Shown: positions 1-64,000 of the stretch, in pieces | Layout of the letters: the number at the start of each line of letters is the position of its first letter | Position numbering within the stretch: the stretch's first letter is position 1 | Program-made: the position numbers and the translations under genes | The notes under the pieces: model-generated | Told to the model about the DNA's origin: nothing | What the model saw: the letters and a program-made list of their open reading frames with translations, nothing else | Database searches by the model: none | Assembly (NCBI RefSeq): GCF_024721265.1 | Contig: NZ_JAMXOC010000004.1 | Location: forward strand, 62,001-126,000 | Direction: 5' to 3' | Source of the DNA: Ohessyouella blattaphilus | Lineage (GTDB): Bacteria > Bacillota > Clostridia > Lachnospirales > Lachnospiraceae | DNA length: 64,000 nt

Positions 1-1
1 A

Positions 2-970
2 GAAGTGGCAAGCCACGCCGGGATCTACTTTGACATCGTCGCCGCGTCCATTCCCTTTATCGCTATGTATAATGGCGGGGCCGCCATCTTCCGCACCATG
101 GGTAACTCAGGAGTGACCATGAAGATCGCGGTGCTGATGAATATCATCAATGTGGTTGGTGATATTGGTCTGGTCTACGGCTTAGGCATGGGTACGGCTG
201 GTGTTGCGATTCCCACGTTAGTATCCCGAGCAGTAGCTGCTGTTATAATCATTATCCTGCTGTTAGATCAGAAGCGCTTACTGCATATCGCTAAAACCAT
301 TAAGATTAAGCTAGACTTTGGTATGGTGCGCCGAATCCTGCGAATCGGTATTCCTAATGGTCTGGAAAGCAGTATGTTTCAAGTGGGAAAAATCGTTGTC
401 CTAGGTCTTGTGTCATCCTTTGGTACCTACGCTATTGCTGCTAATGCAGTCTCTAATGTCTTGGCACTCCTACAAATCCTACCAGGAATTGCTCTCGGTC
501 TAGCCGCTACCGCCGTAATCTCCCGCTGCATTGGCGCCGGCGATTACGAACAGGTAAAATACTATAACCGTAAGATTATCATCATTGCTCACATCGCCAT
601 TGGCTTTATGTCGCTGGTGACCTACTTGCTTTTACCAGTATTTATGAAAATCTACGGCCTCTCCCCAGAAGCCGAAGTGGAGGTTATCAAGATTATTACC
701 TTGCACAGTATTGGTTGTACTCTAATCTGGCCAGAATCCTTCGTTCTTCCAAGCTCGCTTAGAGCTACGGGAGATGCGAATATCACCATGTATATCTCCA
801 CATTTTCCATGTGGGCCTTCCGGATTGGCTCAGCTTTCCTACTAGCCAAGTTCTTTGGCATCGGGGTTAGCGCCGTGTGGATCGCCATGATGATCGACTG
901 GACCTTCCGGGCGACTATGTTTATTATTCGCTATTACAGTGGAAAATGGAAGAACAAGGCCGTCGTCTAA
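2..970 (+). CDS. MATE-family multidrug/Na+ efflux transporter, C-terminal part (5' end outside window)
   Basis: The open frame runs in from the window edge, so the true start lies upstream; about 322 residues of the usual 440-460 are present. What remains is a run of hydrophobic helices with MATE-like features: an early segment with GNSG, an internal repeat beginning near the loop RILRIGIPNGLES, and a closing part rich in Gly and aromatic residues. MATE proteins export cationic drugs or metabolites across the cytoplasmic membrane using Na+ or H+ gradients; the substrate here cannot be told. The gene ends in a short basic tail (KWKNKAVV). guaA follows 63 bp downstream with its own promoter, so the two are probably not one operon. 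Confidence 0.85.
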   Translation, partial: EVASHAGIYFDIVAASIPFIAMYNGGAAIFRTMGNSGVTMKIAVLMNIINVVGDIGLVYGLGMGTAGVAIPTLVSRAVAAVIIIILLLDQKRLLHIAKTIKIKLDFGMVRRILRIGIPNGLESSMFQVGKIVVLGLVSSFGTYAIAANAVSNVLALLQILPGIALGLAATAVISRCIGAGDYEQVKYYNRKIIIIAHIAIGFMSLVTYLLLPVFMKIYGLSPEAEVEVIKIITLHSIGCTLIWPESFVLPSSLRATGDANITMYISTFSMWAFRIGSAFLLAKFFGIGVSAVWIAMMIDWTFRATMFIIRYYSGKWKNKAVV

Positions 971-973
971 TGC

Positions 974-1002
974 TTGCAGTTGACGGGTGAAAAAGATATA
1001 AT
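974..1002 (+). promoter_or_regulatory. sigma-70 type promoter of guaA
   Basis: A -35 box TTGCAG (974-979) and a perfect -10 box TATAAT (997-1002) are separated by 17 bp, 31 bp before the guaA start codon. The leader is too short to hold a purine riboswitch and none is visible. A second -35-like TTGACG lies inside the spacer but is too close to the -10 box to be used. Confidence 0.7.
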
Positions 1003-1033
1003 GAAAAAACAACTATTTTAGGAGGAAATCCCT

Positions 1034-2581
1034 TTGAGCAAAGAATTAATTATCGTCATTGATTTTGGTGGACAATACAATCAATTGGTGGCACGAAGAG
1101 TTCGCGAGGCCAATGTGTACTGTGAAATTCACTCTTACAAAACGGATCTAGAAAAGATTAAAGAAATGGCACCGAAAGGCATCATCTTAACCGGTGGACC
1201 GGCCAGTGTCTATAAAGAAGATTCAGCTACGTACCAGAAAGAGCTATTTGAACTAGGTATCCCTGTTCTTGGCCTTTGCTACGGCGCTCAGCTGATGGCT
1301 CACGTTCTCGGCGGTACCGTGGAACCAGCACCAGCAAGCGAATACGGCAAGACGTTAATGACCGTTGATCAAGCAGACTCGAAAATATTTAAAGACGTAC
1401 CTACAGAATCTACCTGCTGGATGAGTCATTTTGACTACATTAGTAAAGCCGCACCAGGCTTTGAAGTGACCGCTCATACGGCTAACTGCCCAGTGGCAGC
1501 CATGGAAAAAGCCGAAGATAAGCTTTATGCGCTTCAGTGGCACCCAGAAGTGCTCCATACAGAGTACGGCAGCCAGATGATCAATAACTTCTTATATGAC
1601 ATCTGCGGCTGTGCCGGGGACTGGCGCATGGACTCCTTTGTAGTAGAATCTATCGAAAAGATTCGCGAAAAAGTCGGCGATGGCAAAGTACTCTGCGCCC
1701 TATCAGGAGGCGTTGACTCCTCAGTGGCAGCAGTTATGCTCTCAAAAGCCGTAGGCTCACAACTCACCTGCGTCTTCGTTGATCACGGACTACTCCGCAA
1801 GAACGAAGGCAATGAAGTGGAAGAAGTCTTCGGACCAAACGGCCCTTACGATCTGAATTTCATCCGCGTAAACGCTCAAGAACGTTTCTACGGAAAATTA
1901 GCAGGCGTAACCGAGCCAGAACAAAAAAGAAAAATCATCGGCGAAGAATTTATCCGCGTCTTCGAAGAAGAAGCGAAGAAAATAGGCAAAGTAGACTTCC
2001 TGGTACAAGGAACCATCTACCCAGACGTAGTTGAAAGCGGTGTGGGCGGCGAATCTGAAGTTATCAAAAGCCATCACAACGTCGGCGGACTACCAGACTA
2101 CGTAGACTTTAAAGAAATTATCGAGCCCCTACGAGATCTCTTCAAAGACGAAGTACGCCGTGCTGGTCTAGAACTGGGCATCCCTGAAAACCTCGTATTC
2201 CGTCAACCATTCCCAGGCCCAGGCCTCGGAATCCGCATTATCGGCGAAGTAAACGCCGATAGAGTAAAGATTGTCCAAGACGCAGACGCCATCTACCGAG
2301 AAGAAATCGCCAACTCCGGTATTAGCGCTGACCTGGGTCAATACTTCGCAGCTCTAACCAACATGCAAAGCGTTGGCGTCATGGGAGACGAAAGAACCTA
2401 CGACTATGCGATTGCACTAAGAGCGGTAAACACTGTCGACTTTATGACAGCAGAAGCTAGCGAAATCCCTTGGGAAGTACTTCATAAAGTAACAAGTCGA
2501 ATCATCAACGAAGTTGATCACGTCAACCGCGTGCTTTACGATCTAACCAGTAAACCGCCGGGGACTATTGAGTTTGAATAA
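1034..2581 (+). CDS. guaA: GMP synthase (glutamine-hydrolysing)
   Basis: GuaA aminates XMP to GMP using glutamine and ATP, the last step of guanine nucleotide synthesis. The 515-residue length is normal. The N-terminal class I glutamine amidotransferase shows the nucleophile motif GLCYGAQ near residue 80 and the HPEV His/Glu pair near residue 170. The ATP-pyrophosphatase domain has the P-loop SGGVDSS near residue 225, and the C-terminal dimerisation domain carries the usual [12 protein letters not shown] and KPPGTIEFE motifs. The start is TTG with a good AGGAGGA site at 1020-1026. The last base of its stop codon is the first base of a 148-bp structured repeat. The 3' end of guaA is a known island integration site, which matters for what follows. 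Confidence 0.97.
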
Positions 2582-2728
2582 GCTATAAGCCATGCAAAGA
2601 TAAAAGCGGAAGAAGTCCGCGGAGAGCATTTATGTTCGCCGCGGACTTCTTTTGATTTTATCTTTATACGGCGCTAGCCGTCAGCGAGGATTTCCGTAGG
2701 AAATTCGAGCTGAGCATGGCTTATAGCT
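2581..2728. repeat. 148-bp structured repeat, copy 1, with 15-bp terminal inverted repeats
   Basis: The element begins with AGCTATAAGCCATGC (2581-2595) and ends with its exact reverse complement (2714-2728). Between them lie a long hairpin (2597-2664) and two further small palindromes (near 2669-2680, and a GGATTTCC/GGAAATTC pair near 2690-2705). An identical copy, all 148 bases, lies at 17528-17675. The eight bases before each copy (TTTGAATA) also match. It could be a miniature non-autonomous mobile element, a REP/BIME-like intergenic repeat, or a structured RNA; the sequence alone does not decide. Between them the copies frame the sugar-utilisation block. Confidence 0.9.
2597..2664 (+). terminator. 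terminator-like hairpin of guaA inside the repeat
   Basis: The arms AAGATAAAA (2597-2605) with TTTTATCTT (2656-2664), and AAGAAGTCCGCGG (2610-2622) with CCGCGGACTTCTT (2639-2651), form a long stem around a loop near 2623-2638. The right arm runs into T-rich sequence. It begins 16 bp after the guaA stop and probably ends guaA transcription; near-symmetry means it could also act on the other strand. Confidence 0.65.
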
Positions 2729-2885
2729 ATTTTGATGGAGAACTATTATATTTATAGGTTGCTAGTCGTTAGTAAGAAGGAGGAGGTTAGAGACGATAAG
2801 TTTGTTAAAAAGTAGTAAAAAAAACAACACAGACAATAAAATATGTTAATATGGGTAAAATTACAAGTTATGTGAGGGGCAGATA

Positions 2886-4724
2886 ATGAAATCAAATGAG
2901 AAAGAAAATAAAAGCAATAGACTCATAAAGAAACGTCTTACATCAGTATCTATTCGTGAAAAGATAATACTTGTTTTTGTGGGAGTAATATTCCTTAGTA
3001 TGTCATTGCTTGGTGTTATTACATTTTCAAATGCATACATAAGTACGAAAAAGAGTCTACTGAATAAACTTGATACTACGGTTACAGCTGTATCCAAAGT
3101 GGTGGACCAGTCCTTTTTGATTAGTAAAAATACATTGTTCCAGTGTGCAGGGGTGAATGGAGTACAGAGCTGGCTTAAGGACGATACATTCTATGATAGG
3201 GAAAATCCGGAATTTCATTTGAGAAAGATGACGTTTAACACAGAATTGCAGAGAATGATGGCCTATAGTAATGTTAGAGATATGCATATTATCGATTATG
3301 TCACGGTTTTTGATGAGAACGAAATGTTAGTACATCTAGATTTAGAATTAATTGGTGAGACGCGAAGCCAGGCCGGCTCATTTCAAGCTTATCAAGCAGT
3401 TAAGGATAGCGAAGAATACATTCATTCAGAACTGATTACAGAACCTGAAAATCTGATTTTTAATGTTCGCAAATTGAGGTCAAATTATAATGACGAGGAT
3501 ATACCTATGACACTTATGCTTGCGACAAAGGAAAGAAATGTCTATATGCAGTATGCAGATCTATTACAGGAAGAAGAAACCATTGTCTATTTGTTAGATG
3601 ATAAGGATAGAATTATTTCCAGTAATATCGAAAGTAAGATTGGAGAATATGTAGATGATGACTTAATCGAATATGTAGACAAGGGTTGCGCTGAAATCAA
3701 ACAGGATCAAAAGTATTTGCTCACGGTTAGGAATATGGAGAACTCAGGAGAAGGTATTCGACTACTATATCTATACCCTAAGAAGTTACTTACCGCGAGT
3801 GTGATGCAGAGCATGAGTGCATATGTGGTGATGTGCATTGGTTTGATTATAGGGAGCGTCATTGTAGTGCTTTTTGTTGGCTTTAAATCCACAAGTTTCT
3901 TAAATGAATTCTTATTTGCGATGAAGAGTGTTGGAGAGCACAACTATGAAATAAAGATTAAGGAATATAAAGATCCAGAGATCAATAGTTTGGCAGTAGC
4001 CTTTAATGAAATGGTAACAGAGATTAAGGAGCTAATTCAGAATAAATATGAATCTCAGATTCTGTTAAAGGATATGGAGATAAATTTTCTTCAGCATCAG
4101 ATTAATCCGCACTTTCTTTTTAATGTGCTTTTTACGATACAGATTAAAGCAAAGCAGTGTAAAGATGAGACGATTTATAAGATGGTATCGGCTTTATCTT
4201 CGCTTCTACGGGCGAGCATTCAGACAAAAAACACAGATATGATAACCGTTCAACAGGAATTAGACTACACAGAATTTTATTTGTACCTGCAGACGATTCG
4301 CTTTGAAGGGAGAATAGTTTACCATATTGATATTGAGGAGGATTCTTTGTGTTCTAAAACAATTCCCAAATTTATAATTGAACCTATTGTAGAAAATGCT
4401 GTAATTCATGGAATAGAAAATATGGAGAATGTTGGGAGAATCGAGATATCGTTACGAAGACAAGGAGACAATTTGCTTATTTTAGTGAAAGATGATGGGA
4501 TTGGCTTTGATGTGAAAGAATATCTCAAAACTTGGGATAAGGCAGATGAAAGTGAAGCTAACATTTCTACAAGAGAGAAGATTGGTCTGCGAAACGTACA
4601 TTTAAGAATTCAACATATTTATGGTGAAGAATATGGAATAGATATCGAGAGTGAGAGAGATAAAGGAACATCAATCCAAATAAAGGTACCAATTCGGGAG
4701 GATGAAAGATGTATAAAATTGTAG
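2886..4724 (+). CDS. YesM-type sensor histidine kinase
   Basis: Membrane sensor kinase of the sugar-sensing YesM/LytS-like class (His_kinase PF06580 plus HATPase). An N-terminal membrane helix (about residues 27-52) is followed by a roughly 260-residue extracellular sensor domain, a second helix (about 311-333) and a HAMP linker. The phosphoacceptor motif is QINPHFLFN with His409. The ATP-binding domain carries EPIVENAVIHG (N box) and DDGIGF (G1). The start ATG follows GAGGGG. It overlaps the regulator gene by 16 bp, so the pair is translationally coupled. It probably senses an extracellular oligosaccharide, or the loaded binding protein, and controls the importer and hydrolase genes downstream. 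Codon use is more AT-rich than guaA. Confidence 0.92.
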   Translation: MKSNEKENKSNRLIKKRLTSVSIREKIILVFVGVIFLSMSLLGVITFSNAYISTKKSLLNKLDTTVTAVSKVVDQSFLISKNTLFQCAGVNGVQSWLKDDTFYDRENPEFHLRKMTFNTELQRMMAYSNVRDMHIIDYVTVFDENEMLVHLDLELIGETRSQAGSFQAYQAVKDSEEYIHSELITEPENLIFNVRKLRSNYNDEDIPMTLMLATKERNVYMQYADLLQEEETIVYLLDDKDRIISSNIESKIGEYVDDDLIEYVDKGCAEIKQDQKYLLTVRNMENSGEGIRLLYLYPKKLLTASVMQSMSAYVVMCIGLIIGSVIVVLFVGFKSTSFLNEFLFAMKSVGEHNYEIKIKEYKDPEINSLAVAFNEMVTEIKELIQNKYESQILLKDMEINFLQHQINPHFLFNVLFTIQIKAKQCKDETIYKMVSALSSLLRASIQTKNTDMITVQQELDYTEFYLYLQTIRFEGRIVYHIDIEEDSLCSKTIPKFIIEPIVENAVIHGIENMENVGRIEISLRRQGDNLLILVKDDGIGFDVKEYLKTWDKADESEANISTREKIGLRNVHLRIQHIYGEEYGIDIESERDKGTSIQIKVPIREDERCIKL

Positions 4725-6193
4725 TGGCGGATGATGAGAAAAATATTCAAGAAGGTATTGAAGAACTGATTGATTGGGAAAGCCTGGGATGCTGTATATG
4801 CGAGACTATGCGTAATGGACAACAGGTGTTAAATTATCTTGATAGTAAGACGGAAAACATCGATATAGTAATTACAGATATCAAGATGCCTGTTATGGGG
4901 GGGTTAGAATTAGCGAAGGCTTTAAGTGAAAGATATCCGATGATTAAAATAGTCATTTTAACTGCTTATGGCGAATTTTCGTATGCTCAACAAGCAATTA
5001 AGTATCGAGTGGCTGATTTTGTTGCTAAAAGCGATTTTTTTACAGAACTTCCGGAGGTAATTGAGAGAATAACCAAACAGATAGATGAAGAACAGAAATC
5101 ACTAGACAATCAGTTAGAAATAAATCTTTTATCGGGGGAGATGTTGTATAGGGTTTGTATTTGTGAAGTGAAGAGTTTATCTGGGGATATAAATCGAGAT
5201 ATGGATGTATGTCGAGGAAAAGTAGAAGAACTTGTTATGAAGACCTTTCCAAAGCATGAAACGGTTACGTTTGTCGGAGATGCTGAACAGTTGTTTATTT
5301 TAGTGGAGCATAAGAACGAAACGGAAAGTTCTATCTGGTTTCAGAAAAAACTTGAAAAGATTGTTTTGTTGGCGGCATCATTTCAAAATATTCAATTGAG
5401 AATTGGGGTGGGGAGTCCGATGAAAGCCAATGAGTGTATGTCTTATGGGAAGAAGTTGGCCTTGAGAAATCTTTCCGATATATGTACAGATAAAATGCCG
5501 GTAAATACAAATGAAGAAAGCAAAGAATATGTACATTATTGGTTTGAGAATGAAGATATCGATATTTACATGAGAGTTCTATATGCAGCTTTGAGAAACG
5601 GCACGGAAGATGAACAAGCAGAGCGACAGAAAGAGTTCCAAAGCTATTTGAAGGTGGAAAATAGATCTTTTGAACAATGTAAGTCAGATACTCATGCCAT
5701 TTTATCCTATTTAATTAGAAAAATTGGAAGTGTAGCGAAGAAGGAGAAGGTATTATCGCCAAAATTCATCCTAGATGCTGTATATTGTAGTCAAACAAAG
5801 GCGACACTTGCAGACATTATGCAAAGCACATGTTCTGTAATTGCCTCATTTCTAGCAGATAAAGGTACCGGGAATCATCTGGTAGAGAAAGTGAATAATA
5901 TTATTGCTTCTTACTATCAGGAGAAATTGAGTCTAAAGGACATCAGTCAGAAGTTGTTTGTCAACAGTAGTTATCTAAGCCGTATATACAAAAAGGATAC
6001 AGGAATTACAGTGACCGATGCAATTAATATTTATCGAATTGAAAAAGCAAAGTTAATTATGAAAGAAGGAGGTTATAAGATATATGAGGTTGGTAAATTG
6101 GTAGGATTTGATGATCCTTCCTATTTTACCCATGTTTTTTTGAAATATGAGGGGAAAAATCCTTCAGATTATATGAATGAAGGTGATTTATAA
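4709..6193 (+). CDS. YesN-type response regulator with AraC DNA-binding domain
   Basis: Partner of the preceding kinase. The receiver domain (about 1-120) has the acidic pair DDE near residue 8, the phosphoacceptor in ITDIKMP (Asp57) and the conserved Lys in VAKSDF. A middle region of about 250 residues has no motif I recognise. The C-terminal AraC/XylS domain (about 385-494) has both helix-turn-helix units, including SYLSRIYKKDTG and VGFDDPSYFTHVF. Such regulators activate adjacent ABC importer and glycosidase genes. The 494-residue length is normal for YesN. A terminator follows directly, so the transporter operon is probably a separate transcript activated by this protein. Confidence 0.93.
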   Translation: MYKIVVADDEKNIQEGIEELIDWESLGCCICETMRNGQQVLNYLDSKTENIDIVITDIKMPVMGGLELAKALSERYPMIKIVILTAYGEFSYAQQAIKYRVADFVAKSDFFTELPEVIERITKQIDEEQKSLDNQLEINLLSGEMLYRVCICEVKSLSGDINRDMDVCRGKVEELVMKTFPKHETVTFVGDAEQLFILVEHKNETESSIWFQKKLEKIVLLAASFQNIQLRIGVGSPMKANECMSYGKKLALRNLSDICTDKMPVNTNEESKEYVHYWFENEDIDIYMRVLYAALRNGTEDEQAERQKEFQSYLKVENRSFEQCKSDTHAILSYLIRKIGSVAKKEKVLSPKFILDAVYCSQTKATLADIMQSTCSVIASFLADKGTGNHLVEKVNNIIASYYQEKLSLKDISQKLFVNSSYLSRIYKKDTGITVTDAINIYRIEKAKLIMKEGGYKIYEVGKLVGFDDPSYFTHVFLKYEGKNPSDYMNEGDL

Positions 6194-6199
6194 TGGAAA

Positions 6200-6240
6200 T
6201 AAGGGTGGTGACTCATAAAGTCATTCACCCTTATTTTATT
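6200..6240 (+). terminator. Rho-independent terminator after the two-component pair
   Basis: AATAAGGGTG and the following arm bases pair with a CACCCTTATT arm around a short CATAA-type loop, and T-rich sequence follows. It separates the regulator genes from the importer operon. Confidence 0.8.
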
Positions 6241-6397
6241 AAAAATCTTGCTAAGGAGTGGGCTTTCATTATTCGCTTGATACGGTGGATGAAAATATAA
6301 GAAGTAGAAAAGGTAAAATATTTGCAAGAGACGTAAAAATATTTATAGATAAAAGAAAAGAAGTAAAATTGCAACAAAATCTAATCAGAATTATCGA

Positions 6398-6426
6398 TGT
6401 AACGGCGAGATTATCTATCGTATAAT
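6398..6426 (+). promoter_or_regulatory. probable activator-dependent promoter of the importer operon
   Basis: A perfect -10 box TATAAT (6421-6426) lies 17 bp after a poor -35 match, TGTAAC (6398-6403), and 31 bp before the binding-protein start. A good -10 with a weak -35 fits activation by the upstream AraC-type regulator. The rest of 6241-6397 is AT-rich and shows no further feature I can name; the regulator's operator should be there. Confidence 0.45.
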
Positions 6427-6457
6427 ACAGCCATCGATTCAAACAAGGAGGAGAAAA

Positions 6458-7765
6458 ATGAAATTCAAAAAACTGACAACACTATTACTTGCAGGCTGTA
6501 TGACCGTGTCATTGGTAGCGTGTGGAGGTGAGAAAAAAGAGGGTAAAGATGTAAGTGGTGACGGACCTGTTGAAATCAGCTATGCTACGTTCATGGTAGG
6601 AACACATCAATCTGCAGAGGCTGAGATGAAGGTTATTGAAGAGTTTAATAAAGAGTACGAGGGAAAAATCAAAGTAAACGTCGAGGAACTACCAAGTGAT
6701 TCGGCATATGTAGATAAGATGAAGACTTTGGCAGCATCAAATGCTCTCCCAGACGTAATCATTGGCAAAGAAGGTGTTCGCGAACTTGCGGTAAAGAATG
6801 GTCAGGCAGTTGACTTAATGCCATACCTTGATGCGGATGAGGAATGGAAAGAAGAAGTTGGGGAGGGAGCAATTGAAGCTAACCAAGATGGAGAAGCACT
6901 TTATTCGGTTTCAAACCAAAAACAGATTATTGGATATTTTTACAATAAAGAGATGTTTGAAGATGCAAATATCAAACCAGCAGAAACATGGGAAGAGTTT
7001 ATGAGTAATAATCAGAAACTAAAAGATGCTGGTCATCCGGCACTTGCTCTTATGACGGGAGAAAATTGCTGGACAACAAATCTCTTACTAGCAGCGATGA
7101 TCGGAACGGATGGTGAATCTGGAAATGAATTTATGACAACGTTTCATCCAGATTCGTATGAGAACGAATCGGTTGTTAAGGGGCTTGGTATGATTCAGGA
7201 GTGCCTAGCAAATTACTCGACGAATGATGCTATTGGTGCACTTGCAGCAAATGCAATGAATAACTTTGAGCAAGGAAAGGCGGCTATCATCGCTAATGGT
7301 TTGTGGATGACGCCAGACTTTGAAGATGCAAGCAAGACCCTTCCGGAGCTAAAGGATAAAATTGGTGTTGCGGCTTATCCAGAAGGCGGATTGATTGAGC
7401 AATACGAAGTGGGATATGTTCTATGTACAAATAATAAGGACAAAGAGGTTCAGGATGCAGCTCTTGAATTCTTCAAATTTAAGACAGGGAAAGAATCTCA
7501 GGCAGTATTTCTCGAAGATGCGGGTGTGCTTCCTCTCACAGACCTTGTTGAATTGTCTGATGAGTATAAAGCGGCAAATCCGTTGACGGCAGAGATGCTG
7601 GAGCTGAGTGCATCAAATAAATGGGACTTCAATAACATTGATAATACAGCAGTAGCAAGTACGATTGAAGCATTTGCGGCTTATTACCCGGATCTTGCAG
7701 CAGGAAGTATGACTCCAGATGAGATGGCAGTAAAATTGACAGAAGCGGCCGCTAAGACCCAATAA
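6458..7765 (+). CDS. ABC sugar importer, solute-binding lipoprotein (family 1, MsmE/MalE-like)
   Basis: Extracellular, lipid-anchored binding protein that delivers a sugar to the two permeases downstream. The signal peptide ends in a lipobox, LVAC, with lipidated Cys22, followed by a Gly/Lys/Glu-rich linker. The 435-residue length and motifs such as ALAANAMNNFEQGKAAI and NGLWMTPDFE are those of SBP_bac_1 proteins for oligosaccharides. The start ATG has a strong AAGGAGGAG site. The sugar is not evident from the sequence; the GH65 phosphorylase nearby suggests an alpha-glucosidic disaccharide or oligosaccharide. It is first in the transporter operon and separated from the permeases by a stable stem-loop. 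Confidence 0.93.
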   Translation: MKFKKLTTLLLAGCMTVSLVACGGEKKEGKDVSGDGPVEISYATFMVGTHQSAEAEMKVIEEFNKEYEGKIKVNVEELPSDSAYVDKMKTLAASNALPDVIIGKEGVRELAVKNGQAVDLMPYLDADEEWKEEVGEGAIEANQDGEALYSVSNQKQIIGYFYNKEMFEDANIKPAETWEEFMSNNQKLKDAGHPALALMTGENCWTTNLLLAAMIGTDGESGNEFMTTFHPDSYENESVVKGLGMIQECLANYSTNDAIGALAANAMNNFEQGKAAIIANGLWMTPDFEDASKTLPELKDKIGVAAYPEGGLIEQYEVGYVLCTNNKDKEVQDAALEFFKFKTGKESQAVFLEDAGVLPLTDLVELSDEYKAANPLTAEMLELSASNKWDFNNIDNTAVASTIEAFAAYYPDLAAGSMTPDEMAVKLTEAAAKTQ

Positions 7766-7784
7766 ACAAATAACATCGCAGGAT

Positions 7785-7821
7785 ATTTGAGCTTCGTCAT
7801 TTTAAATGGGGAAGCTCAAAT
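7785..7821 (+). promoter_or_regulatory. intercistronic stem-loop between binding protein and permease genes
   Basis: ATTTGAGCTTC (7785-7795) and GAAGCTCAAAT (7811-7821) are exact reverse complements around a 15-nt loop, with no poly-T tract after. It lies 20 bp after the binding-protein stop. Such structures usually stabilise the 3' end of an abundant binding-protein mRNA or attenuate transcription, so that less permease is made. Confidence 0.6.
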
Positions 7822-7864
7822 TATGTAAAAATGTAATTGCGTATAGAAGGGAATAAGTTTAAAG

Positions 7865-8731
7865 ATGAAAAGACAAAAAAAATGGATTGCCATTTTCCTT
7901 GCACCGGCTTTAGCTTTGTTTGGGTTTGTTTTCTTGATTTCCATAATTCGGCTAGGAATAACGTCCTTTACTGACTGGACAATCGGAACATCACCGACAT
8001 TTGCTGGGTTGGATAATTATATATATTTGATTACAGAGGACAAGGAATTCCGTCAGAGCATTGTAAATACTCTTATTTGGATTGTACTTCAGGCAACGAT
8101 ACATGTTTCTATAGGGACAATTCTGGCATTGATTATACGAAGGCAAAAGTGGTATACAAATTTTATGCGAAGTGTATTTATGATTCCGAATATTATCTCT
8201 AGTGCAGCACTTGGTATGTTATTTTTGTGCATTATGAACCCTGAGTTTGGTATGGTTAATCAAATAATTAGAGCGGTAACGAAGTCGGATTTTTCAAAGA
8301 ACTGGTTTATGGGGGTTGATACAGCTTTTTTTACAGTGACAATGACATGGCTGCCTTACGCGGGTTTGGTCACGATTCTTGTCATGGCAGAAATGGCCTC
8401 AATCTCCGAAGGTGTACTTGAGGCAGCGAGGGTGGACGGAGCTACAGATTTCCAAATCGACACACGAATTGTACTACCGATGATGAGAAATATTATCGGA
8501 ACATCAACAGTATTAGCAGCTACAAGTATGTTACAGAAGTTGGATATTATTATGATGACAACCAACGGCGGTCCAGCGGGGAAGACTATGAATATGCCGT
8601 TGTATTTATATCGTACAGCTCTGACAAACAACAACTATGGATTGGCAAATACGCAGGGTGTTATTTTAATCCTCATGGGACTTATTATCGTTGCGTTGGT
8701 TCGTGGAATCTACAGAATGGATAAGGAGTAG
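7865..8731 (+). CDS. ABC sugar importer permease 1 (MalF/MsmF type)
   Basis: One half of the membrane channel for the adjacent binding protein. About six membrane helices are visible over 288 residues. The cytoplasmic EAA loop that docks the ATPase reads EAARVDGATDFQ, followed by IVLP, near residue 190. It is followed after 5 bp by the second permease. No ATPase gene is in the cluster; as is common for this family, a shared MsmK-type ATPase encoded elsewhere probably powers it. The start is preceded by a modest GGGAATAAG site. Confidence 0.92.
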   Translation: MKRQKKWIAIFLAPALALFGFVFLISIIRLGITSFTDWTIGTSPTFAGLDNYIYLITEDKEFRQSIVNTLIWIVLQATIHVSIGTILALIIRRQKWYTNFMRSVFMIPNIISSAALGMLFLCIMNPEFGMVNQIIRAVTKSDFSKNWFMGVDTAFFTVTMTWLPYAGLVTILVMAEMASISEGVLEAARVDGATDFQIDTRIVLPMMRNIIGTSTVLAATSMLQKLDIIMMTTNGGPAGKTMNMPLYLYRTALTNNNYGLANTQGVILILMGLIIVALVRGIYRMDKE

Positions 8732-8736
8732 AGACA

Positions 8737-9558
8737 ATGAAAATAGTAAGAAAAGTAACAGCAGGCATTTTTTTGATTTTTATTGTGTGTATCTCGATTG
8801 TCCCATTTCTTTGGGTGCTCTCTTCATCATTTAAGGGAAATGCTGAGATAATGTCTTCAGCGATAGGATTCTCAGGTGGATTGCGATTTGATAATTATAT
8901 CAAAGCCTTTCAGATGGCACCGATGGTGACTTTCTACAAGAATAGTATTATTGTGGCAGTTCTCAGCACAATTTTAAATTTGCTTGTTTTTAGTATGGCG
9001 GCGTACGTGCTCGTAAGGTGTAAATTTCGTCTTAATGGAATTATCACCATGTTGTTTTCGGCAGCTTTGGTTATTCCAGGCGCAGCACTTCTACAACCGT
9101 TATATCAGACGTTGAACACAGCACATCTTTACGATACACTGACGGGTCTGATTATTGTTTACGCGGCGCTAGGAATGCCGACGACGTTATATATCATGAT
9201 GAGCTATTATAAGACGATTTCTTCGACTTTGGAAGAAGCGGCATATATTGATGGAGCAGGATTTTTTCAAACATTTGCGCGAATTGTTCTGCCGCTGACA
9301 AGACCGGCATTTGCAACAGCAGGTGTATTACAGTTTCTTTTATGCTGGAATGAATTTCAATTTGCATTGACCTTGACAACTGGCACCGAACAGAGAACGC
9401 TTCCGATTGCACTTTATTACTTTAAAAGCGCTTTTGCTAGTGATTATGGAGCCATGTTTGCGGCCACAGTACTCGTTACGCTTCCGAGCATTGTTGTCTT
9501 TGTCTTGATGCAGAAGCAGGTAATTTCAGGATTGGCAGCAGGAGCAGTAAAAGAATAG
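8737..9558 (+). CDS. ABC sugar importer permease 2 (MalG/MsmG type)
   Basis: Second half of the importer channel. The 273 residues hold about six membrane helices. The EAA loop reads EEAAYIDGAGFFQTF, followed by IVLPLTRPA, near residue 165. The sequence ends in a GLAAGAVKE tail typical of the CUT1 family. It is tightly spaced after permease 1, and the phosphorylase gene follows after 65 bp, so transport and first catabolic step are probably cotranscribed. Confidence 0.93.
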   Translation: MKIVRKVTAGIFLIFIVCISIVPFLWVLSSSFKGNAEIMSSAIGFSGGLRFDNYIKAFQMAPMVTFYKNSIIVAVLSTILNLLVFSMAAYVLVRCKFRLNGIITMLFSAALVIPGAALLQPLYQTLNTAHLYDTLTGLIIVYAALGMPTTLYIMMSYYKTISSTLEEAAYIDGAGFFQTFARIVLPLTRPAFATAGVLQFLLCWNEFQFALTLTTGTEQRTLPIALYYFKSAFASDYGAMFAATVLVTLPSIVVFVLMQKQVISGLAAGAVKE

Positions 9559-9623
9559 GTGTATTTAGCGAGGCGGATAGTTTAGGGGGAGGTACTCCCT
9601 GTTAAGAATGGAGAACGTGCAAC

Positions 9624-12509
9624 ATGGATGAGAGAGTTATAAAAGTTGAGGGATTTAAAATCGTAGAAGATCAGTATACACAGGATAGAACGAAGTTTTA
9701 TGAGGGGATTTTGGCACAGGGAAATGGATATTTTCATGTGAGAGGTAATTTTGAAGAAGGGCTTGTGGATGCACCTCAGGACGAAATATATACACGGACA
9801 ATGAAAAGTGTGACGACAGAGGTTCAGAGACACCCGCTTTCTAAGGCGGGGACTTTTCTTCCGCTAGTTATGGGAGAACACCCGTTTCTAGGCGAAGTAA
9901 TTGTGAACCTTCCGTTTTTCATGAGTATAAAAATCACAGCAGACAATGAAAAGCTGGATATGTCTCATTGTGAGATTCGGAATTACAGGCGAGTTCTAGA
10001 TATGAAAACGGGAGAAATGTCGAGGTCATTTTCTTGGGTTACGGCAAAGGGTAGCGTGTTAAAAGTAATGTTTTCGCGTTTTGCAAGTCTTAAAGATAAG
10101 CATGTGTTTGCACAGAAGGTTATTCTAGAGCCTGAGAAAGGGAACCCATGCATTCGAATAGAAAGCAGTATAGATGGTGCAGTGACCACAAATGGATACT
10201 ATCATTTTACAGAGATAGAATCTGCGATTACTGATGGTGTTATGGAGATGAACCTGAAAACAGACATGAGTGAACACGTATCCATCATGAGCAAGCATAG
10301 TATACAGGCCAAGGAAGCAGTTTGCTTGGAAACGTCATCAAACAAGGTGATATCTACAGTTTACGATATGATTTTACAGGAACGAACGGAATTGGTAAAA
10401 TACACGTCTTTAGGATGCTCAAGAGATAAATGTGAGGATTATGTAAAGGATGTAAAAACAAGTCTTGTTGAAGCAACACAATATACGTATGAGGAGCTAC
10501 TGGCAGCAAGTAGTAATATATGGAAGGAAAGATGGACGGATGCAGATATAAGAATCCGCGGATGTCGCAAGCTTCAGGAAGGGATTCGCTTTTCGATTTA
10601 CCATTTGTTAAGGTGCTCTGCAAAGGTGGAAGATAGAATTCAGATATGTGCAAAAGGGTTTGCTGGCGAGGCGTATTATGGCAGATATTTCTGGGATACA
10701 GAGATGTATATGCTTCCATTTTATCTACATACAGATCCATTATCGGCAAGGAGTCTAGTTGGGTATCGCTATAATACACTGGCCGGTGCGAAAGAAAATG
10801 CGATGAGATATAACAGCAGGGGGGCGCGTTATCCGTGGCATTCAGGAGTGACTGGAACAGAGCAGTGCTCATTGTGGGAATACGCTGATAATGAGGTGCA
10901 TATTAATGCGGATGTTCCCTTTGGTATATTGCACTATTATCATGCTACAGGGGATGAAAAATTTCTCTTTGATAAGGGGATTGATGTCCTACTTGAAACT
11001 GCAAAATTTTGGATTGACCGTGTAGATATGGATGAAAAAGGAATCTATCACTTACTCAATGTTATGGGACCTGATGAATATTCGCCGATGACGAAAGACA
11101 ACGGATACACAAACTATATGGTGAAATACAATTTAAAGGCATTGTTTGAAGTGTTAGAAATAATGAAGAAAAAGTGCACTGAACGGTACGATGAGCTTAT
11201 GGAACAGACGAAAACCAGTGCAAGTGAGCTAAAGGTGCTTAAAGAGATTGCAGAATCACTTCCGGTTCCCTATGATAAAGCGCGCGATTTATATTTACAG
11301 AGTGCAGATTTCGAGGAATATTCAATAATTGATATAGAAGGAATATGGAAAAATAAAGATAGAGCCTTCGGTCATTATGTAACGCAAGAAAAACTTTATC
11401 GTAGCAGATGCATTAAACAAGCAGATACGATTGCACTTATGAGCATTTTTCCAGAAGAGTTTACTAATTACCAAGTGTTGACGGCTTATGAGTATTACAA
11501 GCCATTTACCACCCATGATTCGTCACTGTCCCCGGCAATATATGCACTTGCAGCTCACAGATTAAGATTAGAAAAGGATACTGAGGAACTTCTAAACCGA
11601 GCGTTAGGTGTAGATATGGAATTCGCGCGAAAAGGAGCAGAAGATGGTATTCATATTGCGAACTGTGGTGCAATATGGCAAATTGTAGTTCAAGGTTTTA
11701 TGGGAATGATGCCCATGAATCGAAGTGGAAAACCTATTTTCCGACCACAGTTACCATCTTTCATAGAAGCAATTGAAGCGACAGTAATTTGGCGAGGTAA
11801 GAAGTATCACGTATGCGTCGAAGGAGAACAGTATAAAGCACAGGTGATTCCTTCGACTATGAAAGGGTTTCTCTTTGATCTAGATGGGGTATTAACCGAT
11901 ACAGCGGAATATCATTATCTCGCCTGGAAGCAATTGGCTGATAATCTAGGACTTTCTTTTGATAGAACGATAAATGAGCGATTAAAAGGAGTTAGTAGAA
12001 GACAGTCATTTGAAATTATTCTTGCAGAGAATCAAGCAGAAAATCACTTTTCTGACAAAGAAATTAATGAGCAAATGGAGTTGAAGAATGATTATTATAA
12101 GAACCTTATTAACCAAATTACACCGCAAGATATTTTGCCAGGAATTCTTGATTTTCTAAAGGAAGCAAAAGCACAGAATATATTACTTGCGGTAGCATCT
12201 GCTAGTGCGAATGCAAAAACAGTACTTGATGGTTTGGGAATAAGTTCTATGTTCGATTATATTGCGGATGCAAGAAAGATTAAATATACGAAGCCTAACC
12301 CAGAGGTGTTTACAAACTGTATGGAGTTTTTAGAGCTTGAGCCGTGGGAGTGCGTTGCTTTTGAAGACGCCGCGGCAGGAATTCAGGCAATTAGATCGGC
12401 AGGAGTTACTTCAGTAGGGATCGGAGAAAGTGCTAAATTAGAGGACCCGGATATCTACTTAGAGAGTACAGAAATGCTGACGGTTGCAATAATAAAGGAA
12501 CTTATGTAG
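9624..12509 (+). CDS. GH65 disaccharide phosphorylase fused to beta-phosphoglucomutase
   Basis: A two-enzyme fusion of 961 residues. Residues 1 to about 740 form a glycoside hydrolase family 65 phosphorylase (kojibiose/maltose/trehalose/nigerose type). The WDTEMYMLPF motif lines the active site, and GPDEYSP holds the general-acid Glu485. Residues 746-961 form a HAD-family beta-phosphoglucomutase: FDLDGVLTDT holds nucleophile Asp752 and acid/base Asp754, with SASANAK and a late AFEDAAAGIQAI motif. GH65 releases beta-glucose 1-phosphate and the mutase converts it to glucose 6-phosphate, so the fusion joins consecutive steps in the cytoplasm. Substrate specificity within GH65 cannot be fixed by eye. 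It sits directly after the importer genes. Confidence 0.9.
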   Translation: MDERVIKVEGFKIVEDQYTQDRTKFYEGILAQGNGYFHVRGNFEEGLVDAPQDEIYTRTMKSVTTEVQRHPLSKAGTFLPLVMGEHPFLGEVIVNLPFFMSIKITADNEKLDMSHCEIRNYRRVLDMKTGEMSRSFSWVTAKGSVLKVMFSRFASLKDKHVFAQKVILEPEKGNPCIRIESSIDGAVTTNGYYHFTEIESAITDGVMEMNLKTDMSEHVSIMSKHSIQAKEAVCLETSSNKVISTVYDMILQERTELVKYTSLGCSRDKCEDYVKDVKTSLVEATQYTYEELLAASSNIWKERWTDADIRIRGCRKLQEGIRFSIYHLLRCSAKVEDRIQICAKGFAGEAYYGRYFWDTEMYMLPFYLHTDPLSARSLVGYRYNTLAGAKENAMRYNSRGARYPWHSGVTGTEQCSLWEYADNEVHINADVPFGILHYYHATGDEKFLFDKGIDVLLETAKFWIDRVDMDEKGIYHLLNVMGPDEYSPMTKDNGYTNYMVKYNLKALFEVLEIMKKKCTERYDELMEQTKTSASELKVLKEIAESLPVPYDKARDLYLQSADFEEYSIIDIEGIWKNKDRAFGHYVTQEKLYRSRCIKQADTIALMSIFPEEFTNYQVLTAYEYYKPFTTHDSSLSPAIYALAAHRLRLEKDTEELLNRALGVDMEFARKGAEDGIHIANCGAIWQIVVQGFMGMMPMNRSGKPIFRPQLPSFIEAIEATVIWRGKKYHVCVEGEQYKAQVIPSTMKGFLFDLDGVLTDTAEYHYLAWKQLADNLGLSFDRTINERLKGVSRRQSFEIILAENQAENHFSDKEINEQMELKNDYYKNLINQITPQDILPGILDFLKEAKAQNILLAVASASANAKTVLDGLGISSMFDYIADARKIKYTKPNPEVFTNCMEFLELEPWECVAFEDAAAGIQAIRSAGVTSVGIGESAKLEDPDIYLESTEMLTVAIIKELM

Positions 12510-12527
12510 AAAAAGAAGGGAGGAAAC

Positions 12528-15500
12528 ATGTTTAAAAAGAGAGGAAAAAGATGGCTTTCGTTAGCAATGAGTTTAATAATGTGTTGCGCGGTATTACCGG
12601 CAGTTGCACGTGCAGAAGGCGAGAGCGATGAATCAAAGGAACCAGCGAAATTGGTGTATGACATCACTTTTGAAGAGACCGAGCAAACAGGAAATATGAA
12701 TTTTGGAGACAACGGCAATGAGAAAAAACGAGGACAGACATTTGTAGCAGTAAAGGGAGGGAAGGTAAAGTCAATTGAGGTTAGTATCGGTCGTCTTGCG
12801 GAGACAGATGGAGATGTGAAGGCATCGATATATTCATGTGATGAGACGGGAAAAGGGCCGACAGGAGATGCACTTGGTGAAGTGACGCTTACAAAAGAAG
12901 AAGTGGTAGAGTTTGATTTTAATTCTGGAAAGGGACTTGGGCATGTGACAATTCCACTGACTACCGATAATCTTGAAGCGGGAAAAATGTACATGGTCGT
13001 ATTGGAGCAAAACGGAACACAGGGTGGATATCGTTGGAGTGCATCTTGTGATATTAGCAACTCTAATTGGTGGCATGATGACGTGTGGAACCCACAAGTT
13101 AATCAGACAGGATATGAAGGCGAGTTACCAAGTTTTAAGTGTACACCGAATGATGAGTGGGTGGATGAATCCCGCTGCGGTGATTATTGGTTGAAGGTAA
13201 ATTATAGTCAGTTATATTCGTATGATATTACGTTTGATGAGGTGGAGAAGCAAACTGGTAGTATGAACTTTGGGGAGAGCGGAGACCAGTACATGAGAGG
13301 ACAAACCTTTGAAGCCGTCCATGGGGGTGGGGTAAAGGAGATAGAGGTTAGTATTGGACGTACTACTGGGGCTAAAGGTTCAGTTTTAGCCGAATTGTAC
13401 AAATTCGATTCAGATAAGAATGAACCAGTTGGTGAACGCCTTGCTATAGGTACATGTGAGATGGATAAAATTGAAGAATTCAGTAAAGAAACAGAAACTG
13501 GTCTTGGACATGTGACTATCCCCTTATCATATGAAGGGTTGGAAAAGGGACAGATGTATATTGTGAAGCTTGGCCAGGAGGGAGAGGCGACTAGCGATGG
13601 TTTTCGCTGGAGCACGTCTAATGAAGCTAGCAATCCTAATTGGTGGCATGATGATGTGTGGAATCCTCAGGTAACTCAGGCAGGGCATGGTGATAACTTA
13701 CCTAGTCTAAAATTTGGAGGCGATGGGCAGATTACAGATGAATCACGTTGTGGTGATTACTGGTTGAAAGTTTTTTACGAATCGGAATATGATTTAAGTG
13801 AAAATACACAGGAGCCAGATCCAGATCCGTCAGTTATATGGGATGATGGTCCAGGAAGGAACTTGAAAGAACGTTATGAGGAAGATATGGAAAAGGGCGG
13901 AGAGTCTTTCTATATAGACCGCGTTCTGAGTCGTCCAAACGTCGATCCTACTTTAATTGAGGACTCCGGGATTATGACTAGAGGCAATGCACTCTATACA
14001 AAAGGAACTAATAGCAGTGGCCTAATCAAGGAGTTTGGTTTTGGTGGAGTGATGCGTTATGTGAAAGGAGATGAGCCAGGATACGCAATTCGCGTTAACG
14101 GACAAAGAGCAGAGGAGTTTATTGAGGAAACCTCTAAACGGGCAGATCATCCAAGTTATTGGTGTTCGACTTATCGCGGCAAGCCAGGGAGCGTAAGTGA
14201 AGGACTTATTATTGAGTTGAGGCGATTTATCACAGAGAATAACGTAGCTGTTACCACGATGGATATTATGAACGGGAATAACCAAGATAAAGAAGTGGAT
14301 TTGACGGTTCTTACAGATAACAAATTTGTTGCGCTTGATGAGCAGACACTGGGTGGAGAAATATACGCGGATGGACAGTCTATTCAAGTAAAATTAACTG
14401 CAGATGGCGGGGTTGTTCAAGAGGGAAGTGTAAAGACGATTTTGACCGTGCCTGCTAAAGGAAGTTCGTCCTATAAAGTGCAGATGAGCTTTGCCAATCC
14501 AGAATTAGTAGCATCAGGACAGGAATACGAAACTTACAAGAATCTTTCACCAACAGAAGCGTTTACAACACATGTTCAGGCATACAATTGGTGGTGGGTG
14601 GAAAATATTCCATATGTAGAGGTCCCGGATCAGAGCATTCAGAAAACAATTATTTATCGCTGGTGGATTGCGCGATTTAATATGGCGGACATGAACAGCC
14701 GAAATTATCCGTTCCCTACAGCTATGGAAGGGGTATTTGGTTATAATAATGCTATAATAAATGCACTTCCGTGGCAGTTAGACGAGATGCGTTATCTCCG
14801 TTCACCTCTAGCGTCTTACGGAACATGGATGACAGCAGCACTTCAAGCTAATGGTGGTATTTATGTAGATAATCGTGCAGGTTTATGGAGTGAGACACCA
14901 CAGCATTATATTTCTCAAGCGGGTTGGGAAACTTATAAGGTACATGGTGGTCAGACAGAGTTTCTGAAGGCAATGGCAGATGCAGGAGCTGGCGATGTAG
15001 TAGGGACACAGAATAAATATGATTCAGATAAAAACTATTTGTTTGATATTCAATACGATGCCTGGGATGCTGATACTGTGTCATTGGCATATCCTGATGA
15101 GGAACATCCTGGAAATCGTCATTATAGTGCAGCCCAAGAGCGTATTGATACAGCGGCATTTGCTTGGATGAATGCGCAAGCGGTCAGTGAAATGTATCGC
15201 CAGGCAGGTGACAATGAACAAGCGGATAGTTATGAAATGTATGCAAAACAAGTCCAAGAGGCATTGCTAGCGAACAACTGGGATGAGGGTTCGAAGCAAT
15301 TTTTGATGAAATTTAAGGGTGAGGAAACATTTAACCCACTCAGAGATATCAATAATTATTATGTATTCATGTCAGGTATGGTTCCACAGGGTCAAGAATA
15401 TGATACTGCACTTCGTGTATGGGGGGATGAAACGGAATTTCCATTATGGCCGATGTACATTAGCAACAGTAAGGATTTTGAAATTGCCAAAGATCTAAAT

Positions 15501-17138
15501 TTGAATGAACGAAGTCGCAATTATTCACCGGGGTCTATGGCAATTACATTAAAGATGTTTGGTTCAGCTATCAAAAACTACGATGCAGATAATATTACTG
15601 GAGCGGAGTATTTAAATCTTCTTCAGAACTACACAAAAATGAGCTATGCAGGTGGTAATAGTAATTATCCAGATGCGAATGAATTTTTCAGTGGCAATGG
15701 TTCAGACGGTGATTATCGTTCGTGGATTCATCACAACTGGCATTCTCAGTACAATGCCTTAGTTCTTGAAGACGTCATTGGACTTACTCCAAGAGAAGAT
15801 TCGGTGATAGAGCTAAATCCAATAGATGTTGGTTGGGATACTTTTAAAGCGGAGAACATTCGTTACCATGAGCAGGATATGACAGTGGAATGGAAAGAAG
15901 GTGCGGGCTACTCCCTAAGTGTTGATGGTACAGTAGTTGCGATAATTGATAAACTTGCACATTTTACATGGGATGCGGAGACTGGAGAAGTGGCTATTTT
16001 AGATGAAAGTGGTGCGATGGTAATCTCTAATACCTCAGCGAGTCTTAAAAGAGCATCGGATATTTCTTATACAGAGGGACGCGTTGCAGAAATTATCAAT
16101 GCAGCAGCAACTTATAAGCCAGGCGATACTATTATTGAGGATGATGATTATCCATATCAAGCTGGAGAGATGCCAGAACATGAGGGGCAGTATGTGATAT
16201 ATGCACCTGACTGGGATGGAAATGCAGTATTAGGGTTTGGCAATTATGGCAAGCAAGGAGATGAGTTTCAAAGATCACAGGAGTTCGCAGCACTTACGAA
16301 CGGTACGCTTAATGGTGTTCAGGTAATGATTAGAAATGCTGGAGCGAGTAAGGATGTAACTGTTGAAATCTATACAGCAGGAGAAGATGGACTGCCTGGA
16401 AAAAGCATTGCCCAGACGACTATTTCAAAAGATTTGGTACGTTCCGATAAGATGACAAAAGTAAATGTACCATTGACTTGTGAATTAGAAGGCGGTAAGA
16501 CATATTATGTTGTTCTCGGTCAGCAAGAAGGTGGAAGCGGAGCATATGATTGGATAATTAGTAGCAAGCATATTGGTAATCTTCAAACAATTGTACAAGG
16601 TGTACAAGCAGGTTATGAGGGTGATTTGAAACAAGTGAAAATCATGCAGAATAGCACGCGGGTAGACGAGTCTCAGATTGGCGACCATTATCTTAAGGTA
16701 TATTATACTCCATCTGAGGTGATAGAAGTACCCGAGAAGAATGAGTTGAAAGAAGCTATTAAAGATGCTGAAGCGATTAATAGAGACGAATATACCAAGG
16801 AAAGCGTACAGGCTTTGGACGACGCATTGAAAGCAGCAGTGGTAGTCATGGAAAATGCAGAGGCGACAGAGGCTGAGATTGCGGAGGCGGTATCTAATCT
16901 GAGAGCAGCAATTGAAGGTCTAAAAAAACAATTGGGAACTGGTGAAGACGATAATAAAGAGGAGAAGCCGGGTTCGGATAGAGAGAATGGCAAAGGTGTA
17001 AGCGAAGCCAAGAAAACCTCGAGTGACGTAAAGACTGGGGATGCGAATTCAGTCAAGTATCTATTGTTGCTTATGATAGTATGTGCAGTGTCTATTGGAG
17101 GAGTTATTGTAATAAGGCGCAGGAAACGCAATCGCTAA
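12528..17138 (+). CDS. large cell-wall glycoside hydrolase with repeated beta-domains, FIVAR-like region and sorting tail
   Basis: A 1536-residue surface enzyme. The signal peptide is cleaved near AVARA (about residue 28). Two similar domains (about 44-226 and 230-415) each open with a YDITF-type strand and end with YWLKV; a third, more distant copy lies near 1223-1395. The central region (about 440-1180) resembles (alpha/alpha)6 glucosidases of the MGH1-like/GH63 type (NWWWVENIPY, GLWSETPQHY, SWIHHNWHSQYN); this is a fold-level call. A FIVAR-like helical repeat (about 1403-1470) precedes a VKTGD motif, a membrane helix and a basic RRRKRNR tail, so wall or membrane anchoring is likely although the LP of LPxTG is missing. 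It probably releases the sugar that the importer takes up. It starts 18 bp after the phosphorylase. Confidence 0.8.
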   Translation: MFKKRGKRWLSLAMSLIMCCAVLPAVARAEGESDESKEPAKLVYDITFEETEQTGNMNFGDNGNEKKRGQTFVAVKGGKVKSIEVSIGRLAETDGDVKASIYSCDETGKGPTGDALGEVTLTKEEVVEFDFNSGKGLGHVTIPLTTDNLEAGKMYMVVLEQNGTQGGYRWSASCDISNSNWWHDDVWNPQVNQTGYEGELPSFKCTPNDEWVDESRCGDYWLKVNYSQLYSYDITFDEVEKQTGSMNFGESGDQYMRGQTFEAVHGGGVKEIEVSIGRTTGAKGSVLAELYKFDSDKNEPVGERLAIGTCEMDKIEEFSKETETGLGHVTIPLSYEGLEKGQMYIVKLGQEGEATSDGFRWSTSNEASNPNWWHDDVWNPQVTQAGHGDNLPSLKFGGDGQITDESRCGDYWLKVFYESEYDLSENTQEPDPDPSVIWDDGPGRNLKERYEEDMEKGGESFYIDRVLSRPNVDPTLIEDSGIMTRGNALYTKGTNSSGLIKEFGFGGVMRYVKGDEPGYAIRVNGQRAEEFIEETSKRADHPSYWCSTYRGKPGSVSEGLIIELRRFITENNVAVTTMDIMNGNNQDKEVDLTVLTDNKFVALDEQTLGGEIYADGQSIQVKLTADGGVVQEGSVKTILTVPAKGSSSYKVQMSFANPELVASGQEYETYKNLSPTEAFTTHVQAYNWWWVENIPYVEVPDQSIQKTIIYRWWIARFNMADMNSRNYPFPTAMEGVFGYNNAIINALPWQLDEMRYLRSPLASYGTWMTAALQANGGIYVDNRAGLWSETPQHYISQAGWETYKVHGGQTEFLKAMADAGAGDVVGTQNKYDSDKNYLFDIQYDAWDADTVSLAYPDEEHPGNRHYSAAQERIDTAAFAWMNAQAVSEMYRQAGDNEQADSYEMYAKQVQEALLANNWDEGSKQFLMKFKGEETFNPLRDINNYYVFMSGMVPQGQEYDTALRVWGDETEFPLWPMYISNSKDFEIAKDLNLNERSRNYSPGSMAITLKMFGSAIKNYDADNITGAEYLNLLQNYTKMSYAGGNSNYPDANEFFSGNGSDGDYRSWIHHNWHSQYNALVLEDVIGLTPREDSVIELNPIDVGWDTFKAENIRYHEQDMTVEWKEGAGYSLSVDGTVVAIIDKLAHFTWDAETGEVAILDESGAMVISNTSASLKRASDISYTEGRVAEIINAAATYKPGDTIIEDDDYPYQAGEMPEHEGQYVIYAPDWDGNAVLGFGNYGKQGDEFQRSQEFAALTNGTLNGVQVMIRNAGASKDVTVEIYTAGEDGLPGKSIAQTTISKDLVRSDKMTKVNVPLTCELEGGKTYYVVLGQQEGGSGAYDWIISSKHIGNLQTIVQGVQAGYEGDLKQVKIMQNSTRVDESQIGDHYLKVYYTPSEVIEVPEKNELKEAIKDAEAINRDEYTKESVQALDDALKAAVVVMENAEATEAEIAEAVSNLRAAIEGLKKQLGTGEDDNKEEKPGSDRENGKGVSEAKKTSSDVKTGDANSVKYLLLLMIVCAVSIGGVIVIRRRKRNR

Positions 17139-17145
17139 GGAATAC

Positions 17146-17204
17146 AAAGATAAAAGCGGAAGGAGTCCACGGAGAGCATTTATGTTCGCCGCGGACTTCT
17201 TTTG
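17146..17204. repeat. partial, degenerate copy of the 148-bp repeat (central hairpin only)
   Basis: Eight bases after the hydrolase stop, about 59 bp match the hairpin section of the 148-bp repeat, including the unchanged loop GAGAGCATTTATGTTCG. The left arm carries substitutions (GGAGTCCACGG in place of GAAGTCCGCGG) that weaken the stem, and both outer arms are missing. It probably acts as the hydrolase terminator. Confidence 0.8.
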
Positions 17205-17527
17205 GACATATTATTTCTAGATGCATAAATAAAACCTACCGCCAAATACGATTGAATATTAGCCATAATGTAATATTCAGTTGTGAAATTGTTCAAAGTT
17301 ATTTTCATCTATTGTTTTGCCTTTACACACGAGATTAGTATTAATGAAGTTCATACTCTTCAAGAGAATATGAGGTGGAAAAATGAGAAAAAGAGTGACC
17401 TCTTTTTGACCACAGAACACTCGGTAAATCTGTATGAATGAGATAATAGGTATATATGTTGTGGCTGAAATATAAATATTACCACTACATATTACAAAAG
17501 CCACAATGAAATTATAGAATTTGAATA
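17205..17527. other. gene-free interval between two repeat copies
   Basis: AT-rich sequence with no coding region I can support on either strand; the one open frame of about 99 codons on the minus strand resembles no family and lacks a convincing start. The last codons before 17528 read IEFE-stop, matching the end of guaA with synonymous changes. Confidence 0.5.
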
Positions 17528-17675
17528 AGCTATAAGCCATGCAAAGATAAAAGCGGAAGAAGTCCGCGGAGAGCATTTATGTTCGCCGCGGACTTCTTTT
17601 GATTTTATCTTTATACGGCGCTAGCCGTCAGCGAGGATTTCCGTAGGAAATTCGAGCTGAGCATGGCTTATAGCT
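17528..17675. repeat. 148-bp structured repeat, copy 2
   Basis: All 148 bases are identical to 2581-2728, including both 15-bp terminal inverted repeats (17528-17542 and 17661-17675). The eight upstream bases also match; downstream flanks differ. Perfect identity over about 15 kb separation suggests recent duplication, gene conversion or mobility. Confidence 0.9.
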
Positions 17676-17868
17676 GTTGAGGTGGCTTTTATGAGGCTCA
17701 ATTAGCAAAAACACATGCAAAGAAGAGGGAATGTACATGTCAACAGTATTCTTGTGTTAATGTATGGATTTCGGCAAAGATTTCAATTAAGACAAGCAAT
17801 TGTAAAGTAAATGCTATACAGTTGCTTGCTTTTGTGATATCATAGATATATAGAAAGAAGGTGATTGT

Positions 17869-18120
17869 ATGGCACAGATTAGTTTGAGGATTGATGATGA
17901 GATTAAGAAGAAGGCGGAGCAAGCTTGCGAAGATATGGGCATGTCTATGTCCACAGCCATTACTATTTATCTTAAAAAGCTAGGAAGAGAAAGACGTATT
18001 CCGTTCGAAGTATCTGCGGATCCCTTTTATTCAGATGCGAATATGGCGCGTCTCAGGAAGTCTGTTGAACAGATGGAGGCGACAGGTGGGACAATACATG
18101 AGGTAGACGTGGATGATTAA
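17869..18120 (+). CDS. RelB/DinJ-family antitoxin
   Basis: An 83-residue ribbon-helix-helix antitoxin. The N-terminal strand AQISLRIDDE and helix pair KKKAEQACEDMGMSMSTAI are typical of RelB/DinJ; the acidic C-terminal part (VEQMEATGG and VDVDD) should wrap the toxin. It is made from an ATG with a GAAAGAAGG site and overlaps the toxin gene by 8 bp. Such antitoxins repress their own operon. A possible promoter (TATACA and TATCAT, 17 bp apart) lies about 30-55 bp upstream, overlapping the palindrome TGATATCA, a plausible operator. Confidence 0.93.
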   Translation: MAQISLRIDDEIKKKAEQACEDMGMSMSTAITIYLKKLGRERRIPFEVSADPFYSDANMARLRKSVEQMEATGGTIHEVDVDD

Positions 18121-18376
18121 AGCATGGACGGATGAAGCGTGGGAAGATTTTGAATATTGGCTTAAGCAAGATAAGAAAACGCTGAAACGTATTTTGCAAC
18201 TACTAAAAGACATCGAGCGCAATGGCCATGTGGGCATTGGCAAGCCAGAACGTTTGAGCGGTGATTTGGCATCTTATTGGAGTCGTCGAATAGATGATGC
18301 TAATCGTATTGTATATCGAATAGATGGTGATATACTGAAGATTGTTCAATGTGGCTCTCATTATCGTGATAAGTAA
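18113..18376 (+). CDS. yoeB: YoeB/Txe-family mRNA interferase toxin
   Basis: An 87-residue ribosome-dependent endoribonuclease that cuts mRNA at the A site when freed from its antitoxin. Features of YoeB are clear: WEDFEYWLKQDKK at the N-terminus, the IGKPERLSGDLASYWSRRI core with its conserved Glu and Arg, and the C-terminal CGSHYRDK, where the catalytic His and the aromatic residue before the end are intact. Length and all catalytic positions look functional. Translation is coupled to the antitoxin by the overlap, and a strong terminator follows. Confidence 0.95.
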   Translation: MIKAWTDEAWEDFEYWLKQDKKTLKRILQLLKDIERNGHVGIGKPERLSGDLASYWSRRIDDANRIVYRIDGDILKIVQCGSHYRDK

Positions 18377-18412
18377 TCAACTTGTATTTGGCGGATATCT
18401 AAAATGTCAATA

Positions 18413-18475
18413 AGAGAAAACCTCAAGTCTAAGAAGGAAAATTAATCTTCTCAGGCTTGAGGTTTTCTTTTTTTT
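18413..18475 (+). terminator. Rho-independent terminator of the toxin-antitoxin operon
   Basis: GAAAACCTCAAG with the following bases pairs with CTTGAGGTTTTC over a long stem (inner part CTAAGAAG/CTTCTCAG), followed by eight T residues. Near symmetry would let it also stop transcription from the minus-strand LysR remnant. Confidence 0.85.
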
Positions 18476-19063
18476 AGAAAGCGTTCTCAAAAAATTCAAT
18501 AAACATAGTTTTTTAGAGGTCTTTTCTCGTTTGTTTCGTGCCATAACGACGGCTAAGGAAACGGCAGGGTTTAAAGGCTTTGCCACAATATTATCATGGC
18601 GAAAAATCGGCAGACTATTGAGGGGCAGTAGACTGATGCCTTCACCGATGCTCACCGTGTTAAGTATAGATTCCACACGGGCAGTACGAAGTAGATTTGG
18701 GGAGATGTTTGCCTGTTGGAAGATTTGCATACACAGCTGGTAGTAGATGGCGGTATATGGATTCATCAGAATCTTTTTTTCGCTGGCTAGTTCCTGTAAG
18801 CTGATGGAGGCATTCTGAGCGAGAGGGTGTGTATCGGGAATAATTACCATTAATTCGTCCTTTGTACTCGGAGAGATAAGGCGTGTATCTTCGTTAAGCA
18901 TGTGTCTCCCGCCGATTACGAAATCGTATTTCTTAGCTTCGAGACCGCGCATGAGTTCCATTTCCTCGACCTCTTCGAGGGTGAAGGGAACATCAGGGTG
19001 CTTGGTAGCAAAGCCATAAAAAACCGAGGTAATCTGATACTGAGGCAGTATTGGTAACGTGCT
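18474..19063 (-). pseudogene. LysR-family regulator remnant (effector domain only, frameshifted)
   Basis: The minus strand encodes a LysR substrate-binding domain from about TLPILPQYQITSVF through to the end of the domain, but the helix-turn-helix is missing: an in-frame TGA lies just upstream (19064-19066) and nothing beyond resembles a LysR N-terminus. A second lesion lies near 18507-18516, where a run of A residues shifts the frame. Reading across it restores the natural end MFIEFFENAF followed by a stop at 18474-18476, whereas the unshifted frame reads into the terminator as a Lys-rich tail. The gene is truncated and broken. Confidence 0.8.
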
Positions 19064-19066
19064 TCA

Positions 19067-19524
19067 AGGCTTTGAGTTCAATGACGATGGCGAGTGGAGT
19101 GGAGAACACGAACGTTTTGTTGCAATCCACAGCACTCGGACCAAAAAGGTGGCTACAAATTAAGTTGTGAAATGCTTCGTTGTGTCCTTCCTCAAAAACG
19201 ACTTTCGACAACTGAATCTAGGAAAATGTGACCCTTGTGATGAGTCACGTTGATTCCTATACAAAAAAGTTGAACAACCAATTGGCAAGCAGTGTATTGC
19301 TTCCTTTACAGTGAAGGTAACTTAACTAGGCTTGACGTTAAAATAATTCCTGCTAAAGAGATTAATCTTATTTCGTACCTTAATTAGATATTGATAATAG
19401 TGAGATTTTCGTGATAAATCGTGATATAATGCAACATATCGAGTTATCTTCCGGATAAGACAAATTATATTCAGTACACTTGTTTGGATTATTATGAGAG
19501 TATTGCTATTCTGAGGATGTTAAT
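19067..19524. other. gene-free degenerate interval
   Basis: No gene can be supported on either strand. The sequence includes a tandem pair of ATCGTGATA-like units near 19410-19425 ending in TATAAT, which may be a promoter or operator for the downstream DUF2975 genes. The rest looks like decaying sequence. Confidence 0.4.
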
Positions 19525-19890
19525 ATGTTAGAGATGTTTGGAGTAAGGAGGCAAGCTACACTATACTCACATTTACAATATGGCTTCTCACCTTACAAGT
19601 CACCATGGGTAATGTGCTTCGGAATCTTGGCAGTTATAGTTCAGAAGAAACCATTTGCGAAGATGCTACTGAATTGTTTGGTGTTCGTTTCGTGGTTGGT
19701 AATTATAGCTTCGTTTATTTCACCGCACATCACAGGGGTTGAGAATATCTTTAATTACCATATACTAAAGTTGCCGAACTTTTCAATAAATGATGGAAAC
19801 ATGTTGTTTGTTGGTGTTCTACTTTTAGTTATAGCATCAATATTTAAATACGGGATTTCGTATCAGCAGGTTAATGACGAATTGGTTTAG
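19525..19890 (+). CDS. DUF2975-like membrane protein, probably N-terminally truncated
   Basis: A 121-residue protein with three apparent membrane helices, related to the next gene: both share a QKKPF/TKGKPF-type loop, a SFISPHITG/AFITPHLSG segment and end in an xxVND-LV / EVDDTLV motif. DUF2975 proteins usually have about 150-165 residues and four helices; here the first helix region is replaced by an unrelated 30-residue start (MLEMFGVRRQATLYS). DUF2975 genes are typically paired with a small YozG-type HTH gene, as here. Function unknown, possibly membrane-linked control of that regulator. Confidence 0.55.
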   Translation: MLEMFGVRRQATLYSHLQYGFSPYKSPWVMCFGILAVIVQKKPFAKMLLNCLVFVSWLVIIASFISPHITGVENIFNYHILKLPNFSINDGNMLFVGVLLLVIASIFKYGISYQQVNDELV

Positions 19891-19902
19891 TTTGGAGGGA
19901 CT

Positions 19903-20390
19903 ATGAAATTATCTGATGAAAAATCTAAAGAAATCAAGCTTCCAAGAAGCGCAAAAATATTTGTAATAATAGGGTGTTTGCTCACAGGTGTTCCTAGTAT
20001 ATTTATGTTAGTATCATTTGTTGCAGACTTTAACGAGCAAATTAGCTTAATATTTTCAAGCGAGTTTGGCTATAATTATTTTATGAATCTTCTTTTTTCA
20101 TTAGCTTGCCGTTTCTCTGCGTAGGTTTTATATCTATCTTGACAAAAGGGAAACCGTTTACAAGAATATTAGCTAATTGCTTATTAATTATTGGCGGTAT
20201 CTTTACGATAAGTGCCTTTATTACGCCACACCTTTCAGGATTAAAGATTGGGGCATATGAGATATTTCATATGAAGGGATTTACGATATGTGATGGCAAA
20301 CTGCTGATTCTAGGGATTGCCATTGTTACTATAGGGTATGCTGCTAAGTATGGGTTAGAGTTGCAGGAAGTAGATGATACTTTGGTCTAG
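19903..20390 (+). pseudogene. DUF2975 membrane protein gene with an internal frameshift
   Basis: A normal start (GGAGGGACT then ATG) yields an N-terminal half with two helices, ending at a stop around 20124 (LACRFSA). The rest of the family sequence continues in another frame from about 20106 (PFLCVGFISILTKGKPF) to 20390. Together the two parts make a full-length protein of about 160 residues, so a single frameshift near 20095-20110 is the simplest reading; a sequencing error cannot be excluded. It lies 12 bp after its truncated paralogue and 12 bp before the HTH gene. Confidence 0.75.
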
Positions 20391-20402
20391 GAAGGAGAGA
20401 AG

Positions 20403-20612
20403 ATGGCACTGATATTAAGGCTAGACCGAGTGCTGGCGGATCGAAAAATGAAACTGAATGACTTGGCCGAGAAAGTTGGGATTTCCTATGTTAACTTATC
20501 TAACTTAAAAACAGGTAAGGCTAAGGCTATCCGTTTCTCGACCTTAAACGGGATATGTGAGGCTCTTGATTGCCAGCCGGGAGATATAATCGAATATGTG
20601 AAAGACGAATAA
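20403..20612 (+). CDS. small Cro/C1-type (YozG-like) transcriptional regulator
   Basis: A 69-residue stand-alone helix-turn-helix protein. The family pattern is LDRVLADRKMKLNDLAEKVG, then ISYVNLSNLKTGKAKAIRFSTL and the closing CEALDCQPGDIIEY. Such proteins sit directly after DUF2975 genes and probably repress that operon. It is preceded by GAAGGAGAG. Its 3' end is followed closely by the nucleotidase gene. Confidence 0.9.
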   Translation: MALILRLDRVLADRKMKLNDLAEKVGISYVNLSNLKTGKAKAIRFSTLNGICEALDCQPGDIIEYVKDE

Positions 20613-20641
20613 AGAATGAGGCCAAAGAGGGGAAATCAAAA

Positions 20642-22228
20642 GTGAAAAAGGCGATATCACAATTAAGTATTATGGCACTATTAATCATGCTGCTAGTAGG
20701 ATGCGCAGGAAAGGGGAACGAGGCGGACAAAAAGACAGAAGAAGCCCCAGGAATTACGATTTTGCACACCAATGATGTCCATGGCTACGATTCGGCGACA
20801 GACTTATTTACCGGAGAACCGACAGAGACAGTGATTGGGCACGATACCATCGCTGGTGTATACGATTCTTTTAAGGAGAATGAGGAACCGGTATTTTTGC
20901 TTGATGCCGGAGACGCTGTCCAGGGCATATATTTTGTCACCGAGAATGAAGGTGAAGCGGCAATTGAGATTATGAACGAAGTGGGATACGATGCTATGAC
21001 GCTTGGAAACCACGAGTTTGATTACGGGTGGTTCCGACTTATGGATTTAATCGGAAAGGCTGATTTTCCTATATTGTCTCAGTTAGACGATGAGCAGACA
21101 AAGGAAACGAAGAACCTTCAGCAATATACAGTGATTGAGCGAGAGTGGGTAAAATTAGGAGTTTTCGGCATTACCACCCCAGAGACCCAGTTTAAAAGTG
21201 ATGGTGGTTTTGGTCGTGACTTTGGAAATGTGGATTCACTCACTACCTATGCCAAAGACATGGTTAAGACCTTGCGGGATGAGGAGAAGGTGGATTACGT
21301 TGTCTGCCTTGCTCACCTAGGAATAGAGGATTCGGGATACGGAACGAGCTATGATATACGCGATAATGTCGAGGGAATTGACTTAATCATTGATGGTCAT
21401 AGCCATGCGCTACTAGAGGACATCGAAAATGTCGAGGGGAAAACTCAGATTACTTCAACAGGCTCTTATGGGGAGCACATCGGAGTAGCCAAGCTTACGA
21501 AGACGGATGAGAAAGTAGCTGCCCACTTAGAGTTGATGGATGCGGCTGCTTGTAAGGATATTGAACCAAGGGAGCAGGTTACCAAGCTGATAAGTAAATG
21601 GAACGAAACAGTCGCCGAAGTAGGAAATACTGTAGTCGGGCAGATTCCTTTTGACATTACGGTCACCCGGGAAAATGAACGCACCCAGGAGACGGTGATG
21701 GGCAATATCTTAACTGACGCCATGCGGGAAGTCTCAGGTGCCGACGTCGCTATGCAAAACGGCGGCAGTATTCGCGACCAGCAGTTAACGACGGGTGATG
21801 TTACTACTGCCCAGATATTGACAATTCTCCCTTATGGAAACGTCCTTCAGATGGCAGAAGTAAAGGGCGAGGTTATCAGAGAGTGTTTGGAGCAGGGCAT
21901 TTCCATGTACCCCGAGGAAAACGGCGGCTTTCTTCAAGTGTCGGGGATGCGGTATTCTTTTGATCCCAACTTGCCTAAAGGTCAACGGGTGAAAGAGATT
22001 TATATAGGCGAGGAAGAGCTAGATTCAGAAAAGAGTTACAAGCTTTGTACAAATGACTTTATTGCCATGGGCGGAGATGAGTTTACCATGCTGGTAGAGC
22101 CTTTTTCATCGCAAACGCAGCTTAAGATGCCCGAATATACAGCGATTGAAAATGCTCTAATCTGGTATATTGAGGGACATCAGGGGGCACTAAGTGATCA
22201 AGTAGAGGGTCGTATTATAAAAGAGTAA
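20642..22228 (+). CDS. 5'-nucleotidase / 2',3'-cyclic phosphodiesterase family lipoprotein
   Basis: Extracellular metallophosphoesterase that dephosphorylates nucleotides for salvage. I place the start at GTG 20642 (AGAGGGG site at 20626-20632), because this gives a proper lipoprotein signal ending in LVGC with Cys21; the longer frame from 20570 would add a charged, unrelated N-terminus. The metal ligands are all present: HTNDVHG, DAGDAVQG, GNHEFDYG, AHLG and DGHSHA. The C-terminal nucleotidase domain has GNILTDAMREVSGADVAMQNGGSIR-type elements and a late FIAMGGDEFTM segment. About 528 residues, normal. No partner genes are nearby. Confidence 0.93.
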   Translation: MKKAISQLSIMALLIMLLVGCAGKGNEADKKTEEAPGITILHTNDVHGYDSATDLFTGEPTETVIGHDTIAGVYDSFKENEEPVFLLDAGDAVQGIYFVTENEGEAAIEIMNEVGYDAMTLGNHEFDYGWFRLMDLIGKADFPILSQLDDEQTKETKNLQQYTVIEREWVKLGVFGITTPETQFKSDGGFGRDFGNVDSLTTYAKDMVKTLRDEEKVDYVVCLAHLGIEDSGYGTSYDIRDNVEGIDLIIDGHSHALLEDIENVEGKTQITSTGSYGEHIGVAKLTKTDEKVAAHLELMDAAACKDIEPREQVTKLISKWNETVAEVGNTVVGQIPFDITVTRENERTQETVMGNILTDAMREVSGADVAMQNGGSIRDQQLTTGDVTTAQILTILPYGNVLQMAEVKGEVIRECLEQGISMYPEENGGFLQVSGMRYSFDPNLPKGQRVKEIYIGEEELDSEKSYKLCTNDFIAMGGDEFTMLVEPFSSQTQLKMPEYTAIENALIWYIEGHQGALSDQVEGRIIKE

Positions 22229-22366
22229 TGATAAAAAGTTAGACAATTTATAAAAGATTCTAAATAAAGTATTAAAAAAGCGGAATAACCTTGGATATTG
22301 TCAGTCATTTGGTGTATGGTTAATTAGATGGATGTTAACTATGTAATAACTAAGGAGGAAGAAGAC

Positions 22367-22978
22367 ATGGATAAGACAGGGTTATTAGCTGCAAGGCTTA
22401 GAAAGAGCACTAGAAAAGGTGATAACAATGCGCTAAAAAGAGACGGGTATTTACTCGCGAATATAGTAGGCAAAGGAATGGACTCCGTAGCGATTGCAAT
22501 AAAAGGAGAAAATTTCCATAAGGTGTTAAAGGCTGACGGCCGAAATGCTGTTTTTACGTTAGCGGTCGAGGGCGATAAGGACTACACAGCGATGCTTAAA
22601 GATATCCATTTGGAGACTCTTAAGAATCGTATTGAGCATTTAGATTTCCAAGTGGTATCTCTTTCAGAGAAGATTAAGCAAGATGTAGCCTTAAAGGTTG
22701 TGGGTCAAGAGATGCTTGAGTCTAAGCGTCTATTAATCAGTAGCATGGCAGATACGGTAGTGGTAGAAGGCTTGCCTCAGGATATTCCGGATGAGATTGT
22801 GGTAGATGTATCGGAGCTGGAAATCGACGAATGTATCGAAGCAAAAGACTTAACCTTACCAGCGGGAGTCACCATCGACCTAGAGCCAGATTATAAAGTG
22901 ATTACCATTGCTGGTTCTAAGATGCAGAAGAGTCTTGAAGAAGAGGAAGCCAAAGAAGAAGGTACAACAGAAGCATAA
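22367..22978 (+). CDS. ribosomal protein L25 / general stress protein Ctc family
   Basis: A 203-residue long-form L25 (bL25/Ctc) that binds 5S rRNA. The N-terminal part has LAARLRKSTRKGDNNALKRDGYLLANIVGKG and a beta-barrel core; the C-terminal TL5-like domain contains VVDVSELEIDE and LPAGVTIDLEPDYKVITI. It ends in the usual acidic Glu-rich tail. The start is ATG 22367 with AAGGAGGA at 22352-22359 rather than the ATG at 22328, which lacks a site. Stand-alone gene closed by a terminator; Ctc is stress-induced in Bacillus, but no sigma-B-type promoter is evident here. Confidence 0.92.
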   Translation: MDKTGLLAARLRKSTRKGDNNALKRDGYLLANIVGKGMDSVAIAIKGENFHKVLKADGRNAVFTLAVEGDKDYTAMLKDIHLETLKNRIEHLDFQVVSLSEKIKQDVALKVVGQEMLESKRLLISSMADTVVVEGLPQDIPDEIVVDVSELEIDECIEAKDLTLPAGVTIDLEPDYKVITIAGSKMQKSLEEEEAKEEGTTEA

Positions 22979-22994
22979 TTTAATTCAGACAGGA

Positions 22995-23035
22995 AAAGAG
23001 CAAGAACCTAGAAAGCTAGGCGCTTGCTCTTTTTT
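22995..23035 (+). terminator. terminator after the L25 gene
   Basis: AAAAGAGCAAG pairs with CTTGCTCTTTT around an inner CCTAGAAAGCTAGG hairpin, followed by T6. It can also serve the convergent SDR gene. Confidence 0.85.
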
Positions 23036-23064
23036 CTACTCAAAGATGAGTTTCTGTTTGCATA

Positions 23065-23814
23065 TTATATCGCTGTATGTCCACCGTCGATAAGTAGCGT
23101 TGCACCCGTACAGAAAGAGGAGTCATCGCTAGCGAAGAAGAGAATTCCTTGTGCGATTTCTTCAGGCTTTCCGGCACGCCCCATGGGGACAGAGTCAATC
23201 TGTGCTTTCTCAAAATCACTACCCACAGGAACCATCTCCGAGTTGGTTAGCCCTGGTAAGATGGCATTTACACGAATCCCAGAGCGCGCGAATTCGCCAG
23301 CGAGAGACTTCGTGAACTGCTTTACGGCTCCTTTGCTGGCTGAATAAGCCGTATGCATGGGTACGCCTAACTGAGCAGCCACAGAAGCTAAGTTGACAAT
23401 AGAGCCTTTGCCGTTCTTTAACATATAGGGAATCACTTCTTTACAGAGCATGAAGTAAGATTTTACATTTGTTTGGAAGGTCCGATCAAAATCAATTTCC
23501 TCATTCATTTCAAGGAAATTAAAAGTGGTAAGTGTGCCTGCATTATTTACGAGAATATCAATTTTGCCGTATTTTTCGGCAGTTGCTGCTACCAAATTTT
23601 TGATGTCTTCATTTTGGGTTATATCCGTTCTTACAAAAAACGCCGTGCCACCATTTTTTTCAATCTCAGAAACGACCTCTTGGCCACGTTCTTCTCTTCT
23701 AGCGGCAACGACTACTTTTGCCCCTTCGTTTGCAAATAATACAGCGGTTGCTCTACCGATTCCTGATGTTGCTCCGGTTACAATTGCTACTTTTCCATTG
23801 AGTCTACCATTCAT
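23065..23814 (-). CDS. short-chain dehydrogenase/reductase (SDR, classical type)
   Basis: NAD(P)-dependent oxidoreductase of 249 residues. The nucleotide-binding motif TGATSGIGRA lies near residue 14, NNAG near 90, and the catalytic Ser with YSASKGAVK (Tyr-x3-Lys) near 155-165. The C-terminal ASDDSSFCTGATLLIDGG is typical of FabG/glucose-dehydrogenase-like SDRs. An Arg after the second strand (VVAARREER) suggests preference for NADP(H). The substrate cannot be assigned. It is transcribed away from the LysR gene at 23996, which probably regulates it from the shared 181-bp intergenic region. Confidence 0.92.
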   Translation of the reverse strand: MNGRLNGKVAIVTGATSGIGRATAVLFANEGAKVVVAARREERGQEVVSEIEKNGGTAFFVRTDITQNEDIKNLVAATAEKYGKIDILVNNAGTLTTFNFLEMNEEIDFDRTFQTNVKSYFMLCKEVIPYMLKNGKGSIVNLASVAAQLGVPMHTAYSASKGAVKQFTKSLAGEFARSGIRVNAILPGLTNSEMVPVGSDFEKAQIDSVPMGRAGKPEEIAQGILFFASDDSSFCTGATLLIDGGHTAI

Positions 23815-23930
23815 TGCTACACCTCCATGATTATGAAATTTACGGTTGCTTTATATCCATTTAAAGATAAGTTTAAGTGATAAAATGGGGTTCTCATAGA
23901 AAGAATTATTTGTCTAGTGACAACGAATGG

Positions 23931-23960
23931 TTTACACGGATGTCTTATGTGCCATATAAT
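23931..23960 (+). promoter_or_regulatory. probable promoter of the LysR-family gene
   Basis: TTTACA (23931-23936) and a perfect TATAAT (23955-23960) are 18 bp apart, about 36 bp before the start codon. It lies in the divergent region where a LysR protein would be expected to bind for autoregulation and control of the SDR gene. Confidence 0.55.
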
Positions 23961-23995
23961 ATAGGCAGAGAAAATGATGAAAAAGAGGTACAATC

Positions 23996-24886
23996 ATGAC
24001 GATAAATGAGCTTATCTATTTTCGCGCGGTCTGCAAGAATAAAAGTATCCGCAAAGCTGCTCAGCAGCTGTTTATTACCCCGCAAGGGTTAGGTAAGGCA
24101 ATTTCTTCTCTGGAAAAGGAATTGGACTGCCAGCTGCTTTTAAGAACATCAAGGGGGATTGAGGTGACCGCTTGTGGGCAGGCGGTGTATAAATATTCAA
24201 AAGAAATACTTGGTGATGTAAATAGCATGAGAAGTGAAATCGATAAGTTACTGAATCGCCAAGATCAAGAGCCGCTATACATAGCGGCAGCAAATGGTGT
24301 GATTAGAGCGATTGGCGCGGAGCGAATTTTGCAGTTCAAAAGCAATCATCCCCGGATGGAAATCAGGGCGAAAACGCTAGCCGATTACGAGGTGGAGGAT
24401 GCGGTGTATCGGGGCGATGTTCAGATTGGCTTAACTCTTGGACCAGTGGACAGGGAGAAGTTTGAAGCGGATTTAATTAAAAGCTTTAAACTTATGTTGG
24501 TGGTAAATTCACGTAATCCTTTGGCAAAGCAGGAGTCGTTATCTTATAAAGATATCAAAAACGAAAGAATTATCTTAGTGGAAGATGTCTTCAAAGCGCA
24601 TCATACGTTTGTGGATAATTGTCGCCAGGCAGGGTTTGAACCGAATATAATCATGGGCATCAACGAGCTTGCCCATGGACATAAATATGTGGGACAAAAT
24701 CTTGGGATCTCTTATAGTGTGGATTTTGCGCTAGAGGAGATTGACAACGCGAAGGTAAAAGCGATTCCCTTAACCGATGGCAATAATGACTGGTCGATTT
24801 ATCTGATTACCAAAAAAAGGAGAAAAAATATCCGATACGGCAAAGATTTTCAAAACCTTCTTCTTAAAAAGCTTGATAAAAAGTAG
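23996..24886 (+). CDS. LysR-family transcriptional regulator
   Basis: A 296-residue regulator. The winged helix-turn-helix occupies residues 1-60 (ELIYFRAVCKNKSIRKAAQQ, then ITPQGLGKAISSLEKEL). The effector-binding domain follows from about residue 90 (LYIAAANGVIRAIG). It is intact, unlike the LysR remnant at 18.5-19 kb. Its divergent placement next to the SDR gene suggests that gene is its target; the inducer is unknown. Confidence 0.93.
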   Translation: MTINELIYFRAVCKNKSIRKAAQQLFITPQGLGKAISSLEKELDCQLLLRTSRGIEVTACGQAVYKYSKEILGDVNSMRSEIDKLLNRQDQEPLYIAAANGVIRAIGAERILQFKSNHPRMEIRAKTLADYEVEDAVYRGDVQIGLTLGPVDREKFEADLIKSFKLMLVVNSRNPLAKQESLSYKDIKNERIILVEDVFKAHHTFVDNCRQAGFEPNIIMGINELAHGHKYVGQNLGISYSVDFALEEIDNAKVKAIPLTDGNNDWSIYLITKKRRKNIRYGKDFQNLLLKKLDKK

Positions 24887-24943
24887 GGAGAACGAGTAAA
24901 ATAGACTATGTAGCGCAAGCAAGTAAAAGGAGAGATGAGAATA

Positions 24944-25630
24944 ATGAAGACTTTATATGAAGGTAAGACGAAAGACGTCTTGACAGATGAAGCAACAGGA
25001 GCGGTTTATCTACTATTTAAAGACAGCGCCACCGGTGAAGATGGTGTCTTCGATCCTGGTGCCAATACAGTAGGTGGAAGTGTGGAAGGCAAAGGCAAGA
25101 TCGGACTTAAAATATCAAGCTACTTTTTCGAGTTAATGGAAAAGAACGGTATCCCGACACACTATAAGGGCTCTGATATTGAGAAAGGCCTGATGGAAGT
25201 AAAAAAAGTAACGGTTCCCCCACTAGAATTCGTTCTTCGTTACTTTACCGCTGGTAGTATGTGCCGCCGCTTTACCCTTGAGGAAGGAATTCCTTTTGAC
25301 CCACCGTACTTAGAAGTGACTCTAAAGGACGATGAGCAGGGCGATCCATTAATTAGCGAGCGTTTGTGCCTGATGAAGAACTTATTGGCTCCCGGTCAGT
25401 ATGAAGAAGCCCTTGGCGTATTAGAAAAAGTAGGCGCTTTACTAAGAGATGAAGTAGCGAAGATGGGCTACACATTAATCGACTTTAAGATTGAGCTTGG
25501 ATATGATGAGGATGGAAAAGTGGTAGTGGCCGATGAGATTACTCCAGATATCTGGAGAATTAAGGATGAAAATGGCAACATCCCTAATCAGATTGATTGT
25601 GCGAAAATGTTGTTGGAAAAAATAGGATAA
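24944..25630 (+). CDS. purC: phosphoribosylaminoimidazole-succinocarboxamide synthase (SAICAR synthetase)
   Basis: PurC joins CAIR and aspartate using ATP in de novo purine synthesis. The N-terminal LYEGKTKDVL, the central KKVTVPPLEFVLRYFTAGS and the C-terminal IDFKIELGYD and DEITPDIWRI elements are all conserved, with Asp and Glu metal/ATP residues in place. I prefer ATG 24944 (AAAGGAGAG at 24927-24934, about 9 bp away) over ATG 24935, which overlaps that site. The product is 228 residues, normal for short bacterial PurC. The other pur genes are not adjacent. Confidence 0.96.
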   Translation: MKTLYEGKTKDVLTDEATGAVYLLFKDSATGEDGVFDPGANTVGGSVEGKGKIGLKISSYFFELMEKNGIPTHYKGSDIEKGLMEVKKVTVPPLEFVLRYFTAGSMCRRFTLEEGIPFDPPYLEVTLKDDEQGDPLISERLCLMKNLLAPGQYEEALGVLEKVGALLRDEVAKMGYTLIDFKIELGYDEDGKVVVADEITPDIWRIKDENGNIPNQIDCAKMLLEKIG

Positions 25631-25640
25631 ATCCAATTAG

Positions 25641-25685
25641 AAAGACCAGCTATGCAGAATGGAAGAATTCGGTAGCTGGTCTTTA
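25641..25685 (+). terminator. terminator after purC
   Basis: AAAGACCAGCTA pairs with TAGCTGGTCTTT around a 20-nt loop. The T tract is short. Confidence 0.75.
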
Positions 25686-25803
25686 CTGTCTAAAAGAACA
25701 GTAGGAATGAAAAAATAAATAATAAAAAGTATAGTATGCAGTCTTCTTCTAAAAAGTATAATAAGCAAAAATAAAGAGAATATGTAAGAAGTAGGAGGAA
25801 AAC

Positions 25804-26478
25804 ATGCACAAAATACTTATTTTGGATAGCAACACCGAGTATGCTAGACAACTGGGGAAAGAACTGGAGAAAGAAAACTTTGAGATTACGCTGTCTGACG
25901 ACTCAGCAAAGGCCATTGTCATGTATGTGAAGACGTTATTTGACATTGTCATTACCTATAAAGGAATGGAAGGGTTAGATGGTGTTAAAGTACTTGAGTC
26001 TATTAGGGAAATCAATCCTTATGTGAAAACGATATTACTTACAGATGATTACGATGACGCTATGGAGATGCTAACAATTGATAAGGAAATAGATGTCTAT
26101 TTTCACCGGGAAAAAAGAAGGGATGTATTAGTTAAGCAAATCCATCATATCATTGATAACTTAAGGTATCACAAGGCGAACGGTGCAGGACGGCTTGTAT
26201 CGGCAGAAGAAGGCATCTTAGTGGATGCCGAAGCCCATACAGTTTTTAAGAATGGAAAAATTGTTGGCTTGACAAGAAAGGAATATGAGCTTCTGTGTCT
26301 GCTCTTGAGCAACAAGGGAAAGGCGCTTAGCCGTAAAGAAATTATAGATAATATCTGGGCGAACTCAGTGGAGAAGGTTAGTATTCGAGCGATAGACGGA
26401 TATGTTAAGCATTTACGAAAAAAGCTAAAGATAATGAGTGTAGAGTCTGTAAGAGGATATGGATACGTGTGGAATTAA
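25804..26478 (+). CDS. atypical OmpR-type response regulator lacking the phosphoacceptor aspartate
   Basis: A receiver domain (about 1-120) joined to a winged-helix DNA-binding domain (about 135-224; LTRKEYELLCLLLSNKGKALSRKEI, VSIRAIDGYVKHLRKKL and GYGYVW). The receiver keeps Asp8 but not the neighbouring acidic residue. At the phosphoacceptor position the motif reads VITYKGMEGLDG, so Tyr52 replaces the Asp, and the conserved Lys-Pro near the end is not recognisable. It therefore cannot be activated by ordinary Asp phosphorylation and probably acts as an atypical, phosphorylation-independent regulator. The next gene is a hybrid kinase, but a terminator separates them, so a pairing is not implied. 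Target genes unknown. Confidence 0.88.
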   Translation: MHKILILDSNTEYARQLGKELEKENFEITLSDDSAKAIVMYVKTLFDIVITYKGMEGLDGVKVLESIREINPYVKTILLTDDYDDAMEMLTIDKEIDVYFHREKRRDVLVKQIHHIIDNLRYHKANGAGRLVSAEEGILVDAEAHTVFKNGKIVGLTRKEYELLCLLLSNKGKALSRKEIIDNIWANSVEKVSIRAIDGYVKHLRKKLKIMSVESVRGYGYVWN

Positions 26479-26498
26479 TATGTAAGCAAGAGGAGAAG

Positions 26499-26540
26499 CA
26501 CCGACTAGGAGAAGAGATCATTACCTAGTCGGTGTTTTTT
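26499..26540 (+). terminator. Rho-independent terminator after the response regulator
   Basis: CACCGACTAGG (26499-26509) and CCTAGTCGGTG (26524-26534) are exact complements, followed by six T residues. Confidence 0.9.
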
Positions 26541-26616
26541 GTGGAAAGATAGTAGTTAAAAGTGAGTTCTTAGGATATAATGTTAATTAAGTTAGTTTAC
26601 ACGAAAGGGGAGAGAT

Positions 26617-28695
26617 ATGCTTCGATATGTATGTGCAACAGTGGTTATTGGAGGAGGCCTCTTGATGGCCTTTACCACCTACAAATTTAACTATATCTTT
26701 AAGTGGGCCGATGAATACCTTACGAATAGTCACCCCTACTTAAAAAGAAATAAAAATCTGATTTTAATTGTGCAGTGTTTCTTTATTTTGGGATTTGCTA
26801 TAGGGGCGACTGATATTCTTACCGGAAAGGCGGCTCCCATTCGTTACTTTGTGGGGGTTGTTTTTGTGATCGCGGCGTGTTTTGCTTTTTTTCTTATGCG
26901 CTATATTGAACAACTGACTAGTGCACTGCAAGAGCAAGGTGACGAGGTTATTATCCAGAATAAAAATTTACAATTGCAGGTGAAGCAGCAAGTCGGCGAA
27001 GTTATGTATCATGATCAAATGCTACAGGCATCAAATGAAGTGGCATCGCTTCTTTTGGCATCTAGTGTGGAAGAATTTGATCGAGTGCTCCATGAATGTA
27101 TGGGAGTACTAGCAGGAAGCGTGGATGCAGATCGAATGTATATCTGGAAAAACCATAAAAAAGGTGACAAACTTTATTGTACTCAGATTATTGAATGGTC
27201 TGAGCTAGTGGAGCCTCAACAAGATAAGGATCTAGTAATCGATATTCCTTACGACGAGAATATTCCCGGTTGGGAGGAAGCGTTTACAAATGGCAGAAGT
27301 GTCAATGGTCTCGTGCGTAATCTCTCTCTGGCAGAACAAGCTCAGCTGTCTCCACAAGGAATTCTTTCTATCTTGGTGGTGCCTGTGTATTACAAGAACG
27401 AATTTTGGGGATTTATCGGGTTTGATGATTGTCATAGTGAGCGGGAGTTTTCTCAAGCCCAAGAAGGTATTCTGAGAACGGCCGGTGTTTTGATTGCAAC
27501 GGCCCTTCTACGAAATGAGATGACGGTTGAATTAATTCGTGCCCAAGAAGATGCCTTAGCGGGAACAGAGGCAAAAAGCCGGTTTCTCGCAAGTATGAGC
27601 CATGAAATTAGGACTCCTATCAACGCAATAACGGGAATGGTGGCGATTGCTAAAGACACGGAGGAAAAGGAGAAGATATATGATTATCTTGAAAAGATAG
27701 ACGGCGTCACTAGACAATTATTAGGGATAATCAATGATATTCTCGATATGAGTAAAATCGAAGCTGGTAAAATGCATTTGGCCTCCGAAGTTTTTGATCT
27801 CTATGATTTGCTTGATAATGTTAAAAATATTATTGGTGTGCGGACCGAGGAAAAAAATCAAGAACTTCAGATTCATCTAGGTGAGAATGTACCGCGTTTA
27901 GTGGAAGGAGACGAGCTGCGATTAACGCAAATATTGTTAAATTTGCTTTCTAATGCAACCAAGTTTACGCCAGAAGAAGGGAAGATAGAAGTAAAAATTG
28001 ATTGCTTAGGTGCAGATGCAGATAGTTTTGATTTGCGATTTTTGGTTAAAGATAATGGCATTGGCATATCAAAGGCTCAGCAGGCTGTCGTCTTTAAGTC
28101 TTTCGAGCAAGCGGAGAAATCTACGGCTCGGGAATACGGAGGGACAGGGCTAGGACTCGTTATTAGTAAGCATATTGCTGAGATGATGAATGGTGGGATT
28201 ACTTTGGAAAGTGAGTTAGGTAAGGGAAGTAGTTTTACTGTCGATATTAAAGTGAAAAGGGCTAGTGCGATAGCAAGCAATAAACATGAAGAGTACGAAG
28301 AGAGTAGTTTTAGCTTAGAAGGTAAGTTTGTTTTACTGGCTGAGGATATTGAGATTAATCGAGAGATTGTCATCACTTTGCTCACTCGTAAGGGGGCCAA
28401 GGTGCATTGGGGAGCAAATGGCGAAGAAATCCTTACGTTATTTCAGAAGGACCCAGATCTCTATGATCTGATTTTAATGGATATCCAGATGCCGGTTATG
28501 GATGGCTACGAAGCGACGGAAAAGATTCGCAGTTCGGGTCTTGAAAGAGCAGAAACGATACCCATCATTGCCATGACTGCCAACGCTTTTGCTGAGGATG
28601 TGAAGAAATGCTTGGCAGCAGGCATGAATGGTCATATTCCCAAACCGGTTGACGTTAAAGTGCTGTATCAAACGCTTTTTGAGATGCTAACATAG
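26617..28695 (+). CDS. hybrid sensor histidine kinase with GAF-like sensor and receiver domain
   Basis: A 692-residue membrane kinase. Three hydrophobic helices lie in the first 105 residues, followed by a coiled coil (about 105-135) and a GAF-like domain (about 140-305; RMYIWKN, GFIGFDD). The HisKA domain has SHEIRTPINAI with His329. The ATPase domain has NLLSNATKF, DNGIGIS and GTGLGL, and a C-terminal receiver has LMDIQMPVMDG with Asp622. It lacks a phosphotransfer (HPt) domain, so relay would need an outside partner. The last 41 bp overlap the 3' end of the convergent MFS gene. The signal sensed is unknown. Confidence 0.93.
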   Translation: MLRYVCATVVIGGGLLMAFTTYKFNYIFKWADEYLTNSHPYLKRNKNLILIVQCFFILGFAIGATDILTGKAAPIRYFVGVVFVIAACFAFFLMRYIEQLTSALQEQGDEVIIQNKNLQLQVKQQVGEVMYHDQMLQASNEVASLLLASSVEEFDRVLHECMGVLAGSVDADRMYIWKNHKKGDKLYCTQIIEWSELVEPQQDKDLVIDIPYDENIPGWEEAFTNGRSVNGLVRNLSLAEQAQLSPQGILSILVVPVYYKNEFWGFIGFDDCHSEREFSQAQEGILRTAGVLIATALLRNEMTVELIRAQEDALAGTEAKSRFLASMSHEIRTPINAITGMVAIAKDTEEKEKIYDYLEKIDGVTRQLLGIINDILDMSKIEAGKMHLASEVFDLYDLLDNVKNIIGVRTEEKNQELQIHLGENVPRLVEGDELRLTQILLNLLSNATKFTPEEGKIEVKIDCLGADADSFDLRFLVKDNGIGISKAQQAVVFKSFEQAEKSTAREYGGTGLGLVISKHIAEMMNGGITLESELGKGSSFTVDIKVKRASAIASNKHEEYEESSFSLEGKFVLLAEDIEINREIVITLLTRKGAKVHWGANGEEILTLFQKDPDLYDLILMDIQMPVMDGYEATEKIRSSGLERAETIPIIAMTANAFAEDVKKCLAAGMNGHIPKPVDVKVLYQTLFEMLT

Positions 28696-29932
28696 AAGGT
28701 TTTCTAAGCTCGGCAAAGCATGACTTTGAGTAAAGGGCAACGAAAAGTGATAGTAAAGCAGCCGCTAAGACCACCAGTCCAGGAGCGTGAGCAAAGCGCT
28801 CGAAAGCGACACCGAAGAGGCTTTGGCCAAGAGGCTGGGCGAGAAGATTAATGGCCATGACGACGGAGATTACCTTGCCGACAAGGTGAGGGGGCGTAAC
28901 CTGTTGGGCAAAAGCTAGCATAATAATCGAAAAAATGGTGGAGCAGACCATTACCAACATGCTCATAGCGGTAATTACGATATAACTGAAAATTGATGAA
29001 GTACCAACAATTAGAACGAGGGCGATAGGAAAGATGCTAAGAGCACAAGGAATTAGCATTTTCCAGGAGTCCTCGACTTTTATTTTTCTAGCAATACTGC
29101 CGGCTAAGACACCGCCCACCAGACCACCACAACCGATAACCCCTTGACTAATGCCGTATAACTCAGAACTTAAATGAAGGTGCTGAGTGATAATAACAGG
29201 AAGTCCGATAATTATCATAGTAGACATAAATAAGTTGATGAAAAAAGTGATATAAATCACCCGCTTCATCACCGGATACGCTTTGAAAACAAAGTCGTTG
29301 CTTTCACGTAAGTCAGTAACGATGGTGCCGATAACCCCCTGGCTATTTTTGCGATAATAAAAAGGAATGCGAATAAAAAGTTCCAAAACTGCGGAAGCCG
29401 CGAAGCATCCAGTGGCGATATATACGATCGGCCAAAGCCCGAAGTTTGCATATAAAAAACCACCGATAATAGGTCCTAGAAGTCCGGCTAATGACTGCAC
29501 TAAGTTAACGATAGCATTGGCGGTAACAAGTCTATCTTCGTTATGAAGCAGGGGCATACTAGCTTGGACAGCGGGGCTGTAGAGCCCTTGAATGCTATAA
29601 AGAAGCATCATGACGATGATGATTAGCGGAACAATTGATAAGTTCTTAGAAGCAAAGGTAAAGACCAGTAAGATACCAGCGGTTAGAAAATCAAGGATCA
29701 CCATAATCCTTTGCTTGTTGACACGATCAGCTAGCACGCCGCCGATAGGGGAGATTAGCACCATGGGCACAAAAGAGAGGGCCGATACCATCCCGAAAAG
29801 GGCAGGGGAACCGCTCTGATCGAGGATATATAAGGGCAAGGCGAAGCGCAGAATTCCATTACCGAATAGGGAGATAATCTGTCCGATTACCACCAGTACA
29901 AAATCTTTATGAAATAGTTTTTTTTCTTCCAT
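28655..29932 (-). CDS. MFS transporter (MdfA/macrolide-efflux-like, 12 helices)
   Basis: A 425-residue major facilitator protein. The N-terminal half shows QIISLFGNGILRFALPLYI and the loop 2-3 motif GGVLADRVNKQRIM typical of MFS drug exporters of the MefA/TetV-like group; about 12 hydrophobic segments are visible. Substrate unknown. The start is preceded by GGAGGAAAA. The gene ends 41 bp inside the convergent kinase gene. Confidence 0.9.
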   Translation of the reverse strand: MEEKKLFHKDFVLVVIGQIISLFGNGILRFALPLYILDQSGSPALFGMVSALSFVPMVLISPIGGVLADRVNKQRIMVILDFLTAGILLVFTFASKNLSIVPLIIIVMMLLYSIQGLYSPAVQASMPLLHNEDRLVTANAIVNLVQSLAGLLGPIIGGFLYANFGLWPIVYIATGCFAASAVLELFIRIPFYYRKNSQGVIGTIVTDLRESNDFVFKAYPVMKRVIYITFFINLFMSTMIIIGLPVIITQHLHLSSELYGISQGVIGCGGLVGGVLAGSIARKIKVEDSWKMLIPCALSIFPIALVLIVGTSSIFSYIVITAMSMLVMVCSTIFSIIMLAFAQQVTPPHLVGKVISVVMAINLLAQPLGQSLFGVAFERFAHAPGLVVLAAALLSLFVALYSKSCFAELRKPSMLASQKAFDTAL

Positions 29933-30150
29933 TTTGTGTTTTCCTCCACATTCCGTTATTGCTATTTTCCCTTATCTAACCACGTCTAGGCTTAAGCGTA
30001 AAGGCGAAAAGCGCAAGTGGATAGCTAGGCGAGGTAAGTGGTAAAATATGCAAGGTTAGTGGAGGGCGGTATAAACTTAATCTGGAAATATAGAGAAATA
30101 CGTGATACAATGTTTTCGACATATAACGGAAATGATTTGGAGGATAAAAA

Positions 30151-30918
30151 GTGGCAAGACCAAGAAGATGTAGAAGAATCTGTTCGGAGCCTTCCTATGA
30201 TAGTTTTCTCCCCGGCGGCTTTCCCAGTGATGAGGAAGTTATCTTGAGCCTAGATGAATACGAAGCCATCCGCCTAGTGGATATGGAGAAACTGACTCAT
30301 GAGCAGTGTGCTAAGCAGATGGATATCTCCCGGACGACGGTTACAGAGATCTACGAAAGTGCTCGAACCAAGATTGCTGACTGCTTGGTGAATGGGAAGC
30401 AGCTTTTTATTTCCGGAGGTCAGTATCGTGTATGTGATGGGACGGGATTTTGCTGTCACCAGGACTGCAAGAAACCGCCAACAAGTAAAAAACCGATTAA
30501 GAGAAAGGGAGCGAAAGAAATGAGAATTGCAGTAACTTATGACAATGGCATGATATTCCAGCACTTTGGACACACGGAGCAGTTTAACTTATACGATATC
30601 CAGGACGGCAAGGTGGTTGGGACCCAGCTTGTGGATACCAACGGTCAAGGCCACGGAGCCTTATCGGACTTTCTAGTAGAGAATCAGGTGGAAGCCCTAA
30701 TCTGCGGAGGTATCGGTGGCGGTGCTCAGTCAGCTTTAGCAGCCGCAGGTATCAAATTATACGGCGGTGTATCTGGTGCAGCCGACGATGCAGTAGCTGC
30801 GTACTTAGCAGGGAATCTAGGATATAATCCGAATGTACAGTGCAATCACCACGGACACGACCACTCATGTGGCGAGCATAAATGCGGTGAAGATAAGCAC
30901 GGTTGTGGCGGAAATTAG
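30151..30918 (+). CDS. DUF134 DNA-binding domain fused to a NifX/NifB-like (dinitrogenase Fe-Mo cofactor) domain
   Basis: A 255-residue fusion. Residues 1 to about 105 are a DUF134 helix-turn-helix domain (MARPRRCRRICSEP, then LDEYEAIRLVDMEKLTHEQCAKQMDISRTTV) with a Cys-rich end (CCHQDCKKPP). From residue 124 (MRIAVTYDNGMIFQHFGHT) it is a NifX/NafY-type domain that may bind an Fe-S or Fe-Mo-type cluster. The C-terminus is rich in His, Cys and Gly, probably metal-binding. The two families are usually neighbouring genes; here they are joined. An internal AAAGGGAG site precedes Met124, so a separate NifX-type product is possible. It starts with GTG. Confidence 0.88.
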   Translation: MARPRRCRRICSEPSYDSFLPGGFPSDEEVILSLDEYEAIRLVDMEKLTHEQCAKQMDISRTTVTEIYESARTKIADCLVNGKQLFISGGQYRVCDGTGFCCHQDCKKPPTSKKPIKRKGAKEMRIAVTYDNGMIFQHFGHTEQFNLYDIQDGKVVGTQLVDTNGQGHGALSDFLVENQVEALICGGIGGGAQSALAAAGIKLYGGVSGAADDAVAAYLAGNLGYNPNVQCNHHGHDHSCGEHKCGEDKHGCGGN

Positions 30919-30945
30919 AGAGTAAGAATATTGGATATAACAAGG

Positions 30946-30985
30946 AAAGGTCTTTGGCAATGTTGGAGTTGCTGGAGGCCTTTTT
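30946..30985 (+). terminator. terminator after the DUF134-NifX gene
   Basis: AAAGGTC pairs with GGCCTTT across a stem that also includes TTGGCAA/TTGCTGG, and five T residues follow. Moderately stable. Confidence 0.6.
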
Positions 30986-31012
30986 ACTAGGTGACAAGTG
31001 TAGTACGTCCTG

Positions 31013-31041
31013 TTGACACGTCCAAGAATTTCGGCTAATAT
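31013..31041 (+). promoter_or_regulatory. strong promoter of the ATPase-Wadjet block
   Basis: A consensus -35 TTGACA (31013-31018), 17-bp spacer, and -10 TAATAT (31036-31041), placed 38 bp before the ATPase start codon. The -10 box overlaps the left arm of a long inverted repeat. Confidence 0.7.
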
Positions 31042-31067
31042 AAGATTGATAAGTGGATTAGCCGAAA
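31029..31067. promoter_or_regulatory. operator-like 11-bp inverted repeat over the -10 box and expected transcription start
   Basis: TTTCGGCTAAT (31029-31039) and ATTAGCCGAAA (31057-31067) are exact complements 17 bp apart. Centre-to-centre spacing is 28 bp. The position is right for a repressor, or for a 5' hairpin in the mRNA just before the start codon at 31079. No obvious dedicated repressor gene is adjacent. Confidence 0.65.
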
Positions 31068-31078
31068 GGGATGGTAGT

Positions 31079-32293
31079 ATGTATATAGATAGACACATTG
31101 AGAGGATTGTAAAAGAAAGCTTGTCTCAGTTTCCTGTGGTATTAGTAACAGGTCCTAGACAAGTAGGGAAGACAACCATGCTTAGAGTTGTAGGAGAGGG
31201 GTTTTCCTATGTGACTTTTGACGACCCTATCATGCTACAAGAAGCTTCAAGTGAGGAGAGTCTATTTCTTCGTAATAATAAATGGCCATTACTAATTGAT
31301 GAGGTTCAATATGCACCGAATATCTTACGGTTTCTTAAAATGGCAGTGGATGAAAAGCAAGAGAAGGGAATGTATCTTCTTACAGGCTCGCAAGCCTTTG
31401 AATTAATGGCTGGGGTAAGTGAGACGTTAGCAGGTCGAATGGCTATTTTGGAGATGCAGGGTCTTTCCATGCGCGAAAAGTTAGGAGTGACGTTTAATAA
31501 AGTTTTTCTACCAACGCAGGAATATATTGACGGAAGAGAAGAAGGGATTGTACCGTATACAGATTTATGGAGCGAGATATTCCGGGGAACGATGCCTGCT
31601 TTAGCTGATGCAAATGTGGACTGGGAAAGATATTATGGTAGCTACGTTAAAACCTATATTGAGAAAGATGTCAGGCAGATAATAAATGTGACAGATGAGC
31701 TGAAGTTTATGCGATTTATGACTTCTCTTGCAGCAAGATGTGGAGAACTTCTCAATTATCAAGCGATTGCTACCGAAGCAGAAGTAAGTATTGATACGAT
31801 TAAGAGGTGGCTGTCTATCTTGAGTACTTCGGGAATTATTCGCCTTGTAGAACCTTATGCGAATAACTTAATTAAGAGAGTAGTGAAGACGCCGAAAGTG
31901 TATTTTATGGATACCGGTCTCGTATGCTATCTTACCCGTTGGACGTCACCAGAAGCCCTGCGTTTAGGGGCAGCAGCAGGCAGTATCTTTGAAAACTTTG
32001 TCGTAAGTGAAATTATGAAGAGTTTTCTAAATGCAGGCAAATCTCTAGCATCCATATATTTTTACCGAGATCGTGATCAACGAGAGATTGACTTGGTCAT
32101 TGAAGAAAACGGAGTACTGTATCCGATTGAAATCAAGATGTCAGCAAAGCCTACGAAGGCGATGGCCAAGAATTTTAATGTATTAGATATTGTTTCTGAT
32201 AAAAAGAGAGGATTAGGGGTGATTCTATGTCAGTATGAGAGGAAGACGTACCTTAGCGAAGAGGTGGTGGCTCTTCCAGTTGAGTATATATAA
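31079..32293 (+). CDS. AAA ATPase with DUF4143 domain
   Basis: A 404-residue protein of the AAA_14/DUF4143 family. The start is ATG 31079 (MYIDRHIERIV), because upstream codons overlap the promoter. The Walker A motif VTGPRQVGKTTM lies near residue 22 and Walker B PLLIDEVQY near 70. A winged-helix-like middle part is followed by DUF4143, which ends in a nuclease-like pattern (EIDLVIEENG, then YPIEIKMS: Asp and Glu-x-Lys). These proteins are widespread in defence and mobile regions, but their function is not established. It is followed after 26 bp by jetA on the same strand, so cotranscription with the Wadjet genes is likely. Confidence 0.9.
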   Translation: MYIDRHIERIVKESLSQFPVVLVTGPRQVGKTTMLRVVGEGFSYVTFDDPIMLQEASSEESLFLRNNKWPLLIDEVQYAPNILRFLKMAVDEKQEKGMYLLTGSQAFELMAGVSETLAGRMAILEMQGLSMREKLGVTFNKVFLPTQEYIDGREEGIVPYTDLWSEIFRGTMPALADANVDWERYYGSYVKTYIEKDVRQIINVTDELKFMRFMTSLAARCGELLNYQAIATEAEVSIDTIKRWLSILSTSGIIRLVEPYANNLIKRVVKTPKVYFMDTGLVCYLTRWTSPEALRLGAAAGSIFENFVVSEIMKSFLNAGKSLASIYFYRDRDQREIDLVIEENGVLYPIEIKMSAKPTKAMAKNFNVLDIVSDKKRGLGVILCQYERKTYLSEEVVALPVEYI

Positions 32294-32319
32294 GTTATGG
32301 ATGATAAGGAGAGGGCCCT

Positions 32320-33807
32320 ATGCAACGAGGTGAAGAAATACGAAAACCGATTACAGAAGCGAAATATTTGAATGTGGAAAATACGGATCGCTATCGCAGT
32401 ATTATTCGTTTATTCTATCTTCAGTATGAAAAGCTAAAATATTGGCTATACGCGGAGGAGGTTTTTGCTGAGATAAAAGAAGACGATTATTTTGCTGATT
32501 ATACATTAGAGCAGTGCCAGCAGGACTTGCAGGTCTTAAGAGAGTGGAAGAATTTACTGGCGATGCAGGATACGAAGAAAGTATCCACTATTGAGGAATT
32601 CAAAAACAAGAAATTCCGGTATCAATTATCGGAGTTCAGTGTGGAAGTTGAGCGAATGGTCATTCGTCTGGAGAACTTACAGATTGAGGGGACCTCTTTA
32701 GAACCGACCCTATTGGAAAGACTTAGGAAGGGGTTAGGTAGGATAGCGGAGATGAGTGAGCTAAACCCTGATGAAGTATACGGTTGGTGGAGCGAGCTTA
32801 ACAATAACTTTGTTCTCTTAAATCAGAATTATCAGGACTACATGCGAGATTTGAATAGTCTAAAAGCAGAAGAGATGATGAAAACAAAGGCTTTTCTACT
32901 GTTTAAGGATACCTTGATAGAATATCTTCGCGGCTTTGTCAAGAGTCTTCAATACAATATGGGGATTATCGAAAGTGAATTAAAAGATGTATCAGAGGAG
33001 ACGCTTAAGCAAGTTTTCGCTAAAATATTAACCCATGAGCTATCGATACCACGTCTTGACTTTCAAATAAATGAAGAAGAAATGGCGGAGCGTATTTTCG
33101 GACGCTTCGCGAGCATAAGAAATTGGTTTTTAGGCGAGAATGGTCGCCCGGCAGAGGCAGAGATGGTCTTTGACTTAGCGAATAATATAATCCGTAAAAT
33201 TACTCGCTATGCCACCCAGATAAGCGAGCAGACAGGGGGAAATGCTAATCGGCGTAGTGAATATCTTAAGTTGGCGGAGATTTTTGGGAAATGTAATGAT
33301 ATAACACAGGCTCATGAGCTCTCTTCGATGGTATTTGGGTTTGAGGGTGTGATGCACTTAAAAGGGGATTTTAAGCGCTCTACAGAGAGTATGAATAGCG
33401 GCGTGTATGAAGAAGAAGCAGAGATTATAAAGTTAGCGCCGCGAACGCGGGTCTACAGAGAACGGAGTGAGAAGTCACCAGTTGTTGACCATTCAAAAGA
33501 AAAGGAAATGGCAAAGGAGGCCGTGCTTCAGCGAATAGAGATGGAGCGAAAGCTACTCCGAAGTTATATTAAGGATGGCGTCCTGGAGTTTAAAGATTTA
33601 CCGGTGATTAAGCCCGAGGTGCGGGATACCTTTCTTACTTGGTTGTCGAAAGCGATGGAAAATGATGATTTTAAAGGTAAGACTGAAGATGGGGAAGAGT
33701 TTGCGGTGAAGAAACCAGATGAGGGTGAGTATTGCCAGCTTCAGTGTACGGACGGGGAGTTTCTCATGCCAGCTTATCGAATCGAGTTTGTGGAAGGGGT
33801 AAAGTAA
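32320..33807 (+). CDS. jetA: Wadjet system protein JetA (kleisin-like subunit)
   Basis: A 495-residue protein with the N-terminal pattern of DUF5716/JetA proteins (KYLNVENTDRYRSIIRLFY, then LKYWLYAEEVF), a long helical middle and a late domain with ELKAYIKD-like and VIKPEVRDTFLTWL motifs. In Wadjet, JetA is the kleisin that bridges the JetC SMC heads and helps form the loop-extruding motor that finds circular plasmid DNA. It starts at ATG with GGAGAGG, and its stop codon abuts the jetB start. The subtype looks like type II but was not confirmed by profile search. Confidence 0.85.
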   Translation: MQRGEEIRKPITEAKYLNVENTDRYRSIIRLFYLQYEKLKYWLYAEEVFAEIKEDDYFADYTLEQCQQDLQVLREWKNLLAMQDTKKVSTIEEFKNKKFRYQLSEFSVEVERMVIRLENLQIEGTSLEPTLLERLRKGLGRIAEMSELNPDEVYGWWSELNNNFVLLNQNYQDYMRDLNSLKAEEMMKTKAFLLFKDTLIEYLRGFVKSLQYNMGIIESELKDVSEETLKQVFAKILTHELSIPRLDFQINEEEMAERIFGRFASIRNWFLGENGRPAEAEMVFDLANNIIRKITRYATQISEQTGGNANRRSEYLKLAEIFGKCNDITQAHELSSMVFGFEGVMHLKGDFKRSTESMNSGVYEEEAEIIKLAPRTRVYRERSEKSPVVDHSKEKEMAKEAVLQRIEMERKLLRSYIKDGVLEFKDLPVIKPEVRDTFLTWLSKAMENDDFKGKTEDGEEFAVKKPDEGEYCQLQCTDGEFLMPAYRIEFVEGVK

Positions 33808-34956
33808 ATGCGAGGAATGGAAGTTTTACTTAGTAAACGATGGATTCTCAAGGAACAAGAACGAGATCTGTACTATCGTTTAAAGGATGAAGTGGGCAAA
33901 TATAAAAAGTTTTTCAATGAAAAACTTGGTTATCAGCTGCTCGTAAATCCTTATTTAATAAAACTGGATAAAGTCCCGGCGAGGCCGGTAGCGGCTCTTG
34001 GAATCAAAGAATTTACCGATATCCGCCACTATATTTTTCTGTGTCTTTTGTTGATGTTTTTGGAAGATAAGGAAGCCGGTGAACAGTTCGTCTTGTCAGA
34101 ACTATTGGAATTTATCCAGACAAATTATCGGCAGGAGCAAATTGATTGGACGAGTTTTAACCATCGTCGTCTTTTGATCAAAGTAATAAAAGAAGCTCAG
34201 TCCTATGGATTAGTTAAGGTTGATGATGGCTCTCAAGAATCGTTCATCACCGATTATAATCAGGAGGTTCTTTATGAAAATCTAGGGACATCTCGTTATT
34301 TTATGCGAAATTTCAGTCGAGATATCCAAGATCTAGATAGACCAGAAGATTTTTATTCCAGTGAATGGATCGGAATGGATGAAGATCGTGGTGCGGTTCG
34401 GAGGCACCGAGTTTACCGCAAATTACTAGTGGAGCCAGGGATGTATAAAGAAAAAGGTGAGGACGAGGATTTTCTCTACCTTAAAAATCAGAGAAATTTA
34501 ATTCGTAGTGAATTAGCAGGGTATTTTGACTGTGATGTTGCCGTCCACCGCACCAGCGCTTACTTACTCTTAGGTGAAGAAAGTCGCATGGGAAGAACCT
34601 TGCCGAATCAGTCGATGGTCTCAGACGTGGTTCTTTTGTGTAATGGGGAGATAGTAAAAGCGATTGCAAAGGGAGAGCTTACAACAGATATTGAAGAAAA
34701 GGTTGAGATTAATCAGTTGACCTTTAGACGGATTATTGAAGGCTGTAAAGATAAGTACGATCAATTATTTTCTAAGACATATAGGGAGCTTACAAGTTCA
34801 CAATTCTATGAGCTTATCGAGGAGAATATGTTGCTGTGGGGAATCATCTCTATGAAGGACGATAAAATATGGATCTGGCCCATTGCAGGAAAGCTGATAG
34901 GCGAATACCCGGCACAGATAATTAAGCAGATAAATGAGGGAGATAAAGATGAATAG
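33808..34956 (+). CDS. jetB: Wadjet system protein JetB (KITE subunit, DUF4194-like)
   Basis: A 382-residue, winged-helix-rich protein in the position of JetB. KITE subunits of MukE type sit on the kleisin. The N-terminal LLSKRWILKEQERDLYYRLKDE and the middle segment FTDIRHYIFLCLLLMFLEDKEAGEQF fit this family. The start ATG immediately follows the jetA stop; a second ATG two codons on is possible. It overlaps jetC by 8 bp with the chosen jetC start. Identification rests on family resemblance and gene order. Confidence 0.82.
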   Translation: MRGMEVLLSKRWILKEQERDLYYRLKDEVGKYKKFFNEKLGYQLLVNPYLIKLDKVPARPVAALGIKEFTDIRHYIFLCLLLMFLEDKEAGEQFVLSELLEFIQTNYRQEQIDWTSFNHRRLLIKVIKEAQSYGLVKVDDGSQESFITDYNQEVLYENLGTSRYFMRNFSRDIQDLDRPEDFYSSEWIGMDEDRGAVRRHRVYRKLLVEPGMYKEKGEDEDFLYLKNQRNLIRSELAGYFDCDVAVHRTSAYLLLGEESRMGRTLPNQSMVSDVVLLCNGEIVKAIAKGELTTDIEEKVEINQLTFRRIIEGCKDKYDQLFSKTYRELTSSQFYELIEENMLLWGIISMKDDKIWIWPIAGKLIGEYPAQIIKQINEGDKDE

Positions 34957-37900
34957 TAACTGGCAGATCCACCGAATAGGGTTATTGAATTTTTGGTATT
35001 ATGATGAAGAGGAATTTTATTTTGCCGATGGCCGGATGCTTTTAAGAGGAGCAAACGGGTCCGGAAAATCTGTAACGATGCAAAGCTTTATCCCTCTTCT
35101 CTTGGACGGAAATATGCGCCCTGAGCGCTTGGATCCCTTTGGATCGAGAGCGAGGCGGATGGAGAATTATCTTTTGGAGGAAGGCGACGGCCGGGAAGAG
35201 CGCACGGGCTATCTTTACATGGAATTCAAACGCACGGACTCGGAGACGTATATAACGATTGGCATTGGTATGCGAGCTAGACGAGGAAAGTCTATGGATA
35301 CGTGGTATTTCTTTCTTCAAGACAACAGACGAATCGGGAAAGAGTTCTATCTATATCGCCAAGAAGCCCAGAAAATCCCTTTGACGCAGCGAGAACTAAA
35401 AAATCGTCTAGGTGAAGGTGGTCAGGTCGTGGAAAGTCAGAAGGAATATATGGGCCTAGTTAATAAACTGATTTTTGGCTTTGAGACGGATGACGCGTAT
35501 AAAGAGTTGGTGGATCTTTTGATTCAGCTACGAACGCCGAAGCTATCAAAGGACTTTAAACCTAGCATTATTAACGATATTTTGACAAACTCACTTATGC
35601 CATTGTCGGAAGATGATTTGCGCCCCATGTCAGAAGCGATTGAAAATATGGATAGCTTAAAGGCGAGTCTTGATGATTTAAAAGAAACGCAGCAAGCAGC
35701 GGCAAAAATAGCCAGGAGCTATCATAAATATAATCGCTTTATTGCTTTTGACAAAGCCCGTAAGTATAAGCAGTATTCCCAGAGGCTACAGCAAGGAGAA
35801 CGAGAGCTCGCGAACTTAGAAAATCTAATTGACGAAAAAAATAAGGAAAAGGACGCATATGCGAATAAAGATATGCAGCTCAGCCAAGAACTAGTGCTTC
35901 GTGAAGAAGAGCTAGCTTCCTACGGCGAAAATGATTTGGTTAAGCTAGACAAGGAGCGGCAAAGCCTTTTGACGGATCAAGAGACGATAGAAAAAGAAAT
36001 CGCCTTAAAGGAAACGACTCATAGCGGTAAGAAGGCACAGCGTCAAGAATTAGAACATCGACAGACGGAAAAACGAGGAGATGTCGAAGCTTTAGAAGAT
36101 GAGATACATAAGCTTTTAGACGAGATGAGAGATGAGCTTACGCAGGCAACCTTTGACGATTACGAATTTATGGCCAATGAGCTGCAAGAGCATCTTTCAG
36201 AAACGTATAGTTTTGCTTCTCACAGAGAACTTCTAGACCGACAAATTACAAATTTACAACTAGTGAAGGACAAACTCAAAGAGGAACTACAGCTTAGGAA
36301 AAACAGTGATTTTATTGAGTCAGAAGTAGAAAAGAAACGCAGGGAGCGAGATACGCTTGAACGCAGTGAGCGGGACCTAGAGGATCAGCTGCGAACGGTT
36401 AAAAATGAGCTATTAGAGAAAATCAACCTGTGGGAGCAAGAGGCACAGGAGATTGTTGTCCCTGAAGAGAAAATGCACACTCTTTTAACGAAGATAGAAG
36501 GCTTTACGTATGAGCAAGACTATCATGAGGTGAAGAATATAATTCAGCCTTTCTATCAGGAAGCAGAAAAGGACCTACAGCTAGAAAAGGCACATTTAAC
36601 TTTTGAAAAGGATCAAAATCGGAAGTTACTTGAGAAGACAGAGCAGGAGTTAACCTTGTGGCGTGAACGAACCGACCCCGTTCCCGAGCGAAGTCCGGAG
36701 CAAGTAGCAAGTCGCGAGCATCTTCGCCAGGCAGGCATCGCTTATCAGGAATTCTATAAGGTGTTGGACTTCCCGACAGATTTTTCTGAACAACAACGGA
36801 ACCGCTTGGAGGAAGCTTTACTGCGAATGGGTATTTTAGATGCGGTATTAATTGATACCGAGGACTTTGAGAAAGTAAAAGCCTTTGAAGGCGGTCTAAG
36901 CGATCGCTATATCTTGACGAATACTAAGAAAGCAGATAACAATCTGGAGAGCTTAGTCGAGATTGTAAACGAAGATAACGATATTTTGCTCTATCAAAAG
37001 GTCGCCAAGGCACTGGCGGCAATCGGTTACGATGACCAGGGCGAAGTAACGGTTAAAAGCGAGGGGTATTATCAGTTAGGGCCAATAACAGGAACGTTAA
37101 CGGGCGAGTATCAGGCGAGGTTTATCGGCGAAAGAGCGCGTAAGCGTTACCAGGAAGCAAAGATTGCGGAGCTTACGGTAGAGCTTGAGCAGTTAATAAA
37201 AGACAGGGAAGAGCTTGAAAGAAAAGAGATAGGGCTACAAAAGCGTATCGAGGCACTTGGACAATGTTGGGCAGAGTTTCCAAAGGGGGACGACTTACTC
37301 TTAGCCCTGCGAACTTTAGAGGATGCCAAATACGCTCTTCGCCAGGTGAAGCAAGCTTTAGATAAAGAGCAAGAACGCCTCAACGAGGTGCTTAGAAATA
37401 TTGATGGTCTTCATCTGGAAATACAAAACCTGTGCACCAAAGTATATACGGTCCCTAATTTGGAAGTGGTGTCAGAGGTTCTCGAGGAGCTTTTAAGCTA
37501 TAAGAAACTGCTACAAGAACTGGAGATTTCCCACAGTAAATATATAAGCATTTGCGAAATTGTCGCGACCATGGTTATTCAGCTAGAAAGCCTTGATGAA
37601 GACATAGATACAGTCCTAGTAGATATTAGAAATTTGGAAATCCGCCGTCAAAAGTTACGAGAGCGCCTAGAGGCGATAAGTGAACAGCTAGCAATTGGCG
37701 ATGTGGAAGAGGTCTTAAAGAAAATTGAATTGGTTAATGTTCGCCTGAAAGAGATTCCCATAGAACAGCGAGGCATAGCCAGTAAGTTAGGAACGTTAGG
37801 CCAGCAGATTACCCAAGCGATAAGTGACAAAGAAAATAGCTTGGTAGATACCTTAAGGCTTCGCAACCAAGTGAAGGTTATTGCAGATGCTCTAAAACAA

Positions 37901-39028
37901 GAACTTTTTCTAGGTTATCTGAAAGAGGATTTAGCAGGTGACATTGCGGAGGGTATGGATGATATTTCTCAAGTGGCTGAGGAAATAGTAAGAAGAGAAG
38001 GAGCGCTTTTAGAACAAGAGGAGTCAGAAAAAGTTAGCCGAAATTTACAAGAGTCGTTCTTTAATAATCGTGCAGCTCTTACAGAGTACGGTCCCTCGCT
38101 ACAAGAAATATTCTCTGAAAAAACATCTTGTGACGGTCAAGAATTTAGTTTTGCCAGAGTGGAAATTAATGTTCGCTACCGAGGGCAGCAAGTAAAGTTC
38201 CCTAGCTTTGCGAAGAGGGTAGATGAGGATATCGAAGAGAAAAAAGGACTATTGAGTGATAAGGAGAGGGAACTGTTTGAGGATATTCTCCTTGGTGTCA
38301 TCAACCGTAAAATACGTGCGAAAATATATAGCAGCGAAAGCTGGGTTAAGAATATGAATGAGCTGATGGAAAGTATGCGTACTTCTAGCGGCATTCGTCT
38401 TAGCTTGCGTTGGCGTAGCAAAAGCGCCGAGCAAGAGGGTCAGTTAGATACAAAGGAATTGGTAACCTTGCTTAAGAAGGACCAGAAATGGATGAAGGAA
38501 GAAGAATCCGAAAAGCTCTTAAGTCATTTCCGCTCAAAGATTGAAGCGGCAAGAAAAATCTTAGAAGAAAGTGGAGGTATTCGTTCCTTTCACGGAATTG
38601 TGCGCGATATTTTAGATTATCGTCAGTGGTTTGAATTTCGTCTAGAGTATGAAAAAATCGGGGAGCGAAAGAAAGAGCTGACAGACCGTGATTTCTTTAC
38701 CTTTAGTGGTGGCGAAAAAGCTATGGCGATGTATGTGCCGCTCTTCTCAGCAGTGGTGGCCAAATACGAGGCTGCTAGAGATGATGCTCCGCGACTGATT
38801 TCTCTTGATGAAGCCTTTGCTGGTGTAGATGCTACAAATATTAATGATATGTTCCGGTTAATGGTAGATTTCCGTTTTGCCTTTATTATCAATTCGCAGA
38901 TTCTCTGGGGAGACTATGAAACGGTGCCTAGTTTGGCGATTTATCAGCTATTAAGAGCAGATAATGCCAAGTTTGTCACGGTTATTCGTTATACGTGGAA
39001 CGGCAAAGAAAAAATGCTTGAGGGGTAA
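34949..39028 (+). CDS. jetC: Wadjet system protein JetC (SMC-like ATPase)
   Basis: A 1359-residue SMC/MukB-like motor. The N-terminal Walker A motif GANGSGKS is at residues 34-41, the ABC signature FSGGEKA near 1253, and Walker B LISLDEAFAGVD near 1285. Between the heads are two very long charged coiled coils (about 220-600 and 730-1150) and a hinge-like globular part near 610-740. JetC dimers extrude DNA loops and detect small circles. I start at ATG 34949 (MNSNWQIHRIG) because GAGGGAG lies at the right distance; the ATG at 34934 would overlap jetB more and adds only MREIK. The gene is intact. Confidence 0.93.
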   Translation: MNSNWQIHRIGLLNFWYYDEEEFYFADGRMLLRGANGSGKSVTMQSFIPLLLDGNMRPERLDPFGSRARRMENYLLEEGDGREERTGYLYMEFKRTDSETYITIGIGMRARRGKSMDTWYFFLQDNRRIGKEFYLYRQEAQKIPLTQRELKNRLGEGGQVVESQKEYMGLVNKLIFGFETDDAYKELVDLLIQLRTPKLSKDFKPSIINDILTNSLMPLSEDDLRPMSEAIENMDSLKASLDDLKETQQAAAKIARSYHKYNRFIAFDKARKYKQYSQRLQQGERELANLENLIDEKNKEKDAYANKDMQLSQELVLREEELASYGENDLVKLDKERQSLLTDQETIEKEIALKETTHSGKKAQRQELEHRQTEKRGDVEALEDEIHKLLDEMRDELTQATFDDYEFMANELQEHLSETYSFASHRELLDRQITNLQLVKDKLKEELQLRKNSDFIESEVEKKRRERDTLERSERDLEDQLRTVKNELLEKINLWEQEAQEIVVPEEKMHTLLTKIEGFTYEQDYHEVKNIIQPFYQEAEKDLQLEKAHLTFEKDQNRKLLEKTEQELTLWRERTDPVPERSPEQVASREHLRQAGIAYQEFYKVLDFPTDFSEQQRNRLEEALLRMGILDAVLIDTEDFEKVKAFEGGLSDRYILTNTKKADNNLESLVEIVNEDNDILLYQKVAKALAAIGYDDQGEVTVKSEGYYQLGPITGTLTGEYQARFIGERARKRYQEAKIAELTVELEQLIKDREELERKEIGLQKRIEALGQCWAEFPKGDDLLLALRTLEDAKYALRQVKQALDKEQERLNEVLRNIDGLHLEIQNLCTKVYTVPNLEVVSEVLEELLSYKKLLQELEISHSKYISICEIVATMVIQLESLDEDIDTVLVDIRNLEIRRQKLRERLEAISEQLAIGDVEEVLKKIELVNVRLKEIPIEQRGIASKLGTLGQQITQAISDKENSLVDTLRLRNQVKVIADALKQELFLGYLKEDLAGDIAEGMDDISQVAEEIVRREGALLEQEESEKVSRNLQESFFNNRAALTEYGPSLQEIFSEKTSCDGQEFSFARVEINVRYRGQQVKFPSFAKRVDEDIEEKKGLLSDKERELFEDILLGVINRKIRAKIYSSESWVKNMNELMESMRTSSGIRLSLRWRSKSAEQEGQLDTKELVTLLKKDQKWMKEEESEKLLSHFRSKIEAARKILEESGGIRSFHGIVRDILDYRQWFEFRLEYEKIGERKKELTDRDFFTFSGGEKAMAMYVPLFSAVVAKYEAARDDAPRLISLDEAFAGVDATNINDMFRLMVDFRFAFIINSQILWGDYETVPSLAIYQLLRADNAKFVTVIRYTWNGKEKMLEG

Positions 39029-39031
39029 AGT

Positions 39032-40375
39032 ATGGGTGAAGAAAGACTAGAACAGTTTGTCAGCTTTTTAAAGGCAGACCCGGGATTTGCCAGGCTTTTA
39101 GCGGCCATGCGCGAAAAATACCGAAGTTTTGGTGAGGTAAAAGGAATTTTAGTTCTAAAAAAAGCGAGTCTTGCTGAAAAAAACGCCTTAAGCGGAATGC
39201 TGGGAGTTGATTATTCAGACACAAATGAGATTCGGGTAAGTGTTAGCCGGATACTAAAAGCTCTAGAGATGACACCTTTTTCCGGAATATCCTTAGAAGA
39301 GGCTGTAACTGCCTATTTTAGTGAGGATATTCTCACGAAAAAAGAAGAACGAACCCTGGAAAAGGAATTAGAAGACGCTTTTTTTCAGGACCTCATTAAT
39401 GAGTTTTCAGGAACCATAAGTAGTAGTTGGCTGCAAAGCGCTTGGCAGCGAGAGCTAGGGGAGTGGCAGTATTTACATCGCCATTACCGAGAGGACGGGG
39501 CACGTTTAAAGAAGGCTCTGAAAATTGCCATGGAAGCTGGTAACAACTTGCCAAGCACCAAGAACGAGAAAGTACAAATCCCCTTCTTTGCCGAAAGGTA
39601 CAGCAGAGATCCTCATACGTTTGACTATGGTCATTTAGAGAGTAATATTCTTCTGTACATTATCGCCTTCTATCTGGAAACAGCGAGATTTGAAAAGGGA
39701 CGAACTTCCTTAATACGTGATTTAGAGTTATATAGTAAAGTCGGGCTAGGCCGCGATGACATTCTTAATAACACGACGGTTTATGGTCTTAGTTGTATAC
39801 AAAAGGGTGGCCACGAGCACGCGGGATGTAGAGGTTATTTGGAGGAGAAGGAACCGCAGGTATTAACCTTACGCTTAATATTGCAAACCAAAAGTATTAT
39901 CGTTCCCAGGAAACGAGTGTATGTGGTGGAAAATTCGGGGGTTTTCGCGGAGTTAGTTAATCATCTTTCTTCAAGTAATCAAGCGCTAATGTGTACAAAT
40001 GGTCAATTTACAACGGCTTCTTGGATACTATTAGAGAAGTTTATTCAGCAAGGAATTGAAGTGTTCTACGCCGGTGATTTTGACCCGGAAGGACTACAGA
40101 TTGCGGATCGTCTTCTAGAAAGATTGCCGGAAGTACATTTATGGCGGATGTCGGTAGAGGATTACCTGGCATCTGTACCGGCGGTACCTCTTGATAAAAA
40201 GCGTCTTCAGAAATTACGGGCAATTAAAAATAAAAGTCTTAAAGATGTATGCCAGGAAATGAGAAAGCGGGAGATGGCAGGTTATCAAGAGGCGTTATGG
40301 GATAGGTATGTAGAGGATTTAATGCAGCAGGGAGATCCCGAAACCGGTGATAGTCAATCAATTAATCAGTTCTGA
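39032..40375 (+). CDS. jetD: Wadjet system nuclease JetD (TOPRIM domain)
   Basis: A 447-residue nuclease that cuts the plasmid once the motor has extruded it. The N-terminal half resembles JetD/TIGR02679-type proteins (SRDPHTFDYG and ILLYIIAFYLE). The C-terminal TOPRIM domain has the acidic residues in VYVVENSGVFAEL (Glu) and AGDFDPEGLQIADRLL (Asp-x-Asp). All expected catalytic residues are present. It begins 3 bp after jetC. The four genes together form a complete, apparently functional Wadjet locus. Confidence 0.9.
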   Translation: MGEERLEQFVSFLKADPGFARLLAAMREKYRSFGEVKGILVLKKASLAEKNALSGMLGVDYSDTNEIRVSVSRILKALEMTPFSGISLEEAVTAYFSEDILTKKEERTLEKELEDAFFQDLINEFSGTISSSWLQSAWQRELGEWQYLHRHYREDGARLKKALKIAMEAGNNLPSTKNEKVQIPFFAERYSRDPHTFDYGHLESNILLYIIAFYLETARFEKGRTSLIRDLELYSKVGLGRDDILNNTTVYGLSCIQKGGHEHAGCRGYLEEKEPQVLTLRLILQTKSIIVPRKRVYVVENSGVFAELVNHLSSSNQALMCTNGQFTTASWILLEKFIQQGIEVFYAGDFDPEGLQIADRLLERLPEVHLWRMSVEDYLASVPAVPLDKKRLQKLRAIKNKSLKDVCQEMRKREMAGYQEALWDRYVEDLMQQGDPETGDSQSINQF

Positions 40376-40390
40376 GCAGGCATGGTATTT

Positions 40391-40536
40391 ACGAGAGAAG
40401 TATTTACAGATGGAGCGGGAGGGAGACATACAATGACAGTGAAGTCGATTGATTTTACCAGTTTAAAGGCAAGAGACTTCCGTGTAAAATATGCACGGAA
40501 GTAGTAAATAGACGTCTTACAAAGGGGGTTTTAGCT
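40391..40536. other. chromosomal interval between jetD and the element junction
   Basis: Only very short frames are present, for example a 24-codon ORF from 40433 ending at the palindrome. A strong AAAGGGGG site at 40521-40528 precedes the truncated phosphatase start. Nothing else can be supported. Confidence 0.4.
40476..40507. repeat. 32-nt palindromic repeat, copy A
   Basis: Begins ACTTCCGTG and ends GCACGGAAGTAGTAA; the arms ACTTCCGTG and CACGGAAGT pair. A copy with two differences lies at 40909-40940. The two copies lie on either side of the suspected element junction. Confidence 0.7.
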
Positions 40537-40590
40537 ATGATAAAAATATTAATGGTGTGCCACGGCAGGAGATTAACTGAACGCCGATGA
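40537..40590 (+). pseudogene. 5' stub of a low-molecular-weight protein tyrosine phosphatase gene (probable left junction of the ICE)
   Basis: After a good ribosome binding site, an ATG opens MIKILMVCHG, the start of LMW-PTP proteins, whose next residues should be NICRSPMAE with the catalytic P-loop. Instead the frame turns to RRLTERR and stops. The break falls right after the Gly codon, near 40566-40570. The simplest reading is insertion of a mobile element into this gene, with the remainder of the phosphatase beyond the right end of the window. Confidence 0.6.
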
Positions 40591-40731
40591 TACGCGTGGT
40601 TGTGCGGTTTTAAGGATCTGCCTATTTGAGTTTACTAACGATTTACTAATGATTTTTTTAAAAGTGAGTTTGCCTTAGTGCGATGGCAAAATACAATGAA
40701 TTAGTGTAAAGCGAAGTGAAGTGAAGTTTAT
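40591..40731. other. left end region of the mobile element
   Basis: No gene. It contains a near-repeat TTTACTAACGA / TTTACTAATGA at about 40628-40652 that could be a recombinase arm site, and AT-rich sequence before the RhuM fragment. Confidence 0.4.
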
Positions 40732-40971
40732 ATGAATGAGATAGTACTCTTTAGTGACGGAGATATCGAATTAGAAGTATCGGTTTCGCCAGAGAGCGAT
40801 ACAGTTTGGTTAACTCAAGATCAAATGGCAGCTCTATTTGAAAAGAATCGAACTGTAATAAGTCGCCATATAACAAATATTTTTTCAGAGGGTGAATTAG
40901 AGCAAGATACTTCCGTGCAAATTATGCACGGAAGTAGTAATAATGGGCATCGGCCGCCTCAAATTAATTAA
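40732..40971 (+). pseudogene. truncated RhuM-family (virulence protein RhuM) gene
   Basis: The first 60 residues match RhuM N-termini: IVLFSDGDIELEV, VWLTQDQMAALFEKNRTVIS and HITNIFSEGEL. Intact RhuM proteins run to over 300 residues with a VISVGYRVKSQRG segment; here the reading frame ends after 79 residues in an unrelated tail that coincides with a 32-nt palindromic repeat. RhuM proteins occur in mobile and defence regions; the function is unknown and this copy is broken. Confidence 0.75.
40909..40940. repeat. 32-nt palindromic repeat, copy B
   Basis: ACTTCCGTGC and GCACGGAAGT flank AAATTAT, followed by AGTAA; 30 of 32 bases match copy A at 40476-40507. It lies at the point where RhuM homology stops. 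Confidence 0.7.
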
Positions 40972-41104
40972 TCTATTAAATGCAGATTGGAAACAACGAC
41001 AGCCCTATTTGGGGCTATTGATGTAACTGAGGATGTGATGGAGAAGATTATTTTCTGAAACCACAGATAAAATACAGGATAAGAGATATTTAACATGAAT
41101 AATT

Positions 41105-41142
41105 AAAAGGCACTTTTCATTAAGTTGAAAGGTGCTTTTTTT
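41105..41142 (+). terminator. terminator-like hairpin upstream of parA
   Basis: AAAAGGCACTTTTCA pairs imperfectly with TGAAAGGTGCTTTTTT, ending in seven T residues, 27 bp before the parA start. It may isolate the conjugation operon from read-through. Confidence 0.65.
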
Positions 41143-41168
41143 GTGCCTATTTGGCAGAAAGGAGAGAT

Positions 41169-41990
41169 ATGGATAACTGTAAAATTATTGCAATTGCCAA
41201 TCAAAAAGGTGGTGTTGGAAAAACCACAACAACGATAAGCTTAGGCGTTGGATTGGCTCAAAGAGGAAGAAGAGTTTTGTTGGTGGATGCGGATCCTCAA
41301 GGCGATCTCACAACAAGTTTAGGTTGTAATGATAGCGATTTAATAGATATTACGCTAGCAACCTATATGGAAGCTACCATCCGAGATATGCCAATACCGA
41401 AGGGTGGCATAGTTCATCATTATGAGGGGGTAGACGTGATTCCAGCAAATCTAGAGTTAGCAACGACAGAAATGTCACTAGTAAATGCTATGAGTCGAGA
41501 GTTCACATTGAAAAACTGCTTGGAGCCGTTAAAAGATGAATACGACTATATTTTAATTGATTGTATGCCTAGCTTGGGGATGATTACCATTAATGCTTTA
41601 GCAGCTGCAGATAGCGTGATTATTCCGGTGCAAGCTCACTATTTGCCAGCTAAGGGAATGACACAGCTCATAAGTACAATAAACAAGGTAAAGAGACAGA
41701 TTAATCCGGTATTACAGATAGATGGAGCGCTTCTAACGTTGGCTGACATGCGAACAAATCTATCAAGAGAAACGGAAACAACTCTTCGAGAGAGCTATGG
41801 GGAGCATATTCGCATTTATGACACAGTTATACCTGTGGGGATAAGTGCTGCAGAAACATCGGCGCTTGGGAAGAGTATATTTCTGCATGAACCAAATAGT
41901 AAAGTGGCAAAGGCATATGAAATATTTGTTGAGGAGGTGATGAGAGGTGGCAAAAAAAGAAATCAAACTCGAACTCCCTTCTGTCGATGA
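41169..41990 (+). CDS. parA: ParA-family partition ATPase
   Basis: A 273-residue deviant Walker ATPase (AAA_31). The signature KGGVGKTTTTISLG lies near residue 11, with DADPQGDLTTSLG near 40 and LIDCMPSLGM near 120. Together with ParB and a RepA_N-type protein it forms the replication/maintenance module of many Clostridia ICEs, segregating the excised circular form. I use ATG 41169, which has AAAGGAG just upstream; the TTG 18 bp earlier is less likely. It overlaps parB by 44 bp. Confidence 0.95.
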   Translation: MDNCKIIAIANQKGGVGKTTTTISLGVGLAQRGRRVLLVDADPQGDLTTSLGCNDSDLIDITLATYMEATIRDMPIPKGGIVHHYEGVDVIPANLELATTEMSLVNAMSREFTLKNCLEPLKDEYDYILIDCMPSLGMITINALAAADSVIIPVQAHYLPAKGMTQLISTINKVKRQINPVLQIDGALLTLADMRTNLSRETETTLRESYGEHIRIYDTVIPVGISAAETSALGKSIFLHEPNSKVAKAYEIFVEEVMRGGKKRNQTRTPFCR

Positions 41991-42879
41991 TTTGTTCACG
42001 ACTCAAGAGGAACGAGACCAAAAGACGGCGGAACAGATTCTAGAAATACCAGTAAAGGAAATCAGCGACTTTCCTAATCATCCTTTTAAGGTACGTCTAG
42101 ACAAGGAAATGCAGGACATGATAGAAAGCATAAATCAGTATGGCATACTCGTTCCTGCCATTGTTAGGGAAAAGGAGGGCGGCTCCATTGAAATGATTTC
42201 AGGACATCGGCGTAAATTCGCAGCCATAGAAGCAGGACTTTCGGTAATTCCCTGTATTAAGAAAAGTCTAACCGATGATGAAGCAATCATTATCATGGTG
42301 GATGCGAATATTCAGAGAGAGAATATTCTCCCTTCGGAAAAGGCGTTTGCGTTTAAATTGAAATTGGAGGCAATGAAGCGACAAGGCAAACGAACGGACT
42401 TAACTTCGTCTCCACTGGAGACGAAGTTAAAAAGCTCTAGATCGGATGTAGAACTGGGACGTCAAGTGGGTGAGAGTAAGGAGCAGATTCATCGCTATAT
42501 ACGTTTAACAAATCTAACCCCGGATATTCTGGATTTAGTGGATGAGGGTAGGATTGCTTTCCGCCCAGCGGTAGAGGTGTCATACTTGACAGAACAGGAG
42601 CAGTCAATCTTATATGACAACATCGTTCTTGAAGAGAAGACCCCATCTCTTTCACAAGCCGTAAAGATGAAAAACTTATCGAAAAAAGGTGAGCTGGATG
42701 ATGAAGGAATCTTTAAAATTATGATTGAAGAGAAGGGGAATCAAAAGGAACAATTTAAGATGCCCAAAGAAAAAATAGGTCGCTATTTTCCTGAAGGGAC
42801 AACTAAGGAGGTTATGCAAGATACCATCATCAAAGCCTTGGAATATTATCAAAAACGAACGAAAGAGAAAACGAGGTGA
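41947..42879 (+). CDS. parB: ParB/Spo0J-family partition protein
   Basis: A 310-residue centromere-binding CTPase-type protein. The N-terminal ParB domain has FPNHPFKVRLDKEM, YGILVPAIVREK and the nucleotide-binding ISGHRRKFAA. Next come ENILPSEKAFAFKLKLEAM and a helix-turn-helix (ESKEQIHRYIRLTNLTPDILDLVDEGRIAFRPAVEVSYL, partly). The start is GTG after GAGGAGGTG. A 31-bp palindrome lies inside the coding sequence at 42400-42430. It is cotranscribed with parA and repA. Confidence 0.95.
   Translation: MAKKEIKLELPSVDDLFTTQEERDQKTAEQILEIPVKEISDFPNHPFKVRLDKEMQDMIESINQYGILVPAIVREKEGGSIEMISGHRRKFAAIEAGLSVIPCIKKSLTDDEAIIIMVDANIQRENILPSEKAFAFKLKLEAMKRQGKRTDLTSSPLETKLKSSRSDVELGRQVGESKEQIHRYIRLTNLTPDILDLVDEGRIAFRPAVEVSYLTEQEQSILYDNIVLEEKTPSLSQAVKMKNLSKKGELDDEGIFKIMIEEKGNQKEQFKMPKEKIGRYFPEGTTKEVMQDTIIKALEYYQKRTKEKTR
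42400..42430. promoter_or_regulatory. 31-bp near-perfect palindrome inside parB
   Basis: TTAACTTCGTCTCCA (42400-42414) and TGGAGACGAAGTTAA (42416-42430) are exact complements around one central C. It encodes LTSSPLETKLK, a segment often seen as DLTSxxxGxK in ICE ParB proteins. It could be a parS-like centromere or a regulatory hairpin. Confidence 0.6.
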
Positions 42880-42885
42880 TGGGAG

Positions 42886-43809
42886 ATGGCAAATAAGATT
42901 CGTGATGCCCCGTTAGCATTTGATTATTTTTATGGGATGGAGGCCGATCAGTTCAGTTTTTTTCGAATACCCAAGTGCTTATTTACAGAGCCAGAAATGG
43001 AGAGGGTTTCAACGGAAGCAAAATTGGTTTATGGTGTGTTATTGGACCGGATGCAGTTATCCGTGCAGAATAGGTGGCTCGATAAGAACAACCGTGTTTA
43101 TATAATCTACCCTGTAGATGAATTGATGGCGATGTTAAAATTTTCTAGACAAAAGATAACGAAGTATATGGCTGAACTGGATGAAAAAACGGGAGTGGGT
43201 CTAATTGAGAAAAAGCGCCTAGGCCAAGGAAAGGCGAATATCATTTACGTAAAAAACTTCATTCCTTACGAACGTCGAAGGCAACAAGATGATGTCATGA
43301 AAAAACAGAATCTTCAGAAATTCCAATATGGAATTTCTAAAGATTCCGATACGGAACTTCTAGAAGTTCCTATATGGAACGGTAATAATACTGAATATAG
43401 TGATACTGAAAAGAATAATAATCCATCTATCAGAAATGAGCTAGCTGATGAAGAATTGATTGATCGGATGAGAAGAGTAATTCAGGAGAATATTGAATAT
43501 AATAATTTGATTGAACGCTCAGACCAGGCAAGTGTGGATGAGATTGTGGAGTTGATGCTAGAGGTTCTGTGTGATCAGGGGTCTAGAATTAAGATTGGGC
43601 AAAGAGAGTATTCTCTGGCATTGGTACAAGGGCAGATTATGAAGCTTAAATTTTCTCATGTTTTGTATGTTCTTGATTGCTTGAGGACTACAACAGCTAA
43701 AATCCATAATATAAAAAGTTATCTGCTAACCACGCTCTTTAATGCTTCGAAGACAATGAGTCATTACTATCAGCAACAAGTGAATCATGAGCTTTATGGA
43801 GAACCTTAG
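42886..43809 (+). CDS. RepA_N-type replication initiator protein
   Basis: A 307-residue protein with an N-terminal RepA_N winged-helix domain (FFRIPKCLFTEPEMERVSTEAKLVYGVLLDRM, partly; RVYIIYPVDELMAML; SRQKITKYMAELDE), a variable linker (about 135-190) and a C-terminal helical domain (TTAKIHNIKSYLLTTLFNA). RepA_N proteins initiate theta replication of Firmicute plasmids, and many ICEs carry them. In that family the origin lies inside the rep gene, and three iteron-like repeats are found in this linker. It begins 6 bp after parB with GGTGATGGGAG. Confidence 0.9.
   Translation: MANKIRDAPLAFDYFYGMEADQFSFFRIPKCLFTEPEMERVSTEAKLVYGVLLDRMQLSVQNRWLDKNNRVYIIYPVDELMAMLKFSRQKITKYMAELDEKTGVGLIEKKRLGQGKANIIYVKNFIPYERRRQQDDVMKKQNLQKFQYGISKDSDTELLEVPIWNGNNTEYSDTEKNNNPSIRNELADEELIDRMRRVIQENIEYNNLIERSDQASVDEIVELMLEVLCDQGSRIKIGQREYSLALVQGQIMKLKFSHVLYVLDCLRTTTAKIHNIKSYLLTTLFNASKTMSHYYQQQVNHELYGEP
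43321..43379 (+). repeat. three iterons at exact 23-bp spacing inside the replication gene (candidate oriV)
   Basis: TTCCAATATGGAA (43321-43333), TTCCGATACGGAA (43344-43356) and TTCCTATATGGAA (43367-43379) are 13-bp palindromes of form TTCC-N5-GGAA, starting exactly 23 bp apart. The first two 23-bp units also share their spacers (TTTCTAAAGA and CTTCTAGAAG); across units 2 and 3 there is an 18-bp perfect palindrome centred on TCTAGA (43353-43370). Confidence 0.75.
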
Positions 43810-43888
43810 CAGGAGCCAATTTTACACCTTTTACAAAAAGTAATGGGTTATGGTATACCTAAAGAAAAGGATAAAGGGGGACAGGAAT

Positions 43889-44572
43889 ATGTTGTTTGAA
43901 AAAAGGTGTTGGCGACCAGGCTTGATTTTAAAAGTGTTATTTATACTTCTGTTTTTGCTTATCTTGGGGATTCAGGCATTTTCTAAAGAGGAGATTGTGT
44001 ATACGGATGTGAAGCCGCAAATTGTTGGTGCTACAAGTGAGAAGCCGCAAGAGGGAGGTGAGCAACCAGAAGCAAAGGAAAAGAAGGCGATCACCTTCAA
44101 AGAGGTGAGTAAACAGGAGCAAAATAAAAAAGCTGATAAACAGGCCAATGTAGTAGATGCAAGTACAAAGGCGAAAGTGTCAAAGACAGCTGTGGAAGCT
44201 ACAGTTCTAGCAGCAACTCATTCAAGTGAGAAAGGGATATCAAGTGAAGCTAATCAACCAAGAAGACGATGGATTGAAGGCCAGACAAAGACTAGAGAGA
44301 TTCCAACGATTATACAAGAAGCTAGAACCGAAGTTATTCCAGCCGAGTATCGGACAGAATATTATATGGCATGTAGTGTTTGCCAGATAGAGCTTACCAA
44401 CGATACTGTTAATTCTCACACAGAAGGACATATGCTAGCAGGTGAAGGTGGTGGCAGTTATCAAACTTCGAGAAATGTACTTGTGAGAGAAGAACAAGTT
44501 GTACAACATGAAGCAGCCTGGGGAACCAAGACGGAAGAGTATGTGGTACCAGGTTATTGGGAATATTATTAG
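43889..44572 (+). CDS. secreted or membrane-anchored ICE protein with a CxxC/HxxxxH motif
   Basis: A 227-residue protein of unknown function. The start is ATG 43889 (AAAGGGGGAC upstream). A membrane helix or signal (about 12-30) is followed by a low-complexity Lys/Glu/Ala linker, then a C-terminal domain from about 145. That domain has a candidate zinc site, CSVCQIELTNDTVNSHTEGH, and a closing TEEYVVPGYWEYY. The order Cys-x2-Cys and His-x4-His resembles a zinc finger placed outside the cell. Genes of this kind occur in this position in related conjugative elements; I cannot assign a role beyond a surface function. Confidence 0.65.
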   Translation: MLFEKRCWRPGLILKVLFILLFLLILGIQAFSKEEIVYTDVKPQIVGATSEKPQEGGEQPEAKEKKAITFKEVSKQEQNKKADKQANVVDASTKAKVSKTAVEATVLAATHSSEKGISSEANQPRRRWIEGQTKTREIPTIIQEARTEVIPAEYRTEYYMACSVCQIELTNDTVNSHTEGHMLAGEGGGSYQTSRNVLVREEQVVQHEAAWGTKTEEYVVPGYWEYY

Positions 44573-44711
44573 AATTGACAGGATAGTACTATAGAGAGTG
44601 GCAAAAGGTGGTTACTACTTTTTTTAACTTAGGAATGTTATAATTAACTAACTTTGAATTTGTAAATCAGTTTAAGAAAGAAATCGTAAAAATGATAAGG
44701 GGGGAACAACC

Positions 44712-45131
44712 TTGAAAATGCCAGATAAAATTGAAGATATTATGCTTGCCCCCTGCGGCATGAATTGTGCCGTCTGCTATAAACATGTAGGTGTACGAAA
44801 ATATGGGAAACCTTGCGAGGGGTGTTTGAAAGGTGATTTAGGAAAACCTGAACATTGCCGTAAGTGTAATATCAAAAGTTGTGCACAGGATATGGGATAT
44901 GTACATTGCTTTGAGTGTGCCGACTTTTCCTGTAAACTGATTAAAAACCTTGAAAAGAGCTACAAAAAAAGATATAAAACAAGTCTTGTTGAAAATAGTA
45001 TCGTAGCACATGAAAAGGGGATTGTCGGCTTTTTAGAACAAGACCGTCAAAAATGGACTTGTTTAAAATGTGGCGGTGCTTTCTCCCTCCATGATGGGGC
45101 TTGTAGTGAGTGTGGAAATACAGAACGCTAA
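44712..45131 (+). CDS. DUF3795 cysteine-rich protein
   Basis: A 139-residue cytoplasmic protein with the DUF3795 pattern APCGMNCAVCYKHV, CEGCLKG, CRKCNIKSCA and HCFECADFSCK, followed by a C-terminal zinc-ribbon pair (CLKCGG, CSECGN). Fourteen or more Cys suggest Zn or Fe-S binding. The function of the family is unknown. The start is TTG 44712 or ATG 44718 after AGGGGGGAA. It is a cargo gene between the replication and surface-protein genes of the ICE; a terminator follows. Confidence 0.88.
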   Translation: MKMPDKIEDIMLAPCGMNCAVCYKHVGVRKYGKPCEGCLKGDLGKPEHCRKCNIKSCAQDMGYVHCFECADFSCKLIKNLEKSYKKRYKTSLVENSIVAHEKGIVGFLEQDRQKWTCLKCGGAFSLHDGACSECGNTER

Positions 45132-45230
45132 TCAATATTAAAAGCATATGACTGGCAAATTCCAGTTTGTCAGACGTATAATCGTTTAAAGATGATGAAT
45201 GTATAAGGACTATCGCGCAATAGCAACCCA

Positions 45231-45259
45231 AAAGGCAGGTAAAAATACCTGTCTTTTTT
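45231..45259 (+). terminator. terminator/attenuator upstream of the surface adhesin gene
   Basis: AAAGGCAGGTA pairs with TACCTGTCTTTT around AAAA, ending in six T residues, 24 bp before the adhesin start. It could limit read-through into the adhesin gene. Confidence 0.8.
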
Positions 45260-45282
45260 CATGCAAAAGAAAGGAAAAAAAT

Positions 45283-47622
45283 ATGAATAAAGGAAAGTTA
45301 TACCAAATTATTGCAAGTATCGTTGCAGTGATTTTTTTATGTTCGCCGATAATGATTCAAGCAAAAATGAAGAGCACTCCGATATCCAATCAGCAAAAAA
45401 CAGAGATTATGAATGAGCTAGCGGAGCGTATTGGTGAAGATAAGCATAAGGCAGAAGGTCCTAGCGAGGAAAGCCTGGAAATAAAAGATGTTCCGCGCGC
45501 CAAACGCCTATTGCGAACGGGAACAGTAAACCATGTGGTAGGCCGCACAATCTTTTATGAGAGCTGGTTTACCAATTATTTTACCGCAGGTGACCGAGTT
45601 GCCTATTGTCTGCAGCCAGCCGTAGAGACGCCGCCAACTGGTAATTATGGAATCAGTCGCTACGTTCCCAATAACAGTCGCTATGCAAAAGGACTCTATT
45701 ACTTATACGGTGGTCCGGGCTATCAGACTTGGTATCAAAACTTTGGCGCAATCGGTGCCAGTGGCGCTGGTTACAATGAGGACTCAGAATACACCATGAC
45801 CCATGTAATGATTTCCTACATTTATGATCCCGGCGGTTCCGCATTTGTAGGCTTGAGTCAAGATATTATTCAAGCGTTAGTCCATCAAGTGAGTCTACTA
45901 GACCAATTGCCAGACGCACCATGGACCTTTCAAGCATTTGTGTATAACGAAGACGGTGCCGGTCAAGTGATGGGTGGTTCCTCTTATACCCCGAACGGAA
46001 AAGTAAAGATTAAAAAGGTGTCTGCGAACCCAGAGATTACCGAAGGCAATGGCTGCTATTCTTTTGAGGGAGCAGAGTTTACGGTCTTTAAAGCGGGCAC
46101 CAATGACGTGGTGGGAACACTGGTTGCAGATGCAGAAGGGAATACAGGAGAGCTTGAAGCACTAGAGGGCGAGTATCAAATTCAAGAGACGAAAAGCCCG
46201 AAAGGATATCTCTCAAAAGTCGACCGCGTATCGGTAACTGTTACTCGGGAGAAGACCGCAACAGTAGAAATCAAAAATGTTCCGGGCAATGACCCTATAG
46301 GGATGCTGCTAGGAAAGATAGATGCAGAAACCAATAAGGATAAGCCTCAAGGAACAGCGAAACTAATAGATGGTGAGTTTACCGTTAAATACTATGATGT
46401 ACTCCTAAGCGATGCAGAAAAAGATGTAGACCCAGGAACAAAAGGATATGAGCCTAAACGCACATGGATATTTAAGACGAATGAGAACGGGTTTGCCAAT
46501 CTACACGGCGCCTATCAGATTGGTGGCGATGCTCTTTACTTGAGTAACGGTATGCCAACGGTTCCTTTTGGTACATTAACAGTACAAGAAACAAAGGCGC
46601 CGTCAGGGTATCTATTAACGGATAAAGAGGGAAAGACTCCCGGTGTTCATGTAAGAAGGATTATTCCAGATGAACACGGACAACCGGTCTATGAATATAA
46701 TGTGCCTCTGCAAGAGGACCAGGTAATCCGAGGAGATCTAAAAGGAGTAAAGGTTTCTGATGGTGACCAAAAGCGAATGGCTTACGTTCCGTTTCGAATC
46801 ACATCGGTAACCACAAAAGAAAGCCATGTAGTAGTTACCGATAAGAACGGACAATTCAGTACATCGTCCCAGTGGAATCTGCACTCAAATAATACCAATC
46901 GAGGAGAGGAGCCAACAGATGGTATCTGGTTTGGTGAACTTACCACATTAGACGATAAAAGAGGAGCGTTAATCTACGATACCTATCTAGTAGAAGAATT
47001 ACCTTGTGAGGTAAATGAAGACCGTGTATTACTTGAACCGATTGAAGTCACCATTAGTAGAGAGATGACCACCATCGATTTAGGTACCATCACCAATGAT
47101 TACAAATCTGTTCCAGCCATTGGTACGAAAGCAAAGGATAAAAAGACAGGAACTCAGGAAGCACTCGCCGAGAAAGAAATGATCTTTGAAGATGAAGTTC
47201 GCTATGAGAATCTAACGAAGGAACTTGAGTATGAGCTACGAGGCATCTTGATGGATAAAGAAACGAAGAAGCCACTTCTTATAAACGACAAAGAAGTGAC
47301 GGCGACAAAGACCTTTCAGACAAAGGAAATGAATGACACGGAAATCATGACTTTTACCTTTGACGGAAGCGCACTTGGTGGAAAAGATATTGTCGTGTTT
47401 GAAGAACTGTACCTAGACGGAAAACTAGTGGCTAGTCATGCGGACATCGAAGATAAAGATCAAACGATTCGGATTAAGGAGCCAGAAAAGCCGGCAGAAC
47501 CAGTGAACCCACCGAAGGAAGTAGTAAATACCGGAGATGGTGCCAATATTATCATTCTCTTGGCCTTTGCTCTAGTGAGTGCAATCGTAGCTATCGTTAT
47601 CTTAAAAAAGAGAAGGAAATAG
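45283..47622 (+). CDS. sortase-type surface adhesin: thioester domain, SpaA-like domains, VaFE repeat
   Basis: A 779-residue wall protein. The signal peptide ends near residue 28. The N-terminal thioester domain holds VAYCLQP with Cys109, which in this class can form an internal thioester with a later Gln. SpaA/Cna-like isopeptide domains follow (YSFEGAEFTVFK and ETKSPKGYL near 250-340; TVQETKAPSGYL near 440). A VaFE domain (about 605-730: PAIGTKAKDKKTG, VVFEELYLDG) precedes VNTGDGAN, a membrane helix and KKRRK. As in the hydrolase at 12.5 kb, the LP of LPxTG is replaced. It probably promotes cell contact during mating or host adhesion. The start is ATG 45283, with AAAGGAA. Confidence 0.9.
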   Translation: MNKGKLYQIIASIVAVIFLCSPIMIQAKMKSTPISNQQKTEIMNELAERIGEDKHKAEGPSEESLEIKDVPRAKRLLRTGTVNHVVGRTIFYESWFTNYFTAGDRVAYCLQPAVETPPTGNYGISRYVPNNSRYAKGLYYLYGGPGYQTWYQNFGAIGASGAGYNEDSEYTMTHVMISYIYDPGGSAFVGLSQDIIQALVHQVSLLDQLPDAPWTFQAFVYNEDGAGQVMGGSSYTPNGKVKIKKVSANPEITEGNGCYSFEGAEFTVFKAGTNDVVGTLVADAEGNTGELEALEGEYQIQETKSPKGYLSKVDRVSVTVTREKTATVEIKNVPGNDPIGMLLGKIDAETNKDKPQGTAKLIDGEFTVKYYDVLLSDAEKDVDPGTKGYEPKRTWIFKTNENGFANLHGAYQIGGDALYLSNGMPTVPFGTLTVQETKAPSGYLLTDKEGKTPGVHVRRIIPDEHGQPVYEYNVPLQEDQVIRGDLKGVKVSDGDQKRMAYVPFRITSVTTKESHVVVTDKNGQFSTSSQWNLHSNNTNRGEEPTDGIWFGELTTLDDKRGALIYDTYLVEELPCEVNEDRVLLEPIEVTISREMTTIDLGTITNDYKSVPAIGTKAKDKKTGTQEALAEKEMIFEDEVRYENLTKELEYELRGILMDKETKKPLLINDKEVTATKTFQTKEMNDTEIMTFTFDGSALGGKDIVVFEELYLDGKLVASHADIEDKDQTIRIKEPEKPAEPVNPPKEVVNTGDGANIIILLAFALVSAIVAIVILKKRRK

Positions 47623-47694
47623 TAGGGGAGGGGCCTTGTGCCCCTTCCAATCAGGTCACCAAGAAGGTGGCTTTTTAATTGGAGGAAACGAAAA

Positions 47695-48024
47695 ATGAAG
47701 AGAAATAAATATAAAAGATATGGAGCGAAGACAAAAGGAGTATTAGCGGTAGTGGAAGCACTAACGCTTTCCCTTATTCTAACCATACCTAGTTTTGCTG
47801 CTATAGATGTCGGGGCAATCACAAAGCCTATTGATGTGATAAAAACCGTACTGATTGCGGTGGTTGTAGGTATTGGTACGATTGTGCTAATCCTAGGAGT
47901 TGTCGATCTGGTGACAAGTTGGGGAGATCATAATACAGGAGGATTAAAGACCGCAGCGTTTAAGATTGCTGCTGGCGGACTGTTGGTTGGCATTTCTACT
48001 TTACTCGCACTTATGGGGTATTAA
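47695..48024 (+). CDS. Maff2-family small membrane protein (VirB2/pilin-like position)
   Basis: A 109-residue protein with a cleavable-looking signal ending at PSFAA, then two membrane helices (about 50-70 and 88-107). The TSWGDHNTGGLKTAAFKIAAGG loop, given in part as WGDHNTGG, is typical of Maff2 proteins found in Clostridia conjugative elements just before the TrbL-like gene. The start is ATG 47695 with GGAGG; the longer frame is not supported. It probably forms part of the mating channel. Confidence 0.85.
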   Translation: MKRNKYKRYGAKTKGVLAVVEALTLSLILTIPSFAAIDVGAITKPIDVIKTVLIAVVVGIGTIVLILGVVDLVTSWGDHNTGGLKTAAFKIAAGGLLVGISTLLALMGY

Positions 48025-48035
48025 GGAGGTTGTGA

Positions 48036-48875
48036 ATGAGCTTTATTCAAAACTTAATCAATGGCCATATGCTATACCAATTAGGATGTGATGTTTGGAA
48101 TGCCTTTGTGGATATCTCGTTAGCCTTTCTGGTGAAAACACCAGAGGAAATCGATGCCAATTTATGGGCGGTTGTAATGGATAACATCTATCCTCTTTTT
48201 CTTGCAGTGGGTTCAGCACTAGTAGTAACCTTCTTCTTTCTGGGACTATACCGGGATGTTAGTGATTACCGGCAAATCATCCAGCTAGAAAGTCTTATTT
48301 TCATTTTGATTCGCTTAGGCATATGCCAAGCGGTCATCGTAGGGTTAAAGCCGTTTATTATGGCAATGTTTCAGTCGGGCCAGGCGTTATCGAGGATGAT
48401 TATTAGTCGCATGGGATTCGCCACTGGTAGCGCATATGGTCACTTAGCACCATCCTCAGAGTATTTAAAAAGTGGCAGTCTTATGTTTGCCGGTACTATT
48501 ATTGGAATTCTATTTTTTATCGCAGCACTGACCTGTGGAGGTTCTATCTGCTTATCGGTATTTCAGAGAATCATAAAGATTATCTTTGCTGCACCAACAG
48601 GTGCACTGGCCATTGCGACCATTGCGGGTGGTCGGGAGCTATCAAGAACTGCTAGCAGCTGGTTTCAAGAGTTTCTAGCAGTTATCTTAGAGGCTTCATT
48701 TATGATCCTAGCGATCGGGATTTGTGTACCGATTATGGCAATCCCGCTATTTCCAGGTTCAGGGGTGGTGGATACGCTGATGTCTATTATCGAACCAGCA
48801 TTTAAGATGGTGCTTATGAGTAGTGCAGTCAGAGGGTCAGGTGCTATATTTAGAAAATTCTTAGGGATGCATTAG
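48036..48875 (+). CDS. TrbL/VirB6-like conjugation channel membrane protein
   Basis: A 279-residue protein with about six membrane helices, in the VirB6/TrbL position between the Maff2-like and PrgI genes. It carries a Gly/Ala-rich central loop (AAPTGALAIATIAGGRELSRTASSW). VirB6-like proteins form the inner-membrane pore of type IV secretion systems. The start follows AAGGAGG. No enzymatic motif is expected or seen. Confidence 0.85.
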   Translation: MSFIQNLINGHMLYQLGCDVWNAFVDISLAFLVKTPEEIDANLWAVVMDNIYPLFLAVGSALVVTFFFLGLYRDVSDYRQIIQLESLIFILIRLGICQAVIVGLKPFIMAMFQSGQALSRMIISRMGFATGSAYGHLAPSSEYLKSGSLMFAGTIIGILFFIAALTCGGSICLSVFQRIIKIIFAAPTGALAIATIAGGRELSRTASSWFQEFLAVILEASFMILAIGICVPIMAIPLFPGSGVVDTLMSIIEPAFKMVLMSSAVRGSGAIFRKFLGMH

Positions 48876-48888
48876 GAGGAAAGTTAGG

Positions 48889-49308
48889 ATGAAAATTGAA
48901 ATAAATCGAGACTTTGAGCAATACAAAGATGATTTCTTTCGTGGGTTAAATAAGCGAGAAACCATTAGCTTAGGGCTGCTACTGTTTTTAAACTTAGGCG
49001 GTGTCCTCAGCTGTCTATTTCTATTTGATATTCACGTTCTCTTAGGGATTTATATCATCTTGCCTCTAGATATCTTAGTGGGTCTGATTGGCTTCTTCCC
49101 GGCTAGTCGTATGGGAGTAGGGTTTATTGAGCTAGCGAAACGAAGTTGGCGCCTAAAGTTTACGCCAACGATTCACTATGCTTCAAAGGAGTTTACGAGA
49201 GAAAAGGATATTCGCTATGAAGGGCTTATCAAGCGGAAGAGAACGAAAAGATGGTCAAGAAAAGGAAGGAATCAAGGTGATAAACGAGATGGGAAAACGA
49301 ACGTTTAA
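48889..49308 (+). CDS. PrgI-family (VirB3-like) conjugation protein
   Basis: A 139-residue protein with the PrgI pattern: N-terminal EINRDFEQYKDDFFRGLNKRE and two helices (about 25-70). It is the VirB3 equivalent, a short membrane partner of the VirB4 ATPase. Its C-terminal 30 residues are Lys/Arg-rich. It overlaps the VirB4 gene, so the two are coupled. Confidence 0.92.
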   Translation: MKIEINRDFEQYKDDFFRGLNKRETISLGLLLFLNLGGVLSCLFLFDIHVLLGIYIILPLDILVGLIGFFPASRMGVGFIELAKRSWRLKFTPTIHYASKEFTREKDIRYEGLIKRKRTKRWSRKGRNQGDKRDGKTNV

Positions 49309-51823
49309 AAGTTATAAAAAGTGTAGTGTGCCAGTGTATCAGATTCGGAAGAATGCTTACCCTACAGACACAGGCTCCTACATACCGATAGAAAAGATAT
49401 CTGAAAATGGTGTGTTTCAGATAGAACCAGATAATAAAGAGGGGATGGTTTTTGATAAGATGTATCGCTTTACAGACATCAACTTTGACTTAGAAGATGA
49501 TGAAGGGAAGCGGAAAGTACTGCAGGTCTGGATGGAGATCCTTCGAGGGATGAAGGTGGCTTTTAAAGTGATGGTATCAGGGATTGAACGCCCACAGGAA
49601 ACAGTAGAGCAGGAAAGCCGGCGAGAACCGCTTCACGAGGGTCCGATTTACGTACTAACAAATGAGGCCTTAAACGAAGTGATTGGGAAAAAGAGGAAGC
49701 TAGGAAATAACCGCATCGATTACCAGTACTACCTAATTCTTTCTTGTGTAAAACAAAACATGGAAGAGGCAGTTCTCTTCTTCAATAACCTAGAGACCAG
49801 TATTGTTCCCTATTTCTATCAACTAGAAAGTGAGCTGATACCAGTTGATGGGATTAACCGCTTGCAAATCTTAAAGAGTATTTATCGGCCATTGGAAGAG
49901 GAGCGTTTTTCGCTTACATGGGAAAAATTACGAGAGGAACGAGATTACTTTAGACATATACTAGCGCCACTCACAATGGAGATTGAGAAAAAGCAGTTAC
50001 GTCTAGATGCGCGTTATGGTTGTGTACTACTTGCGAGAGAATACCCAGAATCTCTTCCCGATGGTTTCCTTACGAAGTTTGTAAAAGGGCTTAACTTTCC
50101 AGTTATCGCTACAATGGATTTTTCACCTCTTAGTAAATCCGATACAAAGGAAATGCTAAGTCGAAAGCTTATGAACATTGAAGGCAGCATCGATCGCCAA
50201 CAACAGCAGAATAATCAGCGAGGAGCATTTCTAACAGATCCTAGTTGGGATAAGCGCCAGCAAAAACAAGAGATATCGGAAGAACTGGAGAACGCCCATC
50301 TAAATGATGAGGTGTATTTTTATACCTCTCTGCTCATATATGTAGAAGGAAAGTGCCAGGAAGAGTTAGATAGCCGAGTAGAGCGAGTTAAGCAACAAGC
50401 AGCGATGGAAGATGTGGAACTAGAGTTTTTAAGAGGACAGCAAGTAGAAGCCTTTCAGACGATGCTTCCAACGGCGACAAGGCTAGTACCGGTGCTTCGC
50501 CCCATGAAGGTAAGTAGTATTACCGCCTTTTGTCCATATCACGTGGCGGAGTTAAATGATAGAAGTAGTAGTTCAGCCTTTTATGGCATAAACCAAGGGT
50601 CCAAAACGCTAATCTTCGCCAATAAGAAGAATCTTAAGAATGGGAACGGCTTTATCTATGCGCCGCCGGGGAGTGGAAAGTCTTTTTTTGTAAAATTGGA
50701 AATCGTCCAGGTACTAAATTATACCTATGATGATGTACTAATACTCGATCCGGCCAATGAGTATTTTGATATCTGCGAGTTTTACGGAGGCCAAGTAATT
50801 AACTTTAGCAATCGCACAGAAACCCATATCAATCCCTTGTGGATACCTGAAGACGTATACCTTGATGAGTCCCTACGAGAAGGTTTCATTTCAGATAAGG
50901 GAGTGTTCATGCAGCGCTTATTCCCTTATATCAAAAAGAAAACCTTAGAGGGAAACGAAGCCACCTATATCGACCGCTCGGTACGTCGCTTGTATGAGGA
51001 AGTCTTTCGTATCTTTGATGAACAGGGAATTATGGAAGAGCCAACGTTCCTAGAATACCAACGCTTTTTAGCGGAAGAGCCAAGAGAAAAGGCTGGGGAT
51101 ATCTTGGACGCCTTTGAGCTATATGTAAGTGGTTCATCCAATGTCTTTGCCCATAAAAGCAACGTAGATATCAATAGTCGAATGGTAGTCTTTGGTATTC
51201 GGGACTTAGGAGAAACGCTAAAGAAACCTTCCATGATGATTATTACCGAGTTGATGACTACAAGGCTTACTTACAATAAACGCAACCATAAGGCGACGAG
51301 GGTCTACGGGGATGAGCTACACGTAGTCTTTGATGACCCAGAGTTCGCGCTTGCCTGGGAGAAGTTATGGAAGGTAGCGAGAAAAGATGGCGGTATTACT
51401 ACTGGTATTACCCAGAACATCAGCGACTCTATTATGAGTAAGCAGGCCAAAACCATGGTTGCCAATTCGGATGTAATCGGAATCCTCTCCTTATCGAAAA
51501 CAGACCGGCAGGACTTACCGGAGATTATTGACTTAACAGATACCGAAATGCAGTATGTGGATGCTAAGCATAAAGGGATGGGTCTTATGAAATTTGGGAA
51601 TACGAAAGTCATTTTTGATGCTCGAATCGACCAAGATAATATCCTTTACTGGCTCTTTACTACAGATCCGAAGGAAAGTAGGCAAAAGCAAAAGCGCATG
51701 AAGGAACTAAAAGAGTTGATTGCTAAGAAAAAGGAAGAGGCTTGCATGCGTGATGCTAAGGAGAGGGATCAAATAGATAGAAACGGAGAAGCCAGTATCG
51801 CAAAACTACGAGAGGTGCTGTGA
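49277..51823 (+). CDS. VirB4-family conjugation ATPase (TraE/TrsE-like)
   Basis: The motor ATPase of the mating channel, 848 residues from GTG 49277 (AGGAAGG at about 49263-49269); ATG 49289 is an alternative. The N-terminal domain binds the membrane partners. The ATPase domain has Walker A PPGSGKSFF near residue 465, DPANEYFDIC, and Walker B RVYGDELHVVF near 675. The GITTGITQNISD segment is typical of this family. It overlaps the PrgI gene upstream and the hydrolase gene downstream by TGATG-type stop/start coupling. Confidence 0.95.
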   Translation: MINEMGKRTFKSYKKCSVPVYQIRKNAYPTDTGSYIPIEKISENGVFQIEPDNKEGMVFDKMYRFTDINFDLEDDEGKRKVLQVWMEILRGMKVAFKVMVSGIERPQETVEQESRREPLHEGPIYVLTNEALNEVIGKKRKLGNNRIDYQYYLILSCVKQNMEEAVLFFNNLETSIVPYFYQLESELIPVDGINRLQILKSIYRPLEEERFSLTWEKLREERDYFRHILAPLTMEIEKKQLRLDARYGCVLLAREYPESLPDGFLTKFVKGLNFPVIATMDFSPLSKSDTKEMLSRKLMNIEGSIDRQQQQNNQRGAFLTDPSWDKRQQKQEISEELENAHLNDEVYFYTSLLIYVEGKCQEELDSRVERVKQQAAMEDVELEFLRGQQVEAFQTMLPTATRLVPVLRPMKVSSITAFCPYHVAELNDRSSSSAFYGINQGSKTLIFANKKNLKNGNGFIYAPPGSGKSFFVKLEIVQVLNYTYDDVLILDPANEYFDICEFYGGQVINFSNRTETHINPLWIPEDVYLDESLREGFISDKGVFMQRLFPYIKKKTLEGNEATYIDRSVRRLYEEVFRIFDEQGIMEEPTFLEYQRFLAEEPREKAGDILDAFELYVSGSSNVFAHKSNVDINSRMVVFGIRDLGETLKKPSMMIITELMTTRLTYNKRNHKATRVYGDELHVVFDDPEFALAWEKLWKVARKDGGITTGITQNISDSIMSKQAKTMVANSDVIGILSLSKTDRQDLPEIIDLTDTEMQYVDAKHKGMGLMKFGNTKVIFDARIDQDNILYWLFTTDPKESRQKQKRMKELKELIAKKKEEACMRDAKERDQIDRNGEASIAKLREVL

Positions 51824-53520
51824 TGAAGTTGTTTGAAGAAGAGAAATTCAATAGCAAATCCGCTCAAAAGTTACTATTTATCAGAAAGGGCTATCAACCT
51901 CAGAAGTATCTAAATAAGAAGGAGAGACGTCAGTGGAATAGACTTAACACCAGAAAAAAACAGCAGTATCTAGAAAAGGCTACGGAGAACTATTTAAGAA
52001 AGAATCAAAAGCCATCAAGTAAGGGTTTTCCAACTGGTGAAGAGGTTACGAATCAGACAGCTACGGTCAATAAAATAGCGGACTACCCAAGACCTGATGA
52101 CATAAGTCACGTAGAAGCGACGATTGCTAAGTCGGCTACTAAGTTAGTTGCTATGGATAACATTAAGAAAGAGCGCCAAGTAGAACTCGGACGCGAAGAA
52201 GTCATTGAGAAAATGATGGCAGATGACTTTAAAAAGGCAGCAAGTGCTACTGGCGGAGTGGGAGAAGGTATTGCCATGGTGGCAGGACCGAAAGCAAAGT
52301 TCGCCATGGCGGCAGTGGTTCCAGTATTCTTGGCGGTATTAGTAGTGGTTATGCTATCAGCGAGTCTCTTGCTGCTGGTAATTGCAAGTGCAAGGCAAAG
52401 CGATGGGGGAAAAAGATTTGTAGAGGTAGCTTTAGCCGAAGAAAAAGAAGGGGATCAGAAAGGCGGCGATAAGTACTGGTCTTGGTTTGGGTTTAAGAAG
52501 CGAGAAGAATGGTGCGCTTGTTTTGTCAGCTGGTGTGCTGACCAGTGCGACTACATAGAAAAGGAGATATTCCCAAAGAGCGCTTCTGTTGCTCAGTATA
52601 GAAGCTGGTATGATAAGCGAAATCTCTACATGAAAAAAGATGGATACACACCAAAGGCAGGAGATTTAATCATCTTTGAAAACGGCATGAGTCATATCGG
52701 TATCGTTCAGTACGTAAAAGGCAATCAAGTAATAACCATTGAGGGGAATACGGGTGACATTGTGGCAACGCGAACATATCCCTTATCTTACGGTGGTATT
52801 TCTGGTTATTGTGTTCCTAACTATCCGGAAGAGTTTAGCGACTTTGAAGGAGAAACGAACGAGGAAATCACTTGGAACTTTTTAATAAGCAAAGGGTTTA
52901 GTCCAGAGAGTGCTGCTGGGATTATGGGAAATCTAAAGCAAGAGTCTGGTCTAGACCCGAAGTGTTATCAACAGGGCGGGGGACCTGGAAGAGGAATTGC
53001 GCAGTGGACAGTAGGGTCCAATCGTTTCAAGAACTTAGAAAGCCGAGCTACAAGTATGGGGACCACCTGGGATACCATCGAACCTCAGCTAGAACATTTA
53101 TACTTTGAATTAAATGGCGGTGATGCGACAACAACTTTTATTCTAAACCGAGACTATGGCGGTTTAGCTGGTTTTAAATCAATGACTGATGTAAACAAAG
53201 CAACACTAGCTTTTGAGAAAGCCTTTGAAAGAGCCGGCATACCGGCAATGGAGAAACGATATAAATATGCGATGGAGTTTTATCAGAAATATAAAGGGGG
53301 TGGACCTATGGGAAAGCTATTATTTCCCTACGTTGTCTACGAGGTTCAAACATATGATATGGATATAGGAGTTGCAGAGAATCCAAGGTATCGGTTAATC
53401 GCTGGATTTTTAGAGAAGCGAAATGCCGACCGCTTTATGCGACAAGTAGTGAATAAGGATAAGATTCAGGTGAAACTTATGGATTATAGTGGAAAGAAAG
53501 CAGGTGAGGAAGAATGTTAG
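51823..53520 (+). CDS. bifunctional peptidoglycan hydrolase of the conjugation apparatus (CHAP plus lysozyme-like)
   Basis: A 565-residue VirB1-like protein that opens the wall for the channel. A basic N-terminal region is followed by one membrane helix (about 158-190). Next comes a CHAP domain (about 205-335: EEWCACFVSWCAD with the catalytic Cys, GMSHIGIVQ with the His), then a phage-tail-lysozyme-like domain (about 345-490: ILKQESGLDP-type motif with the catalytic Glu in LKQES). From Met496 a further 70-residue domain follows; a GGGGGTGG site precedes that Met, so it could also be made separately. The start is ATG 51823, overlapping the VirB4 stop. Confidence 0.9.
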   Translation: MKLFEEEKFNSKSAQKLLFIRKGYQPQKYLNKKERRQWNRLNTRKKQQYLEKATENYLRKNQKPSSKGFPTGEEVTNQTATVNKIADYPRPDDISHVEATIAKSATKLVAMDNIKKERQVELGREEVIEKMMADDFKKAASATGGVGEGIAMVAGPKAKFAMAAVVPVFLAVLVVVMLSASLLLLVIASARQSDGGKRFVEVALAEEKEGDQKGGDKYWSWFGFKKREEWCACFVSWCADQCDYIEKEIFPKSASVAQYRSWYDKRNLYMKKDGYTPKAGDLIIFENGMSHIGIVQYVKGNQVITIEGNTGDIVATRTYPLSYGGISGYCVPNYPEEFSDFEGETNEEITWNFLISKGFSPESAAGIMGNLKQESGLDPKCYQQGGGPGRGIAQWTVGSNRFKNLESRATSMGTTWDTIEPQLEHLYFELNGGDATTTFILNRDYGGLAGFKSMTDVNKATLAFEKAFERAGIPAMEKRYKYAMEFYQKYKGGGPMGKLLFPYVVYEVQTYDMDIGVAENPRYRLIAGFLEKRNADRFMRQVVNKDKIQVKLMDYSGKKAGEEEC

Positions 53521-53563
53521 AAAAGAGCTTGCGATATCTCATGAGGAAAGGAGAATGATGCCG

Positions 53564-54058
53564 ATGAAGGAATGGGAGATTCGTAGAAAGAAGAAATGCT
53601 TTATTCTAAAGATCTTAGTAGGGCTTATTGTAGTCATGGTAGCATTTGCTCTTATTATTGGAGCTATGATAAATCGTATCAACAGTAATCGAACAAAGAA
53701 TTTAGAAAAGCAACGGGAGCGGCAATCGAAGATTGAGGCGTTACAAGAAACACCCGTAATAGTGTCAGATCCAGAAGTAGAGGAAATCCATTATTCAGGC
53801 TTAGTGCTTTTATCATTTTTAAAAGATGAACCAAGCCTGAATGAGTTTAAAAGTGAGTTAGAGCAGTATATTCGAGGCGCAGACTATTACGGTGAGTATA
53901 CAGAAGTGATGATTGAGGGTAAAGATGCTTACGACGAGGTTATTAAAGTACGCCGGTTCTATCTAACCCTTGATAATGAAGAGCAGTCAAGAATAGAAGG
54001 ACTGTATGATGTGCAAGCGAAAGAGTACGTCTTTGGTTACTATGCAGGAGAGCGCTAG
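53564..54058 (+). CDS. conjugative-element membrane-anchored protein (VirB8-like role possible)
   Basis: A 164-residue protein of unknown family. One membrane helix (about 13-36: CFILKILVGLIVVMVAFAL, partly) is followed by an external domain of mixed helix and strand. The start is ATG 53564, 10 bp after AAAGGAG; 53558 is an alternative. Single-helix proteins in this position in conjugation operons are often small channel components with VirB8-like topology, but no sequence match supports that. It ends the channel operon; a gene-free region with hairpins follows. Confidence 0.6.
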   Translation: MKEWEIRRKKKCFILKILVGLIVVMVAFALIIGAMINRINSNRTKNLEKQRERQSKIEALQETPVIVSDPEVEEIHYSGLVLLSFLKDEPSLNEFKSELEQYIRGADYYGEYTEVMIEGKDAYDEVIKVRRFYLTLDNEEQSRIEGLYDVQAKEYVFGYYAGER

Positions 54059-54228
54059 GCCATTTATTTGGCTAGCATGGGGGTATTAGGGGGCATCCCC
54101 CTAGCAAGATGCCTTTGTATTACATAATGCGTATCTTGTTTAAATCATAAAAACGTTCTCTCATATTGAGCGGGCATCCTCTTGGGCAAAGCGCGTAAAT
54201 TATCTGCAAGTATAAAAGGAGGCGATGT
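54059..54228. other. gene-free hairpin-rich region, candidate oriT
   Basis: Just before the relaxosome gene, this region has AGGGGGCATCCCCCT (54088-54102) and a GCTAGGCCA/TGGCTAGC pair (54053-54075). Around the core, two GCTAG-type sequences face each other (GCTAGCATGGGGG and CCCCCTAGCAAGATG), and a second imperfect palindrome lies near 54107-54139. Location and structure fit an origin of transfer; the nick site is not determined. Confidence 0.5.
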
Positions 54229-54570
54229 ATGGAGGCAAAAGTTAACCGAAAAAATAAAAGCATTACAATTAGGTTAGATGAGAGATCCTATAATCAGCTG
54301 CTTGAGAAAGCGCTTAGCTATGGTGGTCTTAGCGCATATATTCGTTTGTTGATTAGGAGGACAAATGAAGAAGTGATGAATGATTATCAGATACAATTTC
54401 GAGATTTGCGATATCAATTTTGCAAATTGAGAGTTATTTGTGAAGAGTATATGAGAACGCTGGACGTTGACAATCAGAAACATTTTAAGGTAGTATTGGT
54501 TAAGATTGAAACGTTAGAAAAAGAGTTAAAAAATATATCTAGGGGTTGCAGAGAGAAAGTTAATTTGTAA
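54229..54570 (+). CDS. MobC-like relaxosome accessory protein
   Basis: A 113-residue protein. The N-terminal ribbon-helix-helix-type strand SITIRLDERSYNQLLEKA and AYIRLLIRRTNEEV are followed by a helical region, the pattern of MobC/plasmid mobilisation proteins that help the relaxase reach the oriT. It starts with ATG after AAAGGAGGCG. The candidate oriT lies immediately upstream. Two cargo genes separate it from the relaxase, although MobC and relaxase genes are usually adjacent. Confidence 0.75.
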   Translation: MEAKVNRKNKSITIRLDERSYNQLLEKALSYGGLSAYIRLLIRRTNEEVMNDYQIQFRDLRYQFCKLRVICEEYMRTLDVDNQKHFKVVLVKIETLEKELKNISRGCREKVNL

Positions 54571-54626
54571 AGATGGATTAACTTAGAAATCAATGTGGCC
54601 TCTATTTGATTTAAAGGTGGGAGAAA

Positions 54627-56738
54627 ATGCTTAGCAAGATTACTTTACAAACAGATAGATTCAATGATACTGAGATTTCTAATTTAAAAGCAAAAAATTT
54701 TTTTTATGGCAAGAACGGAACAGGAAAAAGCAGTATTACAGAAGCGATTAGCACTCAGTGTGAAGATAATTATGATCTTCACATATTTCAGGGATTTAAT
54801 CGAATTATTGAAGAAAACAACGGGTTGAATACAATAGCGCTTGGTATACAAAATGTTAAGCTTCAACCACTTATTAGTGAAAAGAAGAAGGATATAGAGA
54901 AGTTGGATGATGATCTTAAAGAGCGTAATGATAGTATAGAAAATACATTTACTATATATTCGAAAGAGCAGTTAAATTATAATCATTTGATTGGTGTAAT
55001 TGATCGCTTTTTTTCGGCATCAGCGAGTGAGATTAAACGGGAGTATGTTGAACTTACTGGACCTAACTACAATAAAAATAACTTTAAAGAGGATGTGAAG
55101 AGTGCTGAAGAATTATCAAAGGAAGAATTATTTAAATACAAAACTCAATTTGAGCAGACATCCATAGAGGCTTCAGAAAAAATGAAGTTTGAGGCTCTAG
55201 AGGTTGACAGTCTTGTAGATGAGGTAAATGAGATTTTGACTACTGAGGTGGTAAAATCGGCTATTCTAAAGTTTGAAAGTACTGAGAAAATGAATTGGGT
55301 TCGTGAAGGTTTGAATTTTTACGGTAATGAAAATGAAGAAATATGTTTATTTTGTGGTAATAAGATTGAAGCGACGCGCCTAGATGATTTGAATAGTTTT
55401 TTTAGTGAAGAAGTGAAAACGATAGAAAGCAAAATTCGTAATCTGTTAGAAAATATTTCCATTATGAAGAACGCGTTAAGTCAACAGAAGCGGGTTGAAA
55501 AGTCGAGTTTTTACCCCGATTTTCATGGTGAGATTCCCACAATAAATGATCAAATTGATAGTGTGACGAAAGAGCATACACGTTTCTTGGAAGAGATAGA
55601 AAGTGCGCTTAAAGAACGTCAGAAAGATATTTTCATTTCTCAAAAAGCTCTTGTGTTATCGAAACCTTCAACTTACTCAGAAGTTGAGAAAATCTATTTA
55701 AGTCTGTATAAGAAAAACTTAAAATATGGAGAAACCTTAGACTCAAAAATAAAAGAGGCGAAGGACATGCTCCGTCAACATGAAGTGTCAAAAAGGCTTA
55801 AAGAATTTGATTATCAACAGAAGGTGAATGAGCTAAAGAAAACTGAGTCACTTCTTAATGAGGCAAAAAGTAAGTATGAGATGCAGAGTGGGAAGAGAGA
55901 AGAGGCAAAAAAGGAACTCCTAGCACTTTTGTCACAAACTATCGACGAAACAGTGGCAGAAAAAAGAATTAATGAAGCTATAAAATCACTAGGAAATCAG
56001 TCGTTTACCTTGGAAGGAATAGAGTCTGAGCAACGAGGGCAGTATCAAGTAAAAAGTTATGATGGTACTGTTCGAAATATCGGAACATTAAGTACTGGAG
56101 AAAAAAATATAGTCGCTTTTCTTTGGTTTCTGAATAATCTAGAAAAGGCGAGGCAAACAGATTCAAAACCAAAGATAATCGTGTTTGATGATCCAATGAA
56201 TAGTAATGATGATACAGTACAGTATTTAATCATTACAGAAATACAAAAATTAATAAAGGATATAAGAGATGATCAGATATTTATATTGACCCATTGTACT
56301 CATTTTTATCTTAATGCAAGATATAACTGGTGGCGAAATTCTAAAAAGGATACATATAATAAAACCACGTTTCATTTGAAAAGAGTTGGAAACAAATCAT
56401 CTATAGAGTTAATCACGTCTGAGAGGGATGATATTAAGACCAATTATGATGCTCTTTGGAGGGAGGTTAAATTTTTATATGAAGAGCATAAACCCGATTT
56501 TATGATAAATCCTATAAGGCGAATATTTGAAACTTATCAAAAATTCAATGGAATAGATGATTTATATAAAAATGACGCAGAGTCTCAGAAGTTATTCAAT
56601 GTTAACTCTCACTCTATTGATGATTTGGAGGCAGATCTAAATGGTAAAGACGAAGATGCGATAATAAGCAAAGTACGGCAAATATTTGAAGCAAATAATG
56701 CAGGGGAGCACTTTAGAACTTACTGGGGAGAAGTCTAA
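54627..56738 (+). CDS. RloC/PrrC-like AAA_13 ATPase, candidate anticodon nuclease
   Basis: A 703-residue SMC-like ATPase: Walker A GKNGTGKSS at residues 28-36, long coiled coils, a zinc-hook-type CLFC (Cys240, Cys243), signature LSTGEKN near 488, and Walker B IIVFDDPMNS near 517. This is the RloC arrangement. C-terminally, NPIRRIFETY has Arg631/Arg632 and Glu635, and NVNSHSIDD has His662. The spacing (Arg-x3-Glu, then His) resembles the PrrC anticodon nuclease triad, so tRNA cleavage on phage or DNA-damage signals is inferred but not shown. It starts after GGTGGGAG, and the Schlafen-like gene follows after one base. Codons are more AT-rich than its ICE neighbours. Confidence 0.78.
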   Translation: MLSKITLQTDRFNDTEISNLKAKNFFYGKNGTGKSSITEAISTQCEDNYDLHIFQGFNRIIEENNGLNTIALGIQNVKLQPLISEKKKDIEKLDDDLKERNDSIENTFTIYSKEQLNYNHLIGVIDRFFSASASEIKREYVELTGPNYNKNNFKEDVKSAEELSKEELFKYKTQFEQTSIEASEKMKFEALEVDSLVDEVNEILTTEVVKSAILKFESTEKMNWVREGLNFYGNENEEICLFCGNKIEATRLDDLNSFFSEEVKTIESKIRNLLENISIMKNALSQQKRVEKSSFYPDFHGEIPTINDQIDSVTKEHTRFLEEIESALKERQKDIFISQKALVLSKPSTYSEVEKIYLSLYKKNLKYGETLDSKIKEAKDMLRQHEVSKRLKEFDYQQKVNELKKTESLLNEAKSKYEMQSGKREEAKKELLALLSQTIDETVAEKRINEAIKSLGNQSFTLEGIESEQRGQYQVKSYDGTVRNIGTLSTGEKNIVAFLWFLNNLEKARQTDSKPKIIVFDDPMNSNDDTVQYLIITEIQKLIKDIRDDQIFILTHCTHFYLNARYNWWRNSKKDTYNKTTFHLKRVGNKSSIELITSERDDIKTNYDALWREVKFLYEEHKPDFMINPIRRIFETYQKFNGIDDLYKNDAESQKLFNVNSHSIDDLEADLNGKDEDAIISKVRQIFEANNAGEHFRTYWGEV

Positions 56739-56739
56739 T

Positions 56740-57894
56740 ATGGGCAATTTAAAACAAGAGATAGAGAATTTAATCGCACTAGAACAAGAGGGTGATTATT
56801 GGGACTTTAAAAGAGAATGGTATGATAAACAACATCTACCCAATTTATTACATGATATCATTAGCATGGCCAACAACTTAGCTAATAGAGATTGCTATAT
56901 TATAATCGGCGTAGATGAAGAAAATGATTTTGATTTTAAGGATGTATTAGGAGACCCAAATAGAAAAAATACCCAAAAATTAGTTGATTTCCTAAAGAAC
57001 AAAAAGTTTGCCGGTGATATGAGACCGATTGTCCATGTAGAAACGATAGAATACGCAAGGTCATGTATTGACATAATTGTTATAAAGAATAGTAATAAAA
57101 CGCCGTTTTATTTGAAAGAAGCATACAAGGGAGTATTTGCAAATCAAATCTACACAAGGATTCAAGACACAAATACACCACTTAATTCTTCAGCAGATAT
57201 TGATAAAATAGAGTGGCTTTGGAAAAAAAGATTTGGCTTAATTCAAACTCCAATTGAGCGAATTGAGTCATTTTTAGAGGAACCAAATGCTTGGGTAAAT
57301 GGTCCGAACGGAGAAATGCAAAAGTATTATAAGCGTTTTCCGGAATATACATTAGTGTATGATGACGCTGCCGATGGGCGCGATGGATATACCTATTATC
57401 TTTTTTCTCAATATAAAAGCAGACCATATTGGAAAGACATTAAAGTTTATTATCATCAAACTCTTTTAATTGAAGTTGATGGTGTAGCGCTAAATGGTGG
57501 TGTATACATGACCCCTTGCCCAGATATAGATGGGATTTGTTTTAATGAATATTATAGTTGGGATATTCCATACAGGTATATGGTTAAAGGGTCGTTCAAA
57601 TATAAATTAAGTGAATTTCTTTATCATAATGAGTGGTCTTATGAAGCAAAAATAGCGCGCGATAATTTCTTTTCAGTTATTCTAATATTTGAAACTGAAT
57701 TGGAAAAGGACTCATTTATAGATTATGTCATTTGTAATTGGGAAGAAAGAGATAAATACAAGGATTCGATACATATTGCATCTATACCAGAGATGAAAGG
57801 TTATAATGTAAATGTTTTTAAAAAAGAGTATGAAAATGCACTAATACTAAAGTTAATGTTACATGATTTTAGAAGAGAAAGGGGACTCTCCTAA
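56740..57894 (+). CDS. AlbA_2 (Schlafen-like) domain protein
   Basis: A 384-residue protein. The N-terminal AlbA_2/Schlafen-type domain (about 10-140) shows GDYWDFKREW, ISMANNLANRDCYIIIGVDE and YARSCIDIIVIK, including the acidic DFK pattern typical of putative nucleic-acid-binding or nuclease members. The C-terminal 230 residues match nothing I recognise. I start at ATG 56740, one base after the stop of the RloC-like gene; the earlier frame overlaps that gene. Its last base overlaps the relaxase start. The pair is probably a cotranscribed defence cargo; the role here is inferred from neighbours. Confidence 0.78.
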   Translation: MGNLKQEIENLIALEQEGDYWDFKREWYDKQHLPNLLHDIISMANNLANRDCYIIIGVDEENDFDFKDVLGDPNRKNTQKLVDFLKNKKFAGDMRPIVHVETIEYARSCIDIIVIKNSNKTPFYLKEAYKGVFANQIYTRIQDTNTPLNSSADIDKIEWLWKKRFGLIQTPIERIESFLEEPNAWVNGPNGEMQKYYKRFPEYTLVYDDAADGRDGYTYYLFSQYKSRPYWKDIKVYYHQTLLIEVDGVALNGGVYMTPCPDIDGICFNEYYSWDIPYRYMVKGSFKYKLSEFLYHNEWSYEAKIARDNFFSVILIFETELEKDSFIDYVICNWEERDKYKDSIHIASIPEMKGYNVNVFKKEYENALILKLMLHDFRRERGLS

Positions 57895-59192
57895 TGGCAA
57901 TCATCAAACTAGACCACCTTAAAGAAGGTAGCGGTCGAAACCCATCCGCCGGTCTCTATGGTGCCATTCTCTATATTCTAGATATGCAACAGGGGCATAA
58001 TGGGGAAAAGACCAAAGGCGGATTACTCATTGGCGGCAATGCTGGAATCACTGCAGATGAGATTTATGAATTAATGATAGAAACGAAAGAGTTTTTTGGA
58101 AAGAACTGGGGCAGAGTGGCTTATCACTTTGTCCTTTCTTTTCCCCCAGGGGAAGTAACGGCAGAAGTAGCCCATGAGCTAACGGGCCAGTTTGTAGACC
58201 GCTACCTAGGGGACCGCTACGATATCGTATTTGCCACTCATGACGATCAGGAACACAAGCATAGTCACATCCTATTTAACAGCCTTTCCAGGAATGGTTA
58301 TAAATACCATTACAAAGCCGGTGACTGGGAAAAGGACATGCTGCCGATTCTTAATGGCATCTGTATCGCGAACGGTTTAAGTTATATTACTCTTCAGGAT
58401 AAAGAGGGGCGATTAAATAGGCGCACTACAGGAAAAGAGAAGTGGCAAAAGAAGCAAGGTCACAAGAGCTGGGACAACCTTATCCGCCAAAACCTTCAAG
58501 AGGCGATGCAGGCAGCAGGGGACTATAATGAATTTTTAAAGATATTAAGGGATAATGGTTATCAGATTCGAGAAGGAAATAGTAGCCAGTATGGTCCCTA
58601 CTTTTCTATCCAGTGTGAAGGGATGGGAAAAGCTAGGCGAAACTACCGATTAGGCGCAGGCTACAGTGTGGAGGATATAAAGAAGCAAATTGATAACAAG
58701 GAATTATTAAAGGACATTGAGGAGATGCTCTCGGACGTTAGTACGTACCGGGAGCTTTTGCATTCCCGGTATTATGGAAAACGCCTGCTTAGACTACCTG
58801 CCTATTATTACCGAAAGTGTATCTTCCTCTGTAGCTGGAATAATCGTTTGTTTGCTACCTATCCAAAGATAAAGCCTTGGAAGTACCGGAAGGACGTAAA
58901 GGAGCTAGATAAGCACATGGACAGTCTGCAATTAACCGATAAATATAAAATCCAAACACGAGAGCAGCTTATACAGCTAAAAGAAAGCTTTGAATTAAAA
59001 AAGAAAATGCTGAATGCAGACTACCGGCAGCTTAAGAAGGAAGGAGGTGAGGAGCAAAAGAAAGAGTGCTTGCAAAAGCTAAAGGAAGTGAGGAAGGAGC
59101 TTCGGACCATCCGGTTTATTAGTGACACTTATTCGGTAAGCGAGGAAAGTCTGTTTAAGGAGTGGAAGGTGGAAAAGGAACGTGTTAGGTGA
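57894..59192 (+). CDS. MOBP-type relaxase
   Basis: A 432-residue DNA relaxase that nicks oriT and pilots the strand to the recipient. The N-terminal part has IIKLDHLKEGSGRN, and the metal-binding His cluster is HDDQEHKHSHILFNS near residue 120. A middle part resembles relaxase linkers (GYQIREGNSSQYGPYFSIQ). The C-terminus is coiled coil and Lys-rich. The relaxase/mobilisation nuclease assignment (PF03432-like) is clear; the fine MOB class is not. It starts overlapping the preceding cargo gene. Confidence 0.92.
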   Translation: MAIIKLDHLKEGSGRNPSAGLYGAILYILDMQQGHNGEKTKGGLLIGGNAGITADEIYELMIETKEFFGKNWGRVAYHFVLSFPPGEVTAEVAHELTGQFVDRYLGDRYDIVFATHDDQEHKHSHILFNSLSRNGYKYHYKAGDWEKDMLPILNGICIANGLSYITLQDKEGRLNRRTTGKEKWQKKQGHKSWDNLIRQNLQEAMQAAGDYNEFLKILRDNGYQIREGNSSQYGPYFSIQCEGMGKARRNYRLGAGYSVEDIKKQIDNKELLKDIEEMLSDVSTYRELLHSRYYGKRLLRLPAYYYRKCIFLCSWNNRLFATYPKIKPWKYRKDVKELDKHMDSLQLTDKYKIQTREQLIQLKESFELKKKMLNADYRQLKKEGGEEQKKECLQKLKEVRKELRTIRFISDTYSVSEESLFKEWKVEKERVR

Positions 59193-59203
59193 AAGGAGAA
59201 GTT

Positions 59204-59449
59204 ATGGCGACAACGAAAGAATTAGAAGATTTAATCAGAAGGATTCAAGACAGAATTGTATCTATGGAGAAGTTTATTGAGGAACGAGGGCTCACGTCAG
59301 AGTACATAAAATACGTAGAAGAGCTCTCAGCAAAGAAAGAAGCAATTAAGGATCAGGTAAAAGAAGTAGAAAGGGCAACGAAAAGAGAAAAGGATATTGA
59401 GCTACCGAACCGCAACCTCCGTCAGGGAATAAGCCTATGGTTGAAGTAA
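59204..59449 (+). CDS. small coiled-coil conjugation-operon protein
   Basis: An 81-residue, highly charged and probably all-helical protein from ATG 59204 (AAAGGAG). No family recognised. It overlaps the next gene by 13 bp and sits between relaxase and coupling-protein genes, so a relaxosome accessory role is possible. Confidence 0.65.
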   Translation: MATTKELEDLIRRIQDRIVSMEKFIEERGLTSEYIKYVEELSAKKEAIKDQVKEVERATKREKDIELPNRNLRQGISLWLK

Positions 59450-60345
59450 AAACGGAAGCCGGTCGGTTTCTTAAAACCAAAGGCAACCTGTTTAAAGGAA
59501 AGTCAGAGGAAGAGCGAGAAGCCATTAAGCGAGAAATCCGTACCGGTTTTGAGCATGGGCTAAGCGAAGAGCAGATACTGCTTTATGCAACCAGTGATTA
59601 TAGTTCCTTGCAGATGCAGGCGATTCGTGTAGCCATCGAAGAAGGGATTCCTAAGTCCTATATCTTAGAAAAGATTGCCTTAAAAAGCAAAAGCCCGGAA
59701 GCCATGCTCGAATCTAAGATTCAGTATTTTAACAGTAAGGCAGGTGTTAAAAATCCAGAGGTTGTTAATGGTGCTTATATCCAGAAGATTCATGCCCAAT
59801 TATCTCTTTTGGAAACCAGAATCGATACTCAGCAGAGCTTCTTTGACCAGATCACCCAGCGGTTGGAGTTAGAGAATACTCAGTTAAAAGAAGAGCTGCA
59901 AGTAACCGCTGCTGAGAATAAAGTCTTGAAAGAGCAGCTATTACTTAGCGACCGGCAAAAGGGAGAGGAGAGCCTAAGAGTTCAGGACTACGAAAGAAAA
60001 TGTAATCATTTAAAAGAACAGCTAAGTGCTTTAGAGTCTAGAAACCAAGTCCTTGAAAGGGCGAGAACAGAAAGGGAAGAAACGCCCAGAAGAAAACGAC
60101 AGAGCCTTTTCTTTTGTAGGAAGCGGGAGTCTCTACCTGATTGGTTTTTAGAGGTCCTTGTGACCCCAGGGTTTTCCCTTGAACAGATGAGCCTCTTAAC
60201 AGAAGCCTATCATGCAGGAATTAAAAGAAACATCTTACTAAAGCTAGCCAGTCCAGAGATAGAGGCGAGCCACATGAAACAAGTTATAGGCATGTTTGTG
60301 AAAGGAGGTGAGAAAGAAGGGAGTGAGATAAATGCCACCAAGTAA
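59437..60345 (+). CDS. coiled-coil protein of the relaxosome region, function unknown
   Basis: A 302-residue protein. The first 110 residues are helical with repeated motifs (EEQILLYATSDYSSLQMQAIR; SKSPEAMLESKIQYF) that recur near the C-terminus (FSLEQMSLLTEAYHAGI), as if a short helical-repeat domain occurs at both ends. Between them lies a long coiled coil (about 125-215). The same helical motif, FSKEQMEVLGRVS, also appears at the C-terminus of the coupling protein (about residues 700-720), so these proteins may share a docking module. No enzyme motif is seen. Confidence 0.7.
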   Translation: MVEVKTEAGRFLKTKGNLFKGKSEEEREAIKREIRTGFEHGLSEEQILLYATSDYSSLQMQAIRVAIEEGIPKSYILEKIALKSKSPEAMLESKIQYFNSKAGVKNPEVVNGAYIQKIHAQLSLLETRIDTQQSFFDQITQRLELENTQLKEELQVTAAENKVLKEQLLLSDRQKGEESLRVQDYERKCNHLKEQLSALESRNQVLERARTEREETPRRKRQSLFFCRKRESLPDWFLEVLVTPGFSLEQMSLLTEAYHAGIKRNILLKLASPEIEASHMKQVIGMFVKGGEKEGSEINATK

Positions 60346-62596
60346 ACGGCAAAAGGTCAGTTGGGGGATTAGCTGGATCATCATCCTTATATTCTTTTTG
60401 TATGTAGCGTATTGCTTATCCGGACTATTTATGGTACCAGGAGTGAATCTTGAAACCTACGATAAGATAGCGCTACAACTCTTAACCCATCCGTTAGAAA
60501 AGTCCTGCTGGAATGACAAAAGTATGCATTGTCTGGGTGTTGCTCTCTTTGTCTGGTTCTTAGCAGCTCTTTGGCATTACTCTACACTTCATGACTTACG
60601 CATCGGAGAAGAGCATGGTACTAGTAAGTGGGGCAGCATAAAGAAAATAAATCGTCGTTTGGCAAGTCTGGTGACTTGTCATTTTTTGTGTTTTTCTTAC
60701 AAACGCCCCGGGTCAGAAAACCGTGTTCTGTCAGAAAGCTTGCGGGTTTCTTACGATACGAAACACACCAAGCTTAATAATAACCTACTGGTCATTGGGG
60801 GCTCTGGCTCAGGGAAAACAGCCTATGTAGTCATTCCGAATCTTCTAGCCAACTACGGCAGTAACGTATATACGGATCCGAAAGGAACGTTAGCTGAGGA
60901 GTGTGGCAATTATCTTATGTCTATGGGAAGGCGCGTGCTATCGCTAAATCTTGTAGACATGAACCAGTCTTGCCGGTATAACCCTTTCCGGTATCTAAGG
61001 AAAGCCAGTGACGTGAATAAGCTTGTCACCAACTTAATGGCAAACACCACCCAAGAGAATGCCAATCACTCAGACCCCTTTTGGGAAAAAGCGGAAAAGA
61101 TGTATTTATCCAGTATCTTCTTTTACGTCTGGACAGAGTGCCCCCGAAAGGAACATCGCCGGCTAGAAAATGGGGTAATTGAAAACGTGTATTTAGACCG
61201 TACCTTTCGCAGTGTGCTTCATCTACTAAACGAAGCAAAGGTAAATCATGACCCTGAGGTTAAATCGCCTCTCGATGTCAGAATGAATAAGCTGGCAAGA
61301 GAAAAAGGAGAAAACCATCCGGCCGTTCGTAGCTATAGGCGCTGCGTAAGAGGAGCAGGCGACACCGTTCGTAGTATTATCGTATCCGCTAATGCAAGGT
61401 TTGATCCCTTTGATAATGAGGAGCTACTGCGGATTCTTGATGGGGATGATATTGATTTACCATCCCTAGCAGCGGGATTTCATGGAAATACAGATATCAA
61501 AACCAGTCTCTTTTGTTGTATCCCCGATGACGACGATACCTATAACTTTATTCCAGGGTTACTCTATACCCAGCTCTTTCAGGAGCTCTACCGACAAGCC
61601 AGGCTAAACGGTGGTAAGTGCCCCATACCGGTGGGCCTGTGGTTAGACGAATTCGCCAATATCAAGATGCCCGCCGCCTTTGAAAAGATCCTAGCCACTT
61701 GTCGTAGTCGGGATATCTATTGTGCCATTCTTCTACAATCCTTAGCCCAGCTGAAGGTTGCTTACCGAGAAGATAAGTGGGAAGGGGTCTATGGGAACTG
61801 CGATACCGTAGTGTTCTTAGGTGGTAATGAACCCTCGTCTCATAAGCACATGAGCGAGCAGGCAGGAGAAAAGACCATTGAAAAACGAAGCCAGGGAGAA
61901 AGCAAAGGTAGTCATGGATCGAGTAATGCCAACTACGATGTAATGGGGCGACGGCTAATCTTGCCAGAAGAAGTTTCTATGCTTAAGGATGAATGCCTAG
62001 TCCGGATAAAAGGAGAGTATTCTGTAAAGGATAAGAAGTGGGACTACTACGGTAAGCATAAGAAGATCCGGAGCCAGATTGTAGCCTTTGGCACCTTTTC
62101 TCAAGAGATTCAGATTGAAAGAGAAGAGGACCGACTGGTAACCAAGGAACTGACAGAAGGGTTTACCCCTCTAGGAGAAAAAAGTAGAACCTATTATGAG
62201 CGTTGTCAAAAGAGCGGCGAGTCAGTGGAGTTATACGAAATAAGTAGGGAGTCTTTTCTGACCTATGATTTTTCAAAAAGCAAAAGTAAGACGGAAGCCC
62301 AGATGCTACTTTTCTTAAAAGGGGCTTACGACGAGAAATATGAGAAAAAGGAGAAATGGCTAGCTAAGGAAGAGCCTACCAAAGAACAGGTGATAAAGAC
62401 TCCAGAGGATTTATTGGATTACGTGATTAGTGGCGCCTTTTCTAAAGAACAAATGGAGGTTCTAGGAAGAGTTTCTTTAAAAAAGATTCCCTTCCAGAAA
62501 CTAAAGCAGATTGCAAAGCCAGAGCTACCAGCAGAAAATATGGCTTTTGCTTTAAACCTATTAACCGAAATGGAGGATACATATGATTTTAATTGA
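60332..62596 (+). CDS. VirD4/TraG-family coupling protein
   Basis: A 754-residue type IV coupling ATPase that brings the relaxase-DNA complex to the channel. Two N-terminal helices (about 10-35 and 62-82) anchor it. Walker A is GGSGSGKTAY near residue 157, and Walker B with the following element is PVGLWLDEFANI near 435. The LLQSLAQLK and GNCDTVVFLGGNE motifs are typical of TraG. Its C-terminal 60 residues carry a helical repeat similar to that in the preceding coiled-coil protein. It overlaps that gene by 14 bp and a small downstream ORF by 14 bp. Confidence 0.95.
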   Translation: MPPSKRQKVSWGISWIIILIFFLYVAYCLSGLFMVPGVNLETYDKIALQLLTHPLEKSCWNDKSMHCLGVALFVWFLAALWHYSTLHDLRIGEEHGTSKWGSIKKINRRLASLVTCHFLCFSYKRPGSENRVLSESLRVSYDTKHTKLNNNLLVIGGSGSGKTAYVVIPNLLANYGSNVYTDPKGTLAEECGNYLMSMGRRVLSLNLVDMNQSCRYNPFRYLRKASDVNKLVTNLMANTTQENANHSDPFWEKAEKMYLSSIFFYVWTECPRKEHRRLENGVIENVYLDRTFRSVLHLLNEAKVNHDPEVKSPLDVRMNKLAREKGENHPAVRSYRRCVRGAGDTVRSIIVSANARFDPFDNEELLRILDGDDIDLPSLAAGFHGNTDIKTSLFCCIPDDDDTYNFIPGLLYTQLFQELYRQARLNGGKCPIPVGLWLDEFANIKMPAAFEKILATCRSRDIYCAILLQSLAQLKVAYREDKWEGVYGNCDTVVFLGGNEPSSHKHMSEQAGEKTIEKRSQGESKGSHGSSNANYDVMGRRLILPEEVSMLKDECLVRIKGEYSVKDKKWDYYGKHKKIRSQIVAFGTFSQEIQIEREEDRLVTKELTEGFTPLGEKSRTYYERCQKSGESVELYEISRESFLTYDFSKSKSKTEAQMLLFLKGAYDEKYEKKEKWLAKEEPTKEQVIKTPEDLLDYVISGAFSKEQMEVLGRVSLKKIPFQKLKQIAKPELPAENMAFALNLLTEMEDTYDFN

Positions 62597-62699
62597 AATC
62601 AAGAAGGAAAACACCAGTGAAAAGAGAAAGTCAAATCTAGAGGCTTATTATCAAAACCTAAGAAAAAAGAACCGCAAAGGGGGAAAGAAGCATGTTTAA
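62583..62699 (+). CDS. small basic ORF bridging the coupling-protein and DUF5688 genes
   Basis: A 38-codon reading frame from ATG 62583 (MILIEIKKENTSEKRKS, then Lys/Arg-rich) with a GGAGG site 7 bp upstream. It overlaps the TraG end by 14 bp and the next gene start by 8 bp, an arrangement suggesting translational coupling. The product would be a basic peptide; function unknown. Confidence 0.45.
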   Translation: MILIEIKKENTSEKRKSNLEAYYQNLRKKNRKGGKKHV

Positions 62700-63642
62700 T
62701 CAGTTTGCAAAAGAGGTAGAAGAAAGGTTACAGGCGCATTTTGAAACCAATGGGCTAGATGTTCAGGTTCAACTAAATAGCGTTCTAAAAGTAAATGATG
62801 TTAATCGCCAAGGTATCATTATTAAACCAGAAGATAGTAAGGTGGCGCCGATTATCTACTTAGAAGAATTTTATGAAGACGTTCAAGACGGTAGCAAAGA
62901 TATGGACAGGGTTATTGATGAACTTGTGGGCATCTATGAAGAGAACCGTGCTATGCGCGGACAGATCCACCTCGAGAATATCTTCTCCTTTAATCAGATC
63001 AAGAATGAACTTACTCTTTGCGTAGTCAACACGGCCAAGAATCAGGAGATGTTAAATGAAATCCCTTATGTGGAAATGGATGATTTATCAGCCTTTTGTA
63101 GAATCCCTATGATAAATAGTGAAGAGCAGCGGGGATTTATGAAGGTTACCTATGAACTACTAGATGCTTGGAACGTGGACTTTAACGAAGTCTATGACAT
63201 GGCTATTTCCAATACCCATAACTTTAATGACTTTCGACTATATAGCATGGAAGACATTATTGGTGAAATGATGGGAAACGGAGCACCCCAAAACCTGCTT
63301 AATAAAGAGATGCACGAGAATGAGGGCATGTTTGTCTTAACCAATGAACCGAAAGTAAATGGCGCCACAGCGCTATTACGTCCAGACATTATGGAACAGG
63401 TTTCGGCAGTACTAGGCGGGGATTATTACATTTTACCTTCGTCCTTGCATGAAACGATTTGTATCCGTAAAGAAGGAGCACCACCAGCGGCCGAGCTAGG
63501 TGAAATGGTGCGGGAAATTAATGCGACTCAAGTAGACGTGGAGGATCGCTTAAGCGATCATATCTATGCCTACGATAGTAGGGAAAAGAAGCTTCATTCA
63601 GTAAGAGAATCCTTCTTACCACTAAAAGAACACAGCTTATAA
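62692..63642 (+). CDS. DUF5688-family protein
   Basis: A 316-residue protein typical of Clostridia conjugative elements. The pattern FAKEVEERLQAHFE, GIIIKPEDSKVAPIIYLEEFYED and WNVDFNEVYDMAISN is that of DUF5688. No catalytic motif is apparent; the function is unknown. It starts at ATG with GGGGGAAAG and lies between the coupling protein and the PcfB-like gene, so it is probably an accessory or regulatory ICE gene. Confidence 0.85.
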   Translation: MFNQFAKEVEERLQAHFETNGLDVQVQLNSVLKVNDVNRQGIIIKPEDSKVAPIIYLEEFYEDVQDGSKDMDRVIDELVGIYEENRAMRGQIHLENIFSFNQIKNELTLCVVNTAKNQEMLNEIPYVEMDDLSAFCRIPMINSEEQRGFMKVTYELLDAWNVDFNEVYDMAISNTHNFNDFRLYSMEDIIGEMMGNGAPQNLLNKEMHENEGMFVLTNEPKVNGATALLRPDIMEQVSAVLGGDYYILPSSLHETICIRKEGAPPAAELGEMVREINATQVDVEDRLSDHIYAYDSREKKLHSVRESFLPLKEHSL

Positions 63643-63648
63643 AGAGAG

Positions 63649-63680
63649 GCCCGGGAGCTTGGATGCTTCCGGGCTTATTT
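63649..63680 (+). terminator. terminator after the DUF5688 gene
   Basis: GCCCGGGAGC pairs with GCTTCCGGGC around a short loop, followed by TTATTT. It lies 6 bp after the stop codon. Confidence 0.8.
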
Positions 63681-63709
63681 AGTGATGAAAAAGAAAGGAG
63701 CAAAGAGCA

Positions 63710-64000
63710 ATGAGTGATGTAAGCGATACCATGCAGATTGTAAGTCTTGCAGGGCATGGAGCCTTCATTTTAGGAAAAGTAAGTGTAGAAGTCATTCAGT
63801 TTTTCATGCGGCTGGCACTGACCAAGCGCCAACAAAACATGCGCTTAAAGTATGGGGAAATGACTTTAGATAAGCTAATGGAAAAGCAAGCCCTAATGGG
63901 AGACCAAGCGGTAGTGTTTCAGGTAAAGGTAACAAATGAAAAAGAACTAAGTAGCGTAAAAGAAGAACTGACCAAGAGAGGAATTACCTTTTCCCAGCTA
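63710..64000 (+). CDS. PcfB family protein (DUF3801), 3' end outside window
   Basis: The first 97 residues run off the window edge. A hydrophobic N-terminal segment (SLAGHGAFILGKVSVEVIQF) is followed by MRLKYGEMTLDKLMEK and VVFQVKVTNEKELSSVKEELTKRGITF, the pattern of PcfB/DUF3801. PcfB is the relaxosome accessory protein of the pCF10 conjugation system. It starts after AAAGGAGC. Confidence 0.85.
   Translation, partial: MSDVSDTMQIVSLAGHGAFILGKVSVEVIQFFMRLALTKRQQNMRLKYGEMTLDKLMEKQALMGDQAVVFQVKVTNEKELSSVKEELTKRGITFSQL

Follow-up and report, generated by a model that had tools for sequence, protein, structure and literature searches.

Tandem 23-bp iterons inside a RepA_N-DUF6017 gene: a candidate replication origin in a chromosomal conjugative element of Ohessyouella blattaphilus

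Replication origins that lie inside the gene for their own initiator are already known from plasmids. In pSK41, the C-terminal domain (CTD) of Rep recruits the host primase DnaG. According to the text of PMC5703833, the N-terminal domain (NTD) of this protein binds four Rep boxes located midway along rep, which make up such an in-gene origin. The same text describes the hybrids pPR9 and pUSA03, which have an HTH_36 NTD; there the NTD and the origin are swapped as a cassette, and the CTD stays constant. RepA_N genes are found as well in chromosomal conjugative elements, often with a partition ATPase, as in the ConjTn1549 and ConjTn5252 ICEs and in TnGBS1/TnGBS2. For these, PMC4701971 proposed RepA_N replication as a means of maintaining the ICE once it has excised, and it cites work on TnGBS replication; no mention of an origin or of iterons was found, and the word "iteron" has 0 occurrences in its main text. 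The PLE phage satellite provides a third comparison: its RepA_N initiator belongs to an integrated element and binds semi-palindromic iterons that converge on a poly-A tract, as demonstrated by gel shift and genetics; the PLE iterons, however, lie in a noncoding region, the host is a Vibrio, and a helper phage is needed (account given in PMC7145576). That paper also carries the speculation that, in conjugative transposons, the RepA_N proteins have lost their part in replication. A literature search confined to open-licence papers returned no description of iterons inside the rep gene of an ICE.

The window analysed here is a 64,000-nucleotide (64-kb) stretch of one O. blattaphilus contig, called C34 below. 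Its rep gene lies at 42886-43809 on the forward strand. The product, 307 residues long, has a RepA_N domain at residues 24-98 (PF06970, E 1.3e-26, 92.7 bits against a cut-off of 30), a variable linker, and a DUF6017 domain at residues 188-303 (PF19481, E 1.6e-30). The N-terminal part resembles the RepA NTD structures 4pta, 4pt7, 4pql and 5kbj by sequence, and by fold with Z of 12.7-14.7; the best comparison, to 4pql, has Z 14.7 and rmsd 3.9 over 111 residues, and that to the Rep-DNA complex 5kbj has Z 13.3 and rmsd 4.6 over 112 residues. The gene thus encodes an initiator with the RepA_N winged-helix NTD that characterizes pSK41-type replicons. Its CTD sets it apart from that type, being DUF6017: the blastp match to a staphylococcal Rep covers the N-terminal 166 residues and nothing beyond. 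A model of DUF6017 (mean pLDDT 81.4) gave 0 Foldseek matches at E <=0.001 and 0 fold matches at Z >=5, an absence that proves nothing about the role of the domain.

The initial annotation had pointed out three TTCC-N5-GGAA palindromes exactly 23 bp apart in the rep linker, with related spacers between them. Both observations were reproduced. The palindromes are TTCCAATATGGAA at 43321-43333, TTCCGATACGGAA at 43344-43356 and TTCCTATATGGAA at 43367-43379, 23 bp from start to start, and they are the only such sites in the whole window, where base composition predicts 0.77. Among 20,000 protein-preserving recodings of rep, at least three sites arose in 4, and three sites spaced 23 bp apart in 1. 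With any 4-bp arm word, a gap of 3-9 and a period of 15-40 allowed, this remains the sole triple in the window, and 20 first-order Markov windows contained 0. Across the 3.25-Mb genome, the two-site pattern (at most one mismatch) occurs only in the rep genes of C34 and of a second contig, C16, and a reversed control pattern has 0 matches. The spacers are not merely related but palindromic themselves, as in GGAACTTCTAGAAGTTCC at 43353-43370, so the unit is better written AGAA-GTTCC-NNNNN-GGAAC-TTCT, repeated three times from 43316 to 43384, with 43321-43379 as the core.

In the frame used for the whole family, the three units occupy 43316-43338, 43339-43361 and 43362-43384. Unit 1 is AGAAATTCC-AATAT-GGAATTTCT, with perfect 9-bp inverted arms; units 2 and 3 are more degenerate. 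Semi-palindromic iterons converging on an A/T tract, in the wording of PMC7145576, are found in unit 1, in its copies and in the family consensus. The self-repeat score of the array is 24 at period 23, over codons 143-167 of the open frame, and was reached by 0/200 permuted and 1/200 recoded versions of the gene. The array is therefore among the weaker ones of its family, having three units, two of them degenerate, and a score that 1/200 recodings equal. No exact DnaA box (TTWTNCACA or its complement) occurs at 41001-44600. We regard the array as very probably the Rep-binding part (Rep boxes, iterons) of an origin within the coding sequence of its initiator, of the pSK41-type RepA_N kind. The candidate in-gene origin put forward in the initial annotation draws its support from a survey of 60 related genes, from covariation of the repeats with the NTD, and from the pSK41 layout, each taken up below.

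Directly 3' of the 23-bp array is a second repeat, absent from the initial annotation, that consists of two copies of a 15-bp AT-rich sequence (AATAATACTGAATAT and AGTGATACTGAAAAG, 43384-43413, with cores at 43384 and 43399). We propose that it may serve as a melting region or a second origin element. A reading of this module as a DnaA-trio was dropped by eye, as the triplets do not fit the motif. A TATC/ATCC-rich motif (CCATCTATC, CCTATCCTATCC, CTTATCTTATC) is seen farther 3' of the AT module, at 43419-43434 in the window and also in relatives, where it recurs in differing reading frames; it was judged by eye, without statistics.

The same genome contains a second related element, with its rep gene at C16:20735-21652 (L002, L040), whose protein is 75% identical to the Rep of the window. 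The C16 gene has the same TTCC and GGAA arms and an almost identical recognition helix, with different N5 spacers. Where the two proteins have the same residue, the codons are identical at 26/28 positions in codons 144-180 (43315-43425, covering the array and the AT module), against 99/190 elsewhere (55/114 before this stretch and 44/76 after it). The N5 spacers, meanwhile, change residues (Q/P, Y/F, D/E, T/V), and the arms are kept. Because same-residue codons are identical through the array and AT module while spacer residues change, the comparison indicates that this stretch of the two rep genes is under selection as DNA. The C34 and C16 elements are also predicted to be incompatible when both are circular, since their half-sites are identical and their recognition helices nearly so.

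The family survey rests on 60 distinct genes with both RepA_N and DUF6017 (75 ORFs before identical cores were removed), being the best-scoring matches plus hand picks rather than every match; 62 of 149 genomes had a match. Repeats were scored by ungapped self-alignment at lags of 15-45, with 200 codon permutations and 200 synonymous recodings of each gene as null sets. Retained iterons in related rep genes were what the initial annotation had suggested looking for, and the survey bears it out. The strongest self-repeat falls in the linker in 60/60 genes, between the N- and C-terminal domains as in pSK41-type replicons. The best period is 23 bp in 45 genes, 24 in 4, and another value in 11. 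Scores exceed all 200 codon permutations in 51/60 and at least 198/200 synonymous recodings in 49/60; both nulls are passed by 47/60, and at least one is failed by 13/60. By comparison, among control ORFs of 250-500 residues from this genome (100 shuffles each), 0/58 pass both nulls and 2/58 have a best period of 23. Clustering the genes by NTD at a 70% identity level leaves 32 groups, of which 24/32 have period 23 and 18/32 combine 23 bp with significance on both nulls.

A scan of viral contigs with the single window protein found no relative. The scan with a five-row alignment gave 9 loci, which were used as a partly held-out test. This viral set has 9 RepA_N ORFs in 8 loci, with a best period of 23 in 6, of 15 (the period of the AT module) in 2, and none in 1. 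One array, in L129, is weaker (4/200 recodings), and L127 apparently duplicates L074 of the main set, which makes 5/8 the fairer viral count for period 23.

It is also conceivable that the repeat belongs to the protein, or to chance: the linker would then be a disordered peptide repeat, and the repeat in the DNA would be its consequence. The linker at residues 134-186, the stretch encoded by the array and AT module, does have pLDDT <50 in an AlphaFold2 model of Rep built from 10 sequences (mean pLDDT 68.2), as expected for a disordered linker. Peptide repeats do occur in the wider group, for two further contigs of this genome, C51 and C3 (L041, L042), carry 24-bp in-frame arrays (GTCGGAAAA..CCGAC) of about seven copies each, in which the peptide VGKxRPQE repeats along with the DNA, and the 15-bp class described below keeps part of its signal after recoding. 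We nonetheless hold this explanation to be highly improbable. A period of 23 bp, no multiple of three, shifts the frame at each copy, so the encoded peptides differ and do not repeat; the signal is lost on synonymous recoding in 49/60 genes (<=2/200 recodings as good); and the C34 and C16 arms are kept as DNA while the spacers change residues.

Repeats might instead act in RNA, as hairpins in the rep mRNA that attenuate translation or expose a site. The segment 43305-43440 does fold to -32.8 kcal/mol (z -3.79), with 0/200 shuffles as good. Such hairpins are, however, a by-product of palindromic DNA sites, and neither a fixed 23-bp period nor covariation with a DNA-binding domain is expected of attenuators, which leaves a role in RNA with very little probability.

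The AT-rich module is likewise conserved at the DNA level in relatives. On the 3' side of the array, 49/60 genes have its core, RRYRAKACT, against a mean of 16.9 and a maximum of 25 in 100 synonymous recodings. Two cores spaced by 12, 15 or 18 bp are present in 23/60 genes (recodings: mean 1.3, maximum 5), and the spacing is exactly 15 in 28 cases. In total, this region has 84 cores, and all N- and C-terminal domains together have 1. As the pattern was picked after inspection of the alignment, these counts describe the module and are no independent test of it. Codon choice points the same way in the 35/60 genes that could be anchored by a protein pattern: ACT makes up 62/70 of the Thr codons in the module versus 64/360 in the folded domains, and AAT makes up 106/114 versus 266/445 of the Asn codons, skews to which local A+T richness may contribute. 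The corresponding bias for Ser and Glu is weak (AGT 5/7, GAG 6/10).

Which protein reads the repeats can be approached through covariation. Over 43 arrays, the similarity of iteron profiles correlates with NTD identity (Spearman 0.41) and hardly with CTD identity (0.06). The partial correlation is 0.42 for the NTD given the CTD (0/2000 permutations as high) and -0.11 for the CTD given the NTD (1780/2000 permutations). Because repeat sequence covaries with the NTD only, these comparisons give strong, if indirect, support for recognition of the repeats by the winged-helix RepA_N domain that the same gene encodes. Particular recognition helices recur with particular iterons: CSKPT with GTAAA, CGTQK with GTG/CAC, CAREKC with GTTCG, and C-K/G-RDK with GTCGG. 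Residue by residue, only R111 rises above the 95% family-wise permutation level, and narrowly (0.326 vs 0.324); K90, M81 and S87 follow below that level, and single columns are suggestive only. Six of the top 10 specificity columns lie in residues 81-91, and two lie in the wing.

This covariation bears as well on the possibility that the array is a centromere (parS), bound by the neighbouring ParB rather than by Rep. Upstream of rep are genes for a parA-type partition ATPase (41151-41990, forward strand; PF13614, E 8.9e-60) and a parB-type partition protein (41947-42879, forward strand; PF02195, PF17762, and TIGR00180 above its cut-off), the latter immediately upstream, and ParA or ParB is encoded beside rep in 50/60 loci of the family. 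A centromere is nevertheless a very unlikely identity for the array. Its repeats covary with the NTD of Rep, pSK41 has the array yet is annotated with ParM in place of ParA/ParB, and neither ParA nor ParB is found within the stretch examined at 10/60 loci, including L005 and L014, which have clear 23-bp arrays.

Plasmids were compared by the same repeat scan. Among 13 plasmid rep genes, the period is 23 in 5, namely pSK41, its near-copies pW51A and pTZ361, p13T0028 of S. saccharolyticus, and a circular 517-kb Monoglobus record. In seven genes, which come from plasmids of lactobacilli, lactococci and enterococci, the scan detects no array; two of these seven were unannotated, and the longest fitting ORF was used for them. 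The remaining gene, an S. epidermidis rep, shows the AT-module period only, not significant against recoding. In pSK41 (NC_005024), whose in-gene origin is established by experiment, the scan recovers four copies of a 23-bp unit (GAAGTGTCAAAAGGACACGTCCA) at residues 137-165. They correspond to the Rep boxes published in the text of PMC5703833, also four in number, and have the 23-bp layout of the window array. The likeness to pSK41 and the RepA_N staphylococcal plasmids, as far as that source describes them, extends to the RepA_N domain, the mid-rep origin, the 23-bp semi-palindromic repeats centred on an A-tract, and AT-rich NDT-coding repeats after the array. Differences lie in the number of boxes, three here and four in pSK41, and in the letters of the half-sites.

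A distant blastn search of the window rep against 72,556 plasmids gave only 2 matches, both to S. epidermidis RepA_N plasmids. The match is confined to 43302-43409, the array and AT module, at 72%, and the plasmid sequence there has GAAGTTCGAAAATCGAATTTCAA four times followed by TAGTGATACTGAGTT repeats. Since nothing but the array and AT module matches, the origin has kept its DNA sequence better than the remainder of rep has. In the circular Monoglobus record, an initiator resembling RepA_N-DUF6017 (NZ_OY725736.1:147015-147998, L114) carries its 23-bp array and adjoins parB, a hint that the RepA_N-DUF6017 type can serve a free replicon.

Another set of 23 genes has DUF6017 without a RepA_N match (L024, L028, L093-L112 and others). 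HTH_36 (PF13730) was identified in 9 of the 10 that were scanned, 8 of them above the cut-off, and in one more sequence. The best repeat in this set is 15 bp in 17/23 and 30 bp in 3/23; the 15-bp class has CC-N6-GG units in the same linker, followed by AT-rich DNA. Both nulls are passed by 16/23, and the peptides repeat as well. The sequences suggest that a DNA-binding domain and its origin are exchanged as a cassette on DUF6017. The swap resembles the pPR9 hybrid in the description given by PMC5703833; the gene in the window differs from the pPR9/pUSA03 type in having RepA_N and not HTH_36.

The surroundings of rep in the window differ from those in plasmids of the pSK41 type, as the element is chromosomal, has a CD1110/CD1115-type conjugation module, and encodes ParA/ParB. 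The left side of the window consists of chromosomal housekeeping genes including guaA, and in G001, another genome of the same genus, the right flank is conserved from about 65.77 kb onward; the element is therefore integrated in the chromosome. Genes 3' of rep, all on the forward strand where coordinates are given, encode PrgI, a VirB4-like conjugation ATPase of the CD1110 family (49178-51823; NF045971, 582 bits vs a cut-off of 325), a MobA/VirD2-like relaxase (57894-59192; PF03432, E 8.4e-28) and a VirD4-like coupling protein of the CD1115 family (60332-62596; NF045973, 395 bits vs a cut-off of 250). The term ICE in the initial annotation is apt in so far as a relaxase, a VirB4 and a coupling protein are encoded in a chromosome, as in Tn1549-like ICEs. 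It goes too far as to excision and integration, for no recombinase of the element's own was found: searches for PF00239 and PF00589 gave 0 matches on C34 from 30 to 72 kb (window coordinates) and 0 on C16, in a genome-wide profile search. A search with PF06782 was uninformative, as its controls gave no match either. The longest exact direct repeat joining the two flanks is 13 bp, taken as chance and not as an att-like repeat. For an empty site, one further genome of the genus, G001, was compared; it confirmed the right flank and not the left. Because the element has no PF00239 or PF00589 recombinase, we call it a conjugative element with an ICE-type module and do not claim a full ICE. It may be stranded, may depend on a recombinase encoded outside it, or may have a left end that escaped recognition.

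The missing recombinase is also a point in favour of an array that binds Rep without any role in replication, as an operator or as a site at which Rep helps transfer or represses its own operon. We consider such a role improbable. The array lies deep in the rep coding sequence, about 430 bp past the start codon, which is odd for an operator; the 15-bp AT module is kept with it, in a two-part layout common to replicating plasmids; and the partition operon adjoins rep in most loci of the family, as counted above.

If the array is part of an origin, its working can be sketched as follows. By sequence comparison, the rep linkers are seen to carry tandem 23-bp semi-palindromic repeats with an A/T-rich centre and then 15-bp AT-rich repeats, both kept as DNA and not as protein. 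The RepA_N winged helix of the same gene would, as the covariation strongly supports, bind the 23-bp units. By analogy with pSK41, Rep multimers would load on neighbouring units and bend the array at the central A/T tract. The AT-rich 15-bp repeats would open, and DUF6017 may recruit a host helicase or the primase/replisome. Firing would be a matter of the circular form, present after excision or in a recipient, with the origin silent or restrained in the integrated state; ParA and ParB would segregate the circular element after replication.

On balance we favour a broader reading, in which the RepA_N-DUF6017 genes of conjugative elements in Lachnospiraceae are complete replicons written in coding DNA. 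Each would hold a near-decodable iteron code read by its own recognition helix, a 15-bp AT-rich module, and a constant DUF6017; NTD and array would swap as a cassette, with HTH_36 going with 15-bp repeats; and the elements would be episomes that are at times chromosomal, not transposons with a leftover rep, so that sequence would allow their mutual incompatibility to be predicted. Three points go beyond the published descriptions found: the extent, the second module and the link between domain and iteron. The advance over known in-gene origins is one of extent and detail, and it bears on whether conjugative elements have RepA_N proteins that still act in replication. If an origin coevolving with the DNA-binding domain is retained in these rep genes, the elements are replicons, and their copy number, stability, spread and incompatibility have to be rethought. 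The comparison also predicts which short DNA fragment binds which Rep.

Several other genes in and near the element were observed. Directly left of the parAB-rep module, at 32320-40375, is a complete type II Wadjet (anti-plasmid) system, with JetA at 32320, JetB at 33808, JetC at 34934 and JetD at 39032; it could be either cargo of the element or chromosomal. Among the conjugation genes, at 54147-57893, an AAA_13 protein gene is followed by one for a Schlafen AlbA_2 protein. The C16 element has no DNA that matches this pair, which may be cargo or serve in defence. Between rep and the conjugation genes, at 45199-47622, a large surface protein is encoded that combines thioester (TED_2), SpaA and TQ ester-bond domains and is possibly a mating adhesin.
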